NCBI GenBank assembly: GCA_963576785.1
Contig: OY756146.1
Span: forward strand, 1,550,001-1,614,000
Length of the DNA stretch: 64,000 bases
Origin: Chlorophyllum brunneum
Lineage: Eukaryota; Basidiomycota; Agaricomycetes; Agaricales; Agaricaceae
Direction: 5' to 3'
Within the stretch, counting starts at the first letter, position 1. Every line of letters starts with the position of its first letter. This document shows positions 1 to 64,000 of the stretch, in pieces. The notes below the pieces were generated by a model. It was not told the DNA's origin, made no database searches, and saw only the letters and a list, made by a program, of their open reading frames with translations. The translations under genes and the position numbers were made by a program.

Positions 1-905
1 GGCTGGGCACATCAGTTGTGATAGATAGAGGCTTTCAGAATAATCAAATTCAGGCCAAACACGTACCTAGTGATACATCGGCGCTGGTACGTAGCTCCCG
101 AGATCAATGGTTGCTATGTAGATCCTTGCGGGTGTCCACAGCCGCCTTTTTACTTATCACCAATCATACACCACGACTATTCGTATCAACATATAACCCC
201 ACAATCATCCACAGCATGAGGTCCCCGTTCCTGCGATCGTGCTTTATCCGAACTCAGGGAATCAGACCTCCTGCCAGAACATATTTAGGTACTTGTGGTG
301 GAGCATTCAGAAAGATCTATAATAGTCATAAATGAAACATCTTTGACGGGTGATATACAGGAAAAGTCATTCATATGCTGACAGGCTCCTTCCTGGTCCC
401 TCTTGTATCGGATATCTCGACCTATGTCTTTCCAGCATGCTTTTTCAACAAAAGATACGGCTATTGTAGACTTTACTGAATATTCACCATATAGGTTTTC
501 GTCCGACAACCTATCTTTATCCGAAAGCTCTGACATTATATTCTTATCAAATGATTCCCTCCAATTCTCGGGAGCCCCTATCTAGATAGTTACACTCCCT
601 AACTTAACCCAACCAAATACCCCTTTCTGGAAGAAGAAATGTCGGTGTTGTAGCCCCGCCGGGACCAGAAGAGAGTATTACCGGAGAGTGCCGCAGATTG
701 AGAGGCACCCGCGACCGAGTGATGTGTTCTCACGTCGGCAGTCACGGACATGTGTTCGGCGCCAACACCAGATATGTATTATATCAAAAACCGGGCCGGA
801 GCGTGTTTCCGTATTCTTTCTGACTTCTAACATGACCAAGCTCTGGCTTCGCTGCACCTGACCCATGGACTGATCCAATGGACGACGTTGGACTTGCCTC
901 CCGAA
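1..905. other. Left-edge intergenic stretch, no gene supported
   Basis: Several short open frames occur on both strands, but none shows a recognisable domain, a plausible chain of introns, or consistent coding character. The last 100 bases or so before 906 would serve as promoter and 5' leader of the dehydratase gene that follows. A gene truncated by the window edge cannot be excluded. Confidence 0.4.
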
Positions 906-2495
906 ATGACCGCAATCACTGGCCTTGAAGTAAGCGCAAGAGTTTTAAGGTCCAAGTTAGCTCAGCTCACCCAAGACTAGATTTTCCGTGTTCCGCCCCG
1001 CTGGCTGTTCGTACGTGTAACAACGTCAGATGGCTTCGTAGGATGGGGAGAAGGTACACTTGAGGGTCATACGGAAGCTGTTGAAGGTGCATATAAAGAC
1101 CTTCGCGAAAAGTTCCTCGGCTGGGACTCGAATGCCATTGAGGATATCTGGCAGGTCGCGTATCGCGCCAGATTTTATCGAGGGGGTCCCGTTCTCATGG
1201 TGAGCACAACAATTGTACTACCCACACCTCTACTCATATCTTCCATAGAGTGCACTCTCTGGTCTGAACATCGCGTTGTGGGACATCAAGGGAAAAAGGC
1301 TAGGGGTTCCCGTTTGGCAGCTCCTTGGCGGTAAAGTCAGGGATCGAGTCAAAGTATATGGGTGGATCGGAGGTGATAAACCTTCGGATATAATTCTTGC
1401 TGCTCAGCGTCGGAAGTCCCAGGGCTTTCTGGCAGTGAAGATGAATGGAACGGGTGCGTTTCTGTTTATCTATTTGCGAGCCGATCAGAAGTTCAGAATT
1501 CCTAGAATCCATCGGTTGGATTGATTCGCCAAGTAAGCTCGATGAAGTGGTGGCTCGTGTCCGAGACGTCCGTGAAACTGGTCTGGATGTTGGAGTTGAT
1601 TTCCATGGACGGCTTCACAAGGGCATGGCTAAGCAGCTTGCTAAACTTCTAGAGCCGCAACAACCACTGTTTATTGAGGGTACGTAGTCTAAGTTGACTG
1701 CTTGGGGTCGAATCGTTAACTTGTTCTGATACTCCAGAACCTCTACTTCCCACTCAGCCAGAAGAGATCGCAGATCTCAAGCATGTTGTCGCGACACCCA
1801 TAGCTTTGGGGGAACGGCTGTACACGAGAATGGATTTCCGTCCCTACTTTGAGCGAAGAGCAATTGATATTGCCCAGCCTGACGTGAGCTTGCCGCTAGG
1901 CCCAGGCTTATATATCCACTTATCATGGTAACCAGGTATCCCATTGCGGCGGGATTAGCGAGTTATATCGTATCGCAACTATGGCTGAGACCTACGATAT
2001 CGCCTTGGCCCCTCATTGTCCCTTGGGGCCGATCGCTCTCGCTGCGTGTATGCAAGTCGCAACCTGCGCACCCAATTGTAAGCATTGGTTGCCTATGAAC
2101 TCAAAGCTTATCTGACTCCTTTGCCAGTTGTGATCCAGGAGATGAGTTGGGAGGTGATTTGAGCACCTACTTTGACTCTGACCTGACATTAACCGACAAC
2201 CAGATCCATTACAACGCCAACTTGGGCTCTGAGTTCGGCGCAGATCTGCACACATTCCTCGTTGATCCTGACGTCTTTAAAGTGAAGGATGGATATGTTA
2301 CTATTCTAGAAAGTAGGCATTCTCCGAGCTCCTACATTGTGATAAGTGTTCTAAAAATATCCCTCAGGACCTGGTTTGGGGATCGAAGTCAATGAAGAGC
2401 TGGTAAGGCGGATGTCGGAGCAGTATACCCAGGAATATCCGGCGTGGAGAAACCCAGTTTGGAGAGGTGAAGATGGAACAGTAAGAGAGTGGTGA
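906..2495 (+). CDS. Galactonate dehydratase-type enzyme, mandelate racemase/enolase superfamily
   Basis: Nine exons join in frame to give about 393 aa: 906-929, 981-1199, 1249-1453, 1497-1679, 1738-1883, 1936-2077, 2128-2153, 2204-2312, 2368-2495; all introns are 43-58 bp GT-AG. The protein resembles bacterial DgoD closely. The N-terminal half has [16 protein letters not shown] and VPVWQLLGG. The barrel shows the metal/catalytic motif DFHGR near residue 187, FIEEP (Glu), GER (Glu) and the catalytic-His motif [13 protein letters not shown], followed by a PGLGIE segment and a tryptophan-ending C-terminus, as in DgoD. Family knowledge: these enzymes dehydrate sugar acids such as D-galactonate to the 2-keto-3-deoxy acid with Mg2+, in the cytosol. 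Substrate in this fungus is inference; other aldonates are possible. The ATG at 906 is chosen because an 8-codon first exon leads straight into the family start. The next gene is convergent, 337 bp away. Confidence 0.92.
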
Positions 2496-2832
2496 TCTGT
2501 ATGTGAAGGCTGTAGGGCTTTGGCTCATTATTACGACCGCATTCCTCAGAAAGCGCTCTCACTGGGACAAATTCTCAATAGTTCTCTGAGACTTTCCCCT
2601 TTGGTCATACATTCTTGAACTGAGCCCTCCCTTGGTCCTTTCGGGTACTCATGAAAGTATGCCCGCAAAAGGCCGTGGACTTAAGTTGTCTATTTTCCCG
2701 ACGAATTCACCGCCTTATCATCGGCCTTGGGACGCGAGATGTTCGAAATCATTTGTCACATCGGTTTCGGACACGAGGATATTTTCGAATTTTACAAAGG
2801 CAGGGAGGGACTCATACAAATACATAGTTCTA

Positions 2833-4012
2833 TCATTGGTTGAGCATAACGCTATAGTTACTAATGACGAGATTGGCTGTTCCAACGAATGGTTCAGTCC
2901 CCGACTGGATGGATTGAACGTACTAGATGCGTAGGTTAGGAATTCAAAGCTCGGCTGTATAGTTTGGAATAATACTCACTTGGCTGGAGGCGACACCCTG
3001 ATTTGCGACAATGTAATCTGGAAATTTGGAAGTGATCAGTAACTGGCCACTCTGAACAGGATACGGCTTACCGAAGAAAACTTTCAAATCCGCATCGAAC
3101 GCGTTGATATCACCGTCGGCACTGACGAACGATAAGACCTCCCAGTTCGCGTTTGGGCCCCTCCAGAGGTTCCAGTTGTGACCTCCTAATGAGATGCCTG
3201 AGACAATCTGGGATCCAACAGGCTGAATGCTGCATTGGCGTTTAGTTTCGTTGGTCAATTAAAGGCATCAAACTAGAATCTCACCCTCCAAGACCAGAAA
3301 GCCAGATCATGCTTGAAACAGAATGGTGAGTTCCCCAGGTTGTAGTGATATTAGAACCTGAAGACTCACATTTCATACGAGGAAGCGGAAGTTGCTGGGT
3401 CACCTGAGGACGCAACACCCAGCCAGATGTCATAACTAGGAGAGGTGCATCAGAAATATCGTGGGACCTGTGAAGTGGTGGTGTCGTACGATACATCAGC
3501 TCTAATTCCGGCGGATTGGGTTTCGTAGCTCCAGCTCCAGGAGGTAGGAGCTGAGGAAATGTGCGACAGCTAACGACAGAGTTGAGCATTTGTGATTGTT
3601 TTTTGATTTCGCCCCTACCTGAACGCCTTTAGCAGAGTTGTGAATTACGTTGGGGTCTGCGAGTAAGGTTTAATCAACTACCCTCTATAGAGCGCATTAA
3701 CATGACTCACAGCTCTTGACGTTGTTAGGATTGTTCGCCCAATTGTAATTGGTAGACCAAGAAACAGAGTTTCCTGAAGTGCTAATGAGAGTGGACGATT
3801 CCGATCCAGTACCAGACCCTGGAAATTCAGGTCTTGAGACTGCTGGTGCGGTGATCTCAGGACTATTGTATTGACGTACGGGAACCCCAAAGGTTCTGGC
3901 ATAGGGTATATGCACCAGCAGGGAGACAATCAAAACGACCGGTGATTGTCTGCGCACCAGCAAAGACAGAAAGCTGAGCGAGCAAAATTACAGAGAGTAG
4001 CTTGGACAACAT
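2833..4012 (-). CDS. Secreted GH12 endoglucanase / xyloglucanase
   Basis: Eight exons join in frame (4012-3880, 3818-3711, 3656-3619, 3569-3490, 3435-3370, 3311-3285, 3229-2980, 2922-2833) to give about 263 aa, normal for single-domain GH12. The protein opens with a hydrophobic signal peptide (about residues 1-19, cleaved before QTITGRFDC), then NLWG, a GNSVSW strand and VKSYPNV. The catalytic segments are visible: YEIMIWL with the nucleophile Glu near residue 141, and SGTEPF with the acid/base Glu near 244. GGHNWNLWRGPN matches the family's WxLxxGPN stretch. Family knowledge: GH12 enzymes cut beta-1,4-glucan or xyloglucan in plant cell walls outside the cell. There is no carbohydrate-binding module. 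Stretch FFGKPYPVQSGQ is read through without an intron and is the least certain part. The next gene on the left converges on it. Confidence 0.93.
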
Positions 4013-5283
4013 CGCGAAGGGGTGTGATGAATTTCACTGTCGTAGCAACATCTTTTATTCTCGTTCGGAATATTCTTGGTGCTTTTTGAAGCGATGGATG
4101 CTTCTCTCGAGTATGCGCCGCCAAAAACTCGGAAACCTAATGCTTTTCGGGTGGGAAGGTGGATACCTGCAGACGGTAGTTGGCTGATCTGCAATAGCAC
4201 GTGTGCAGGAAATACAAAAATAGACCATCGAGACTCGACGTTAAGGCGAGAAGTTAGGGGCTGGAAATTATTCGCGCTTTTGGTCTCGGTGGCTGTCCTT
4301 CTGGTCCGTGGCAAGGCGAGGGGTGGAGAAAGATTGTTATTCCTCCGGATTTGCCTTGCCACTGTATGGATCACGGCATTACAGGCGTTGAACCACAGCA
4401 TATCGAGTGCTTCTCTGGCAGGTCAGGGCTCCTCATCTGCCGCCTTTGCGCCCTTTGCAAGTCTTGGCGTCGGCGCAACACGCTTTTGGCATCATTGTGA
4501 CTCCCCGACCTCCCTCCGCCAACCAGAGGTCATTTACGCTTCTTGTCGATATAATCAGAATCAGACCCGCGAGTCCGCCGACTGCATTCAATTTAGAACC
4601 TTGGATGAACTGATTATGCAGAATTGATATTCCACTGGCACAAAGGCTGGCACTCAGCGCCTATGTCCCGAATACACCGAAGAACTGCACATTCACTTTC
4701 CGAGGTGAGGAAACAATCTCGGGTTTCTACGAGGAATCACGCACTAAATGGGGCGGGGTATGATAAGGAATCTCTTCGTCTCGCTTTGAATTTTGCCGAC
4801 TTGGAAGCATCAGAACTTTAGAACTCGAGACGGGTGCGAGGGACGAGGTTTGAGGATTACTCTGTTGTCATTAAGAACGCGAATATGGATATGAGAGGCG
4901 TCATAGTGTCACAAGGCAACAGTCGGTATTTTAATATTATCTCATGTGACCTGCAGGTGTAGCTTACCGAAGCCAGAATTCAAACAAAACGAAGTACAAA
5001 CCCGCCGAACTTCTAACCACCCCGCCATTCAGATTTTGGCCCCTTCATACCACGAGGGACCGTGAAGGGGCCTGCGCTGACACCATGAGATTGTATACCT
5101 AATTCTCCGTACACACTATCATTACTGGGTCGTGTTCGTAGAAACACGCACGAGCTAATTCTGGGGTAATTTGTGTTTGATGAGCACGACGTGAAATTGT
5201 ACATTAAATACATAAAATCCGTGGACATTATAATACAGAATATCGAATCATTAAAATGATGATTACGGGCTTCCGCCACGCGT
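4013..5283. other. Intergenic region between GH12 and OPT genes
   Basis: This holds the upstream region of the GH12 gene and the 3' flank of the OPT transporter. Open frames exist on both strands, the longest running 4076-4627 on the plus strand, but it begins close to the GH12 5' end and shows no recognised domain. I see no RNA gene or repeat here. Confidence 0.4.
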
Positions 5284-8152
5284 TTATCCACAGAACTCGA
5301 AACCAGGGCATCCAATAACTGTGCCAAATTCTACAAGCAAAATAATGTTAGATCAAGTAACTCTTTAAATAAACTGAAAGACTTACTGCCACCATCGACG
5401 CCAATAATCGCCAACAAAGCCTGGAATACACCACCTAGACCCTCACCAGCCAGCATGCCTGCAGCAACGGCAAACATGTACATATCATAGCCACCTGGAT
5501 TTCTCTTTTGCCAGTAGTAGCAGTAAAGCGAGCCGGCGGCCATGGCGATGGGATAGAAGGTCTGGGGAACGACAAATGCAAGACCAATGGCGTTCCAGTT
5601 GGGGACCCAGTGCCGGTACTGCTTGGGTACCCAGTAGTGTTTGACAATGACGGTAAGGACACTGGCGATACCGAGGACGATAGCAGTGATTCCGGAGGAT
5701 TTGGGGATCGCTAGAAGTGGTAGTTTAGATCTCAGAAACATAATGAGGCGTGACAGGTACTTACGGAGACGAGGACTAGTGACGGCGAGCGCAACAGCTG
5801 CCCAAGCGGAGACGGAGGGTGCACTATAAGTACATATGCCAGATGCAGGAGGGTTACTGGACAGGGTTCGTCAGTTTATACCCACCGTTAGCGAAATCGA
5901 TAGCTTACATGATACAAGGAGAGGCTTTTGTGAAGAGTATGAAAAGACCAGTGCTCAGGAATACAGCGACGACAGCGCCACAGAGCTGAGCAACAAACTG
6001 GTTGCGAGGCTTAGCACGGAGAAGGTAGCCAGTCTTCAGGTCACCAGTCATGTCTGAGGCCTGTGCGGCTGCACCGGCAGAGACGACACCGGCGCTCAAG
6101 TTGAGAGTCTGAGCAGCCTTGATTTCGAGACCAGAGGCCTTGGTAATACCACCAAAGATAAGTTGGGAGGCCTTGGCAACGGTAGAAACGGGGTTGACGT
6201 CAGTTTGGCCGGAGGACTGGACACCAATGAAGGAGAAGATGAAACCAAGAATGAGAGAGAGGATGGCATCGCCAACGTTCATATTGAACTGAGTTGCGAG
6301 AATAGCACAAGACATGATAGTGCTGGCGGCAACGCCGATAGTCCACCATGATGTCGGGACAAGGTGCTCTGCTGGGGTCTAAAGATCATGAGACGACTGC
6401 TTTTTTTCTGTGCCTGAAGTAAACTCACCTCGTCTTCATCCCTCTCCTGGGTCTCTCTTCGGCGACGCCACCAGGCTGGGTTGAAGTGGTGAGCCCTGAG
6501 TTCTGAATGTATGTGAGTTAAAGTATTGAGCGCAACTTGGGGATTGCTTACTGAAGATGACAGGGGCCATCGTAAGAGTGACATCAGCGAAGGAGTAGAG
6601 TACCATGAGGAAGACACCGGGCCAGAGCAGCCAGTAGCGAGGAGAAGGGGCAGTGACATATTGTTCAGGGTCATCGAAGGAAAGGCCCTGATATGAGAAA
6701 AGAGGGAATTCGTCGCTTGTGGATATACCAAAAGCAAGACCGTTCTTGACGAGAGATGGAGCAACTAAACTCATTCGTAAGTGCCTGCGGATTTAGCAGG
6801 TGGAATGACCTACTGATACCCCAAGCAACAATAGCGCCGCCGACTGAGAATACGTGGTGAGTTATTGGACCGGGCGGATAAGGGGACACGTACAGAAACT
6901 CCAACTGGCGTTCAGACCGCTAAGCATACCAGCACCGAAGAAAGCAGGGGTGAATTCAATCCACCAGCCATAGTTATCTAAGGAGATGATACTGGTGAAA
7001 CCTAGGCGATAAAGAGTCCAGCCGATATGCCAATCATAGATCTAGATATAACATCAATTCTCTGTTAGCAGGACACATACAAACCTATACTCACAATACC
7101 GGGAGCATAACCAGTCATAACCTTGAAACAGAAGACGATGATGAAAGAAACGAGTAAAGCTATCGACTTCTTCCTGGCAGTGATTGCACCGGTCCTGCTG
7201 TTGTGAAGAGAACGGATCGTGTACGCCTGAAAACGCAAAGATCAGACGATTGTATAGCAAAATCAGGGTTTTGCTCACAGTAGCAGCCGGGGTGGGGAAA
7301 GTCAACTTTTGGAAGACGATGTAGTACTTTCGAAGCGGGATAACGAAGAAGACACCGAAAAAACCGGCACAAACGGTGAGTGCGATCAGCCTGCCGATGT
7401 CCTGCTGAGGAAGGGGAGACAGGAGGTTCATACGATACATTGCTGGTACCGCAGAGACATAAAGGATACCCAAGCCTCCAGCGGCTATCACAGTCTTGTT
7501 GGTTCATTTATTGCAAAGGGAGACGTGTAGTACTTACCGGTCGCAGCACTAAGCCAAAGCAGTCAGCCGCTATGCTTGTGCTAAAGAATGGCGCTTTACC
7601 TTTGCACGGTACAATTTTCCTTCGGTCCGAAAGGACCACCAAAAATCTTGGACAAGAGACCAGACTCTGGAATGAGTTTGGAGAAGGGCTTCAGAATCGC
7701 AAAACCAAAGATAGCCTGCGAATAACAACTGTTACAATCCGACAGTGGCTAGGGCATTGTGAAGACTTACACCAAACAGTTGTGGACCGAACGTGAAGCC
7801 AGTCTTCAAACCGAGATAGATGTTCGAAGCACCGACTGATGGAACATCAGACAATACTCGCAGGCCATCTCGAAGATTGCATCTTACCAACTGCGCCAAG
7901 AACGCAGCCAACAACGATCGCACGGACGGTGAGCTGGTAAGGCTCGTCGGGCACGCCGGGGTCGATGGGGAAGGGCCTGGTGCTAATGAGGGGTCAGGCT
8001 TGGTTGATAACACCTCAAACAGCGAGGACAGCATACACGTCGTGGTCGTCTACTTCCGGAGCCACGTCCAACACCTCTTCTGTGTCCACTCTTTTCTCGT
8101 CCCCGGTGGAGGACTTCTCCATCTCGATGCCTGACTTGAATTCCTCAGACAT
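5284..8152 (-). CDS. OPT-family transporter (oligopeptide / metal-chelate)
   Basis: Many short introns interrupt the gene. Recognisable blocks in order are: an acidic N-terminal tail starting MSEEFKSG; FPIDPGVPDEPYQLTVRA; the family hallmark VGASNIYLGLKTGFTFGPQL; SAVPAMYRMNLLSPLPQQD; FFVIPLRKYYI with KLTFPTPAA; VNPVSTVAKASQLIFGG; QASDMTGDLKTGYLL; and a final membrane segment ending GCPGFEFCG with stop at 5284-5286. Strongly hydrophobic stretches throughout fit a polytopic membrane protein. Family knowledge: OPT proteins of this branch (Yellow-Stripe/YSL-like) are proton-coupled importers of small peptides or metal chelates in the plasma or vacuolar membrane. The substrate here is unknown. The ATG at 8152 is preferred over an in-frame non-ATG start at 8224. 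Some exon joins in the middle were not resolved one by one, but every block lies in order and no disabling break was seen. Confidence 0.88.
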
Positions 8153-11100
8153 TGTCGGGCCGATGAATGTCTGCTGGTACTGGGGCCTCAAGGGACTTGC
8201 TTCAGCACGGGTAGTGGGGTGCAAGAGAAGAAGCGTGTAGAACCTGACGGTTGGCCTTTTCTAGGTGGAGTATTAAGAACCCTGATGAAACGAGTAACGG
8301 TGAGACGATAGACGCGGCAAGTTCCCAACTTAACGCACCGTATGGGAGATTGGTTCTTGGTCTCCATTCATATGAAGAACTAATGTTCAATCACAGTTTG
8401 GCGTGATCCAACTTCTGTCCATATTGTATTTTCCTTGTCCGGGGCGCGTGGCCCCATCTGAGATCTAATGAAATTAGACTGGCCGAATGAAGAAGGCGGA
8501 GGGAACGCCGGAACCAATCCGACTCGCCACGCTTTCTCCGCCAGGGTCATTCGTGGGAATGTTACTGTTGAAAAAATCGGTGGGCCAGAAAACCTTTTCT
8601 CATTATCTGCTCGTTCCCTGCCCACGCACCATGCCTCAATTCACCGCCTGTCTAGTTCCGAATAGCCCGGGGATCCGAACATTATTTTTTGCTCAAGCCT
8701 CGTCAACCGGGTATCGTAGGCTTGGCCGAATCACCTTGCCGAACTTGGACAAAGTTACCAGTCCTGTCAATCCTATCACACAAATAAGTATGGGGTCACT
8801 CCGGTTCCTCATGGTACAGGTTGCGGAAGCCCTTTATTAATCCTCTTACTGCCGATTGAATAAGCCCATATGTCATGCCTCTTCTCTCGCTGGATATCCT
8901 AGTTCTCACTCGTGGCAACAACTGTCCATATCCATTCCCAGGATGCCCACGACAACTGGGCTTGTGATCGTGCCAAGTCACAGCTACCTCAGTTTGGCCG
9001 TGGCTCCGCATGAGAAGCCCACACCATAACTCTGTCCTTTGGCTTCGATTTTCGACAAGTTCGAAGCAGCCTCTGACGGCGTATCGCCTTCTTCCACGTC
9101 AAGAGCTTATAGGCATGCGAATAGCAACTGCGGTCTCGTATTTATGAACAACTATCTTACCCTGAATGAATGCCCCCCCAAAAAAACTCTGCAACCCGCC
9201 CTTGCCGGGTCCAATTATAGGAATCCTATCCTGAGTGTATATGGGTATTTCACCCTTCCCTGCGCTTGGTATTACACTCAACGCGGGCAGTTACTCTCGC
9301 AGGCTGCTCCCGACTATCCGTTGCAATCAACTCATCAGAATTCACTCTGAGTTGTCCCTGAATTTTCGATCTCGATCAATCATTCAATTGGGTGGGCGGC
9401 CGCTCGAATGCATATGGTTCATTTACACACATCCTGCCATCACAAGGAATTATCCTTCACCACACCGCTTTCCAGCCGACTTCATACATCCTCCACCCGC
9501 ACATCCACCTCACCCCTGCATTGCGTCGGATGGGAATGCAAGTGCGCACACATGGTTTTTATGCAGGGTTGTATACCCATAGTTGCCTTGGCCGCAAACT
9601 CTGGTGCAGAGTGGAAGCGAACAATACCAAGGCCTAATATCGTCCGGTGTTCTCTGATGAACCAGAGCTTTGACGAGGGGAATTGACTCAAGATTCTCAG
9701 GAAATTCCTCGGGAATAGGAGTACATTCGCCCCCATGAACACAAAATTTCTATCAACCCATCACACGTCGTTCAATTTTTTGCCAACTTCACGCGGAATA
9801 GCGTTACTATTACACAAGGACTGCCTGAAAGAAGAAAACAAAAAAAAAAAAACAGGCCGATCTCTCCGGCCATCCCAAGCCGTCAAATTTTTGACCCATC
9901 GCGAACCACAAGTCAGGCGGTGCCCACTCGATCTATAGCCAAAAATAAACTGTTTCAATAAGCCGTGTGTTTGTGGGGAATACTCAATGACCCTTGGGTA
10001 CTCAGAGCTGGTTATTTATAACCAACAACCGCCCTATGTCTGTCACAGCACCATACGATAAGCTCATCCCCGCTTCAACAACGCTGTCAGTTGTCACTGA
10101 CTATCGTTCACATGTACGTTCCCCCTAAAAGCAGCGCACCCTTCCGCGTATTGTAGGCTTGAAAAGTAGGAAGAAACCAGTGGTGATTTCTTGGTTTGGG
10201 TGGGCGCTCAGCGTAATTCAATCGCCATTAACATCGATATCTATACGTGTCCTCTTAGTCCCGACTTAACCTAATAACGCCGATATTCTCAAGATCCGCA
10301 GCAGAAGACGTGTGCTTCCAATCATCCCGACCATCTGTTTGTACCTGAACTTGGTCGCTCACTTGGTCATCCTCTGGCACTCCAACTCCTGGAACCACAT
10401 GCCGAATAACACGTACACATAAGCGTCTGCCGTGTTCCAGATAAGCACATGGTAGATGGTGGTCTTGGGTTGACCCAGCGTCTTGGCTGGTTATCGCGGT
10501 GGTGATTGGGTGCTTCGTTCAGATATAGCGGTTTGGGGCTTGAGGGGAGGACTGGAGGAGTCAATGCTTTCTATCGCGTCAACACCGACTTGATTGATAT
10601 GTCAAGAAGAACCTAGTCACTAAGCGATGGCCCTCCTTGGTGACCGATGCTTTGTATGCATTGATATAAGTCTAGCTCATGTGAGACTCACTTCCGCCCA
10701 AGAAGGCCAAGATCGCCTATCAAGTAATGAACCTGAAGCTATTCTCCTGTTATGACCCAGGTGTCTGGGATGGGGGTTGGCATAAACAACCCACATCTGG
10801 CGAATAACCCACCGCCCCCATATGTAGTGTAAGACAACTCAAGACTGTTACGAGGTTTTCGGAAATCATAAGCAAGCGGATTCGGATAGCTGAATAAAAC
10901 AATTTAGAGTACCGGATCCCAAAACGATATCGAGGGTTATCGAACTGAATATGAGATTCGACTTCGAGTGAAGCGTGTGGCGGTGTCGCACATTCAACGG
11001 GTTTCTTCAAAATACGGCTAGCGGGAACTTCTCGATAGATCTAATCTCTCATTAGGCCTTCTTAATTTTCCAAATGGAAGACTATACACATCCCACTTGT

Positions 11101-12027
11101 GTGAGGAAACAATCCCGGAGAATTCCAGCCGCATCCCCTGTACCCGGCACCCAAATACCCAAGGTCGTCTTGATTCATCCAGGGTGTACCCAGAAATACT
11201 TGGAAACCATCGCCGAATTACCTCATACTATACCCTTGAACCCTTCGCAAGCGTCACGAATGGAGTATGCCCCGCATGCTCTCCAACAACAAGGGATAGC
11301 ATAAGCTGAACTACATCTTACCTAAAGGAGACGGAGAAGTCTCCAGAGCAATCAATCCGGATGTTATCAGTGGCTCACAAGACGTCTGCCGTTTTGATCC
11401 ATTGTCAAGCAGCATGTGCAAAATCTGGGGCGTAAGAGTATGTATGGGGTTTAACCACCTTGTTTCAATGGATGTCATGCCAATTATCTCCTAACCTTTC
11501 TAGTTGTTTTTCATACTAGCCTCTCTCGGACTTATGTATAGGTGTAAAGGCTCGACCTTCACAATTGACCATCCCAAATTTTGGTCTACCTAAAATGACA
11601 CGAGCTCAGCACCCGCCGGAAATTTTTCATATACACTTCGGCGTACGCCGTGTCTCCGAGTTTACTTCAAGAGTGTAAGCTTCCCTACTCCACTTGAATC
11701 GATCAGCACAGCCAGGCTGCTGTTGACCTCAACTAGAGCCTCGTGAAAGCTGGAACACACCAGCGTGGCTCGTATGGTTGTTTGAGGACAAGCAACAAAT
11801 CACTGGACGGAACTTGAGATCTTCACATTGTCCAGCAGGCAAGCGCAAGCTAGAAACGTACAAGCTGTACACGGAGCATCCACGACATTCGAGGAAAACA
11901 TTCGTTACGGGGTTCCGACATTAATCAAGGTTCATCATTGGTGACATCATGCATTCCGTACCATTTATGCAACCGTTGTATGAAATCAAAATGAAGGAGA
12001 AAAATATAGATAGCACGAACAAGCCCT
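8153..12027. other. 3.9 kb gene-poor stretch with no confident gene
   Basis: No recognisable protein domain, RNA gene or mobile element was found here on either strand. One minus-strand frame of about 94 codons (10255-10537) stays open and has balanced coding-like composition, but it lacks an ATG and I see no family. A poly-A run lies near 9839-9852. The right end is the 3' flank of the ubiquitin-like gene. Small orphan genes split by introns could be hidden here. Confidence 0.4.
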
Positions 12028-12777
12028 CTAAATGCCAGCCATACCCATAACACCGACATGATCACGAATCTTCGCAATCTCACTTGCAGTCAACGACCCC
12101 TTACTCGCCCGTAAGAACTCTTCCCAGGCCTGTAATGCATCAGCCTCCGTCGTAAACTCGTTCCTACAGGGCGGCTCAGCTCATGACAACCAAGACATAT
12201 TTCGCAAGAGAATACTCACTTCAAAAACGCCAGTAGCCTCTCCCAGAAGTCTGGTTTGGCAACTGTAGTGTGGAAGGTTGACAAAGTCTCGACAGGCACC
12301 GAGGCAGACACCTCTGTCGCCGAATCCAACGTTAACAGGATGTCCTTCTCCGGCGCTGCTCCAGGCAAATCAGAGGACGGGCTCGGGCTGAGCACAATGG
12401 ACGGCGTCCTTGTATGCCTCTTCTTTCCAGACGCCGCTCCTTCACCCACAGCAAGCCCTGACATTGTCTCTGCAGCTGATCTTGGTTTGGGCTGCAAAAT
12501 CTCCTTCTCTTTGGGTTTTGAAGGATCCCAATTAACTCCAGGTTTAACCATCAAATTCACCGTGTCACCGTCTTGTACGTTGTACTCTTTGAGAAGCTTT
12601 GCGTCTGCGAGAGCCTTTCCCTTGACAAGGAGTCGCTGGGCGTCGGTGGGTGGTGCGGTGGCGTGAGTGGAGGATAATTGGGATTTGATAGAGGCGATGG
12701 TGTCTGTGGGCGAGACTGTGAGGGAGTAGGATGCGGGAGGCTTAACGGATTTAAATGTCAGTGTGAGATGCGCAGAG
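12028..12777 (-). CDS. Ubiquitin-like-domain protein, possibly Get5/UBL4-like (5' end unresolved)
   Basis: The main exon runs from about 12777 to 12220 and joins across a GT-AG intron to 12163-12028, ending ...IAKIRDHVGVMGMAGI. The first 75 residues or so form a ubiquitin fold: a first strand AHLTLTFKSV, TDTIASIKSQL helix, QRLLVKGKAL and the closing YNVQDGDTVNLMV. A Ser/Pro-rich linker follows, then a helical C-terminal part beginning FWERLLAFLKNEF. A single N-terminal UBL followed by a small helical C-terminus is the layout of Get5/UBL4, which works in delivery of tail-anchored membrane proteins; that assignment is inference. There is an in-frame stop just upstream of the domain and no in-frame ATG, so a short 5' exon must lie farther right (candidates up to about 13095). 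The NDUFS5 gene is divergent. Confidence 0.75.
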
Positions 12778-13483
12778 GCTGTGCGTTGCGTGGTATAAAC
12801 GTGTTGTTATTGGTCATTTGAATGATCAGGGTAGGGGTTGAGGGGCAGGATCGAATCACGTATCGAGGCGTGTGGCGGGGTATAGGTATTGGGTGTGATG
12901 GGGGTCATACCCGTGTAATCGGAAGTCAATAGCGCCACGTTGCGCAGGCGGGTTGCGGTAGTCCGACAACAGATCAGAACATGAAATGGAAAAATTGGAA
13001 TCAAATAAGAAAGAGATAATGATCAGCGACTTTTGTGGGGCCATGACAGACAACAGAAGAAACCCACCAGCACTGGAGGCGAGACTTTCAACATGTTGTC
13101 GCTTCGGTGGAGGGGGTAGTTGGATCTATTGAGGAATTTAATCAATACTCTTCGTTCCGATGGTAAGTGCAAAGACATACAGGAAAAATCGGAACCCTTT
13201 TCAGGGAGTTCTCCAATGGTTGTCGATAATCGTTTCCGTATGTGATGGGTTGAGTCGATAACGTGTTCAAGAACGTCCTTGCAAACGCGAGTTCAGCCTG
13301 TTCGGACATTGTACTGGGCTATCTTCAGTCCTATTGAGTCGGCAGCACTTCCGATGGTGATGCAGACGTACACTGGGTTCAGGAGATGACGGTATTCACG
13401 TGACTTTCGCTTTGCTCTGTCACGGGAGTCACATCATTCCGGGCGACGACCCGACACTCGAACGCAACGTCCAACGAATAATC
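12778..13483. other. Divergent upstream region between UBL gene and NDUFS5
   Basis: These 0.7 kb separate two head-to-head housekeeping-type genes and must contain both promoters plus the missing first exon of the ubiquitin-like gene. No TATA box in a convincing position and no other gene was recognised. Confidence 0.45.
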
Positions 13484-14039
13484 ATGGCAGTAAGTACCTC
13501 GGTCGTTTGTAGGCTATGGTATTCTAAGATACATTCCAGTCGGGTTTTGGCTTTACAGGAGGTGAGAATGGCTGCGAATATCCACCTGCCGCGTCTCCGA
13601 AATCATCCTACGGGTTTGAACTGACCAACTCGGCACCCGTCATCGTGCTCAGGACGTCCGCGATGCTTTACTTACTGGCAGGAGTTCCAGAAGGTATGTC
13701 GTACCGTATTTCCTCCTTGTCAAATATCGTTTAACGCTTTCCTAGTGCTACGCGGGCACTGATGACCCCAAAACCTGCGCGAACCAGTACTTTGATTACT
13801 TCGAGTGCCTACACCATCCCAAAGAGGTCAGCACCGTTCATTTCTCGCGCACGAATCCCAAGCTCATTGTTCCATTCTTTCCCTAGCTCGCACGTGCTAA
13901 AGTTATCGAGCAAGAGTTCCTGCGTCAGGCCGAGTCTGTTGCAAAGGAGGGCCGTAAGGCTGCTGACGTACTGGCGGATGGTGCCATTGTCGGTCTTGGA
14001 ATCATCCAACAATCACAAGAAGACAAGAAAAAGTCATGA
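13484..14039 (+). CDS. NADH:ubiquinone oxidoreductase (complex I) subunit NDUFS5 / 15 kDa
   Basis: Five exons (13484-13489, 13540-13561, 13653-13693, 13746-13826, 13887-14039) join to exactly 100 aa. The N-terminus MASGFGFTGGRPRC and the twin CX9C pattern (Cys14-Cys24 and Cys34-Cys44) are the NDUFS5 signature, followed by HHPKELARAKVIEQEFLRQ and GRKAADVLADG. Family knowledge: this accessory subunit folds as a coiled-coil-helix-coiled-coil-helix protein, is oxidised by the Mia40 route in the mitochondrial intermembrane space, and sits on the proximal pump module of complex I. It needs no cleavable presequence, and none is present. The first coding exon is only six bases (Met-Ala), a common problem for automatic gene finders. 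The ubiquitin-like gene lies head to head upstream. Confidence 0.95.
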
Positions 14040-14999
14040 AGTGCCGGAAACATGTGTTGGACGGCTGGCTACATGGGGAGCATAGAAGAGTTGTACTGGA
14101 CAGAGGATTGACATTAGTTTGTTCTGATCGCTCTCACTGTGTTCTCGCTACTCTGGTTCGATCAATCACACATAATAGAGACTTCCGACTCGAACATAAC
14201 CGCCAGAAAAGGATCGTCGCGGTGTTTGGCTTTTCATATCCAAACCTCGCCTTCGCTAAACCAAGGATTCCTGACCTCTTTGTGAGAACCTCCGTCGAGA
14301 GTAACGTTAGTGATCATGATGGTCACCAGCCTCGAATGCAGCCCGTTCCAGTTGCTTTTGGGTACGAGTCTCATCATTGGTTACCCTTTCCGCAAAACAA
14401 ATCGGACGTACCCACACCCGCGCCTAACACGGTTCGGATAATTTTGACCCTCCCTTTGACACACGAACTCTAAGCACTGCAGAGCACGAAGAACGTGTAT
14501 ATACATATATCTCTTTTCCAGGCGACGGTTTCAGTCCTGCAACACGCTCGCAACAGGCGCGTCATACTCGTAAAGGTTTGTTCAACTCTGTTGTACGTGA
14601 GAAGACGGAACCCTATCTCCATGTCTACGACCCCTTCGGAGTGGGGCAAAATCATTGACCATGGTGATTAACTGAAAACGTAGTCGGGTTCCAATTACCG
14701 AGAGGACGAGACGAGAGCTGGTTGCTTAATGACTCTGTACCACCGCCGACTCCGTTCACTCGAAGCCATTCCGTCATTCCCCAACCCAGAGCCGTTTTGA
14801 CATCATCCAGCCTGAAGCGAAGGCGGTTTTGTGGATATCGTCGTCCGGGACTACATACTATTTATATATTGAATGCTGTTGACCATCCCACTGAGTATTT
14901 TAAACTCCAGCTCCAGTTGGCTATGCTTCGTTAAGTAAGCACTAACCACTTTGTGACTAGACCTAACTCTGAAAACTCGTCTTGTATGCCGGAACCACC
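14040..14999. other. Intergenic region, no gene recognised
   Basis: Plus-strand frames of 145 codons (14036-14473) and 70 codons (14722-14934) are open, but neither matches a family I know. A segment reading LPRGRDESWLLNDSVPPP near 14697-14750 has a protein-like look and could be an exon or gene remnant. Evidence is too weak to call a gene. Confidence 0.35.
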
Positions 15000-15657
15000 A
15001 TGCTTCAGGAATCGAAAATGTCGAATAATATCAACCCTAGGACCATGCGCCGTCTAGCTGCGGAATTAAAAGGTAGGCTCATTATAATTGTCACCATCAT
15101 CTACGGCTACTACAATGCTCACAAATCGATGCAAAGAGTGCACGAACGAGACCGCCTGGAATATCAGAGTCGAATCCGTTTCGGGTTCTCTTTTTCAATT
15201 CGAAGCGTCATTTCCTGGTCCACAAGGAACACCCTACGAACGAGGAATTTTCCATGTCGTGTGTCGCCACCTAATTTACTCAGGGTCAAACTGACTTCCT
15301 TCAAAGGACATAACGATGCCGGAAACATATCCTTTTCGACCTCCCAAGATAAAATTCATGACGAAAATTTATCACCCAGATGTATCATCAGCATCAGGCT
15401 TATTGTGCCTCGATATCCTCCAGGATATGTGGTGTCCTGCTCTCACCCTCAGGACTATCATGCTCTCCGTCCAGTCATTGCTATCTCCTGTTGAAATTAG
15501 TGATAACCCTGCAGACCCCGAGATCGCCAAACATTATTTGACCAACAAGGATAGTTTCGAGGAAACTGCCAGGTTGTGGACAGAGAAATACGCTAGCGGT
15601 TTAGATTCCAGGGAAATATACGGTGAAGCAACCATCACTGAGGAAGTAGAACCTTGA
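15000..15657 (+). CDS. Ubiquitin-conjugating enzyme E2, UBE2K/Ubc1 class without UBA domain
   Basis: Three exons (15000-15072, 15137-15258, 15307-15657) join in frame to 181 aa. The UBC fold is clear: N-terminal helix TMRRLAAELKECTNE, FEASFPGPQGTPYERGIFHV, TYPFRPPKIKFMTKIYHP, active-site Cys99 in GLLCLDILQDMW, then LTLRTIMLSVQSLL and a C-terminal helix TARLWTEKYASG. The TLRT...LLSVQSLL and ARLW blocks fit UBE2K/yeast Ubc1. Family knowledge: the enzyme receives ubiquitin from E1 as a thioester on the Cys and passes it to substrate with E3 ligases; Ubc1/UBE2K also extends K48 chains. Two oddities: the usual HPN is HPD (Asp90), and the protein ends shortly after the UBC fold, so the UBA domain of Ubc1/UBE2K is missing. 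ATG at 15000 is the first in frame; 15018 is an equally good alternative. Confidence 0.93.
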
Positions 15658-16406
15658 CACTAGAATGACTGAGACGTACCTCGTTGATTCTCGACCTGTG
15701 TGCTGAAGCGTAGCTTGTAGCGATGGTGTATCTCCCATACAATCACTACGTTTCTGTACAATAAATCAAAAGACTCACCGTGATCATCCTGTGAAGAGTA
15801 TTATGGGGTTTCGTTCGTGAGAAATCCAAGCCAGTGAGCCCTAGAAGGTAATCAGTTTTGAGAGAAGAATGATACCGTCTCGCATCTGATATGTATCAGA
15901 GATATCTGAATTCAGCAGGATGCCCTCAAACCTCTTCATCGTCATCTGATGTTGATGGCGAACCGAGTGCGATTCAACTGCTCTGGACACTGGGATGGTG
16001 AACCTTACCTCCCGCCATTCTGTAACTCCGTGAATTGCGGTACCATCTACGCAGCCAATTTGATCTCGATCGTCCCCACAAGCATCCATGCTATACTTTA
16101 TGTCTGCGATCCTCGTGCAAGAATGGTATTCACCGTTCAATCATTAGCGTATCAAATGGTCCAGACCCTCAACTCCCTAGTGAGCTCATCCATCAACCAA
16201 TGTGGAAATGCGGGCGCACTGGTGAAACACTGATAGAAGGCAAGACATACAAGAAAATGTGGCGCCGGGGACTTGGCATTACGTGGGAGATATGCTACAT
16301 GGTTCATAAGGATACTAATGCTACATGTAAGAAGTCTGTAACGAAAACAACAAGGACAAGGACAAGTGACGAAAGATGGATCATAGCATCATGATGATAG
16401 CGGAAG
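15658..16406. other. Intergenic region between E2 and membrane-protein genes
   Basis: Overlapping frames of about 95-120 codons occur on both strands (15841-16394). None shows a recognisable domain or intron-joined structure. The right end is the 3' flank of the minus-strand gene at 16407. Confidence 0.4.
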
Positions 16407-17530
16407 TCAATCAGACGGATGTGACGACGACTGAGCATTGGACCAATGTTCAGACCAATGTTCATGTTCGAGGTTTAGATTATCTTTGAGATCGTCGCTC
16501 CAAGAAATGTTGGCAATGCCAACTTGATACTCTGCTACGGGTTGCCCACCTTCTACAGAATGCGAGGGTTGTGAGGGCATCTCAATCAACATCGCGACCT
16601 GCAGTGCCTTTGGTTTCTTCTCATTCTCTTCTTCTTGTAATTTCTCGTCGCAAGTGACACCCTGAACGCCCCTTTCCATGTCGTTTGCTTGTTCGCGCTC
16701 TTCCCGCCGCCGTCGACGCAAACGCCTCAGCCACGAGGTTGGGTTCAAGTAATAGAGCAACCCATGTTCGTGGGAGATGGTCTCTTGTTCTTGTTCTGGT
16801 TCTTGTTCCTGTTCTTGTAGCTGATCGTGTTGTCGATGTTGTCCTTGCTCAGCCTCGTGCTGTGCCAGGATAACATTGGGATTGCGGTGGTAGGGTGTCG
16901 GGCTTGTGATGCGCACTAAACCAGAGTTCCCAGAAGTTATCCGTGTAAGAGGCTCTGGACGCGTGCGGGATGTGGAGGATAACGTCCGCGAAATTACCTG
17001 GAGATCTGAACCAATGTCTCGCCCAGCGTAGGTAGACGGAGGGCGCGGGGATTGAGGCCAAGTGGTTGAGTGTGATGATGGCAGAACATGACTGCCAGAG
17101 TCAGGAATCTGCTTTTCACTGTTAGGGATGACGACCAGCGCGGCAAGTGGCTACCAGGAGGAAGTCGGAGTCATCAGTCTGCGTTAGAATATGCCAGGAT
17201 TAAACCACAGACATTGAGGTCTTTCCACAACGACTCGTTCTTCCCCCTCACGATCGTCTTCTCCAGCAACACTGGGGGCACATACCCGACGTCGCCCCCT
17301 ATTCTCTCTGCCCATGGTTCCATGTCCCATTCGAACCTTGCCCTCCTACGCGCTGCGAATCTCCTCCGTGAGACCACTCCACAGCCAACGAAGACAAGGA
17401 GGAGCACGACGAAAGTGATAAGAAACCCGAAGAAATAACTAGCTCCGCGTTGCATACCTCCACCACCATCGTCAGGCCCAGTGGTGGGGTCTGAGAGGAC
17501 GGTGGACTGTGGGGACGATGGTGAGGACAT
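16407..17530 (-). CDS. Uncharacterised single-pass membrane protein with cytoplasmic low-complexity tail
   Basis: Two exons (17530-17213 and 17150-16407) join in frame to about 353 aa. After a short Ser/Pro/Thr and glycine-rich head comes one strong membrane segment (about residues 30-50, FFGFLITFVVLLLVFVGCGV) followed immediately by a very basic stop-transfer cluster RRRFAARRRARF. Residues 60-105 contain WAERIGGDVGYVPPVLLEKT, the best conserved-looking part. The long tail is Ser/Pro-rich, with a Gln/Glu repeat (EQEQEPEQEQE) and another basic patch LRRLRRRRREER. The topology suggests a short luminal or extracellular head and a large cytoplasmic tail. I do not recognise a family with known function. 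The donor is GTCTGT, unusual but consistent with the reading frame. Confidence 0.7.
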
Positions 17531-18918
17531 GGTTGGGAAATCAGAGCGGCTTTCCCAAGTCCCTGAGATGTCCGTCTGACAAGTCACATGACGTCATGTT
17601 AATCAGACATGAATCTAGAGGCGTTTCATACTGTCAAACCCGTGCAAGCCACACGCCAAACGAACCCACCGTAGATTCGGTGAGGAAGGGTATTCATTCA
17701 ACACCTACGACAGCAAAGCAGTCTGGGCTCTTGGAAACCAGACCCATCTCTGCGACCTTCAACCAATCAGCAGCTCAGCGCACTGGGGACTGGCCATGTA
17801 GACCAACACAGGTCCAAAGTCGTTCCCCTTCATCCTCCACTGGGGCCAGCAACCCGAATAATCACTGGCCGTACACCCATAATTTGAGAGCTCAATGGAA
17901 TGAAACACACGCCCGTCAGTCAAGCCTTCAAGCTTCAAGCGGTGGTATGTAGTAGCACCGCGAATCAAATCCAATAAATGTACCCATGATTAATAGGCTT
18001 ACCGGGAAGAAGAAAAGAACGACAACAGACATACGGGACTGGTTACACTCTACCCAGTAAGTTATCCTGCACGGGACGATAATCCACAGGTTTACGTGCG
18101 GTGTGGATAGAGCGCAAAGTAAAAGATTAATTCCATGAGATGGGCATCATAGTATAACTCACGCAATAGCTGATGAGAGTGGACCGTTACTGATGGAATC
18201 CTCTCCATGAGAGAGGGCGTTGGGGTCTTGAATAAGCATGGGCTATATGACGAGGAGACGGCTTCCATTAGTGAATAACTAGAAGGAGGCCATGAACAAT
18301 GATAATGGTTTCGTATCGCAGCTTGTCTCGAAATTTGTTGTCTTCTACACAGGTAGAGGCCCGTTGTATGTTTATCGTCGTCTTAGATACACTCGGCTGC
18401 AAGAACTTCGGAAGTTACCAACGTACTTATCTTCTGGTTCTTTTCACGTTAACGTCATTCAGAACCTAAAATAACCGTCGATCTCTTGCTATTGATGGCC
18501 AAATGTAGAAGCTGTAATCGAGCCAGCGGCGTCGATAACAAGGGTATCCATACACAGGCCACACCAAACTTTCTCCTACAACGTATATTTTTTTACTCAA
18601 GAACTTCCTCAAGAATCATATAGTCAGAAATACATTTCCGAGATATGAATAAGAGAGGAACAGGCGAACCGGTATTACACAGCTGAATAGTGGACTCGGT
18701 ATGCGACGCAAGCCCATGAGCTACCAAAGAACCTCAGCAGACCTTCAGGTTTGCAACCGGTGGATTCGCGGGGTAAGAGAGCTAGACGAGATAGAAGGGA
18801 CATAAGTAAAACAAGCATGGACGTATCAAAAAAACGAGCAAAAAAAGAGAAGGATATAAAAGGCCAAACATTCACTTGCCAACCGCACAGGTTGTTCCAG
18901 ACATCAGTTCACGAAGCT
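17531..18918. other. Intergenic region, no gene recognised
   Basis: Frames of 60-147 codons are open on both strands (for example 17509-17952 plus, 17759-17974 minus), but no domain, repeat or RNA gene stands out. The left part is the upstream region of the membrane-protein gene; the right end is the 3' flank of the SR-protein gene. Confidence 0.4.
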
Positions 18919-20691
18919 TTAAACACCCTTCCGGGTCCTCATGACCTTATTCCTCAGCGCTTTTTCCTTTAGCTCATTCTCCCTTTTCTCGAGTTCAGCC
19001 TGGCTAACATCATTTGATGCCTATAAGACAGGAACTTGCTAAGCGTTACTTGCTTCTGGGAAGAAAATCAGAAGGGCGCACATCACCAGCTGAACTTGGC
19101 CCTTCGTCCCACTTACTCTTCCTTCGCTCTACCTCTGCCTGGCCTCTGATCTTGAGCTCACCACCACCGCCGGGTTGACCACTATCGATATCCATCCTAT
19201 CACTGCCCGGCTTCGGCGTCCGGCTGCGGCTCCGACTTTCGTAGCGTCTTTTTCCACGATAAGGTGGTCTGCGGCCACCACCCCTCCTAGGTGAAGGTGA
19301 CCGAGAGAACGTAGGGCTGGACGGGCTGCGTCTGCGCCGATCGCGCAGGCTGGGGCTCTTTCGCCTAGGTGGAGGACTGGCACTCCTCCGTCTGGGGTGG
19401 GGGTGATACGGGCGTGGAGGAGGAGACCTGGAGCGGCTCATTGAATCGGCATGCGACCGAGAACCAGGGGATCCGCGGCGCCGACGTCGAGGCGGGCTTC
19501 TGCTCACCCTACGTCTTTTCGGCTTGGGATCATAATCACGTTCGCGTATTGGAGGTGTAAAAGAGGGTGAACGAGGACGGCGGTGGTTTATGGGTGAGCG
19601 AGAACGAGATGAACGTATAGGGGATGGTGAACGGGAACGAGAAAGGGAACGCGCTATCGAAGAGCGAAGATGTGGTAAATGAGAACCTGAAGGCGACCGC
19701 GAGCGTACTCTTTGTCGAGGTGGGGAACGGTACTTCCGTGGTGGGGAACGAGAACCTCGTGAAGAGGCCATCGAAGCCGACCTATTACGGCGGTGCGGTG
19801 GCGGAGAGCGAGACTCTCTACGATTTCGGCCCTAAATACGCGTCCAAGCAGAGAGGGGGGAAATCTAGTTTGAGTTGGCTGTCGCATGCAGAATAAAACT
19901 TTGACACTTACACCGCCGCCGCCAGGACCGCCACCCCGTCGTCCCCAACCCCCATCGCGAGGTCTCCGGTCGTCCTCAAAACCTCCCCTCCCTCTCCCAC
20001 GCCCCCTTCCCCGTCCTCGGCCAGGTCCTCCACCCCTCCCACGGTCATGGACTTCGTCGAGACGCGCACGACGGTCACGTTCATCTATTGCTCGGGTGTC
20101 ATTTTCCCTTGCCCTGCGTATTTCTTGCTTCTTTTCCTCGACCATTGTGCGTGGTACACCTGTTATATCATCCTGAGCTTCAAGTAATAATTTCCAGAGT
20201 GCCGACATGAACGCTGGTGTATCCTTGGTCAAGAAACCCGTCAGGTTAATCTGCATTTTCTTGGGATCTGGAGTCTGGGAGTGTATCAGTAACCTAGGAT
20301 ATGAGAGAAAACCTGGACAACATACTGGTTGAGATTCATCTTCCAATAAACCCATGGCATATTCAACAACGACCTCGTCCTCGAACCCAACCAGTTCAAT
20401 GATCTTTTTGGCGACCCAGGGTCTTATGACAGTCAGATTCACTTTACGCATGTCAACCTACCCGAAATTCTAATCAAAAAGTGTACTCAAAGACGGAGGA
20501 CCGCGTCTCCTCTGACCTTTTTATCAAATTCAGGTGGAAATTTCATGGACTTGAGGAGTTTCATTTCCTTGTCGGAAAATCGCCTGTCCTGTTCGGCAGA
20601 CGTGCCTTTGAAGAATCCTGGTGTGGTAGACAGTTTTTCAGTTCAAGGACTGCAATATTCAACGAAAAAAAGGCTCACCCGCATCCGCCAT
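18919..20691 (-). CDS. SRRM1-type splicing coactivator (PWI domain plus SR repeats)
   Basis: A 13-base first exon (MADAG, from 20691) joins to FFKGTSAEQDRRFSDKEMK, then VDMRKVNLTVIRPWVAKKI, GFEDEVVVEYAMGLLE, and MQINLTGFLTKDTPAFMSAL: this is the PWI domain in the exact order seen in SRRM1/SRm160. A basic/acidic helix, an RGG-like Gly-Arg stretch (about 20080-19930) and a long run of Arg-Ser dipeptides (19790-19050) follow. The last join, from exon end 19052 across a 46-base intron to 19003, gives the C-terminus ELEKRENELKEKALRNK. Family knowledge: PWI binds RNA/DNA, and SRRM1 bridges splicing enhancers, SR proteins and the exon junction complex in the nucleus. Intron-rich genes all around fit a need for such factors. 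The middle introns near 20300 and 19890 were only approximately placed. Confidence 0.92.
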
Positions 20692-20941
20692 TGTGACTGA
20701 AGTTGTAGAGGATGACTGGGTGACGAACGGTCGTGCCAACAAACTTCCAAGTCCGGTTCGTGGGAAAGTGATGCAAGTTCGATCGGCCTCTTGCAGTTGT
20801 ACTTCGCAGTCTAGAAAGTGTCATGCCTCAATGCACACCAGAAGCCTTTGGAGTTGAGGTTACAAATTTCAAATGAATACTGTTATACATAGTCATAAAC
20901 GAAGCCCTTATCTTATCCGTTCTCGCACGAGTCGAAGTTCC

Positions 20942-23064
20942 TCAAATGAGAGACCGGATCACGTCAACTGCCTCTTGAGAACGCGGTTTGATGGAACATG
21001 CAAAGCTACCAGGTTGCCTGAAGCGAACATAAGTATATCATACAGTAAGCGGAGGATACGAATCGTACCGAATTGTCCCATCACTATTGAACACGCAAGA
21101 GGGCTCGACGACGTCTCCATCGTCACCTACAACCTTGGATATCTCGAAAAGGGACAAAACAGACGCAGCACAAATGAACCACATCGATTGGGCAATATGT
21201 CTCCCTTGGCATATCCTACATTCGGAGGATATTCAGTGAGTTGGAGCGCATCCGTCTAGCGGCCCTTTGTCCAATTTTACCTTCGACCGAATCCGAACCC
21301 CGCATCTGACGGGTCTCGACCCACGACATGTAGCTTTCCGTCTTTTAGATAGCGTTCCGGTCTGAGAATATGTGGCTCCGGGAATTGAATGGGATCATAG
21401 GATAATGTCCTAAAATCATGATTAGGGAGGAGCTGGATGGCGTTCTTAATGCTATTACCAAACGTCTGGCAGCACCATTGATCCTGCCGGGATATGGTAT
21501 CCTTTGTATACATCATCCTGAAGAAGTGAATGGAAGACACCTGGCTAATTTGGTGAGCTCCTTGTAACCCATCATATTGGGGGATTAGCTCGGACCTAGA
21601 GGAAATATAGGCTGCCACCTGTAAAGGCTCTTTGGGTAATCAAGGTCTGGTATCGAGAATATGTGCCCACCTGAGTACTTCCTTGAACAGTGCGCTAAGA
21701 TAAGGCATTGAATCCATGTCATCATGAACAGGTAATCGGCCCTTCAGGATTGAATCCACCTCGTCCTGTGCCTTCTTGTACACCTCCGGATAGGTTACCA
21801 TTGCGAGGAAAAACGTAGTGATAGCAGCGACAGTCGTGTCTGCACCAGCTACAAAAGAATCCTGCTTGTGAGGACCAGGAAATGGCACTCCCAAGAACAA
21901 CCCACCCAAGAAAATCTGGCCCCCCATTTCCTTCATTGTCTTCCTCTCCTCCCGAGTTAGTTTACCCAATGGTAAATCCTGAAAGTATCTCGAGATGAAA
22001 GAATCTGTCAAGGTTCCATTTTCCTGTCCTGTGAATTCAGAGGGCGAAGCCAGCCAACCAAGGAGAACCACACACAATTCCTTTCATAGCAATTTCAAAC
22101 GGCTTTTCAAGCATATCATTCATCTCCCATTTGTGTTCCCTTACTCTCGCCTTCCATCCGCCACCAGGGAACCACTCCGGTATATATTCGAGGAACGGAA
22201 AATACTCTACCAAGAAAGCTCCAGGCATTGCTGCATCGCTCAAATGTGCAACCGCCCGTCCTGCCTTTTGGACATTGGGGTCGTTCGTTCGTTCGACTTC
22301 GATACCATAGCCCATCCTAATCGTAATGGCTCCCACCATACTAAATGTACGGGAAACATAAGCTGCTTTACTGCGGATGTATCATATCAGAACGCACTGC
22401 CGGATGTGAGCCATGAATCTTTGTGGCTCATCAAGGAGATTATTAAGGAAGACGTGCAGCTGCTCTATCTCCCGGCCGCGATGGAGAGAGGTATCCGAAG
22501 GATGAAAGTATTTCTGGAAAAGCCGTCGCCTTTCTTTCCACAAGTTACCGTAAGGCATGAGAACCATTGCCCACGCCCATCCCACGCTAAAAGAATATTA
22601 ATACACAGGGGAGAAACTGATGTAATTACAATACAGCTCATGGATGACCTTCGTGGTAGGCCTGATAGACGAGTGTCACAACAAGGAATGATGGCGTTTA
22701 CGGTCAGCTCACCGACTGGAATATATCGCTGACCGCTTGTCCAGAAGCTCCGTAATAGCTTCCTCAGACTCGAGTACGACGACAGACGTTCCAGCCATGT
22801 CCAAATGAATGATATCACTCTCTGCAAATCGCTGGCCGTGAGCGCTATCTAGACTGAATATTGGTTGCCCGGCGTACTGGATTGTTTCGCCATTATCGGA
22901 AATGTAAGCCATGGGTCGTTCAGAGGGACAGACAATAAATTCCCGATCAAAGGAAGCTTCGTTGGACCTGGGGGAAGTGGTAGTTTCGAGTGTTTTGAGG
23001 GATGAAGCCACCGTAGCAGAAGAGCCAAGAAAACGCTTATCACGAGAAGTGAAGTATTTTCCAT
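20942..23064 (-). CDS. Cytochrome P450 monooxygenase, complete
   Basis: The gene starts MENTSLLVISVFLALLLRW, a membrane anchor, followed by the proline hinge LPLPPGPTKLPLIGNLL. In order one sees SDIIHLDMAGTSVVVLES, the C-helix WKERRRLFQKYF, the I-helix AGADTTVAAITTFFLA, the ExxR motif KEVLRW, FPEPHILRPERYLKDGK, and the haem loop FGFGRRICQGRHIA, whose intron (about 21277-21205) hides the Cys from simple ORF finding. The last exon ends VIRSLI at 20942. Family knowledge: a microsomal haem-thiolate enzyme that inserts one oxygen atom with electrons from P450 reductase. The overall look is that of basidiomycete P450s annotated as O-methylsterigmatocystin oxidoreductase-like; the substrate is unknown. 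Oddity: Gln replaces the usual Pro after the haem Cys. A decayed tandem copy lies immediately upstream, so this is the surviving member of a pair. Confidence 0.9.
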
Positions 23065-23523
23065 GGCTGAGGCCAGGAGAGGGTAGAAGGAAGTGGTTGC
23101 CTCGTAACATTGCGAAGCTGCACTGTTATGGACACGTGGATCTGCTTCATCTCACGCTCCAGAGAATTGGTGTTGTGTGAGTAGTTCAGCGCCAGTCCAC
23201 CACAGCCCTGAATTAGGTACCGGAACAAGCGCTTCCTCAGGCATTCTCGGGTCACACCAAAGCTCGTATTTTTATGCGAGTCGAACTAATGTCGCGTTTT
23301 ATGGAGACAACTGGACAGCCAGGGGTACAAAGCTTGACGCCAGAGGTTTGCCAGGAGTTGCACATAAATGAGACGTTTCTTATGGAGTTGAAGTGCCAAG
23401 ATGATAACATGGTCGTGATGACGTATCCTGTAAAGCTAAATCTTAATCCGGAAGTGCACGAATCAGTCAGGCGACAAGGAAACAACCCCACTGAACCAAT
23501 CTCGGTGGTTAGGCGGCCACTCC
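23065..23523. other. Spacer between tandem P450 copies
   Basis: About 460 bases separate the start of the intact P450 from the stop of the decayed copy and should contain the intact gene's promoter. Open frames here (for example 23274-23573 plus) show no family resemblance. Confidence 0.4.
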
Positions 23524-23741
23524 TCAACCCAAAGAACGGATCAAATCAGCCGCCGCCTTCGAACGAGGTCTAATGGAACAGGCGAAAGGCCCAGGTTGCC
23601 TATGCGAACAACGCCAATCATTGATAGAATATGAGAACGCCTGGACCCCAGCCACATCAAGAAATTGCGTACCTGATCGTCCCAACACTATTGAACTCAG
23701 ACTTAGGTTCGTTAGTGTTGCCTTTTTCATCCACAGCCTTA

Positions 23742-23911
23742 CAGCGGTTTGCGGAACTTGGGGCGCGAGCCAATTTTCTTTTCCAAAACCGGCCAGTTTT
23801 GATGATGCGGTAACATTTCGCAATAAAAGCAAAATATCTCCACAAATATTGTGCACTATGCTATGAGACTACCACTGTTCGAAAGGGCACAAAAATGCGA
23901 ATCTAACAGTA
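23742..23911. repeat. Left terminal inverted repeat
   Basis: It matches the reverse complement of 24663-24829 through a run of shared blocks, including TTTTGATGATGC, CTCCACAAATA and ATGCGAATCTAACAGTA. It is unusually long for a Tc1/mariner-type repeat. Confidence 0.88.
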
Positions 23912-24662
23912 CAAGTTTTAGATGTTATAACACTGTCGTCGAAGCGCAAAGTGAGGGATGGTTGGACTTTGATCTGATTTCTGGCCCATCCCCTCCATTC
24001 ACATTCCTCCTTGTGGACATGGGGGTAGACAGTGAAAAGTAGCTGAGTATTGACCCAAGGTGTCATCCATGCTCAGAATCATCATTGAACCACCTTCGGT
24101 GCCTACTGTACTGGAATGATCATAGTCCATCAGCTCTTCCCCCCGTCAAATGGACTCCTCTCTGTTGACCCTCCCATCCAACAGCTCAAAATATCATTAA
24201 TGAAGTATCTCCTGTCCCCAGAAGATGTATCTCTTTGACTGTTTTGCCCATACCCATCATTGTGAAGAAGGCAAGGAAATCAAGGCAGAACGTGTAGGTA
24301 GATGGATCCTCAGACCTCAATGAGCAGCTGGAATAGGCCCATAGTGAATCAATTATTAATTCCAATGTTTATGAGACACCTTCAGATAACACTTCTTATT
24401 CCGTAGGTTCGCAGCACTAGAGAGCTTGAGCCCTATCAGTAATGGCCACACTTTCGGACTTGCTCGACCTCATTTATGATACCATCAGATGCTCTGGAGT
24501 CTTTTTCAAGCCTAAAAGGACACCTGCTAGGCATCCCCTGCAAGCTAAGCACTAGAGCAACTGAGCAGGGGTGGCGACAGGCGATGACACATGAAGTGGT
24601 CAACAAAAAGTATTATTCTAACTTGGTGCCTCATCCCCCAGCATTTCCTCCACAATTGACAT

Positions 24663-24829
24663 ACTGTTAGATTCGCATATTTGTGCTCTTTCGACCAGTG
24701 GTGGTTTCATGGCATAGTGTGCAGTATTTGTGGAGTTATTGTGTTTTTATTGTGAAATTTTACTGCATCATCAAAACCGGCCAGTTTTGGAAAAAAATTG
24801 GCTCATGCCCCAAGTTCCGCAAACTACTG
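24663..24829. repeat. Right terminal inverted repeat
   Basis: Inverted partner of 23742-23911. Differences between the two are mostly C/T or G/A transitions, which suggests the copies have been aging by deamination since insertion. Confidence 0.88.
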
Positions 24830-24872
24830 TAACGATATGGAATAAGGTCAAGACAGATGGGACACAAATGAG

Positions 24873-25444
24873 TGTTGAAGTTTTGGACATATTCTAGGAA
24901 TAGACTATGAGGTCATTATGATAATAATCGACTGATCCATTACTTTCCAGTAACTTCAATCTGTAGTAACTTCCTATGAGTTGCTCTGCATACAATAAGA
25001 GTCATAAGTACTTGATGGATTATTCTACATAGTACCAATGACTAGTATACTACGTTCTGCAGTACTCCGCAGGCACTATGCTGCAGTTAAAAAGAGTCAT
25101 AAGGAACATTCTATGTATTCCTAGTATTTTATGTAGTATGACTCGTCTATGCTCTAACATGTATATAAACCCCAGGTAGCAGACCTAGTTCTGTATCTTG
25201 TTCAATTGAACAATTTCTTCATTATTGCTTATTTTCTTGAGTATAATACCAGTCTCAACTTACTCGACTTTGACCTCTACACCTCTGACACTGACCACTT
25301 TATCAATAATATCTGTCTGTCCAAATTACCTTTCTATAGGTATCAGATAGAAGCTTATTATCTCGGTGAGTAGACCCTCTGTTCTCTCCCACTACGTTTA
25401 CTGCTGCCTCCAGCAAACAACTTGTTACGGTTATTTCCTCAACA
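24873..25444 (+). repeat. Copia A 5' LTR
   Basis: 572 bp, ends TGTTGA...TCAACA. It contains a TATA-like TATATAAACCC near 25162-25172, a plausible core promoter for the element. Confidence 0.93.
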
Positions 25445-25597
25445 GGTTATGGGTCCCAGTAGCCTTACCAATGGTTAAACCATTATCATCCCGAGATAGG
25501 ATGATAGGGCTTTACCTGACAGAGTTATTCTTGTATTTTGATCATTGCTGATATGAGAATTTTCTTCTAGAAAGAAATTCACTTGATAAAAGATATT

Positions 25598-27348
25598 ATG
25601 TCTACCAATAATATTGTCTCTGGTTTGCCTAAGCTCAATGGGCCTAAGAACTATGCGTTCTGGTCTAGAAGGCTTCAGGATGCCTTAACCCTCATTTCTG
25701 TCACTAGCTTTGACCAATCAGGATAGACTGTGACAAATCAGGATCTCTCCCCTTCAAATCCTGCTGTCTTAACAGATGAGGATAGAAGGAGAGATCAACT
25801 GAGAGGTCAGGCATTGGCTGTTATAAATGGCACTTTACCTGATTCCCTATTACTCCATGGACATGATGCTCCTGGATTCCTTTGGGAAGACTTGAAAACC
25901 TGCTTTGGGACACCTTCTCCTGCTGTGGTATATTCAATCCTCCAAAGGATGCTGCAAAAATGCATCTCTGGGAATCAAGATCCAGCAATGGATCTAGCTG
26001 AATTGAGAACATTGGTTTCTCAATTAGAAACAGCTAAAGTAAAGTTGTCCAGGGTTCTTGGCACAATGATCACTTTGAACGCATTACCATCCAATTGGAA
26101 TGCTGTGGCACAAATAACATTGGCAAATAATAACAATGTTGTAGATATGACCTGGAAGGTAGTTTAGCAAGCTATAAATGCTGAGTGGTCAAGACATGAA
26201 GGAACCAGATCCAACATGTCTAACCAACAAGCATCTTATACTGCCACTGCCAACTACCAAAACCACCCTTAGGGCAACTTCCCCAGGACTCGCCCTGGAC
26301 CACCTTGGAACCACTTCTACCCTGGAGGTAATACCAGGGCCCAGCCTGTGAGAGGACCTTGCCACCCTGCCAATCCAAGTGGGTAGCCCCCTCAGCCTTC
26401 TCTACCTACTCCTACCTGGATTAACGTCCAGAAGAAGAAGAAGAAGCCCAAGAAGTGCCAGGGTAAACCACAGGCCCACATGGCAGAAGCCATGGCAGGC
26501 TTTGCCACTGCCATAGAACTGGTAGTCCATTGTTTCACTGGTCTGGGGATAACTCCCTTCGACCTAATGAGGTACATGGATGTGTCTCAACCCACTCCTG
26601 CTCCTGCTCCTCCAATTACTTGTGTTTTAGTGAGTGAGAGACCTAAGCCTATTACTTGGGTTAATTCCAAGAAGGTCCAGCAGGTACAAGAGAACACTCG
26701 TACTGAGCTCGAGAAAAAGGTGCATACTAAAGCACAAAATTTATGTTTCACCACCCTACTTGAGAACTCACTGCAGATCCAATAGGTGATCACCTGGTGT
26801 GACTGCATCACTAGTCTTTTGCCTATGCAAATGGCAAAAAAGCATAGCCTCGATTGCTATGATCTGAGGATGCACCAGGTCTCTCATCCCTGTACCCAAC
26901 AAGGATGATGGATAACACCTCCTGGTGCACCTTCTGTTCCTTCTGGTCACCCCCAGATTGTACCTGTGAGGGACACACGAGGGTGAGTAAATGGTTCTTG
27001 AAGCATAACAACCCCAATATTAATGTAACTTGCATCCACTTCTCTTTTCTCTTACCTATTGGTTTACCATATGCCTTAATAGTTTATCCCAAATTTGGGA
27101 TGAAAATCAATTTGGCTATGCACCATGTGGTAAAGATCCCAAGCATGGACTCCATTGCCTGGGGTGATTCGCTTGAACCTGGAGAGGTTCAGCTGTTCTA
27201 CCTTTCTCCTCAGGAGGAAATAGTAGCTCCGGCCATTAGAACCTATGAAGAGGAATTCCCTCCTCTTCCTTGGGCTTCCCCTCCTACAGAGCACTTTCAG
27301 AGTAAGAGATATTCTCTTACTCAGAAAAACAAGACCACTTATAGGTGA
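25598..27348 (+). pseudogene. Copia A gag, disabled
   Basis: The frame opens MSTNNIVSGLPKLNGPKNYAFW, a UBN2/copia-type gag start, and continues through FLWEDLKTCFGTPSP and AEWSRHEG. It is broken by several TAG/TGA codons; comparison with the copy at 63181 shows at least two are C-to-T changes of CAG or TGG codons (for example the stop at 26165 is CAG in the other copy). Family knowledge: gag forms the virus-like particle that encloses the element's RNA. No zinc knuckle was recognised in the degraded C-terminal half. Confidence 0.8.
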
Positions 27349-27896
27349 CCTGCCACACTTATAGTGTTGGTAGATGAGGCCTTCAAGTGGCTTAAAGGTG
27401 AGCAGAAGGTTAATGACCTCATGGTGCCAGCTTAGGATGTTGCCTACAACATACGTGACCCTAGGAACCCTGCAAACGTTGCAGAACCCTTTTCTGAGCC
27501 CCTTCTGAAGTCCCCAAAGTCCGAACCTTTTGCTTCAGCACCTCAATCTGAGGTATCTCTTGGACTTTTGTCGACTGACTACAGAAGCAACTTTAAGAAA
27601 AAGGAGGAGCTGGGTATGTGATCAATTCGATCTCAGATACTCTTACGAACCCTAATACACAGTCCTGTCACCAATATGCCAACTGGCTGACTTCACAAGA
27701 AGAAGGGCAAGGGTAAGGGGAAGGGACATTGGGGGATGGGCATCTAATTACACATTTGGGATCTTTAGGATTCCATAATTACATTGATATAAGCAAATCA
27801 ATAAATGAGAAGTGTTTTAACACTTTTCAATTTTCTTGTTTCTTAATATACATGCCTGATCAGTTCTTAAGAGTACTGGATCAAATAAGATCTTGA

Positions 27897-30800
27897 TTGC
27901 TAAGCAATGATCAAATTATAATGCCACTAGAAGAATATAGTGATGTATGGTTATTAGACTCAGGGGCATCATATTATTATACCTCTTATGTGGAAAACTT
28001 CATCAACTTTGAAGAACTCGAAGTTTTGATCCCAATTAAGACTATAGGAGCACAAGGCCCCTACCTTAATGCAGTTGGTCTTGGCGCAGTTATGCTTAAG
28101 CATAAAGTTTATAATAGGAAGACTGACAGTGTTCAACTAACACAGATATTAATATATCCAGTCTTCCTTCTAAAAGAAACCTCTGAATGACTAATGTCAG
28201 TGGGACAGTTATGCCAAGATAGCAAAACTATTAGAACAGATGCCAACAAATCAGTAGTAGTTGATAGCAAAGGAAATGCTATTCTTCAAGCATATCCTTC
28301 AGCAAGTCACAACACTACTTTACATTTTGTTAATACCAAAATTGTACATTTGGAACATGCAGCTATGGCTGCAGATCCAATTGTTGGCTACAAAGTTGTA
28401 CATGCAAGATTAGGACATCCCTCTAATCGTATCCTCAATCATTTTGAGAAAAATATGACTGGGTTTACTCTGGTACGGATTCCCAAGCAAAAACCAGTCT
28501 GTGATGGTTGTGCCAAGGAAAAGATGTACCAGAAACCCTTTAGAGAGAACCCTACACATGCAAAGTATCCATTCGAAAGAATTCACTCGGATTTAGTTGA
28601 ACTTCTAATTCTTTCTTACCATAAATTTAAATGGGTCATGACCATAATGGATGACTTTTCCTCTCATGGATGGATTCGCTTCCTCCATAAGAAATCAGAA
28701 GCAGCAGAAGAAATGAAAAATTTCATTACCTTAATTAAGACTCAATACAAGTCTAAATTAAAATATCTCTGCACTGATAGAGGAGGAAAGTATGCAACTA
28801 ACGAGTTACAATCTTATTTGTGCTCATTAGGGATTATACATGAGACTAGTGCACCACATATACACCAACAAAATGGTCAAGCAGAATGCTTGAACTGAAC
28901 TTTGATGGATAAAGCAGAAGCCATGAGGCATCATGCTTGTATTCCTTATGGTTGGTGGAAGTTTTCTATAGATCATGCTATACATATCTATAATAAAACA
29001 CTGGTATCACAGCTCATGTGGAAAACACCTTATGAAGTGTTGAATCAGAAGATTCCAGACATCTCCAAAGAGAGAGTCTTTGGCTGCAGTGCTTATGTCT
29101 TTCTCCCAAAAGAGATAAAAGACAATAAACTGACAGCGAAGTCAGAACTCATGATTTTCCTTGGTTGGACATCAGATAGGAAAAACTATTGTTTCATGAG
29201 GCACCTAAATGGAAATGTAATCTATATATCTCCAATAGCTGTATTCAGTGAAGAACACTTCCCTAAATGTATTGGAAAAAAGCAAGAAGAACAGATGAAC
29301 CAACCATCATCTTCTACTTCTCGAAGCACACCTTTGGAAGTTATTGTCTTCTATGCTCCAGATCTATCTACTGGTTTACCTTTTAATAAACCACCAAGCC
29401 CTATACCCCAAACTTCTCCTGAAAGTTCTCCAGAAGATAGGACTTATAGATCTGTTCATGGACACATTCCAACTCCTTTCCCTGAACCTAAAAAGAATAA
29501 AGGAAAGAGAAAAGCACCAAATATCGATACTGATATTCAGGAGGAGTGCGATGGTATTGTGCAAAACATTCTCTTTCTACCAAAAGAAGCACAAATACCA
29601 GAAGATGATGACAGTGATGGATTATCATATGCTGATCCACCCAATCACCCTAAAGGTTCGAACCATCTGCCTTCTCAAAGAGATAATCCAGATGTACAAC
29701 CTTTCATACCCTATACCCCTGTTGAAGATAATCAGGATACTGATTCTTCTGTACCACAAGGTTACTCGGATCAAATACCAGTTCCTGAAATACCTCAGAG
29801 ACCGCAAAGAACCAGAAAAGTACCTGAACATCCAGGAAACTTCTATGGTTCTACAAAGCATCCAACCAAAATACTCCAGGACTATGAGATGTTCCAACCT
29901 CCTAAGTCAAAGTTGACAAGTTCTACAAGTAGACTTGTTAGACAAATTTGATCAGAGGCTTCCAAACCTAGAATAATTGATAGACATTCTCAGCATGAAG
30001 CTTCTACAATAGAAGACTTATGCAGAGAAGGAGGAGTAGGGATGATTGATTATCTGTGTGCTCAAAAAGTCGAATCACCTTTAGTTCCTATTTCTTTCAA
30101 GGATCTAGATCGACCACCATCAGAAGAGAAATCTAAATGGTGGAAAGCATGCTTAGAAGAGTTAAATTCACTCAGAAAAAGACATGTTTATAACTTAGCT
30201 AAACTTCCACCTGGAAAAAAAGCAGTCAAGAATAGATGAGTCTTCACACTCAAATTAGATAGTCGATACCGTGCTTGACTAGTAGCAAAAGGATTCTCTC
30301 AGATAGAGGAAATCGATTACAATGAACTATTTTCACCAGTAGTCCATTATGAGACAGCACGACTCATATTTGTAGTCGCTGCCCTCAACAATTGGGAGAT
30401 GCTTAGTTTAGATATTAAAACTGCTTATCTCTATGGAAAACTGGATAAAAAACTCTATATGGAACTTCCAGAAGGTTTCAATACAGGTCATGGTAATACA
30501 GTTTGGAGATTAAACCGAGCCATTTATGGACTAAAGCAATCTGGATGACAATAGTGGAAGGAATTGACTAAGTTAATGACTGACCTAGGATTTGTCCGAT
30601 CCAAACTAAATGCTGGAGTCTATTATTACTATGACCCTGAAACCAAAGAGCTTATTATAGCTCTGGTCTATGTAGATGACTCAATGTTCATTGGAATCAG
30701 AGGTTCTAGACTTCTACATGAGAAGTGAGCACTCTTTATGAAGAAATGGGAATGCCAAGACCTTGGTCTAACCAAAGAGTTTCTTGGTATGAAAATTTCG

Positions 30801-31592
30801 CAAAACCCTATAAACCAATCAATCACCCTAGACTAAATAGATTATCTAGGAAAAGTTCTTGATCGATTTAAAATAATTGGAAAGGAAGAAATCCCATTAC
30901 CAAATGGATTTATCTTTGAATCCAATACAGGACAAGCAATACCTGACTTCATAAAGAGGTATCAACAGTTAGTAGGATCAGTTATGTATCTGATGATAAG
31001 CAGTTGGCCTGACATAGTATTTGCCACTGTTAAGTTGTCACAATATATGACCAATCCTACTAAAGCACATTATAATATAGGCTTACATTTGCTAAAGTAT
31101 CTTAATGCTACTTGCAAATATAGAATTATCTATAATGGAAGTTCTATGCAAGGCCTTAATGCCTTTTCCAACTCTGATTGGGCTGGTGATCCAATTAGTC
31201 ATAAATCTGTAACTGGATACTTCTGTTTATTAGCCAGCAGAGCTATCACTTGGTTAAGTAGAAAACAGAAAACTGTTGCATTATCTTCTACTGAAGCTAA
31301 GTATATAGCTTTGTCAGATTGCAGTCGACAACTTGTCTGGACTGTCAATTTGTTGGAAGTAATTGGTATCCAATCATTGGCTCCTTATCTCTTCAGTGAT
31401 AATGAGGGCTCAATATTTTGGACCAAAAATCCAGTAACAGAAAAATAATCAAAACATGTCAACATCAAATACCATTACATTTGTGACTTGGTAGAAGAAG
31501 GAAAGATTGAAATATTCTCTATGAAAAGCACAGAAAATCCTGCCAATATTCTCACAAAAAATTTAGACAAAATAAAATTCAATCTATTCTGA
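27897..31592 (+). pseudogene. Copia A pol (protease, integrase, RT, RNase H), disabled
   Basis: The protease motif WLLDSGAS lies near 27950. GAG-pre-integrase HARLGHPS and the zinc pair VCDGCAKEKM follow, then the integrase core with HSDL, DDFS, CTDRGG and a final Glu in NGQAECLN. The reverse transcriptase shows LVAKGFSQIEEIDYNELFSP, LDIKTAYLYG and the catalytic YVDD box at about 30670; RNase H shows NSDWAGD, STEAKYIAL and LFSDNEG. Stops lie at 28899 (TGA where CGA is expected in LNRTLMD), 29949, 30237 and later. Family knowledge: these domains cut, copy and integrate the element. As read it cannot encode a working polyprotein. Confidence 0.9.
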
Positions 31593-31653
31593 CCTTGTCT
31601 TGGCTTGACATTTGAGTGATTACAACTCTACATCAATACAGAGTAAGGAGGAG

Positions 31654-32225
31654 TATTGAAGTTTTGGACATATTCTAGGAATAGACTATGAGGTCATTAT
31701 GATAATAATAGACTAATCCGTTACTTTCCAGTAACTTCAATCCATAGTAACTTCCTATAAGTTGCTCTGCATACAATAAGAGTCATAAGTACTTGATAGA
31801 TTATTCTACATAGTACCAATGACTAGTATACTACATTCTGCAGTACTTTGCAGGCACTATGCTACAGTTAAAAAGAGTCATAAGGAACATTCTATGTATT
31901 CCTAGTATTTTATGTAGTATGACTCATCTATGCTCTAATATGTATATAAACCCCATGTAGCAGACCTAATTCTGTATCTTGTTCAATCAAACAACTTCTT
32001 CATCATTGCTTATCTTCTTGAGTATAATACTAGTCTCAACTTACTCGACTTTGACCTCTACACCTCTGACACCAACTGCTTTATCAATAATATCTGTCTG
32101 TCCGAATTACCTTTCTATAGGTATCAGATAGAAGCTTATTATCTCAGTGAGTAGACCCTATGTTCTCTCCTACTGCATTTACTGCTACCTCCAGCAAACA
32201 ACTTGTTACGGTTGTTTTCTCAATA
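31654..32225 (+). repeat. Copia A 3' LTR
   Basis: 572 bp, same length as the 5' LTR. It starts TATTGA and ends TCAATA, so the terminal dinucleotide pair has decayed symmetrically by transitions. Scattered differences from the 5' LTR show the insertion is not recent. Confidence 0.93.
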
Positions 32226-34011
32226 ATGAGCCACATCGATTTGTCAACATGACCCCCTAGGCATACTCTAAGTCACAGTCATGCAATCACCAGGCCTCTC
32301 TGACGAGGAGATAAAGATTACCTTCTACCAAATCCAAAGATGGGTCTCTTCCCTGCACATACAATTCCCCGTCCTTTAGGAATCTTTCCAGTTCAAAGGG
32401 TTCTGGTTAGGGAAACTCAATAGAGTCATAACTTAACATCCTGTCAGACTTGGAGATAATGATAGAGGGTAAATCAAGTTCCTACCAGACATTCGCAGAA
32501 ACCATATAATCCTTCAAAGTATGATAGCCTTTGTACATATCATCTCTCTCTCGAATAAGGGAATGGAATATGCCTAATTCAATGTGGGTAATCATTGATA
32601 TCATGATGTTGGCAGATACATAATACCTGTAGGAACAATGGGTGCTACCTGTGCCATATTTACAACAAGCTCTGATGGAAAAATATTTGTGTACATATCT
32701 TAACACTTCCTTTAGCAATGCTTGAAGATATGGCATCAATTTCATATTGTCATGGTTGTGTAGTTGGCATTTCACTATCCCATTGACTTCTTGTTGCCTT
32801 TTCTTGAAGATCTCTGGGTATGTCACCATGGCCAGGAAGAATGTAGTAATTGCAGACACAGTTGTATCTGCACCCACTATAGACCATGGCATAATAGTAG
32901 TTTGTTTGATTTGACAAGAGGAGTTTACCAATGAACATTTATCCTGCTATCTCCTTTATAATCTTTTCCTGTCATCAAGCTTCCATCTGGTTCAGCCTTG
33001 GTAGCACCTTGAAACAGACCAGTCTGTTGATTTTCCGTTGTCTTATCAGAAGGAATCACAGGAGTGTTGCCTATAATAGCCTTGAAAGATGCCTCAAATA
33101 GCTTACTCAGAAAATCGTGCATATTGTTTTGTAGTTGTCTGAACCTTGTCCTCCATCCACCACCAGGAAATTGCACAGGTATATACTCAAGGAAATGCAA
33201 TGAACTCTGCAAAAAAGTTTTCTGGCCTTCTAGCATCTCTTCTGCAATTTTGAGATAAAGGTCATTTGTGTACTATACTTCAATGCCGTAACCTACATGT
33301 AATAGTGCCCATGTGCTTGCAGACACAATCAGCCAACTGATCCTCATATGGACAGTACTTTGGTGGGAATCATGACTTACTGCCTGATATGCTTCGAATT
33401 TGCCTGGAGTATCAAGAGAGAGATTTAGGCATATGTGTAACTGTTTTGGTCCATGTACATGATAGCATGATATGTCTGAAAGGTGAAAGTCCTTTTCAAA
33501 AAAAGACTGCCACTCTTCCCACAAGTTGCCATAGGGAAGAAAAAACATAACCTGATTCCACCCTACACTAAAAGCAGATCTGTGATCAAGAAAAGGTCAG
33601 TTCAGTCAATGTGTACAGTTCATGAATGAAAATCAATTGGCATATATATTGTGGACCCACTGACTAGAATCCTGACTGATTGTCCAGGAGTTCAGTAATG
33701 GCTTCTGGGGATTCTAGGACAATGATTGAGGTCCCAGCCATATTGAGATGAAGGATGCCAGTGTCTACATACAAGGAGACTGATCAGCTCAACTCCTAGC
33801 CCTGATATATTGGTATTCTACCTAATTCCCTAGCTATCTTCAAGGACACAGGCCATTGGTGCTTGAGAGAGATATATAACATGTTCCCAATAAGGTGTAA
33901 CCTTCTCTCTCCTGGCAGAAGGGGAAAACCCGAGCCTTTCTTGGACTGTAGCCAATATACCAGGATACCTAGGAAGGTGGCAAACACTGCTAGTGGTAAA
34001 ACATGATCCAT

Positions 34012-34449
34012 TATACATCTCTCCCATAATGAAGTATGAGGCCTAAAGAGCAAATGTTAAAAATGAAGTCATTTATAACTGGTGTATGAGCAGAAAGATA
34101 TTCCAACCCCTTCCCATTTCACTCTTTTGAAAGAAAAGCTTGGTAGGTTCAGGGCTCCATATATGAATGATGTATAATTTGGCTCCATCCACCATTGTGT
34201 CTCATGGCTTGTGCAATGGGTAGGTCAGAGAGGTTCCATAGCTTGTAAGAGCTAGTAGACAGCAATAATCGAAGTCACAAGAAATCACTGCTGGCTCAGA
34301 TTCTTTGCTACTATACTAGTGCATCTCTGGGCTCCCCTAATGATGTACCTGGGTATACATAGATTCTGAAACAAGAAATCAGCCACCTCTATCAATAGTT
34401 CATGAAGGCAGGTATATGTACCTACCTACTATGACTAGGATACCAAACA
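34012..34449. other. Former upstream region of the P450 pseudogene
   Basis: No gene is evident. The left part would have been the promoter of the decayed P450; farther right the sequence grades into the LINE fragment, whose exact 5' limit cannot be set by eye. Confidence 0.4.
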
Positions 34450-34766
34450 GAGAAATAGAAAATGTTCACTACAATAGTACTCAGAAAACCAGGTAAACCA
34501 TCATACAAGGTCTCTAAGGCATATAGGCCAATAGCGTTACTATGCACAATAGGCAAAGTCTTTATAGCAATAGTGACAGAAGAAATATCCTAGATCATAG
34601 AAAAACACAATTTGCTCCCAGCAAGCCATTATGGAGGTAGACTGTGTAGAACCACAACAGATGCAGTACACCACATGGTCAGCAAGATAAAAGAGGTATG
34701 GAGAATAGGCCTAGTAGCATCAGTACTATACCTAGACATTGAGGGAGCATTTCCCAATGTAGTAAC
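34450..34766 (+). pseudogene. LINE (Tad/I-like) reverse transcriptase fragment, left part
   Basis: Frame 34465 onward reads RKPGKPSYKVSKAYRPIALL, then an internal TAG, then HNLLPASHYGGR, TTDAVHHMV and VASVLYLDIEGAFPNVV. This is the finger-to-palm part of a fungal non-LTR reverse transcriptase: KPGKPDY, YRPIALL, FGGR and LDIEGAF are its hallmark blocks, the last containing the first catalytic Asp. The copy is cut by the copia B insertion and resumes in the same frame at 62398. No endonuclease or remaining RT domain is present, so it is an old remnant. Confidence 0.88.
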
Positions 34767-35212
34767 TGTTGAACAGCATAGTACTATACAGTAGCAGATG
34801 GATAATCTGACTTACTGATAAAGGGGTTAGTTAATATCAGAGTTACTAAGTAGAGTTGCTGAGAGAGTCGAATAGAGCAAGTAGATAATCAAGTAGATTA
34901 TCTTATAGAAATAAAGGGAATACATGCTGCTTTATATACTAAATGTCCAGGTAGCAAACCCTAAGACCTATAAGTAATAATAGGCATAGTCATGTCAGTA
35001 ATGACACTAGAGTCCCTTGGAATACTGCAATATCATCAGCAGTATCCAGTAGTATAATTGGAGCAACAGTGATCAGTCAGCTCATGAAATACATGAGGAA
35101 GAAATGTATAATGTAAGTCAGAGAGCACAGCCTTGATGATGAATATTAGATGAATAATATACTGCAGAGCTAGTCATACAGAATGCAGCTATAGTAAGTG
35201 CAAATGACAACA
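34767..35212 (-). repeat. Copia B 3' LTR
   Basis: 446 bp. It begins TGTTGA and ends ACAACA in plus-strand reading. It aligns along its length with 61947-62392, with scattered differences. Confidence 0.92.
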
Positions 35213-35928
35213 CTCCTCCTAGCTCAAAGTATGATATGAATCAAGTACCAAACTGAATAGGTAAAGAATTGTGATATTGTTGGAATTTAATAGTATTCAG
35301 ACTTTTTGTACAGATGTCAGCAGGGTTCTTCTCAGACTCTACATAAAATAGTTCTATTTTGCCTATTTTAACAAGTTCATGGATAAAATACTAGTAAATC
35401 ATAACATGTTTGGACCAATGTTTGACAAGTGGGTTAGAGGCCCAGAAGATTGATCCCAAATTGTCACATATGAGATATGGAGCAGGCTGTTTGAATACAA
35501 TCTCACTAAGCAGCTAATATATCCAAATTAGTTGATGAGATGTCTTACACATAGTGACATACTTGGCTTCTGTGGTAGATAGTGCTGTGGTGGCTTGTCA
35601 GTAACTCAACCAGGAAACTAGTCCATTGGCAAACAAGACTAAGTTGCTGGAAGTAGACTTGCGTGTAGCAAGACATCCTGCAAAGTCAAAATCAGAGAAG
35701 CCTTGAATAGACTTCTGTGATTGCCTATTAAAAATAAGGTAATAGCATCACGTGCTCAGAAGGTAGTGGCACAGGTATGAGCTGTGCTTATAGTGCTCCT
35801 CTAAAGGACTAGCCATCTGCTGACTGAGTTTCACAATGGCATAAGTAATATCAGGTTACGAGCCAATTATAAGGTACATCAGGGACCCAACTAGTTGTTG
35901 GTACTTCTGGCAGAACTCAGGGTCAATG
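35213..35928 (-). pseudogene. Copia B RNase H and pol C-terminus, disabled
   Basis: On the minus strand the pieces read KYQQLVGSLMYLIIGS, then a stop, PDITYAIVKLSQQMASP, ATTALSTTEAKYVTMC, CDNLGSIFWASNPL and HELVKIGKIELFYVESEKNPAD. These are the connection and RNase H parts of copia pol, including the Glu of TTEAKY and the Asp of CDN. Several stops interrupt it. Its upstream half lies at 42437-43081 beyond gypsy 1; the coding sequence joins across the GTACC duplication as YKG|TIDPEF. Confidence 0.85.
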
Positions 35929-35933
35929 GTACC

Positions 35934-36233
35934 TGTTACGAATCATAGGCCGTTCATTCCTATCATGCGCCCGTTACCTCGTGTACTCTCATACTTGTTT
36001 CATCTCCTGTATCACCCTAGAGGCGGTGCCTCCTACCTGACTCGTTCTACCCCTCTCCTCTGACTCCGTTACTCGACTCCCTTATTATTAGCCTCTACCA
36101 CTAGTATATAAAGTGTAGTAATACTTGATGTATTCCTTACACTTTACCAATCGTATCATCCCTTCTTCCCTTCTCTACTTCCTTTCCTTTATCCAAAGGC
36201 TTGCAACCTGAGTCAGAGACTAAGGTCGTAACA
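35934..36233 (+). repeat. Gypsy 1 5' LTR
   Basis: 300 bp, TGTTACGAATC...GGTCGTAACA, so the ends form TGTTAC/GTAACA. It contains TATATAAA at 36105-36112. Confidence 0.96.
36105..36150 (+). promoter_or_regulatory. Gypsy 1 core promoter and predicted self-primer RNA start
   Basis: TATATAAA (36105-36112) lies 34 bp upstream of ACACTTTACCAA (36139-36150). That 12-mer is the exact reverse complement of the bases at the primer-site position (36235-36246). If transcription starts at 36139, the RNA's own 5' end would pair with the primer site, as known for fission yeast Tf1. The start site itself is inferred. Confidence 0.75.
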
Positions 36234-36234
36234 T

Positions 36235-36246
36235 TTGGTAAAGTGT
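36235..36246 (+). promoter_or_regulatory. Gypsy 1 primer-binding site, self-priming type
   Basis: TTGGTAAAGTGT begins one base after the 5' LTR. It pairs perfectly with LTR bases 36139-36150, and no match to the usual initiator-tRNA tail was noticed. The equivalent position in gypsy 2 (near 60699-60709 on the opposite strand) keeps the same complementarity. Confidence 0.75.
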
Positions 36247-36326
36247 CACTCAACTCACCTTGCAAGAGAGGTGCCACTATTCGTAGCTAGGCTTGGAATA
36301 ATAGCCTCCGACCAGGACAACAGTAT

Positions 36327-37598
36327 ATGAGCAGCAGTAGCTCATCGAGAACACCGAGAAGACAGAGAGCTCCGAGACCAACCGACATCCAGGGTTCACC
36401 CGTAGCAACAGGATCCAAACGATCAACAGAACCAGAAATCCCTGAAGGCCTTAAACGGCAAAAATCCGAACACAGCATAGACGAGACCACAGCTCTATTT
36501 GAAACCGAATTCGACACAGAAGTCGCCGAGAACACATCCGATATAGATATCGCCGAAACCTACGAGGAAGAATCCGAACACAGCACAGACAAAGAACCAG
36601 CTCCGGTTGAAGAAGAAATCGACACAGCTCTATTCGAAACCGAATTCGACACAGAAGTCGCCGACGCCACAGCCGATATAGAAATCGCCGAAACCTACGA
36701 AAACGAACACAGCGAACCAGAGTCAGAACCAGAAATGACAGACGAGATCAACGTACCAAAGAACCTAGCCCTGGAACCAGGATATTTTAATGGGGATAGG
36801 ACCAAATTTGACGATTGGTGGAGAGCCATATCCTTATGGCTGATGTTCAACAAGATAGACGAAGAAGAACAGAAAATAGTAGCCATTTTGGCAAGGATGA
36901 AAGGAGGACTAGCAGGTCCTTACGCCAACACGCAACTACAAGCCATCCAGAATAAGAAAACACCGGCTTGGGAGGACTTTACGAAAGAAGTAGAAGCCAC
37001 ATTCTCCTTGGGGAATAGGAAAGCCATAGCAGAAGGAGAAATAGAGACGTTCAAACAGGGAAAGAAGAACACAGCAGACTTCTTAATCGAATTCGAAGCA
37101 TTAAGAGCCCAAGCAGGAACAGACGACACACATGCGATATTCCTTCTCAAACGCCACACCAGAGCAGACATTATTCGAACCATAGTGGGTTACCCGACAA
37201 CCTCCGTCCCAACAACATACAGCAAATGGAAAACCACGATCCTCGCAGTAGGACAAGGTTACGAAGCAACGGACATCACTAGAGGAGATGTCAAAACCAC
37301 CACCGGAGTTATCTATGGGGGAAGAGGACAACCCATGGAGATAGGACGACAAAAGGCAGACACCGATCAGACTGGAAAACCGAGGTGCTACAATTGTAAC
37401 CTCTATGGGCATATTGCCAAATACTGCAGGAAGAAGACAAAAGTCACGTACACCAAAATAACGTGTTACAATTGCGGTAAACAGGGCCACATCTCGAAGA
37501 ACTGCCGGGCACCCAAGAAAGCCCATATCAGAGAAGTCAACGAGGATGATGAACAAGAAATAGAGGAGAAAGAGGATTTTGTCGAAGGCTCCGAGTAG
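36327..37598 (+). CDS. Gypsy 1 gag with two CCHC zinc knuckles
   Basis: 423 aa without interruption, from an ATG. The N-terminal part is very acidic and Ser/Thr-rich and holds a tandem duplication of about 40 residues (each unit begins ALFETEFDTEVA). A capsid-like region follows (residues 150-300, with WWRAISLWL and FLIEFEALRAQAG). Near residue 354 and residue 380 are two knuckles, CYNCNLYGHIAKYC and CYNCGKQGHISKNC. Family knowledge: gag assembles the cytoplasmic particle and binds the element RNA through the knuckles. The 3' end overlaps the pol frame by about 15 codons. Gypsy 2 carries a homologous gag with a shorter acidic repeat, split by a LINE. Confidence 0.95.
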   Translation: MSSSSSSRTPRRQRAPRPTDIQGSPVATGSKRSTEPEIPEGLKRQKSEHSIDETTALFETEFDTEVAENTSDIDIAETYEEESEHSTDKEPAPVEEEIDTALFETEFDTEVADATADIEIAETYENEHSEPESEPEMTDEINVPKNLALEPGYFNGDRTKFDDWWRAISLWLMFNKIDEEEQKIVAILARMKGGLAGPYANTQLQAIQNKKTPAWEDFTKEVEATFSLGNRKAIAEGEIETFKQGKKNTADFLIEFEALRAQAGTDDTHAIFLLKRHTRADIIRTIVGYPTTSVPTTYSKWKTTILAVGQGYEATDITRGDVKTTTGVIYGGRGQPMEIGRQKADTDQTGKPRCYNCNLYGHIAKYCRKKTKVTYTKITCYNCGKQGHISKNCRAPKKAHIREVNEDDEQEIEEKEDFVEGSE

Positions 37599-40500
37599 GC
37601 GCAAACCCGCGAGCCAATAAAACTAGAGTTTCTGTTTTATCACACAATAGACGATATGTGATTCCCCAAAAACGAAACTCTACGCGCGAACTTCTCCTCG
37701 ACTCAACAATCCAGACAAGAAAAGGACGCAGACAAATCACAACCCTCGTAGACTCCGGATGCACCCACACGTGCATAGCACAACGAACAATAGACGAAGA
37801 ACAGATCCCGACTAAACCTCTGGAAACCCCAATCAGAGTGATCAATGCCGACGGCACAGAAAATAAAAAGGGAGAAATAACGGACAAGGCACAACTGGTA
37901 TTAAACAACGGCAACCACACGGAACAAATCGACGCTCTAGTAACACAATTGGAAAGCGCGGACTTATACCTGGGGCACGATTGGCTGGTCAAACATAACC
38001 CGGAAATCGATTGGAACAATCATGTCATACGATTCACGAGATGTCCAGAAGATTGCAAAACATCACATAGCAACATACGGTTCAACGAGAAAATACGGAC
38101 AGTCAAGGAACACATTGAAGAGAAAAAGGCGGACCGGACGGACGATGAAGATCTACCACCATACCTCCGACAGTACACCCATCTATTCAACAAAAAGAAC
38201 TTCGATAATCTACCCGCACACACGGTATGGGACCACGAGATAAATCTGTCAGAAGACGCACCCCCGGTACTGCAGTCCAAAGTTTACCCGATGACAATAA
38301 CGGAAAAACAGGAACTACAAAAATTCCTCGACGAAAACCTTGCCTCAGGACGTATCAGACCATCACAATCCCCCTACGCCACCCCATGCTTCTTTATACC
38401 AAAGAAAGACGGAACAAAACGCCTGGTGCAAGATTACAAGAAGCTGAATGAATACACCATCAAAGATAAAACGCCACTACCACTTATAAGCGAGGTGTTA
38501 GACCGACTAAAGGGCGCAAAAGTGTTTAATAAGCTCGACATCATTTGGGGATACAACAACGTCCGAATCAGGAAAGGAGACGAATGGAAGGCAGCGTTCG
38601 TAACAAACAACGGATTATTTGAACCTACGGTCATGTTCTTCGGAATGAGCAATTCACCGGCAACCTTCCAAAGAATGATGAACACGATATTCCGAGAACT
38701 ATTACATGAAGGGACGCTTGTCAACTACATGGACGATTTCGTCATTCCAGGAACCACACAGGAGGAACTCGAGAAAAGAACGACACGGTTCTTAGACATT
38801 GCAGCCAAACACCAGCTATACTTCAAACGATCAAAATGTATGTTCGACGCGAAAGAAATACCCATACTGGGCTTTGTGGTAGGACAGGGCAGCGTTAAAA
38901 TGGAGGAAGAGAAGGTGAAAGCAGTAAGGGAATGGCCAACACCCAAATCCGTGAAGGATGTCGAAAAATTCCTCGGCTTTGCAAATTTCTACCGACGATT
39001 CATACAAGACTTCAGTAACATAGCAACACCACTACATGAACTCAAGAAGAAAGACGCACAATGGTCATGGTCAGAACGGCAACAACAAGCATTCGAAGAA
39101 ATCAAGAAGAAAATCACGAGCGAACCAGTACTAGCGATGCCCCGAGATAAAGGACAATATAGAGTGGAGGTAGACGCATCAGGGTACGGGGTAGGAGCGG
39201 TATTATCACAAGACCAAGATAACCAGTGGCACCCAATCGCATTCCACTCGAGAACAATGACACCGGCAGAACGAAATTACCAGATCTATGACAAAGAACT
39301 ATTGGCAATCCGAGAAGCGGTCAAAACCTGGAGACAATATCTACTCGACGCCGACGAACCATTCGAGATATGGACGGACCACAAGAACTTGGAATACTTT
39401 AGGAAACCGCAACAACTCACAGGACGACAGGCGAGATGGCAACTGGAACTACAGGAATATCACTACACATTGAAACACATACCCGGAAAAACAAACACAA
39501 AAGCAGATGTGTTATCAAGACTAACGAAAACGGACACAACCAGAGACAACACAGATATCACGCTATTACCCGACCACTTATTCGACAACACTACCACCGA
39601 AATCAGACAAATGTGGGATATATCGGGAGAAGAAGACCTGAAACACCGACTGCGAAAGGAGCAGAGGAGAGAAACACAATGGTTAAGAGAAAAGGAGAAA
39701 CGACCAGAGGAGATATGGGAAACTGATGGATTACCCATCTTCGAAGGAAGAATATACGTACCACCAAACACCGAATTACGCCAAGAAATACTCCAACAAC
39801 ACCACGACAAAACGGACGTAGGACACCCGGGACAACATAAAATGATCGAACTCCTCAAAAGGACATATTGGTGGCCACAAATGCGTAACGATGTTAAACG
39901 ATACATCAAGGGATGTGACACATGTCAGAGAAATAAAATACTCCGAACACGACCTACCACACACCTCCATCTGTTACCAATACCCACTGGACCATGGGAA
40001 GAGATATCAATCGACATGATAGGACCACTGCCAGAATCGGAGGGATACGACGCGATACTTGTCATCGTTGATCGTTTCAGCAAAATGATCAGACTACGAG
40101 CAGTTAACACCACCCTATCATCTGAGGAACTAGGAGATATATATCGGGACGACATATGGAGACAACATGGGATACCACGCAGGATCATCAGCGACAGAGG
40201 CCCACAGTTCGCATCAAAATTCATGGCGGAACTTTGCAAAGCAACCGGCACCCAACGAAACCTATCCACGGCATACCATCCACAAACAGACGGTCAAACG
40301 GAGCGCATCAACCAAGATGTTGAGGCCTACCTCAGAAATGTAATCAATCACGCACAGAACAACTGGAAGAAATGGCTCAGCACGGCAGAATTCCAGTATA
40401 ACGATAAAACACATAGTGCCACAGGACATTCACCGTTCCAGATAGTATACGGACGACACCCATGGAAGGGTGACATCTCAAACGAGATCAAGGCTCCAGC

Positions 40501-41080
40501 AATCACGGAAAGAATACAAGAACTGCAGGACATATGCCAAGCAACGATCAAAATGCTCCAACAAAACCAGATACAGATGGAAAAGCGAAACAGCACAAAG
40601 CCAGAACACGAGTACCAAATAGGAGACCAAATTTGGCTGGAAGCAGACAATATTAGGACAACAAGACCAACAAAAAAATTAGATCACAAGAGATACGGAC
40701 CGTTCCGAGTAAAAGAAAAAATAGGCGAAACAAGCTACCGCCTGGAGCTACCTGAAACATGGGCGATACACGACGTATTCAACAGCAGACTACTTTCCCC
40801 CTATCACAACCCCGAGTATGACAGCCAGCGCACTCCGCCACCACCGATCCCCGAGATAATTAACGATGAAGAACACTACGAAGTAGACGAAGTCCGAGGA
40901 CACCGCATGAAAGGGAAACGAAAACAGTACCTAATACACTGGAAAGGATATACGTCCGAAGAAGATACATGGGAAGACGAAACAAACTTAGACAGCGCCA
41001 AGGAAGCAGTACAAGAATTCATAAGCAAGATTTCGAGGACGAAACCTATAAAAAGGGGAGGTAAAAAACAGCAACTATGA
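37553..41080 (+). CDS. Gypsy 1 pol: protease, RT, RNase H, integrase, chromodomain
   Basis: The frame is open from 37553 to the stop at 41078-41080 and has no internal stop. It overlaps the end of gag in the -1 frame, so it is probably made by programmed frameshifting; no ATG fits the start, and the first recognisable pol residues lie around 37658. Domains in order: protease TLVDSGCTHT (about 37748); RT with KDGTKRLVQDYKKLN, LDIIWGYNNVRI and the catalytic YMDDF (38728); RNase H VEVDASGYGVGAVLS (39170); integrase zinc finger HPGQHK...CDTCQRNK, catalytic blocks SIDMIGPLP, SDRGPQFAS and DGQTERINQ; then a chromodomain (about 40869-41030) with YLIHWKGYTSEEDTWE. The chromodomain classes it as a chromovirus; it is known to steer integration to chromatin marks. 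All catalytic residues are present. Confidence 0.96.
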   Translation, partial: TRNRGERGFCRRLRVGANPRANKTRVSVLSHNRRYVIPQKRNSTRELLLDSTIQTRKGRRQITTLVDSGCTHTCIAQRTIDEEQIPTKPLETPIRVINADGTENKKGEITDKAQLVLNNGNHTEQIDALVTQLESADLYLGHDWLVKHNPEIDWNNHVIRFTRCPEDCKTSHSNIRFNEKIRTVKEHIEEKKADRTDDEDLPPYLRQYTHLFNKKNFDNLPAHTVWDHEINLSEDAPPVLQSKVYPMTITEKQELQKFLDENLASGRIRPSQSPYATPCFFIPKKDGTKRLVQDYKKLNEYTIKDKTPLPLISEVLDRLKGAKVFNKLDIIWGYNNVRIRKGDEWKAAFVTNNGLFEPTVMFFGMSNSPATFQRMMNTIFRELLHEGTLVNYMDDFVIPGTTQEELEKRTTRFLDIAAKHQLYFKRSKCMFDAKEIPILGFVVGQGSVKMEEEKVKAVREWPTPKSVKDVEKFLGFANFYRRFIQDFSNIATPLHELKKKDAQWSWSERQQQAFEEIKKKITSEPVLAMPRDKGQYRVEVDASGYGVGAVLSQDQDNQWHPIAFHSRTMTPAERNYQIYDKELLAIREAVKTWRQYLLDADEPFEIWTDHKNLEYFRKPQQLTGRQARWQLELQEYHYTLKHIPGKTNTKADVLSRLTKTDTTRDNTDITLLPDHLFDNTTTEIRQMWDISGEEDLKHRLRKEQRRETQWLREKEKRPEEIWETDGLPIFEGRIYVPPNTELRQEILQQHHDKTDVGHPGQHKMIELLKRTYWWPQMRNDVKRYIKGCDTCQRNKILRTRPTTHLHLLPIPTGPWEEISIDMIGPLPESEGYDAILVIVDRFSKMIRLRAVNTTLSSEELGDIYRDDIWRQHGIPRRIISDRGPQFASKFMAELCKATGTQRNLSTAYHPQTDGQTERINQDVEAYLRNVINHAQNNWKKWLSTAEFQYNDKTHSATGHSPFQIVYGRHPWKGDISNEIKAPAITERIQELQDICQATIKMLQQNQIQMEKRNSTKPEHEYQIGDQIWLEADNIRTTRPTKKLDHKRYGPFRVKEKIGETSYRLELPETWAIHDVFNSRLLSPYHNPEYDSQRTPPPPIPEIINDEEHYEVDEVRGHRMKGKRKQYLIHWKGYTSEEDTWEDETNLDSAKEAVQEFISKISRTKPIKRGGKKQQL

Positions 41081-41177
41081 ACAGCAAACCTCGCATCTCA
41101 AGTAACCACTACACTCATCGCATCACTCGTGGTATTCACTTCACCCTTGACTTTGCCAACTATCTCTACAATACACC

Positions 41178-42014
41178 ATGCCCGCCGAACGCCAACTTAC
41201 CCCGTACCCCTACCTTGCAGAATTTGAAGAACTCGTCCCAGAAAGGACCAACCAGGAAGAAATCGTAGAAGGAGAAACCCTAGTTGACACCATAATACTA
41301 CTGGGAGCAGCAGTAAAAGCAACCCAAGAAGGAGCCTCGAAAATTATGGACACCTTATCCGACGCCACTCCAAGACTCAATCAGTTCATCATCAACGAAG
41401 GAAGGAGAGACCAACTGGAGAGACACTTGTACGAGATTAACGACGACTTGCAACTCCTCGTTATCTCCAACATACGAGCTCGGATGCACAGTATCCTTGT
41501 AGCCCTAGCAGAACGACTCAATACGTACGAATCCAGAAGCACAGACAACCTCTCCCACCACATCGTTAATCGACTACTCGTTAGTAACGACCCATTCCCC
41601 ATCCAACACCACATCTGCCACACATGCGAACAAAAGACGCAAGAAAGAACCGCCGCCAACCAGCTACTCCACCCCGACATCGAAGAGGAAGTCGCTCACC
41701 TCCAAACCATACTCACCACGGTAGTACCCCCCATCACACCCATGACTTTCCACCCGCCGACAGGATATAACACTTTGAAATCAGAAGGAGAAAAGGACAA
41801 CGATTATTGGAAAGAGACCGTGTACAAACTTTTAAGCAATCACACCAACGACAACACTACGTACAACAACCACACCCACTTCCTATTTAAAGAAGGACCA
41901 CCACACGCACCCCTCTGGATTGGTTTACGACGTGTTGACAAGACACCTCTCATTGGAGGAAACAAGAAGGACTTGGCCAGAGCTCTGGGAGCAGCCGTAC
42001 CTATGAACGAGTAA
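41178..42014 (+). CDS. Gypsy 1 third ORF, unknown function
   Basis: 278 aa from an ATG in good context, 97 bp after pol, ending 117 bp before the 3' LTR. I recognise no domain. It has no signal peptide and no membrane segment, so it is not a retroviral-type envelope protein. It looks helical and acidic: TLVDTIILLGAAVKATQEGA, RRDQLERHLYEINDDLQ, MHSILVALAERLNTYESR. A possible metal pair HHICHTC sits mid-protein, and GLRRVDKTPLIGGNKKDLAR lies near the C-terminus. A clear homologue occupies the same position in gypsy 2 (48761-49587), so the ORF belongs to this family and was retained across divergence. How it is translated (separate RNA, reinitiation) is unknown. Confidence 0.85.
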   Translation: MPAERQLTPYPYLAEFEELVPERTNQEEIVEGETLVDTIILLGAAVKATQEGASKIMDTLSDATPRLNQFIINEGRRDQLERHLYEINDDLQLLVISNIRARMHSILVALAERLNTYESRSTDNLSHHIVNRLLVSNDPFPIQHHICHTCEQKTQERTAANQLLHPDIEEEVAHLQTILTTVVPPITPMTFHPPTGYNTLKSEGEKDNDYWKETVYKLLSNHTNDNTTYNNHTHFLFKEGPPHAPLWIGLRRVDKTPLIGGNKKDLARALGAAVPMNE

Positions 42015-42118
42015 AAACACTCGTCGGGTTCTTTTTTTCTTAAAACTTTAACAAATTCCATATGTTCTATCTTACAAAGGACCTTTACAGTAATACGTAC
42101 CATGAGGACATGAAGCTT

Positions 42119-42131
42119 GAAAGGGAGGTAT
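42119..42131 (+). promoter_or_regulatory. Gypsy 1 polypurine tract
   Basis: GAAAGGGAGGTAT directly abuts the 3' LTR at 42132. This is the expected plus-strand primer site. The same tract abuts the gypsy 2 3' LTR at 48654 on the other strand. Confidence 0.8.
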
Positions 42132-42431
42132 TGTTACGAATCATAGGCCGTTCATTCCTATCATGCGCCCGTTACCTCGTGTACTCTCATACTTGTTTCA
42201 TCTCCTGTATCACCCTAGAGGCGGTGCCTCCTACCTGACTCGTTCTACCCCTCTCCTCTGACTCCGTTACTCGACTCCCTTATTATTAGCCTCTACCACT
42301 AGTATATAAAGTGTAGTAATACTTGATGTATTCCTTACACTTTACCAATCGTATCATCCCTTCTTCCCTTCTCTACTTCCTTTCCTTTATCCAAAGGCTT
42401 GCAACCTGAGTCAGAGACTAAGGTCGTAACA
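42132..42431 (+). repeat. Gypsy 1 3' LTR
   Basis: 300 bp, no difference seen from 35934-36233 when read side by side. Confidence 0.96.
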
Positions 42432-42436
42432 GTACC

Positions 42437-45400
42437 CTTGTAGGGTAGGAAGGCATATCCTGCTAGAAGAGGCATTTGAGTTGGCTTTGTGGTGACACCA
42501 AATTTAGCAAAAACTTTATCAAGATATAAGATCTGATTGACATAGATCTGCTTGTTCTTCCAGTCCCGTGAGATAGTCATGCTGAGAAACTCAGTGGTTT
42601 CTCCCAGGTCACAACATTCCCATCATTCCATGAAGTTTTTCTTCATTTGGTAATAGAAGAGGCACTTCTTGCCCATGAAAACAACATTGTCAACATAGAT
42701 AAGGGCAATCATAATCAAGCCAGTCTTTGGACAGCAATTATAGTATACTCCAGCATTAGATAAAGATTGCTTGAAGCCTATAGCAAGCAGTGACTTTGTC
42801 ATCATGCACTACCAAGCTAAGCCAGCTTGCTTAAGACCGTACAATGCTTTTTGTAACCTCCACACTTTATTACATCCAAGTGTGAATCCTTTCAGTTGTT
42901 CCATGAAGATTTCTTCATCCAGATGGCCATATAAATAGGTGGTTTTTATGTCAATGCTTTCGATCTCCCAGTTTTCAACTACTGCTAAGGAGAACAGGAG
43001 ACAAAAAGTTTCATAGTGGACAACTGGAGAGAAAAGCTCATTGTAGTCAAGACCTTCCTTCTGTGAGAAACCTTTAGCCACTAGTTGAGCATGGTGATAA
43101 CTATCTGACTTAGTGTTGAAGACCCATCTGTTTTTTTACAATATTAACACCCTTGGTAGGATAATCTACTAACTCATACATATTGCATTTCCTAAGAACA
43201 TCAAGCTCTTCAAGGCATGCCTTAAGCCATTTGTTACACTCAAAAGGCAGCAACTTGGCAAGGTCCCAAAATTGGACTAGCTATGGCAATGGAGTAGTTG
43301 CACTAGCCTTGGAAAGGTAGTAATGGATTAACTCTATACCATCTTCATGAATTAATCAGTGAAGCTCTTTCTCACTTGGCTCAAGCATGGGTAAATCAAT
43401 ATCAATGTTCTGCTCATGTACTGGCAAGGGAGGTTACGGTCTATCAGGTACATACTCATTCTCTCCTGAAATACAATTACCAAGGCCTGGGGGGGTATTG
43501 GGTCAGCTAGGGTTCTATTGTCCTTGTCTTGGCTAACTAAAAGGTTTGTACCTTTCATAGTCCCTAAGAATATCCTTCAGGTGTTGGTGGTTTCCATAAA
43601 TATTCCCTTCTCTCCATGGAACCTGAAGGATGGTTTGATCATGGAGTTTTCTTGGTGCCTCAATGTCTAGATGAGGAATGAAGATCTCTTCCGGAATGGA
43701 CATAGGAACCCAGTTATCAGCATATGGATTAGGTGCAGGTGCAGCCTCCTCAATGTCATCCTCAACCTTAACTCCTTCTGGAGGCCAAAATAGTAGAGGT
43801 GGAGAGGAAGGTGGAGTGGGATCCTTATAGGATAATCCTAAAGAAGATCCTTTAGAAGAGGAAGAAGGCAGAGGCGACAGAGTCTGCTCTCTGGGACTAG
43901 GAATAGAAGATTATGAATAAGGAGGTGCCAGTGGTGGTCTAGCTTGTAGCACACTCAGACTGGATGGTCCTAGAACAAATCCATCTCCAAAAGGAGAAGG
44001 ATTTGGGATATCTTGATCATTAGAATTGCTATTATTAGGTAGCAATTGACCTTGTTGTTTAGACTGTAATGGACATCTGGGAAAATAGAGTTCATCAAAG
44101 ACAGCATGGGGGGAGACAAAGATAGAATTGTTCCACTGATGGTGCATAAACTTAAAGTTGCTACTATCACTTGTATAACCAATGAAGATCATCAATTCTG
44201 ATTTGGGTGCAAGTTTATCTTGCTGCACCTCATTAGGAAGGTATATGTAGGCCCCACAACTGAACACTCAGAGATGAGAAACATCAGGTTTCCTTCTGAA
44301 CCATGTCTCATAGGGGGTGACCCATTTCAGGTACTTCATAGGTGTTCTATTATAGACATAAGCAGCCATATCAAAAGCAAACTCCCAGTAGCTAGCCAAA
44401 GCATGCTTCAAGTCACATAGATTGCGCTTTCTCTAGAAGTATTCGATTAAGATGTTTGGCATGCCCATTCTGTTGGTGAATGTGCAGCACACTTGTTTTA
44501 TGAAGGATTTCTTTCTCAGTGAAGTAGTCCTTGAGTTCCTGAGATAGGTACTCTCCTTCATTATTAGAGTGCACTCACTTAATGTGTTTGCCTATTTGGT
44601 TCATCACCAATTCAGCATATGCCTTGAAGGCACGTACAGCATCTGATTTATTGTGCAAAAAAAAAATGCATACAGAGGAAGAGTAGTTATCAAGGAATGT
44701 CATAACCTATTTGAACTTGTGATAGGACAAGATAGGGAGCTCCTGAAGATCTGAATGGATCAATTCAAGGATTTTGGATGCACAAGATGTATTTTCATGG
44801 TAGGCCTTGTTTAGCAGCTTTCCAAGCACACAACCAAGGCAAACCTTCTGTTCTCTTAGTAGAAGTACTGGGACAGATTCTGTGTGTTTTGGCACATAAC
44901 CCAGAGCCTGATCAGATAGGTGTGCAAATCTTTGATGCCAGATATCATGAGATGTGGTATTCTTATTGATCAAAGCCAAAGAGAATCGAAGATCTCCATT
45001 GTGCAAGATGCATATGTTTATAAAGTGAACTTGGTTCGAAGAAATACCCTAGCAACATTGTCTGCTCAGGAATGGCTTACCACAAATGTCACAAATGATG
45101 GTCTTCCCATTTAATGTTTCTGCAATCAGACTGGTTTTATCCATGATGGATCTGGTTGAGAGAAGTCTCATATCTAACTTTGGTATGTGATATACTAGGT
45201 GAAGGCACAAAGTATGCTACTGGACTTTGCCAGACTTAAGTTTTACTTCTGTCTCTAAATAGACAGTGCCATAGGATCTGATAGAGAGAGTGGATCCATC
45301 TGCAATCTGCACTGATCCAAAAGAACCTTCAACAACATTGACAAGATCCCTCTTGTTTGATATAACATTGAGGAAGGTACTGGAGTTTAAAAGCCATTCA

Positions 45401-45483
45401 TCACTCATTTTGCAAGGTTGCCTATTCATTGTGCATCCACATACACTACTACAGCTATGTGTTATTTCACACATGTTCTTCAC
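42437..45483 (-). pseudogene. Copia B protease, integrase and reverse transcriptase, disabled
   Basis: Minus-strand pieces in order from the right: protease region EWLLNSSTFLNVIS near 45400 (the expected DSG is NSS, so the catalytic Asp is lost), GAG-pre-integrase DIWHQRFAHLSDQA with VCLGCVLGK (45006-44707), integrase HSDLQELPILSYHKFK, the C-terminal integrase domain GAYIYLPNEVQQDKLAPKSE (44267-43911), RT FSQKEGLDYNELFSPVVHYE and IDIKTTYLYGHLDEE (43081-42809), and YVDN in place of YVDD (near 42700). Stops separate nearly every piece. Family knowledge: these are the copying and integration enzymes of copia. Loss of two catalytic Asp residues confirms it is dead. Confidence 0.87.
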
Positions 45484-45525
45484 TCTTGAAAACAGAGGAG
45501 AAAATATTATTTCTGAAGTATATAA

Positions 45526-46990
45526 TCACATATAGTCATATACATAAATGGTCTGGCTATTTATCCAAGTATCTATATTGGCTAAGATTGCACTCTGTGC
45601 ACCCAGTTGAGAGTCTTCTTGGACATCAGCAATGCATACAATACTCCTGCAGCAATCTTCAGATTTGTGTGAAGAGCTAGTGAGATTTGGCTTATCTGCC
45701 ATTGCTTCATTGGAGTAATCCTTATCCTCCAATTCTATTGATACTGCATCCTCATCTTTTTTGACAATGGTTGGAGCAGGAATGCTTATGACTGAAGTGG
45801 CAGCTGGAGTGGTGCTGAACAGTTTGTCAACTTCCATGATGGAGGTAGTCATCAGAGGTGAGGCTAGTTGGTAGAGAGAAGTGCTTCCCATGTATTTCTC
45901 ATAAGAATCCAAGGCTTTTGCCTTGGTAGCCGCATACAGAGTTGGGCAGTACCAAGGATCCTGAGTTTTCTTCTTAGCAGGATTCTTGATCTACAAGAAA
46001 AGGGAAGGTGGGAGAGGTACTGAGAACTGCACCTCATTAATAAGACTGCAAGTACTCTTCTTTAGATTAGTAGTCAACTTGGTAAAGCCAAAGTTGACCG
46101 AATCCATTGTATATGCCAGTTGCCCAGTATTGTATCCAGAGGGAGCTGGTTGCCCAGCATCAACCTTGTTGGCTCAGCCTTTGCTACTACTCCTTGCACT
46201 GCATTGCCTCTTCTTCTTATTGCTATCCTCCTAAGGCTGCTGCTACTGTGGGGGTCACTGTTACTGCTGCTGCTGAGGGTGCAACTACTGCCCTGGATAC
46301 TGCTGCTTCTGTGGGGGACTGTGCTACTACTGCTGCTACTGTCCCTAATAGCAAGGGGGCATGCCTTGTGATTTAACACTGGTGAACTTATTCACCAATT
46401 GGTTTGCCTTAAGTGTTGACCAATGGTTCATAATAGCCCTGTGGACCAAAGCAAAGGTGACTGTGGGAATCTGGGTATTTACCATTAAGAAGGGTGTAAT
46501 GATATTCCAGGCATTTGGAATGCCAGAAAGAAGAGTCATAGCCTTAATGATCTTGGGTATGACACAATTGTTATTAGTGTCAAGCTGTTTGTACAGAATA
46601 GCGAGCTTGGCAATTGGGCCGGAGAGGTCCTCATTTGGATGGAGATAAAAGTGGATTGTCTCAACATACTTAAAATAGAGTCCAGAGATGGACTTTAAGC
46701 TGTATGCAGTATAAAGATACACTCACATGCTGTTGATGTTGGGGAGATTCCCCTTGATTATCTTGGCAGGTAGTTTACTCTTGATAATTGAGTAAACTAC
46801 CCTGTGCATGTGCACCCGAGCAGCATGTTTGATTGCCTTCTGCCCTGTAGAAGGGGGAACAATCACATAGGTAGGGACTAGGATGTGAATTTACAATAAG
46901 GAAGTTAGCAGAAATTCATCACTGATGATAGAAGTTCTGTTGGTAGAGAAACTAAGACAAGAGCATTCTGCATTCAGTCCACTCACTTAT
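45526..46990 (-). pseudogene. Copia B gag, disabled
   Basis: The minus strand reads STGQKAIKHAARVHMHRVV, SKLPAKIIKGNLPNINSM, a TGA where an Arg codon is likely, then HPNEDLSGPIAKLAILYKQ and AMTLLSGIPNAWNII, followed by a Gln/Ser-rich low-complexity segment (about 46200-46350, CAG-like runs) and CRSIVCIADVQ. The layout matches a copia gag. Upstream of about 46990 the copia sequence stops and AT-rich mitochondrial-like DNA begins, so the true start is not defined. Confidence 0.75.
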
Positions 46991-47039
46991 TATAATTGGT
47001 GGTTCCAGAAAATTTTAACTTACTTAGGCTGCTGTAGCT

Positions 47040-47400
47040 TTATAGCTATAATTGTTATAGTTTGTACTAATGGATTAAAGTAATTTGTAGTATCTGGTAA
47101 AGAATTAATTGATACTCTTAAATATCCATATGTAGCTAATTTCAAAATTGTAGCTGCTAGAATTATTGAACCTACTAAAGATGAATCAGCATGAGCTTTA
47201 GATAACCAAATAATAAATGGATATAATGGAGTTTTAACTGCAAAAGCTAAGAAGGATCCTAACCATAATATTTTTTGGCTATCTAAACTTATAAAATATA
47301 ATGAAATTAATTGGAAATCAGTTGAACCTATATAGCTATATATCATTAATATACATAATAACATAGGTAAACTACCAGCTAAAGTGTTATTAGCAAAGCT
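47040..47400 (-). pseudogene. nad4: Mitochondrial nad4 fragment in nuclear DNA
   Basis: About 120 codons read FANNTLAGSLPMLLCILMI, SQKILWLGSFLAFAVKTPLY, PFIIWLSKAHADSSLVGSII, LAATILKLATYGYLRVSIN and FNPLVQTITIIAI. The blocks KTPLxPFxIWLxxAH, GSIILA and LKLATYGxLR are the core of NADH dehydrogenase subunit 4 (a proton-pumping antiporter-like subunit of complex I). Both ends are truncated: the 5' end abuts an endonuclease remnant and the 3' end stops mid-protein, so it can only be a remnant. It remains open as a single frame, which suggests a fairly recent transfer. Confidence 0.9.
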
Positions 47401-47406
47401 ATTCAA

Positions 47407-47512
47407 ACTTACTTCCCTTTAATGGGTACTTATCAAATAAAGATAATAAAACTTCTACTATTTCTTCATTAGATCTAACGACAAAAGTGATATTGTTGTT
47501 TATTGTACAAAA
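47407..47512 (-). pseudogene. LAGLIDADG endonuclease C-terminal remnant
   Basis: The minus strand reads NNNITFVVRSNEEIVEVLLS then LFDKYPLKGSK. The FDKYPLxxxK block is typical of mitochondrial intron-encoded LAGLIDADG homing endonucleases. It sits directly upstream of the nad4 exon fragment, as an intron-borne gene would. Confidence 0.7.
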
Positions 47513-48095
47513 AAACAAAGCTGCAGCCTACCTTTGCAATTTGTAATAAGCAATAACTGTAAACAGCTGGGAAGGTTTAAAAAAATAATGTTAACCTATC
47601 AAGTTTAATTTAATTTAGTTATAGTGTTTAAATTGCCAGGTTTTTAGGTAAAAAGCTTAATTTAGTAATCTGTTTTTAGATAAAACAAAAAGAGACAAAA
47701 TTTAGTGCTTTTTTTGTTGTTTTAAGCTTAAACTATCAGATAATCTATAAGTGTTTGATAGTTAAGTATTTAAAATTGTAACAAAGTTGGCTTAACCTAA
47801 TAGTGTAGTAGTGGTAACTTTGTTATAACCTACTACCAGAGGTTAGCTTCAGAACACTATCTTTGAAACAATTACAAACAAAGAGACTTGAACTCTTATG
47901 GGTTTTTACCCAAAGAAATCTGAACCTACTCCTACAAATAAATCACTAGTCATATAACCAAACCTACTACAGTTCCTACTATTAAAGATAATAAAGAACT
48001 AATTACAAAATATATACTTATTAACTTTATTATTTAACAAAAACCTAGTTTTACAACATCGTAAGTCTCAATTAGCTTATTGAATTCAAGCTATA

Positions 48096-48236
48096 AATAA
48101 TAGAGTTGTGTTGCCAACATTGCTAAATTTAGGCAAGTTAAATAATCTAAAAAAAATAGAAAATTTAGATAAACTAATTAAACCTACTTTACAAGATGCT
48201 TGGTTATCAGGGTTTACTAACATTGAAGGCTACTAA
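48096..48236 (+). pseudogene. LAGLIDADG endonuclease fragment, second motif
   Basis: 47 codons ending KPTLQDAWLSGFTNIEGY and then a stop. This is the second conserved motif (WLSGFTDAEG) of the double-motif LAGLIDADG enzymes found in fungal mitochondrial introns. It is on the opposite strand to the nad4 piece, so the segment is rearranged or drawn from more than one mitochondrial locus. Confidence 0.8.
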
Positions 48237-48359
48237 AATTAAATATAACTAATATAAGATATTATATCTTTGGCTTAAAATTAGTAAGTAACAATAAAAT
48301 TAGAAAAGCAAATCATAGATCAAAAGGAACCCAGGGCTCCAAGCGGCTATTCTTGTAAC

Positions 48360-48653
48360 TGTTACGACCTTAGTCTCTGACTCAGGTTGCAAGCCTTTGG
48401 ATAAAGGAAAGGAAGTAGAGAAAGGAAGAAGGGATAATACGATTGGTAAAGTGTAAGGAATACATCAAGTATTACTACACTTTATATACTAGTGGTGGCG
48501 GTTAATAATAAGGGAGACAAGTAAACGAGTCAGATGGGAGGCATAGCCTCTAGGAGTGAAACAGGGAGTAAAACGAGAAGTGAAACAAGTATGAGGGTAC
48601 ACGAGGTAATGGGCGCAAGATAGGAATGAACGGTCTATCTATAGTTCGTAACA
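48360..48653 (-). repeat. Gypsy 2 3' LTR
   Basis: 294 bp; about seven transition differences from 60711-61004. Clearly related to the gypsy 1 LTR, including the ACACTTTACCAA complement. Confidence 0.94.
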
Positions 48654-48760
48654 ATACCTCCCTTTCAAGCTTCATGTCCTCATGATGCATATTACTGTAA
48701 AGGTCCTTTGTAAAATAAAACATACAGAATTTGGAGAAGGTAGGAAAATGCAATGAGAAT

Positions 48761-49587
48761 TTACTTGTTCATAGGTACAGCAGCTCCCAGAGCCCTGGCC
48801 AAGTCTTTCTTGTTTCCTCCGATGAGAGGTGCTTTGTCAACACGTCCTAAGCCGATCCAGAGGGGTGCATGAGGTGGTCCTTCTCTAAACAGGAAGTGGG
48901 TGTGATTGTTGTATGTGGTGTTATCGTTGGTATGATTTCCTAAGAGCTTGTGCACTATACTCCTCCAGTATTCGTTGTCCTTTTCACCTTCCGACTTCAA
49001 TGTGCTGTATCCTTGCGGTGGGTGGAAGGTCATGGGTGTGATGGGGGGTACTACTGTAGTAAGGATGGTTTGTAGATGGGCCACTTCTTCTTCGATGTCG
49101 GGGTGAAGTAGCTGGTCGGCGGCTGTTGCTTCTTGTGTCATTTATGACAGATGTGGTGTTGGATGGGGAATGGGTCATTACTAACAAGTAGTCGGTTGAC
49201 GATATGGTGGGAGAGGTTGTCTGTACTCCTTGACTCGTACGTATTGAGTCGTTCGGCTAGGGCTACGAAAATGCTATGCATCCGAGCTTGCATATTGGAG
49301 ATGACAATAAGTTGCAGGTCATCGTTGATTTCGTATAGGTGTCTCTCCAATTGGTCTCTCCTTCCTTCGTCGATGATAAACTGGTTGAGTCTTGGAGTGG
49401 CATCAGATAGTGTATCTATTATTTTAGATACGCCTTCTTGGGTTGCTTTCATTGCCGCACCCAATAGTATCATGGTGTCGACTAGGGTTTCTCCTTCCAC
49501 GAGCTCCTCATGGCTGGTTCTTTCTGGGATGAGTTCATCGAATTCTTTGAGGTAGGGGTATGGAGTAAGTTGGCGTTCAGCGGGCAT
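48761..49587 (-). pseudogene. Gypsy 2 third ORF, frameshifted
   Basis: Homologue of the gypsy 1 ORF at 41178-42014. It starts MPAERQLTPYPYLKEFDELI at 49587 and runs to HHICHK, where a short deletion relative to gypsy 1 shifts the frame and brings a stop (49138). The remainder continues in another frame (49141-48761, EEEVAHLQTILTTVVPP to ALGAAVPMNK). Similarity along the whole length supports the ORF as a true family gene. Confidence 0.88.
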
Positions 49588-49684
49588 GGTGTGTTATGAA
49601 GATAGTTGGCAAAGTCGAGGGTGAAGTGGATACAGCAAGTGATGCATTGAGTGTAGTGGTTGCTTGGAATGCGAGGTCTGTTGT

Positions 49685-52600
49685 TCATAATTGCTGCTTT
49701 TTACCTCCCCTTTTTATAGGTTTCGGCCTCGAAATCTTGCTCATAAACTCCTGTACTGCTTCCCTGGCATTTTCCAGATTTGCTTCATCTTCCCATGTAT
49801 CTTCTTCGGACGTATATCCTTTCCAGTGTATTAGGTACTGTTTTTGTTTTCCCTTTGTGCAGTGTCCTCGGACTTCATCTACCTCGTAGTGTTCCTCATC
49901 ATTGATTATCTCGGGGATCGGTGGTGGCAGAGTATGCTGGCTGTCATACTTGGGTTTGTGATAGGGGGAGAGGAGTCTGCTGTTAAACACGTCATGTATT
50001 GCCCATGTTTCAGGTAGCTCCAGTCGGTAGCTTGTTTCACCTATTTTTTCTTTTACCCGGAATGGTCTGTATCTTCTGTGATCAAGTTTTTTTGTCAGCC
50101 TTGTTGTCCTAATATTATCTGCTTCAAGCCAAACTTGGTCTCCTGCCCTGTACTCGTGTTCCGGTTTTGTGCTGTTCCATTTCTCCATTTGCGTTTGGTT
50201 CTGTTGTAGCATTTTGATCATCTCTTGGCGTATGTCCTGTAACTCCTGTATTCGCTCCGTGATCACAGGTGCCTTGACTGTGTTTGAGATATCCCCTTTC
50301 CATGGATGTCGTCCATATACTATCTGGAACGGTGAATGTCCTGTGGCGCTATGTATTTTATCGTTATACTGGAATTCTGCTGTGCTGAGCCATTTCTTCC
50401 AGTTGTTCTGTGCATGGTTGATTACGTTTCTGAGGTATGTCTCAATCTCCTGGTTGATGTGCTCCATCTGTCCGTCTGTTTGTGGATGGTATGCCATGGA
50501 TAGGTTACGTTGGGTGCCGGTTGCTCTGCAAAGTTCTGCCATGAACTTTGATGCAAATTGTGGGCCTCTGTCACTGATGATCCTGTGGGGTATCCCATGT
50601 TGTCTCCATATATCGTCACAATAAATATCTCCTAACTCTTCGGATGATAGGGTGGTGTTAACTGTGCATAGTCTGATTATTTTGCTGAAATGATCAACGA
50701 TGACAAGTATTGCATCATATTCGTCTGATTCTGGCAGTGGTCCTATCATGTCGATTGATATTTCTTCCCATGGTCCGGTGGGTATCGGTAGTGGATGGAG
50801 ATGTGTGGTAGGTCATGTCCGGAGTATCTTGTTTCGCTGACATGTGTTGCATCCCTTGATGTATCGTTTAACATCATTGCGCATTTGTGGCCACCAATAT
50901 GTCCTTTTGAGGAGTTCGATCATTCTGTGCTGTCCCGGGTGTCCTATGTCTGTTTTGTCGTGGTGTTGTTGGAGTATTTCTTGGCGTAACTCGGCGTTTG
51001 GTGGTACATATATTCTTCCTTCAAACATGGGTAATCCATCAGTTTCCTATATCTCCTCTGGTTGTTTCTCCTTTTCTCTTAGCCACTGTGTTTCTCTTCT
51101 TTACTCCTTTCGTAATCGGTGTTTCAGGTCTTCTTCTCCCGATATTTCCCAAATTTGTCTGATCTCGGTGATAGTGTTATCGAATAAGTAGTCGGGTAAT
51201 AGCGTGATATTTGTGTTGTCTCTGGTTGTGTCCATTTTTGCTAGTCTTGATAGCATGTCTACTTTCGTGTTTGTCTTTCCGGGTATGTGTTTTAGTGTGT
51301 AGCGATATTCCTGTAATTCCAGTTGCTATCTTGCCTATTGTCCTGTGAGTTGTTGCGGTTTCCTGAAGTATTCTAAGTTCTTGTGGTCCGTCCATATCTC
51401 GAATGGTTTGTCGGCATCGAGTAGGTATTGTCTCCACGTTTTGATTGCTTCTCGGATTGCTAGTAGTTCTTTGTTGTAGATTTGGTAGTTTTGTTCTGCC
51501 GGTGTCATTGTTCTCGAGTGAAAGGCGATTGGGTGCCACTGGTTATTCTGGTTTTGTGATAATACCGCTCCTACTCCGTATTCTGATGCATCCACTTCTA
51601 CCCTGTATTGTCCTTTGTCTTGAGGCATTGCTAGTACTGGTTCGCTCGTGATCTTTTCCTTGATCTTCTCAAATGCCTGTTGTTGTCATTCTGTCCATGA
51701 CCATTGCACATCTTTCTTCTTCAGCTCGTGTAGGGGTGTTGCTATGTTACTGAAGTCTTGTATGAATCGTCGGTAGAAGTTTGCAAAACCCAGGAATTTT
51801 TTGATGTCTTTCACGGATTTGGGTGTTGGCCATTCTCTTACTGCTTTCACCTTTTCTTCCTCCATTTTGACGCTGCCTTGTCCCACTATAAAGCCCAGTA
51901 TGGGTATTTCCTTTGCGTCGAACACACATTTTGATTGCTTGAAGTAAAGCTGGTGCTTGGCTGCAATGTCTAAGAACCGCGTTGTTCTTTCCTCGAGTTC
52001 TTCCTGTGTGGTTCCTGGAATGACAAAATCGTCCATGTAGTTGACAAGTGTTCCCTCATGTAACATTTCCCGAAATACCGTGTTCATCATCCTCTGAAAG
52101 GTTGCTGGTGAATTGCTCATCCCGAAGAACATGACCGTAGGTTCGAATAATCCACTGTTTGTTACAAACGCTGCCTTCCATTCATCCCCTTCTCTGATCC
52201 TGATGTTGTTATATCCCCAAATGATATCGAGTTTGTTGAACACCTTCGCATCCTTTAATCGGTCTAGAACTTTGCCTATGAGTGGCAGTGGCATTTTGTC
52301 CTTGATGGTGTGTTCATTCAGCTTTTTATAATCCTGTACCAGGCGTTTTGTTCCATCCTTTTTTGGTATAAAGAAACATGGGGTGGCGTAGGGGGATTGT
52401 GATGGTCTGATTTGTCCTAAGGTAAGGTTCTTGTCAAGGAACTTCTGTAGTTCCTGTTTCTCTGCTATTGTCATTGGGTAGACCTTGGACTGTAGTACCG
52501 GGGGTGCATCTTCAGACAGGTTTATCTCATGGTCCCATACCATGTGCTCGGGTAGTTTATCAAAGTTCTTCTTGTTGAATAGGTGGGTGTATTGTCAGAG

Positions 52601-53215
52601 GTATGGTGGTAGATCTTCATCATCCGTCCGGTCTGCCTTTTTCTCTTCAATGTGTTCCTTGACTGTCTGTATTCTCTTGTTGAACCATATGTCGCTATGT
52701 GATATTTTGCAATCATCTGGGCATCTGGTGAATCGTATGATGTGATTGTTCCAATCGATTTCCGGGTTATGCTTGACCAGCCAGTCGTGTCCAAGATATA
52801 AGTCTGCGCTTTCCAATTGTGTTACTAGAGCATCGATTTGTTCCATGTGGTTGCTGTTGTTTAATACCAGTTGTGCCTTGTCCGTTATCTCTCCTTTTTT
52901 ATTTTCTGTTCCGTTGGCATTGATTACTCTGATCGGGGTCTCCAGGGGTTTAGTTGGGATCTGTTCTTCATCTATCGTTCGTTGTGCTATGCACATGTGG
53001 GTGCATCCGGAGTCTACGAGGGTTGTAATTGGTCTGCGTCCTTTTCTTGTCTGGATTGTTGAGTCGAGGAGAAGTTCGCACGTAGAGTTTCATTTCTGGG
53101 GGATTACATATCGTCTATTGTGAGATAAAACAGAAACTCTAGGTTTATTGGCTCGCGGGTTTGCGCCTACTCGGAGCCTTCGACAAAATCCTCTTTCTCC
53201 TCCATTTCTTGTTCC
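49685..53215 (-). pseudogene. Gypsy 2 pol, disabled by stops
   Basis: All pol domains are present in order but interrupted: protease part around 52996, RT with YMDDFVIPG (52543-51686), RNase H VEVDASEYGVGAVLS (51628-51335), integrase zinc finger HPGQHRMIELLKRTYWW (51028-50813), catalytic core SDRGPQFASKF and DGQMEHINQ (50749 on), and the chromodomain YLIHWKGYTSEEDTWED (about 49790-49850). Premature stops or frame breaks lie near 52560-52600, 51686, 51335, 51050 and 50810. The enzyme functions are as for gypsy 1; this copy cannot produce a full polyprotein. Confidence 0.92.
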
Positions 53216-53811
53216 TTGTCCTCGTTGATTTCTCTGATATGCGCTTTCTTGGGCGCTTAGCAGTTTTTCGAGATGTGGCCCTGCTTGCCACAATTGTAAC
53301 ACGTTATCTTGGTGTATGTGACTTTTGTCTTCTTCCTGCAGTATTTGGCAATATGCCCATAGAGGTTGCAGTTGTAGCACCTCGGTTTTCCATTTTGATC
53401 GGTGTCTGCCCTTTGTCTTCCTATCTCCATGGGTTGTCCTCTACCTCCATAAGTAACTCCGGTGGTGGTTCTGACATCTCCTCGGGTGATGTCTGTTGCT
53501 TCATACCCTTGTCCTACTGTGAGGATTGTAGTTTTCCATTTGGTGTATGTTGTTGGGACGGAGGTTGTTGGGTAGCCTACTATGGTTCAAATGATGTCTG
53601 CTCTGGTGTGGCATTTGAGGAGGAATATTGTGTGGGTGTTGTCTGTCCCCGCTTGGGCTTTCAATGCCTCGAATTTGATTAAGAAATCTGCCGTGTTCTT
53701 CTTCCCTTGTTTGAACGTCTCAATTTCTCCTTCTGCTATGGCTTTCCTATTTCCCAAGGAAAATGTGGCCTCTATTTCCTTTGTAAAGTCATCCCAATCT
53801 GGTGTTTTCTT

Positions 53812-53816
<5 letters not shown>
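53167..53816 (-). pseudogene. Gypsy 2 gag, 3' part
   Basis: The minus strand carries the end of the capsid region and both zinc knuckles (around 53380-53260, complement of the CCHC codons), ending at the stop 53167-53169. The first part of the gene is 6.2 kb away at 60007-60617 beyond the LINE. Confidence 0.88.

Positions 53817-53844
<28 letters not shown>
53813..53844 (-). repeat. LINE poly-A tail
   Basis: An uninterrupted run of about 32 T on the plus strand. It marks the 3' end of the reverse-transcribed RNA. Its survival without substitutions suggests the LINE is younger than its gypsy host. Confidence 0.92.
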
Positions 53845-53850
<6 letters not shown>

Positions 53851-54285
53851 ACAATTTATATAGCAGTGCTTGAACGCAGTCTGCGTGTACATACATACAA
53901 AGGCAGAACGTACAGAATGTTCGGAGAAGGGAGAGTAAACTACAGGTAAACTAACCCCACGAGACTCGTTGTCATCTAGCACATACACTAGAGAGATGTT
54001 TGGTACCTACGATGTTCAGCGAAAAGAGAGAAGGAAAGGGATTCGGAAAGAGAGAGAGTGAGAGAGAGAAATTGATAGAAGAGAAACTATCTACTTGCAA
54101 TCACAAGGGGGAACATCAAACGGTACATAGTGTGTGGGCAGGTATTTACCCTGGCGCTACGGGAGAGATGGTAGTTGAATGAAAACTATATAAAATAGTA
54201 GATGAGCGAAAAAAGGGAAGATAGAGAAATGAATTGGAAATCCATAACCGGGGGAGCAAAAGAAAAAAGAGAAAAGAAAAGGATC

Positions 54286-57200
54286 CTATGCAGGCGTAGA
54301 CCCAAACCTCCTTTGGACTTGATGACGATGTAACAGTGGGATAGAACCGGCACGGATACGAGGGCGTTCAGATTCCAGGGGGAAACTGAATGTGGTGGGG
54401 TTGCGATGCAAGAAGTTGACAAAGGTCTTGATTGTGTCGACGCCAAAGTGATGATCGAAGTTGTTACATCGATACAGGATGTGTGACCACGTTTGCACCA
54501 TTTGACTGTTGCAGTGGTGGCATGAAAGGTCCTCGTTAGGAAAGAATTGTAGTCGATATTCTCCAATCGGGGCATGGCATAGGATGGCGCGACAAGCTCT
54601 TGCAAAGAGTTGGGGCTGGTATCCGTATTCTTGTATCCATGGACCAGACTTGATGTGCGACGGTAAGGCGGAGGCTCCATTCGCTCGCACCGGGAGGTGG
54701 AGGAAGGAGCTACTGCTGTAAGTCTTGAACCCAAACATGGCCTGCCATGTGTGAATAGCGCGTTCGGCAGACTTCTTGCGAAGGTAGTCAATCGAGTTCG
54801 GTACTCGGTGATTTCGACCCCGGTTAGGCCAGGCGACCGTTTGGATCCAGTCGTGCATGGCTTTTTGTATCCCGTACTTGCATTTCGACGGCATGTGATA
54901 GAACGAAAGGCGGTGATGGTCTGACTTGTTAAACCAAGCCAGGAGCGCCTTCGAGGTGAGGATGGACTGTTGTTGGCAGGAATGCGGTGAATAGTCGAGT
55001 AGGAGCCAGGAGGCCACGATGGAGTCGGTGAACACATGAATGTGCTCAACCTGGTCATAGTCAGCAGTAGCGAGCACTTTGGTAATACCTAAGTACTGCG
55101 CTACCAGTTCTGTGTCTGTCGACGTGGTTCCTCCGAGCTTCTTCATAATAGAGCTCCCGCCGTCAAGATGTTGAATGGTAGCTGCCGCCGTAAACTGGCT
55201 GGCAAGCAGATTGGGATTGGGGTGGACCGAGCCGTCCATACCGATCGTGATGGATTTTGCATCCGTCGTTGCATTCATCGTTACATCGTCCCAAAGCGTC
55301 TTTGAGAGGTGAGGGTTGTCCCGGTTGAATCCTATAAAAGTTACATTAGTAGAGAAACGGTCAAGTAACCTATGTCCGGGCCAAAGAGATTTAGAAACGG
55401 AATTAAAATGTTCTATATACCGAGTCTCGGGGGTGGGGTGCGAAAAATCCATCACAGCTCCAAGTGTCTTCTTCTTCTGAACCTCCGTGAAGTTCTTGAT
55501 GTGAAGTCGGTGGGGGGAAGAATGATACTCTTTCGTCAATCTTGCCAATGCGTGTTCATCGTCCAACGTATGAAGCCTCGACGATTGTCGTTTGGCCAAC
55601 TTTCGGAGATGTAGTTTGATGGGCATGAGCCCCGCGAGGGACTCTACACCACCGGTGGGAGAAGTACGGAAGGCCCTAGTAATCCAGAGTGCCGCCCTTC
55701 GTTGCATTTTGTTAAGGATCTCACAAGTTCCCTTGGTATGAGATCGATCGTGAAACCATAGTCAGAATCCGTATGTCGCAACCAGTACAACACATGAACG
55801 GTAGAGTAGTCTCTTGTTGCTGGGGGATAGACCCCTGATGGAGTTTCCCAGCATTTTCATTGCCTTGATAGTGGATATCGCCTTGGCGGAATAAAATCGA
55901 ACGTATTCTTTGAAGGTCAACATCCGGTCGAAATAAAAGCCGAGATACCGCCAATGGGTCTTCGGTTTGAGGGGGTTGCGACCTGTGAACAGCGGGGATC
56001 CCAAATCAATTGAGGGATTCGAGTCCTGTCTTGCATGCGTGAAGTGAAAGATCTCGGACTTGCTGTGTTCAATTTCCAGGCTGAATTTGTTCATGAGCCA
56101 CTCCATTTCACGGTACATGTGTTGCAGGATTTCCACGTTCTTCTCCAGAGACAGGGATTGCATGATTAAAGTGCCGTCATCGACGAATGACAGGACATCA
56201 AAGTCCCACTTGTCGCGGTGTTCCTCCATATAGGTGTCAAAGACGTGTAAAAGAGGGGTGAGGAATAAAGCGGAGAGAATAGGGCTGAGGGCTGAGCCCT
56301 GACCTACTCCCACCACTACGTCGTATTCCGGGGAAGTTTCATTGTTCCACCGGTAGGTAGTGCGGCGTTCTTTTAGGTAGTTGTTGAAGAACGCTGTGAC
56401 CTGGGGGGGAAATCCTTGTCGTCATAGGATTTCGATAAGGAGATCGTGGTTGAGGGAGGGGAAGAACTGGGCTACGTTGAATGCAAGCACCGATGTTTTC
56501 TTTTTCTTCGTCCAAGCTCCCCGGATAATGTGTGTCAGGAAGAGACCCGCGTCCTCAGTAGACCTCTGGCGGATTGCTCCCAATTGGTGCAGATGGAGGA
56601 CTTTGAATTTAACAGCCTCGAATTGGAGTCGCTTGGCGAGCATTTTCTCGATGAGCTTGCCAAACGTGTTAAGGAGGACGATCGGTCAGAACGCCTTCGG
56701 AGTGGAGTAGTCGGGTTTATTGGGTTTTGGAATAATCACCAACGTTGACTTTTTGAAGTGGGTAGGCCAGTGTCCGATGTTCAGACACGCACTACCGATT
56801 TTGAGGAATAGACCGGCGCAAGTTTCATTGGCGACAATCTGTTTTAGATGGGACCAGGAAATATGGTTGGGACTGGGGGAGGAAGAGTTTGAGGTATCCT
56901 TGAGTGACTCCATCATCTCTAAGAGAGAGAAATCTACCCAAGTCCTATTCTCCATTCCATTTGGGGGAGAAAGCTCGTCCAGTACTGCCATGTTCGTTGG
57001 TCTATCACGGGCAGCATTGTAATGGGAGTTGAGAGCCGTCCACAGATTGTCTAGTGTGAGACAAGGCCGACCGTTGTGACATATGGCTTCCGTGGCCGGA
57101 AGTGCGGGGTCTTTAACCCATGGCATGAGATTCCACGGGCATTTTCGGTCGACGGAGATTTCTTGTATCTTCTTGTCGAAGTAGACTCTTTTCGTTTTCC

Positions 57201-58335
57201 TCATGGTCTTGCGAAAAGTGTTCCACTTACACTTGTTCTTGCGGTCTGCATGGTGCGTAGCGAGTGCGGTCGAGCACTCCTCGTTCCACCAGATCTTGGA
57301 TCTAGTGGTGATCTTGGTTGTCTTCGCATTCCGAGTCCACAATCTGTCAAATAAAACTCCCAATTCGGCAACAGCTCTCTCCAGCTCATCCGCATCATTC
57401 ATCGGCCAGTTCTGGTTCTTGATTCCTTCTATGATGTCCATCAGGAATCTGGTTTCCTCTTCCGAGTCTTTGGGGATGGTCAATCTTTCGACAACGACAT
57501 CCATCTGCGGAATAGGTAACCTGATTAGCAGGGGGGCATGGTCTGAGTTGTACTGATCACCGTCCTGGATAGCGTGGGAGGGAATGTGTGGTAACATTCC
57601 CGAAACAAAGATTAGGTCAATAACCATGTCTGGTAAGTTGGGGTCCGAGGCATATTGCATTGGCTTGGCCTCAGACGGAGTTGTCCTCACAAGATTGAGG
57701 GCTTCGGTGACCATAAGGAGTCAGTCCGCACTTGCCAGATGTTGATCCGTTGACGGGTCCCATAACTCTGATCTGATGTTGATATCTCCTCCCAGAAGAA
57801 GAAAGGGCGGGAGGTCGAAGAGTCGCTCCTCGAGGAAGTGGAGTGCAGTATTGCAGCTGTCATTATAGACATTTAACAGCAGTAGTTCTTCTCCTCCCGC
57901 ATATAGTGATATACACAGGAGGTCTCGATGTTTGCTTATGTCTCTTCGGATGGAGGGTCGGAGTCGTTTCAGCCTTTTATGAGCAAAGGCGAGGACTTGC
58001 GGGGTGGTGCGGTGTTCCATGTTGACCGTACGTTGAGGGTATCGTCGGCGTCCCACTTGTAGGACTTCTTTGGCAATAAAAGGATAAGAAAGGAGAGTCC
58101 AGTCCGGGTAAACTGGACCTCCCACGAGGGGTGCTCCGTCATTAGAGACAGATAAGGGAATGTCTCGGAGGTATCTCCAAGGGGGTTCTTGTATGAGGAG
58201 GAGGTTGACATCGCCTCTACGTGTGAGAACTGTCTCCATCACTCCATACGATCTACCTACGTTGTGAGAGCAGACCTTCAACTCGTTCAGTAGTGAACGA
58301 GGAGGCCTGTCTTGCTTACCGGGGACGTTATTCAT
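54286..58335 (-). pseudogene. LINE ORF2: endonuclease, reverse transcriptase, RNase H
   Basis: Starts MNNVPGK at 58335. The AP-endonuclease shows LLIQEPPW, LLGGDIN and a later SDHAP. RT follows with LVIIPKPNKPDYSTPKAF, FNVAQFFPSLNHDLL, GVGQGSALSP and the catalytic FVDD (SFVDDGTLIM). RNase H shows IGMDGSVHPN, TDTELVAQYLG and HVFTDSIVASW (the D-E-D residues). A CHHCN...WSHILYRC zinc-type tail lies before the stop at 54286. Four in-frame TGA codons interrupt it (near 57719, 56694, 56420 and 55760), at least three of them where CGA arginine is expected, for example in place of Arg in RPIVLL. All catalytic residues survive, so the copy was active shortly before. Confidence 0.93.
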
Positions 58336-60000
58336 TGAGGGGGGGTAGTCTGGCTTCGGCTAGCCTGGGATGGAGAGGAGGCGGGTGATGGTACTCCTTT
58401 GTTCGCTCGTAGTTCGAGCGCCTTGTTTGCATGCCAGTCATGGTCAAATCTCTTCCTCCAGAACTGACATTTTCGGTCAGTAGCGAGGTGGTCCTTGCCA
58501 CAGTTGGAGCATGTCACCTTGTGAGGGCATGGTTCTCCGAGGGGGGTAGCCGCAATAGGTGGAGTGGCTTTATCGTTGCCCTTGCAGCAGTGAGCAAACG
58601 ATCTGTGGTTGGTGGTAGTATGCGGCCCTTTGCAGTGCGTGCATGTGAAGAGTCTTGCTCAGCAACGGACGAGGGGGTGGCCCCATCTGCAACACTTGGA
58701 GCAGAATGGGACTCCTGGGTTGGCTGTGGCCTTCCTAATGCAGAAGAGCCCTCCATAGATATTGAGGAACTTGTTCTCGATTTTTGCAACATTGGTCCCC
58801 GCTTTCGAGTCCCAGATTTCGAACCACACCATACAGGTGTCCGAATGTTTTGAGTTGCATCGTACATGTGGTTGCGACACGAATTGGATGGCGTCGGAGT
58901 GGATGGAACTCCAGACGCTGGAGACCATATCGGCCTCAGTGAGGATCTGTCCTCTGGGGGTGATGTAACTTACGTCCGTGACTTTCACAAACGACTTGGA
59001 CTTAGGGAGGGTGGCATCACCTGTAGTGATCCCTCCGAACTTCTCCTTGAGCCACGCTTTGACAACATCGAGCTCAGCAGGGGTTAAGACCTCCGAGGTG
59101 TGGACCATAAGGCCCAGCTTACCCTGCGAGGCGGCAATAACCCTCGTTTTGGACTTCTCCGCGATCAGGCACGCATTGAGAGAGTCTATGATGGCCCCGA
59201 AGTTGGTGACGGCAGGACCCATGAGGAGGGGAATGATCACTTGCTTTCGCGAGGGACCATTAAGGGTGGAGCGAATAGTCCCAGCTTTATTGGCTGGTTT
59301 CTTATTCGCCAGGGGGGCGGAAGGAGAGTAAGCGGCATCGTACATTGCCACAATCTTCTCATTGGAGAGCTCGGGGAATTTACTCGCAAACTCTAAGAGT
59401 TTGAGAGGATCCCTAGCGTTGGTGGTGGGAACGGCGTTGGAAGGGGTCTTCTTGGCTGCCATCGAGGCATAGGAAGATTTCGCTCCTTCCTGGGGGTTGG
59501 TTCCCTTATCGTTGGGTGCGGGAGCTGGAGTTTTGATGGCCTTGGCAGGCGCAGTGGCGGGGGTGGCCGTGGTGGGCGCAACAGGAGTCGTCTTTTTCGG
59601 CCTGGGGTTTCCTGGAGCCGGATTTCTCGGTTTCCTGGCTCGCTTCTTCTTTCTGTGAGCCACGGTCTTAAACTCCACTTCGGAGATCATTTGAATGTCA
59701 TCATCAGAGATACCCGAATGAGTGACATCATTGCCATCGGTGATACCTAGAGTGACAATGTGTTCAATGACCTCCATGTGGACGTCATCAGTTTTGCGTG
59801 TGGGGCCTTTGGAGGCCACGGGGGGGGGGGTGTGCAATGTCCAGCTGAGGGGAACCCTCAGCATGGACAGCGTACTTACCAAAATTCTTCCTCAACCAAC
59901 CTTGGAGATTGTTCTTCTTTTCATCGACTATTACCTTAAGCCATCCCTTCTTACTCAAGGTCTCTGTCAGTTCCGAGAATGCTTGGCCAAATGCCAATCC
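58332..60000 (-). pseudogene. LINE ORF1 (nucleic-acid-binding, zinc knuckles)
   Basis: An N-terminal piece reading GLAFGQAFSELTETLSKKGW and LQGWLRKNFGKYAVH runs into a run of ten G (59820-59829), after which the protein continues in another frame (VASKGPTRKTDDVHMEVIE). A Pro/Ala-rich linker, a core with GPAVTNFGAIIDSLNACLIA and VVKAWLKEKFG, and knuckles CSKCCRWGHPLVRC, CTHCKGPHTT and CSNCGKDHLATDRKC follow, the usual three-knuckle end of fungal Tad-type ORF1. A TGA at about 58657 replaces an expected Arg codon. Its own stop overlaps the ORF2 start as ATGA (58332-58335). Confidence 0.88.
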
Positions 60001-60006
60001 TTCGTC

Positions 60007-60617
60007 GGTGTTTTCTTGTTTTGGATGGCTTGTAGCTGCGTGTTGGTGTAAGGGCCTGCTAGCCCCCCTTTCATTCTCACCAAAATTGCTACTATCTTCT
60101 GTTCTTCTTCCTCTATCTTGTTGAACATTAACCACAAGGATATTGCTCTCCACCAATCATCAAATCTGGTTCTATCTCCATTGAAATATCCTGGCTCTGG
60201 GGCTAGGTTCTTTGGGATGTTGATTTCTTCTGTCATTTCTGGTTCTGTCTCTAGTTCGCTGTGTTCGTTTCCGTGGGTCTCGGCGATTTCTATATCGGCT
60301 GTGGCGTCGGCGACTTCTGTGTCGATTTCTTCTTCAGATGGGGGCAGTTCCTCATCTGTGCTGTGTTTGGATTCTTTCTTGTAGGTCTTGGCGATATCTA
60401 TATCGGGTGTGTTCTCGGCGACTTCTATGTCGAATTTGGTTTCAAATAGAGCTGTATTCTCGTCTATGCTGTGTTCGGATTTCTGCCGTTTAAGGCCTTC
60501 AGGGATTTCTGATTCTGTTGATCGTTTGGATCCTGTTGCTATGGGTGAACCCTGGATGTCTGTTGGTCTCGGAGCTCTGTGTTTTCTCGGTGTTCTCGAT
60601 GAGCTACTGCTGCTCAT
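60007..60617 (-). pseudogene. Gypsy 2 gag, 5' part
   Basis: From ATG at 60617 the frame reads SSSSSRTPRKHRAPRP and the acidic repeat, then WWRAISLWL and LQAIQNKKTP, where the LINE interrupts it. Compared with gypsy 1, one ALFETEFDTEV unit is missing, so repeat number varies between family members. Confidence 0.92.
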
Positions 60618-60710
60618 ATACTGTCGTCCTGATTGGAGGCTATTATTCCAAGCCTAGCTATGAATAGTGGCACCTCTCTTGCAAGGTGAGTCGAATGACA
60701 CTTTACCAAA

Positions 60711-61004
60711 TGTTATGACCTTAGTCTCTGACTCAGGTTGCAAGCCTTTGGATAAAGGAAAGGAAGTAGAGAAAGGAAGAAGGGATGATACGATTGGTAA
60801 AGTGTAAGGAATACATCAAGTATTACTACACTTTATATACTAGTGGTGGCGGTTAATAATAAGGGAGACGAGTAAACGAGTCAGATAGGAGGCATAGCCT
60901 CTAGGAGTGAAACAGGGAGTAAAACGAGAAGTGAAACAAGTATGAGGGTACACGAGGTAACGGGCGCAAGATAGGAATGAACGGTTTATCTATAGTTCAT
61001 AACA
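60711..61004 (-). repeat. Gypsy 2 5' LTR
   Basis: 294 bp, ends TGTTAT...CATAACA after transitions at both termini. It is followed on the minus strand by the self-priming-type primer site (about 60699-60709). Confidence 0.94.
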
Positions 61005-61009
61005 GTAAC

Positions 61010-61934
61010 CAGCTGAAACTTTAGATTTTTGAGTTGTAGTAACTGTACTAGTTTGCTATTTGAGTAGCAGTTACTAACCTTTGCACAGTTACCTTTATTT
61101 AACTAAAAAAAATAGACTATAAGGTTAAATGCTTTACTTAGGCAGTATCTAGCTAAACTATTATGATATTTTGTTAATCCTCAACATTCAGTTTTTTTAT
61201 AAATTAGTACTGCTAAACTAAATACTTTACAGTACTTTCATTTGTAGCCTATCTAGAAATGTTCTATTTCTCAATTAAGGTTTATAAATAAACCATTTAG
61301 TATCTAGGGGTTAGATTTTTGCTTGATAAACATTTAACACTTATCTATTATGTTTGTGGCTACCCAACTATGTATTTATTATTTTTTGTAACTACTAGAA
61401 GTTATAGCATATACCACTAACTTCGTTACTATAGCAATTAATAATTAAAAACAATTGGTACACTAGAGAAACACAGCCTATTGGTCCTTTCATATTGGAA
61501 GGTCTGCTCCTTTTTACTAATTATCCCTCCAGAAGATAGGAACCATACTGACTCACATTGTATTAAACCTAACTCACATATCCTTTTAATTGGTGAATAG
61601 CCAAACCCTTCCAAGCTTTTTCCCCTGGAGGATAGGATGAGTTGACATTGCAATTATTACTAATAACTCACTACAAATTAAGTAATACTCTTAACATTTC
61701 AGCTAAATTTAGACTATATCTTCAATGGATATAAGAATACAATTATGTAGCTTCTAGTTGTTGGCATATAGTTGTTGAGGGGTTAAGATTTTTTTAACAG
61801 TTACTTTAACCTAAAATTTTAACTTCCCTGCTGATTGTCCAATCTTTAAAATTTTTACTTGATTTTTCTAGTAGTAGTGTAGTAACCTATGGTAACTAGA
61901 AGTTAGCATTGGCACATAGAGAGCAGGCAATCCA
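61010..61934. other. AT-rich DNA of mitochondrial origin (right part)
   Basis: Continuation of the segment interrupted by gypsy 2. It is AT-rich throughout and contains the rRNA fragment below; the remaining sequence shows no gene. It ends next to the copia B primer site (61935-61946), the boundary being uncertain within about 50 bp. Confidence 0.8.
61440..61655 (-). pseudogene. rnl: Mitochondrial large-subunit rRNA (rnl) fragment, domain V-VI
   Basis: The minus strand aligns over about 200 bases with the 23S-type rRNA from the peptidyl-transferase region to the sarcin-ricin loop: blocks TGTCAACTCATC, GAAGGGTTTGGCTATTC, TTAAAAGGATATGTGAG, GGTTTAATACAATGTGAG, GGTTCCTATCT and GGAGCAGACC...AAAGGACC stand in the same order and spacing as in the bacterial molecule. 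AT-rich bases fit a fungal mitochondrial copy. It is truncated on both sides and so is a remnant. The open frame of 71 codons over it is accidental. Confidence 0.92.
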
Positions 61935-61946
61935 GGGCCCATAACC
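61935..61946 (-). promoter_or_regulatory. Copia B primer-binding site
   Basis: On the minus strand GGTTATGGGCCC directly follows the 5' LTR end. It matches the primer site of copia A (25445 onward) and copia C (63022 onward), which shows this LTR is the 5' LTR of a minus-strand copia element rather than a solo LTR. Confidence 0.88.
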
Positions 61947-62392
61947 TGTTGAATAGTACAGTACTATGTAGTAGCAGATGGATAATCTGACTTACTGATA
62001 AAGGAGTTAGTTAACATTAGAGTTACTAAGTAGAGTTGCTGAGAGAGTTGAATAGAGTGAGTAGATAATCAAGTAAATTGTCTTATAGAAATAAAGGGAA
62101 TACATACTGCTTTATATCCTAAATGTCCAGGTAGCAAACCCTAAGACCTACAAGTAATAATAGGCATAGTTGTGTCAGTAATGACACTAGAGTCCCTTGA
62201 AACACTGTGATATCATCAGCAGTATCCAGTAGTATAATTGGAGCAACAGTGATCAGTCAGCTCATGAAATACATAAGGAAGAGGTGCATAATGTGAGTCA
62301 GAGGACGCAGCCTCAATGATGAATATTAGATGAATAATATACTGCAGAGCTAGTCATACAGAATGTAGCTATAGTAAGCACAAATAACAATA
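61947..62392 (-). repeat. Copia B 5' LTR
   Basis: 446 bp, same length as its partner at 34767-35212. The flanking base string GTAAC at 62393 completes the target duplication. Confidence 0.92.
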
Positions 62393-62449
62393 GTAACAGA
62401 CAGACTGCTATGCAATATGAGGAAAAGGCAAGTACCCAAAATATATGTA
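62393..62449 (+). pseudogene. LINE reverse transcriptase fragment, right part
   Basis: After the GTAAC duplication the frame reads DRLLCNMRKRQVPKIYV, exactly the continuation expected after LDIEGAFPNVVT at 34766 in Tad-type RT. It is then cut again by the copia C insertion at 62450. Confidence 0.88.
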
Positions 62450-63021
62450 TGTTGAAGTTTCGGACATATTCTAGAAATAGACTATGAAGTCATTATGATA
62501 ATAATAGACTGATCCGTTACTTTCCAGTAACTTCATTCCATAGTAACTTCCTATGAGTTGCTCTGCATACGATGAGAGTCATAAGTACTTGATAGATTAT
62601 TCTACATAGTACCAATGACTAGATACTACATTCCGCAGTACTCCACAGGCACTACGCCGCAGTTAAAGGGAGTCATAAGGAACAATCCATGCAATACTAG
62701 TATTTTATGTAGTATGACTCGTCTATGTTACAATATGTATATAAACCCCATGTAGCAGACCTAAGTTCTGCATCTTGTTCAATCGAACAACTTCTTCATC
62801 ATTGCCTATCTCTTTGAGTACAACACCTCAATCGATTTAATCGACTTTGACCTCTACTCCTCTGACGTTAACCGATTTATCAATAATATCTGTCTATCCG
62901 AATTACCTTTCTACAGGTATCAGATAGAAGCTTATTATCTCGGTGAGTAGACCTTACGTTCTCTCCTACTACGTTTACTGCTGCCCCCAGCAAACAACTC
63001 GTTACAGTCGTTTCCTCAACA
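62450..63021 (+). repeat. Copia C 5' LTR
   Basis: 572 bp, TGTTGA...TCAACA, clearly the same family as 24873-25444. Confidence 0.93.
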
Positions 63022-63180
63022 GGTTATGGGCCCCGGTAGCCTTACCGATGGTTAAACCATTATCATCCCCTCTAACTGAGATAGGATGATAGGGCTTTAC
63101 CTGACAGAGTTATCCTTGTATTTGATCATTGCTGATACGAGAATTTTCTTCTAGAAAGAAATACACTCGACGAAGATATT

Positions 63181-64000
63181 ATGTCTACTAATAATATCGT
63201 CGCTGGTTTACCCAAGCTCAATGGGCCAAAGAACTATGCGTTCTGGTCTAGAAGGCTTCAGGATGCCCTAACCCTCATTTCAGTCACTGGTTCTGACTAG
63301 TCTGGATGGACTGTGACAGACCAGGATCTCTCTCCTGCCAATCCTACTACCTTAATGGAGGAAGACAGAAGGAGAGAACAATTGAGAGGTCAGGCATTGG
63401 CTGTTATAAATGGCACCTTACCTGATTCCCTGTTACTCTATGGGCATGATGCTCCTGGATTCCTCTGGAGTAATTTGAAAACCCGCTTTGGGATACCTTC
63501 TCCTGCCGCGGTGTATTCAATTCTCCAAAGAATGTTGCGAAAGTGCATTTCAGGGAATCAAGATCCAGCAATGGATCTAGCTGAATTGAGAACAATGGCT
63601 TCTCAATTAGAAACAGCTAAAGTAAAATTGCCAGAAGTTCTTGGTGCGATGATTGCTTTGAACACATTACCACCGGATTGGAATGCTGTGGTACAAACAA
63701 CATTGGCGAATAATCACGATATTGTAGATATGACCTGGGAGGTAGTTCAGCAGGCTATAAATGCTGAGTGGTCAAGACATGAAGGGTCAAGACCTAACAT
63801 GTCTAACCCACAAGCATCTTTTGCCACCACCGCTAACTACCAAGCTCACCCTCAGGGCAATGTCCCCAGGACTCGCCCTGGACCACCCTGGAACCGCTTC
63901 CACCCTGGAGGCGATACCAGGGCCCAACCTGCAAGAGGTCCTCGCCACCCTGCCAATCCGAGTGGGCAGCCCCCTCAGCCTTCTCCTTCTACTCCTACCT
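63181..64000 (+). pseudogene. Copia C gag, partial
   Basis: Opens with ATG at 63181 and reads MSTNNIVAGLPKLNGPKNY. It keeps most codons that are stops in copia A (for example VVQQAINAEW), but one TAG at 63298 interrupts it (SD-stop-SGW). It is therefore better preserved than copia A yet probably also non-functional. The C-terminal Pro/Arg-rich part (TRPGPPWNRFHPGG) runs to the window end. Confidence 0.82.

Follow-up and report, generated by a model that had tools for sequence, protein, structure and literature searches.

Scattered mitochondrial DNA fragments in the leader of a copia retrotransposon of Chlorophyllum brunneum: a probable complex NUMT

Background

How does mitochondrial DNA come to lie inside the leader of an LTR retrotransposon? 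The question is raised by a 64,000-nucleotide stretch of DNA from Chlorophyllum brunneum (the window), part of contig C8 in an assembly of 38.9 Mb and 14 contigs. An earlier note on this DNA pointed to mitochondrial gene fragments between the primer binding site and gag of a copia element, copia B, and offered two readings: a mitochondrial insertion into an existing element, or capture of mitochondrial RNA or DNA by the element before it integrated. Complex NUMTs, in which mitochondrial pieces of mixed orientation are joined with microhomology, are described for plants, yeast and humans in the accessible parts of several reports (PMC6215612, PMC2820518, PMC7037861, PMC9630118). We argue here that the mosaic in copia B is very probably, at roughly nine chances in ten, a complex NUMT that arose through end-joining where a resident copia copy had broken, and not cargo of the element.

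Results and discussion

Copia B is an old, broken Ty1/copia element on the minus strand (34767-62392) that holds nested insertions. Comparison of the LTRs and reading of their ends placed the 5' LTR at 61947-62392 and the 3' LTR at 34767-35212, both on the minus strand. The pair is 91.7% identical across 445 columns and is flanked by a GTAAC target duplication (34762-34766 and 62393-62397), in agreement with the intact borders and outer duplication first described. The interior retains Pfam domains in broken pieces, namely RVT_2 (E 3.5e-34), GAG-pre-integrase and retroviral SH3 domains; the LTRs, the 5-bp target duplication and the copia-type reverse transcriptase place the element in Ty1/copia. 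The primer binding site was also correctly recognized: it reads GGTTATGGGCCC on the minus strand at 61946-61935, within a retained start of the native leader (61910-61946, minus strand) that matches other copies from 61910. The same primer site is found in a neighbouring plus-strand copia (63022-63033; LTR from 62450). We take the site of copia B to resemble the complement of the initiator-tRNA anticodon loop, as in Drosophila copia, and both elements presumably use half-tRNA priming by the initiator tRNA.

Gypsy 1 (35934-42431) sits in the 3' part of copia B, with identical LTRs, GTACC at either end and an open frame of 1175 codons that includes a chromodomain; judged from its sequence, it appears to be a very recent insertion. 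Gypsy 2 (48360-61004, minus strand) is a later insertion that splits the mitochondrial mosaic. Its LTRs are 97.3% identical, it contains a nested LINE (matches at 54634-56628), and its GTAAC duplication (48355-48359 and 61005-61009) is its own, separate from that of copia B.

Contig C14 is the mitochondrial genome of the assembly (59,189 bp), with both rRNAs present and ten plus-strand tRNAs up to 4.7 kb; the long gene frames that could be recognised, which follow after 9 kb, lie on the minus strand. It also contains an inverted repeat of 685 bp whose arms are 100% identical (L068:4032-4716 and C14:13010-13694).

The mosaic was called by blastn against C14 and hidden-Markov segmentation. It is about 2.24 kb long and mainly mitochondrial, lies between the primer site and gag of copia B, interrupted by the younger gypsy 2, and comprises 12 confident pieces of 32-720 bp with 92-100% identity to C14, eight to the left of gypsy 2 and four to the right. 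The source positions are scattered over mt 2.3 to 51.8 kb, with eight plus and four minus pieces. The statement in the earlier note that both strands and at least two mitochondrial loci are represented therefore holds; the note missed that the insert consists of at least 12 pieces and that the element lacks its native leader and the start of gag. The matches are not due to chance, since piece-wise E-values range from 4e-12 to 0. The same can be said of pieces of 32 bp or more because segmentation of the nuclear flanks of a similar array on contig C1, described below, assigned nothing longer than 18 bp to mtDNA.

Piece 1 (47008-47039, plus strand; mt 39979-40010 (+), 100%) comes from between tRNA-Met and tRNA-Val. 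It is followed by piece 2, the nad4 fragment recognized earlier (47040-47387, plus strand; mt 26842-27189 (+), 96.8%), in which 115 codons are open under code 4. Two LAGLIDADG pieces had been proposed, one of which is confirmed as piece 7 (48004-48226, minus strand; mt 32819-32597 (-), 96.4%); its source frame begins as cox1 and carries LAGLIDADG_1. The other, a LAGLIDADG-like scrap at 47411-47506 on the minus strand, scored 19.5 bits against PF00961 (E 0.0019), under the family cut-off of 23.1, and no close match to it was found in the present mtDNA or the rest of the assembly. Perhaps it is the fossil of a lost mitochondrial intron. Piece 3 (47506-47850, minus strand; mt 18099-17751 (-), 96.8%) is intergenic, piece 4 (47851-47909, plus strand; mt 46677-46735 (+), 93.2%) comes from the tRNA-Leu region, and piece 5 (47910-47959, plus strand; mt 19411-19460 (+), 94.0%) from nad5, with nad5 domains in the source frame. 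Piece 6 (47960-48003, plus strand; mt 10102-10145 (+), 100%) derives from an NADH dehydrogenase-type frame with a Proton_antipo_M domain (mt 9378-11174), which we take to be nad2. Piece 8 (48227-48313, plus strand; mt 5012-5098 (+), 95.4%) is again intergenic. Between it and gypsy 2 lie about 40 bp with a G+C-rich core (48314-48354) that were matched to neither mtDNA nor copia.

To the right of gypsy 2, pieces 9 (61006-61079, minus strand; mt 49353-49280 (-), 93.2%), 10 (61080-61142, plus strand; mt 39195-39256 (+), 91.9%, one gap) and 12 (61868-61910, minus strand; mt 2359-2317 (-), 95.3%) are all intergenic. Piece 11 (61148-61867, plus strand; mt 51045-51764 (+), 93.9%) extends from the 3' end of the LSU rRNA into a group I intron, and Rfam matches (E 1e-20 and 1.8e-14) bear out the rRNA fragment reported before.

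The make-up of these pieces bears on whether the mosaic was copied from RNA, that is, whether mitochondrial RNA was captured by template switching during reverse transcription of the copia RNA and the chimera then integrated. LINE template jumping does produce chimeras in another fungus, Magnaporthe, for which the accessible text counts 33 bipartite loci and a single tripartite one at which transcript copies are fused, with target duplications at many of them (PMC2104539); the mosaic resembles these in being foreign sequence fused to a fungal retroelement, but differs from the cases given there in consisting of DNA scraps in both orientations at one locus. With the pieces placed by hand, eight of the 12 run in the inferred direction of mitochondrial transcription and eight of the 12 lie sense to copia, and the equal ages, within error, of mosaic and copia integration (see below) would also suit such an event. 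However, four pieces are antisense, and the mosaic includes unspliced rRNA-intron DNA and intergenic DNA, which makes copying from RNA unlikely. Moreover, no sibling copies were found among the copies examined, the gag start is lost, and the similar arrays elsewhere in the genome interrupt LINE frames. We therefore consider RNA template switching very improbable.

If the mosaic were cargo, the same cargo might be found in copies at other loci, in RNA-sense, spliced form. We compared copia B with paralogous copies within this single assembly, at 47 other loci drawn from the best 40 of 263 and the best 40 of 110 candidates; these gave 24 and 24 other places, one of which was the other LTR of copia B itself. 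Both sides could be read at 29 loci, representing 23 distinct places, and the remaining 18 were one-sided and uninformative. The match between the other copies and the window element reaches 47009 on the side of gag and resumes at 61910 on that of the primer site, and all 23 distinct places readable at both sides carry 234-260 bp of native sequence between these points, where the window copy has the mosaic instead. None of the 47 loci carries the mosaic, and scoring of all 15 candidates for its left half gave no further match over the full length. Compared with three native copies, most of the leader is gone from the window copy, together with the gag start codon and some 15 codons at the beginning of gag. 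Thus, among the copies examined, copia B does not share its insert with copies at other loci, and the insert itself, with four antisense pieces of 12 and with intron and intergenic DNA, is not of RNA-sense, spliced form. Another copia locus (L054:3302-3343) holds a 42-bp perfect mitochondrial match (mt 15815-15856) unrelated to the mosaic.

The mosaic has diverged from the mtDNA by 4.6%, and 82 of the 97 substitutions, read from mtDNA to nucleus, are C>T or G>A. Decay is strongest at CpG, where 31 of 60 sites have changed. An assembly error or contamination that put mitochondrial reads next to a copia element would not account for this decay, nor for the presence of gypsy 2 inside the mosaic with its own target duplication, and we give such an artefact almost no credence. 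With the mosaic set at 1, a context-specific age model, which takes the loss of sites in both LTRs into account and assumes the present mtDNA as ancestor and one rate per context at all loci, gave ratios of 1.01 (0.69-1.54) for copia B integration, 0.18 (0.08-0.35) for gypsy 2 and 0.12 (0.09-0.17) for the C1 array. The right part of the mosaic is more decayed than the left (48 of 312 vs. 33 of 333 C sites), a difference that the model does not use. The ratio for gypsy 2 indicates that it entered much later than the mosaic, and the ratio of 1.01 (0.69-1.54) means that decay does not resolve the order of mosaic and copia B.

This last result is the first of three observations that do not favour the repair reading, as the equal ages mean that dating does not demonstrate a later insertion. 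Secondly, the deletion of about 250 bp at the mosaic contrasts with 0-4 bp at the arrays on contigs C1 and C7 described below, and thirdly, about 94 bp (47412-47505) and the 40 bp or so next to gypsy 2 were not assigned to the present mtDNA. Mitochondrial scraps may instead have been joined into copia DNA before integration, so that the LTR element delivered the mosaic to the chromosome. Of the two readings first offered, insertion into an existing copia is supported and capture before integration found no positive support; the latter is improbable and keeps its small probability only because the ages of the insert and of copia integration are indistinguishable.

One route of this kind, the joining of mtDNA scraps into extrachromosomal copia cDNA that then integrated with intact ends, would be consistent with the equal ages, with the intact LTRs and with the GTAAC duplication. 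In addition, experimental insertions at breaks in stationary yeast, as far as set out in the accessible part of a preprint (PMC10802722), include mtDNA fragments of 22-492 bp, complex insertions and mixtures of mtDNA with Ty DNA. The mosaic is likewise a complex insertion of mtDNA fragments; the yeast events given there have two to four pieces, whereas the mosaic has at least 12, one reaching 720 bp. However, joining into cDNA requires a break and rejoining within one cDNA molecule, 23 of the 23 other readable copies are without the mosaic, and the C1 and C7 arrays require no such step. We regard this route as quite improbable.

A complex NUMT remains the reading that we prefer, and the mosaic has the features of one: it derives from the organism's own mtDNA (12 pieces, 92-100% identical to C14), it brings together pieces of differing mitochondrial position and orientation at one nuclear place, and its junctions bear an end-joining signature, either microhomology or blunt. 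Overlaps at eight of the 11 junctions ranged from 0 to 10 bp with a mean of 3.0, or 2.0 without the single 10-bp overlap; junctions beside DNA matched to no mtDNA, gypsy 2 or a gap were left out of this score.

Similar arrays are found elsewhere in the assembly. The largest of those described here, on C1 (C1:1890294-1897585), packs 81 pieces, 41 of them plus and 40 minus, into 7,292 bp, with 68 mismatches and no non-mitochondrial filler assigned; piece length averages 90 bp (median 96 bp). It interrupts a LINE reading frame, and both flanks belong to one LINE. The flanks abut at the identical base in five other LINE copies among the matches listed, and the array therefore cost no LINE sequence. 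Source positions of the 73 pieces of at least 25 bp do not depart from uniform (Kolmogorov-Smirnov p 0.39). Doubly covered mtDNA comes to 366 bp, compared to a mean of 407 (95% range 150-707) for independent draws, which fits a source of more than one mtDNA molecule. Overlap at 56 of the 80 junctions, leaving out pieces under 30 bp and near-colinear neighbours, averages 2.05 bp, vs. 0.82 (sd 0.16) for random joins of mtDNA. Only two of 2000 simulations reached the observed mean, presumably by drawing the same mitochondrial place twice. The junction overlaps of both the C1 array and the mosaic fit microhomology-assisted end-joining. The 146 ends of C1 pieces show a weak excess of C six bases outside the ends (0.28 vs. 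0.16), which we do not rely on.

On C7, an array of four pieces (C7:1198289-1199206; 98.5-100% to mtDNA) interrupts another LINE frame, with at most 4 bp of LINE missing in comparison with the LINE in the window. A two-piece array (C7:213168-213387) may have been cut by a gypsy-like element, as it directly follows a gypsy-LTR-like stretch (70% to window 35955-36088). Not every NUMT in the assembly is shredded: an older one at C5:3124091-3125538 is colinear, covering mt 26.9-29.0 kb at 75-95% identity. The survey used mitochondrial stretches totalling 18.5 of the 59.2 kb, together with the mosaic pieces, as queries, and the list of arrays is therefore incomplete.

The LINE parts at C1 and C7 were recognized by comparison with each other and with the window LINE, helped by what we take to be RNase H and LINE-end motifs. 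Pfam gave RVT_1 under the cut-off in one C1 LINE piece, and neither the RNase H piece on C1 nor the C7 frame gave a retroelement domain. On most contigs the best 40 of 295 LINE candidates are confined to a single narrow region, as would be the case for centromeric clusters, and both the C1 and the C7 array are located within regions of this kind.

These arrays also bear on whether the insertion began as a single colinear NUMT whose parts were scrambled later where they lay, as fragmentation after insertion is described, in the accessible part of one report, for plant organelle insertions (PMC7037861). Against this, neighbouring pieces come from unrelated mitochondrial positions, mostly without intervening DNA, the C1 array, although younger (age ratio 0.12), already has its pieces in scrambled order, and the extent of its double coverage (366 bp) agrees with independent draws; such a history is extremely improbable. 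A persistent shuffled mitochondrial molecule was considered separately and is not supported, since one of 92 junctions in four arrays recurs, and this sole recurrence is an 8-bp length variant in two overlapping C1 pieces.

In its scattered mtDNA pieces of differing orientation, single nuclear locus and short-microhomology or blunt joins, the mosaic is like the complex NUMTs in the accessible parts of the earlier reports (PMC6215612, PMC2820518, PMC9630118). It is unlike those given there in having a copia leader as host, and the C1 array, with 81 pieces averaging 90 bp, exceeds the counts that those parts contain. A literature search for an array with some 80 pieces within 7 kb found none in the portion of the literature covered, which is weak evidence of absence. 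Complex NUMTs are already known, and the C1 array, more striking than the mosaic in the window, looks like an extreme example.

Conclusions

The comparisons show that the pieces are mitochondrial, where each of them ends, that they stand in place of native sequence, in what order the elements are nested and that the genome has similar arrays at other loci. For the mosaic we infer a break, an end-joining route and prior residence of copia B in the chromosome. Short linear scraps of mtDNA would have reached the nucleus and been joined end to end, often through 1-3 shared bases, sealing a double-strand break in the integrated element, at the cost of about 250 bp that comprised native leader and the start of gag. 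The copia B copy would then have decayed by CpG-biased C-to-T change, with gypsy 2 inserting into the mosaic later.

What appeared to be a hybrid of organelle and retroelement can thus probably be explained as repair filler. Pulverised mtDNA appears to have been used by this fungus on several occasions to close breaks: the age of one array equals that of the copia insertion, another is about one-eighth as old, and a third has hardly changed. Fragment sizes, junction overlaps and source positions are recorded naturally in the C1 array, which may help to find out what nuclease and what end-joining pathway produce complex NUMTs.
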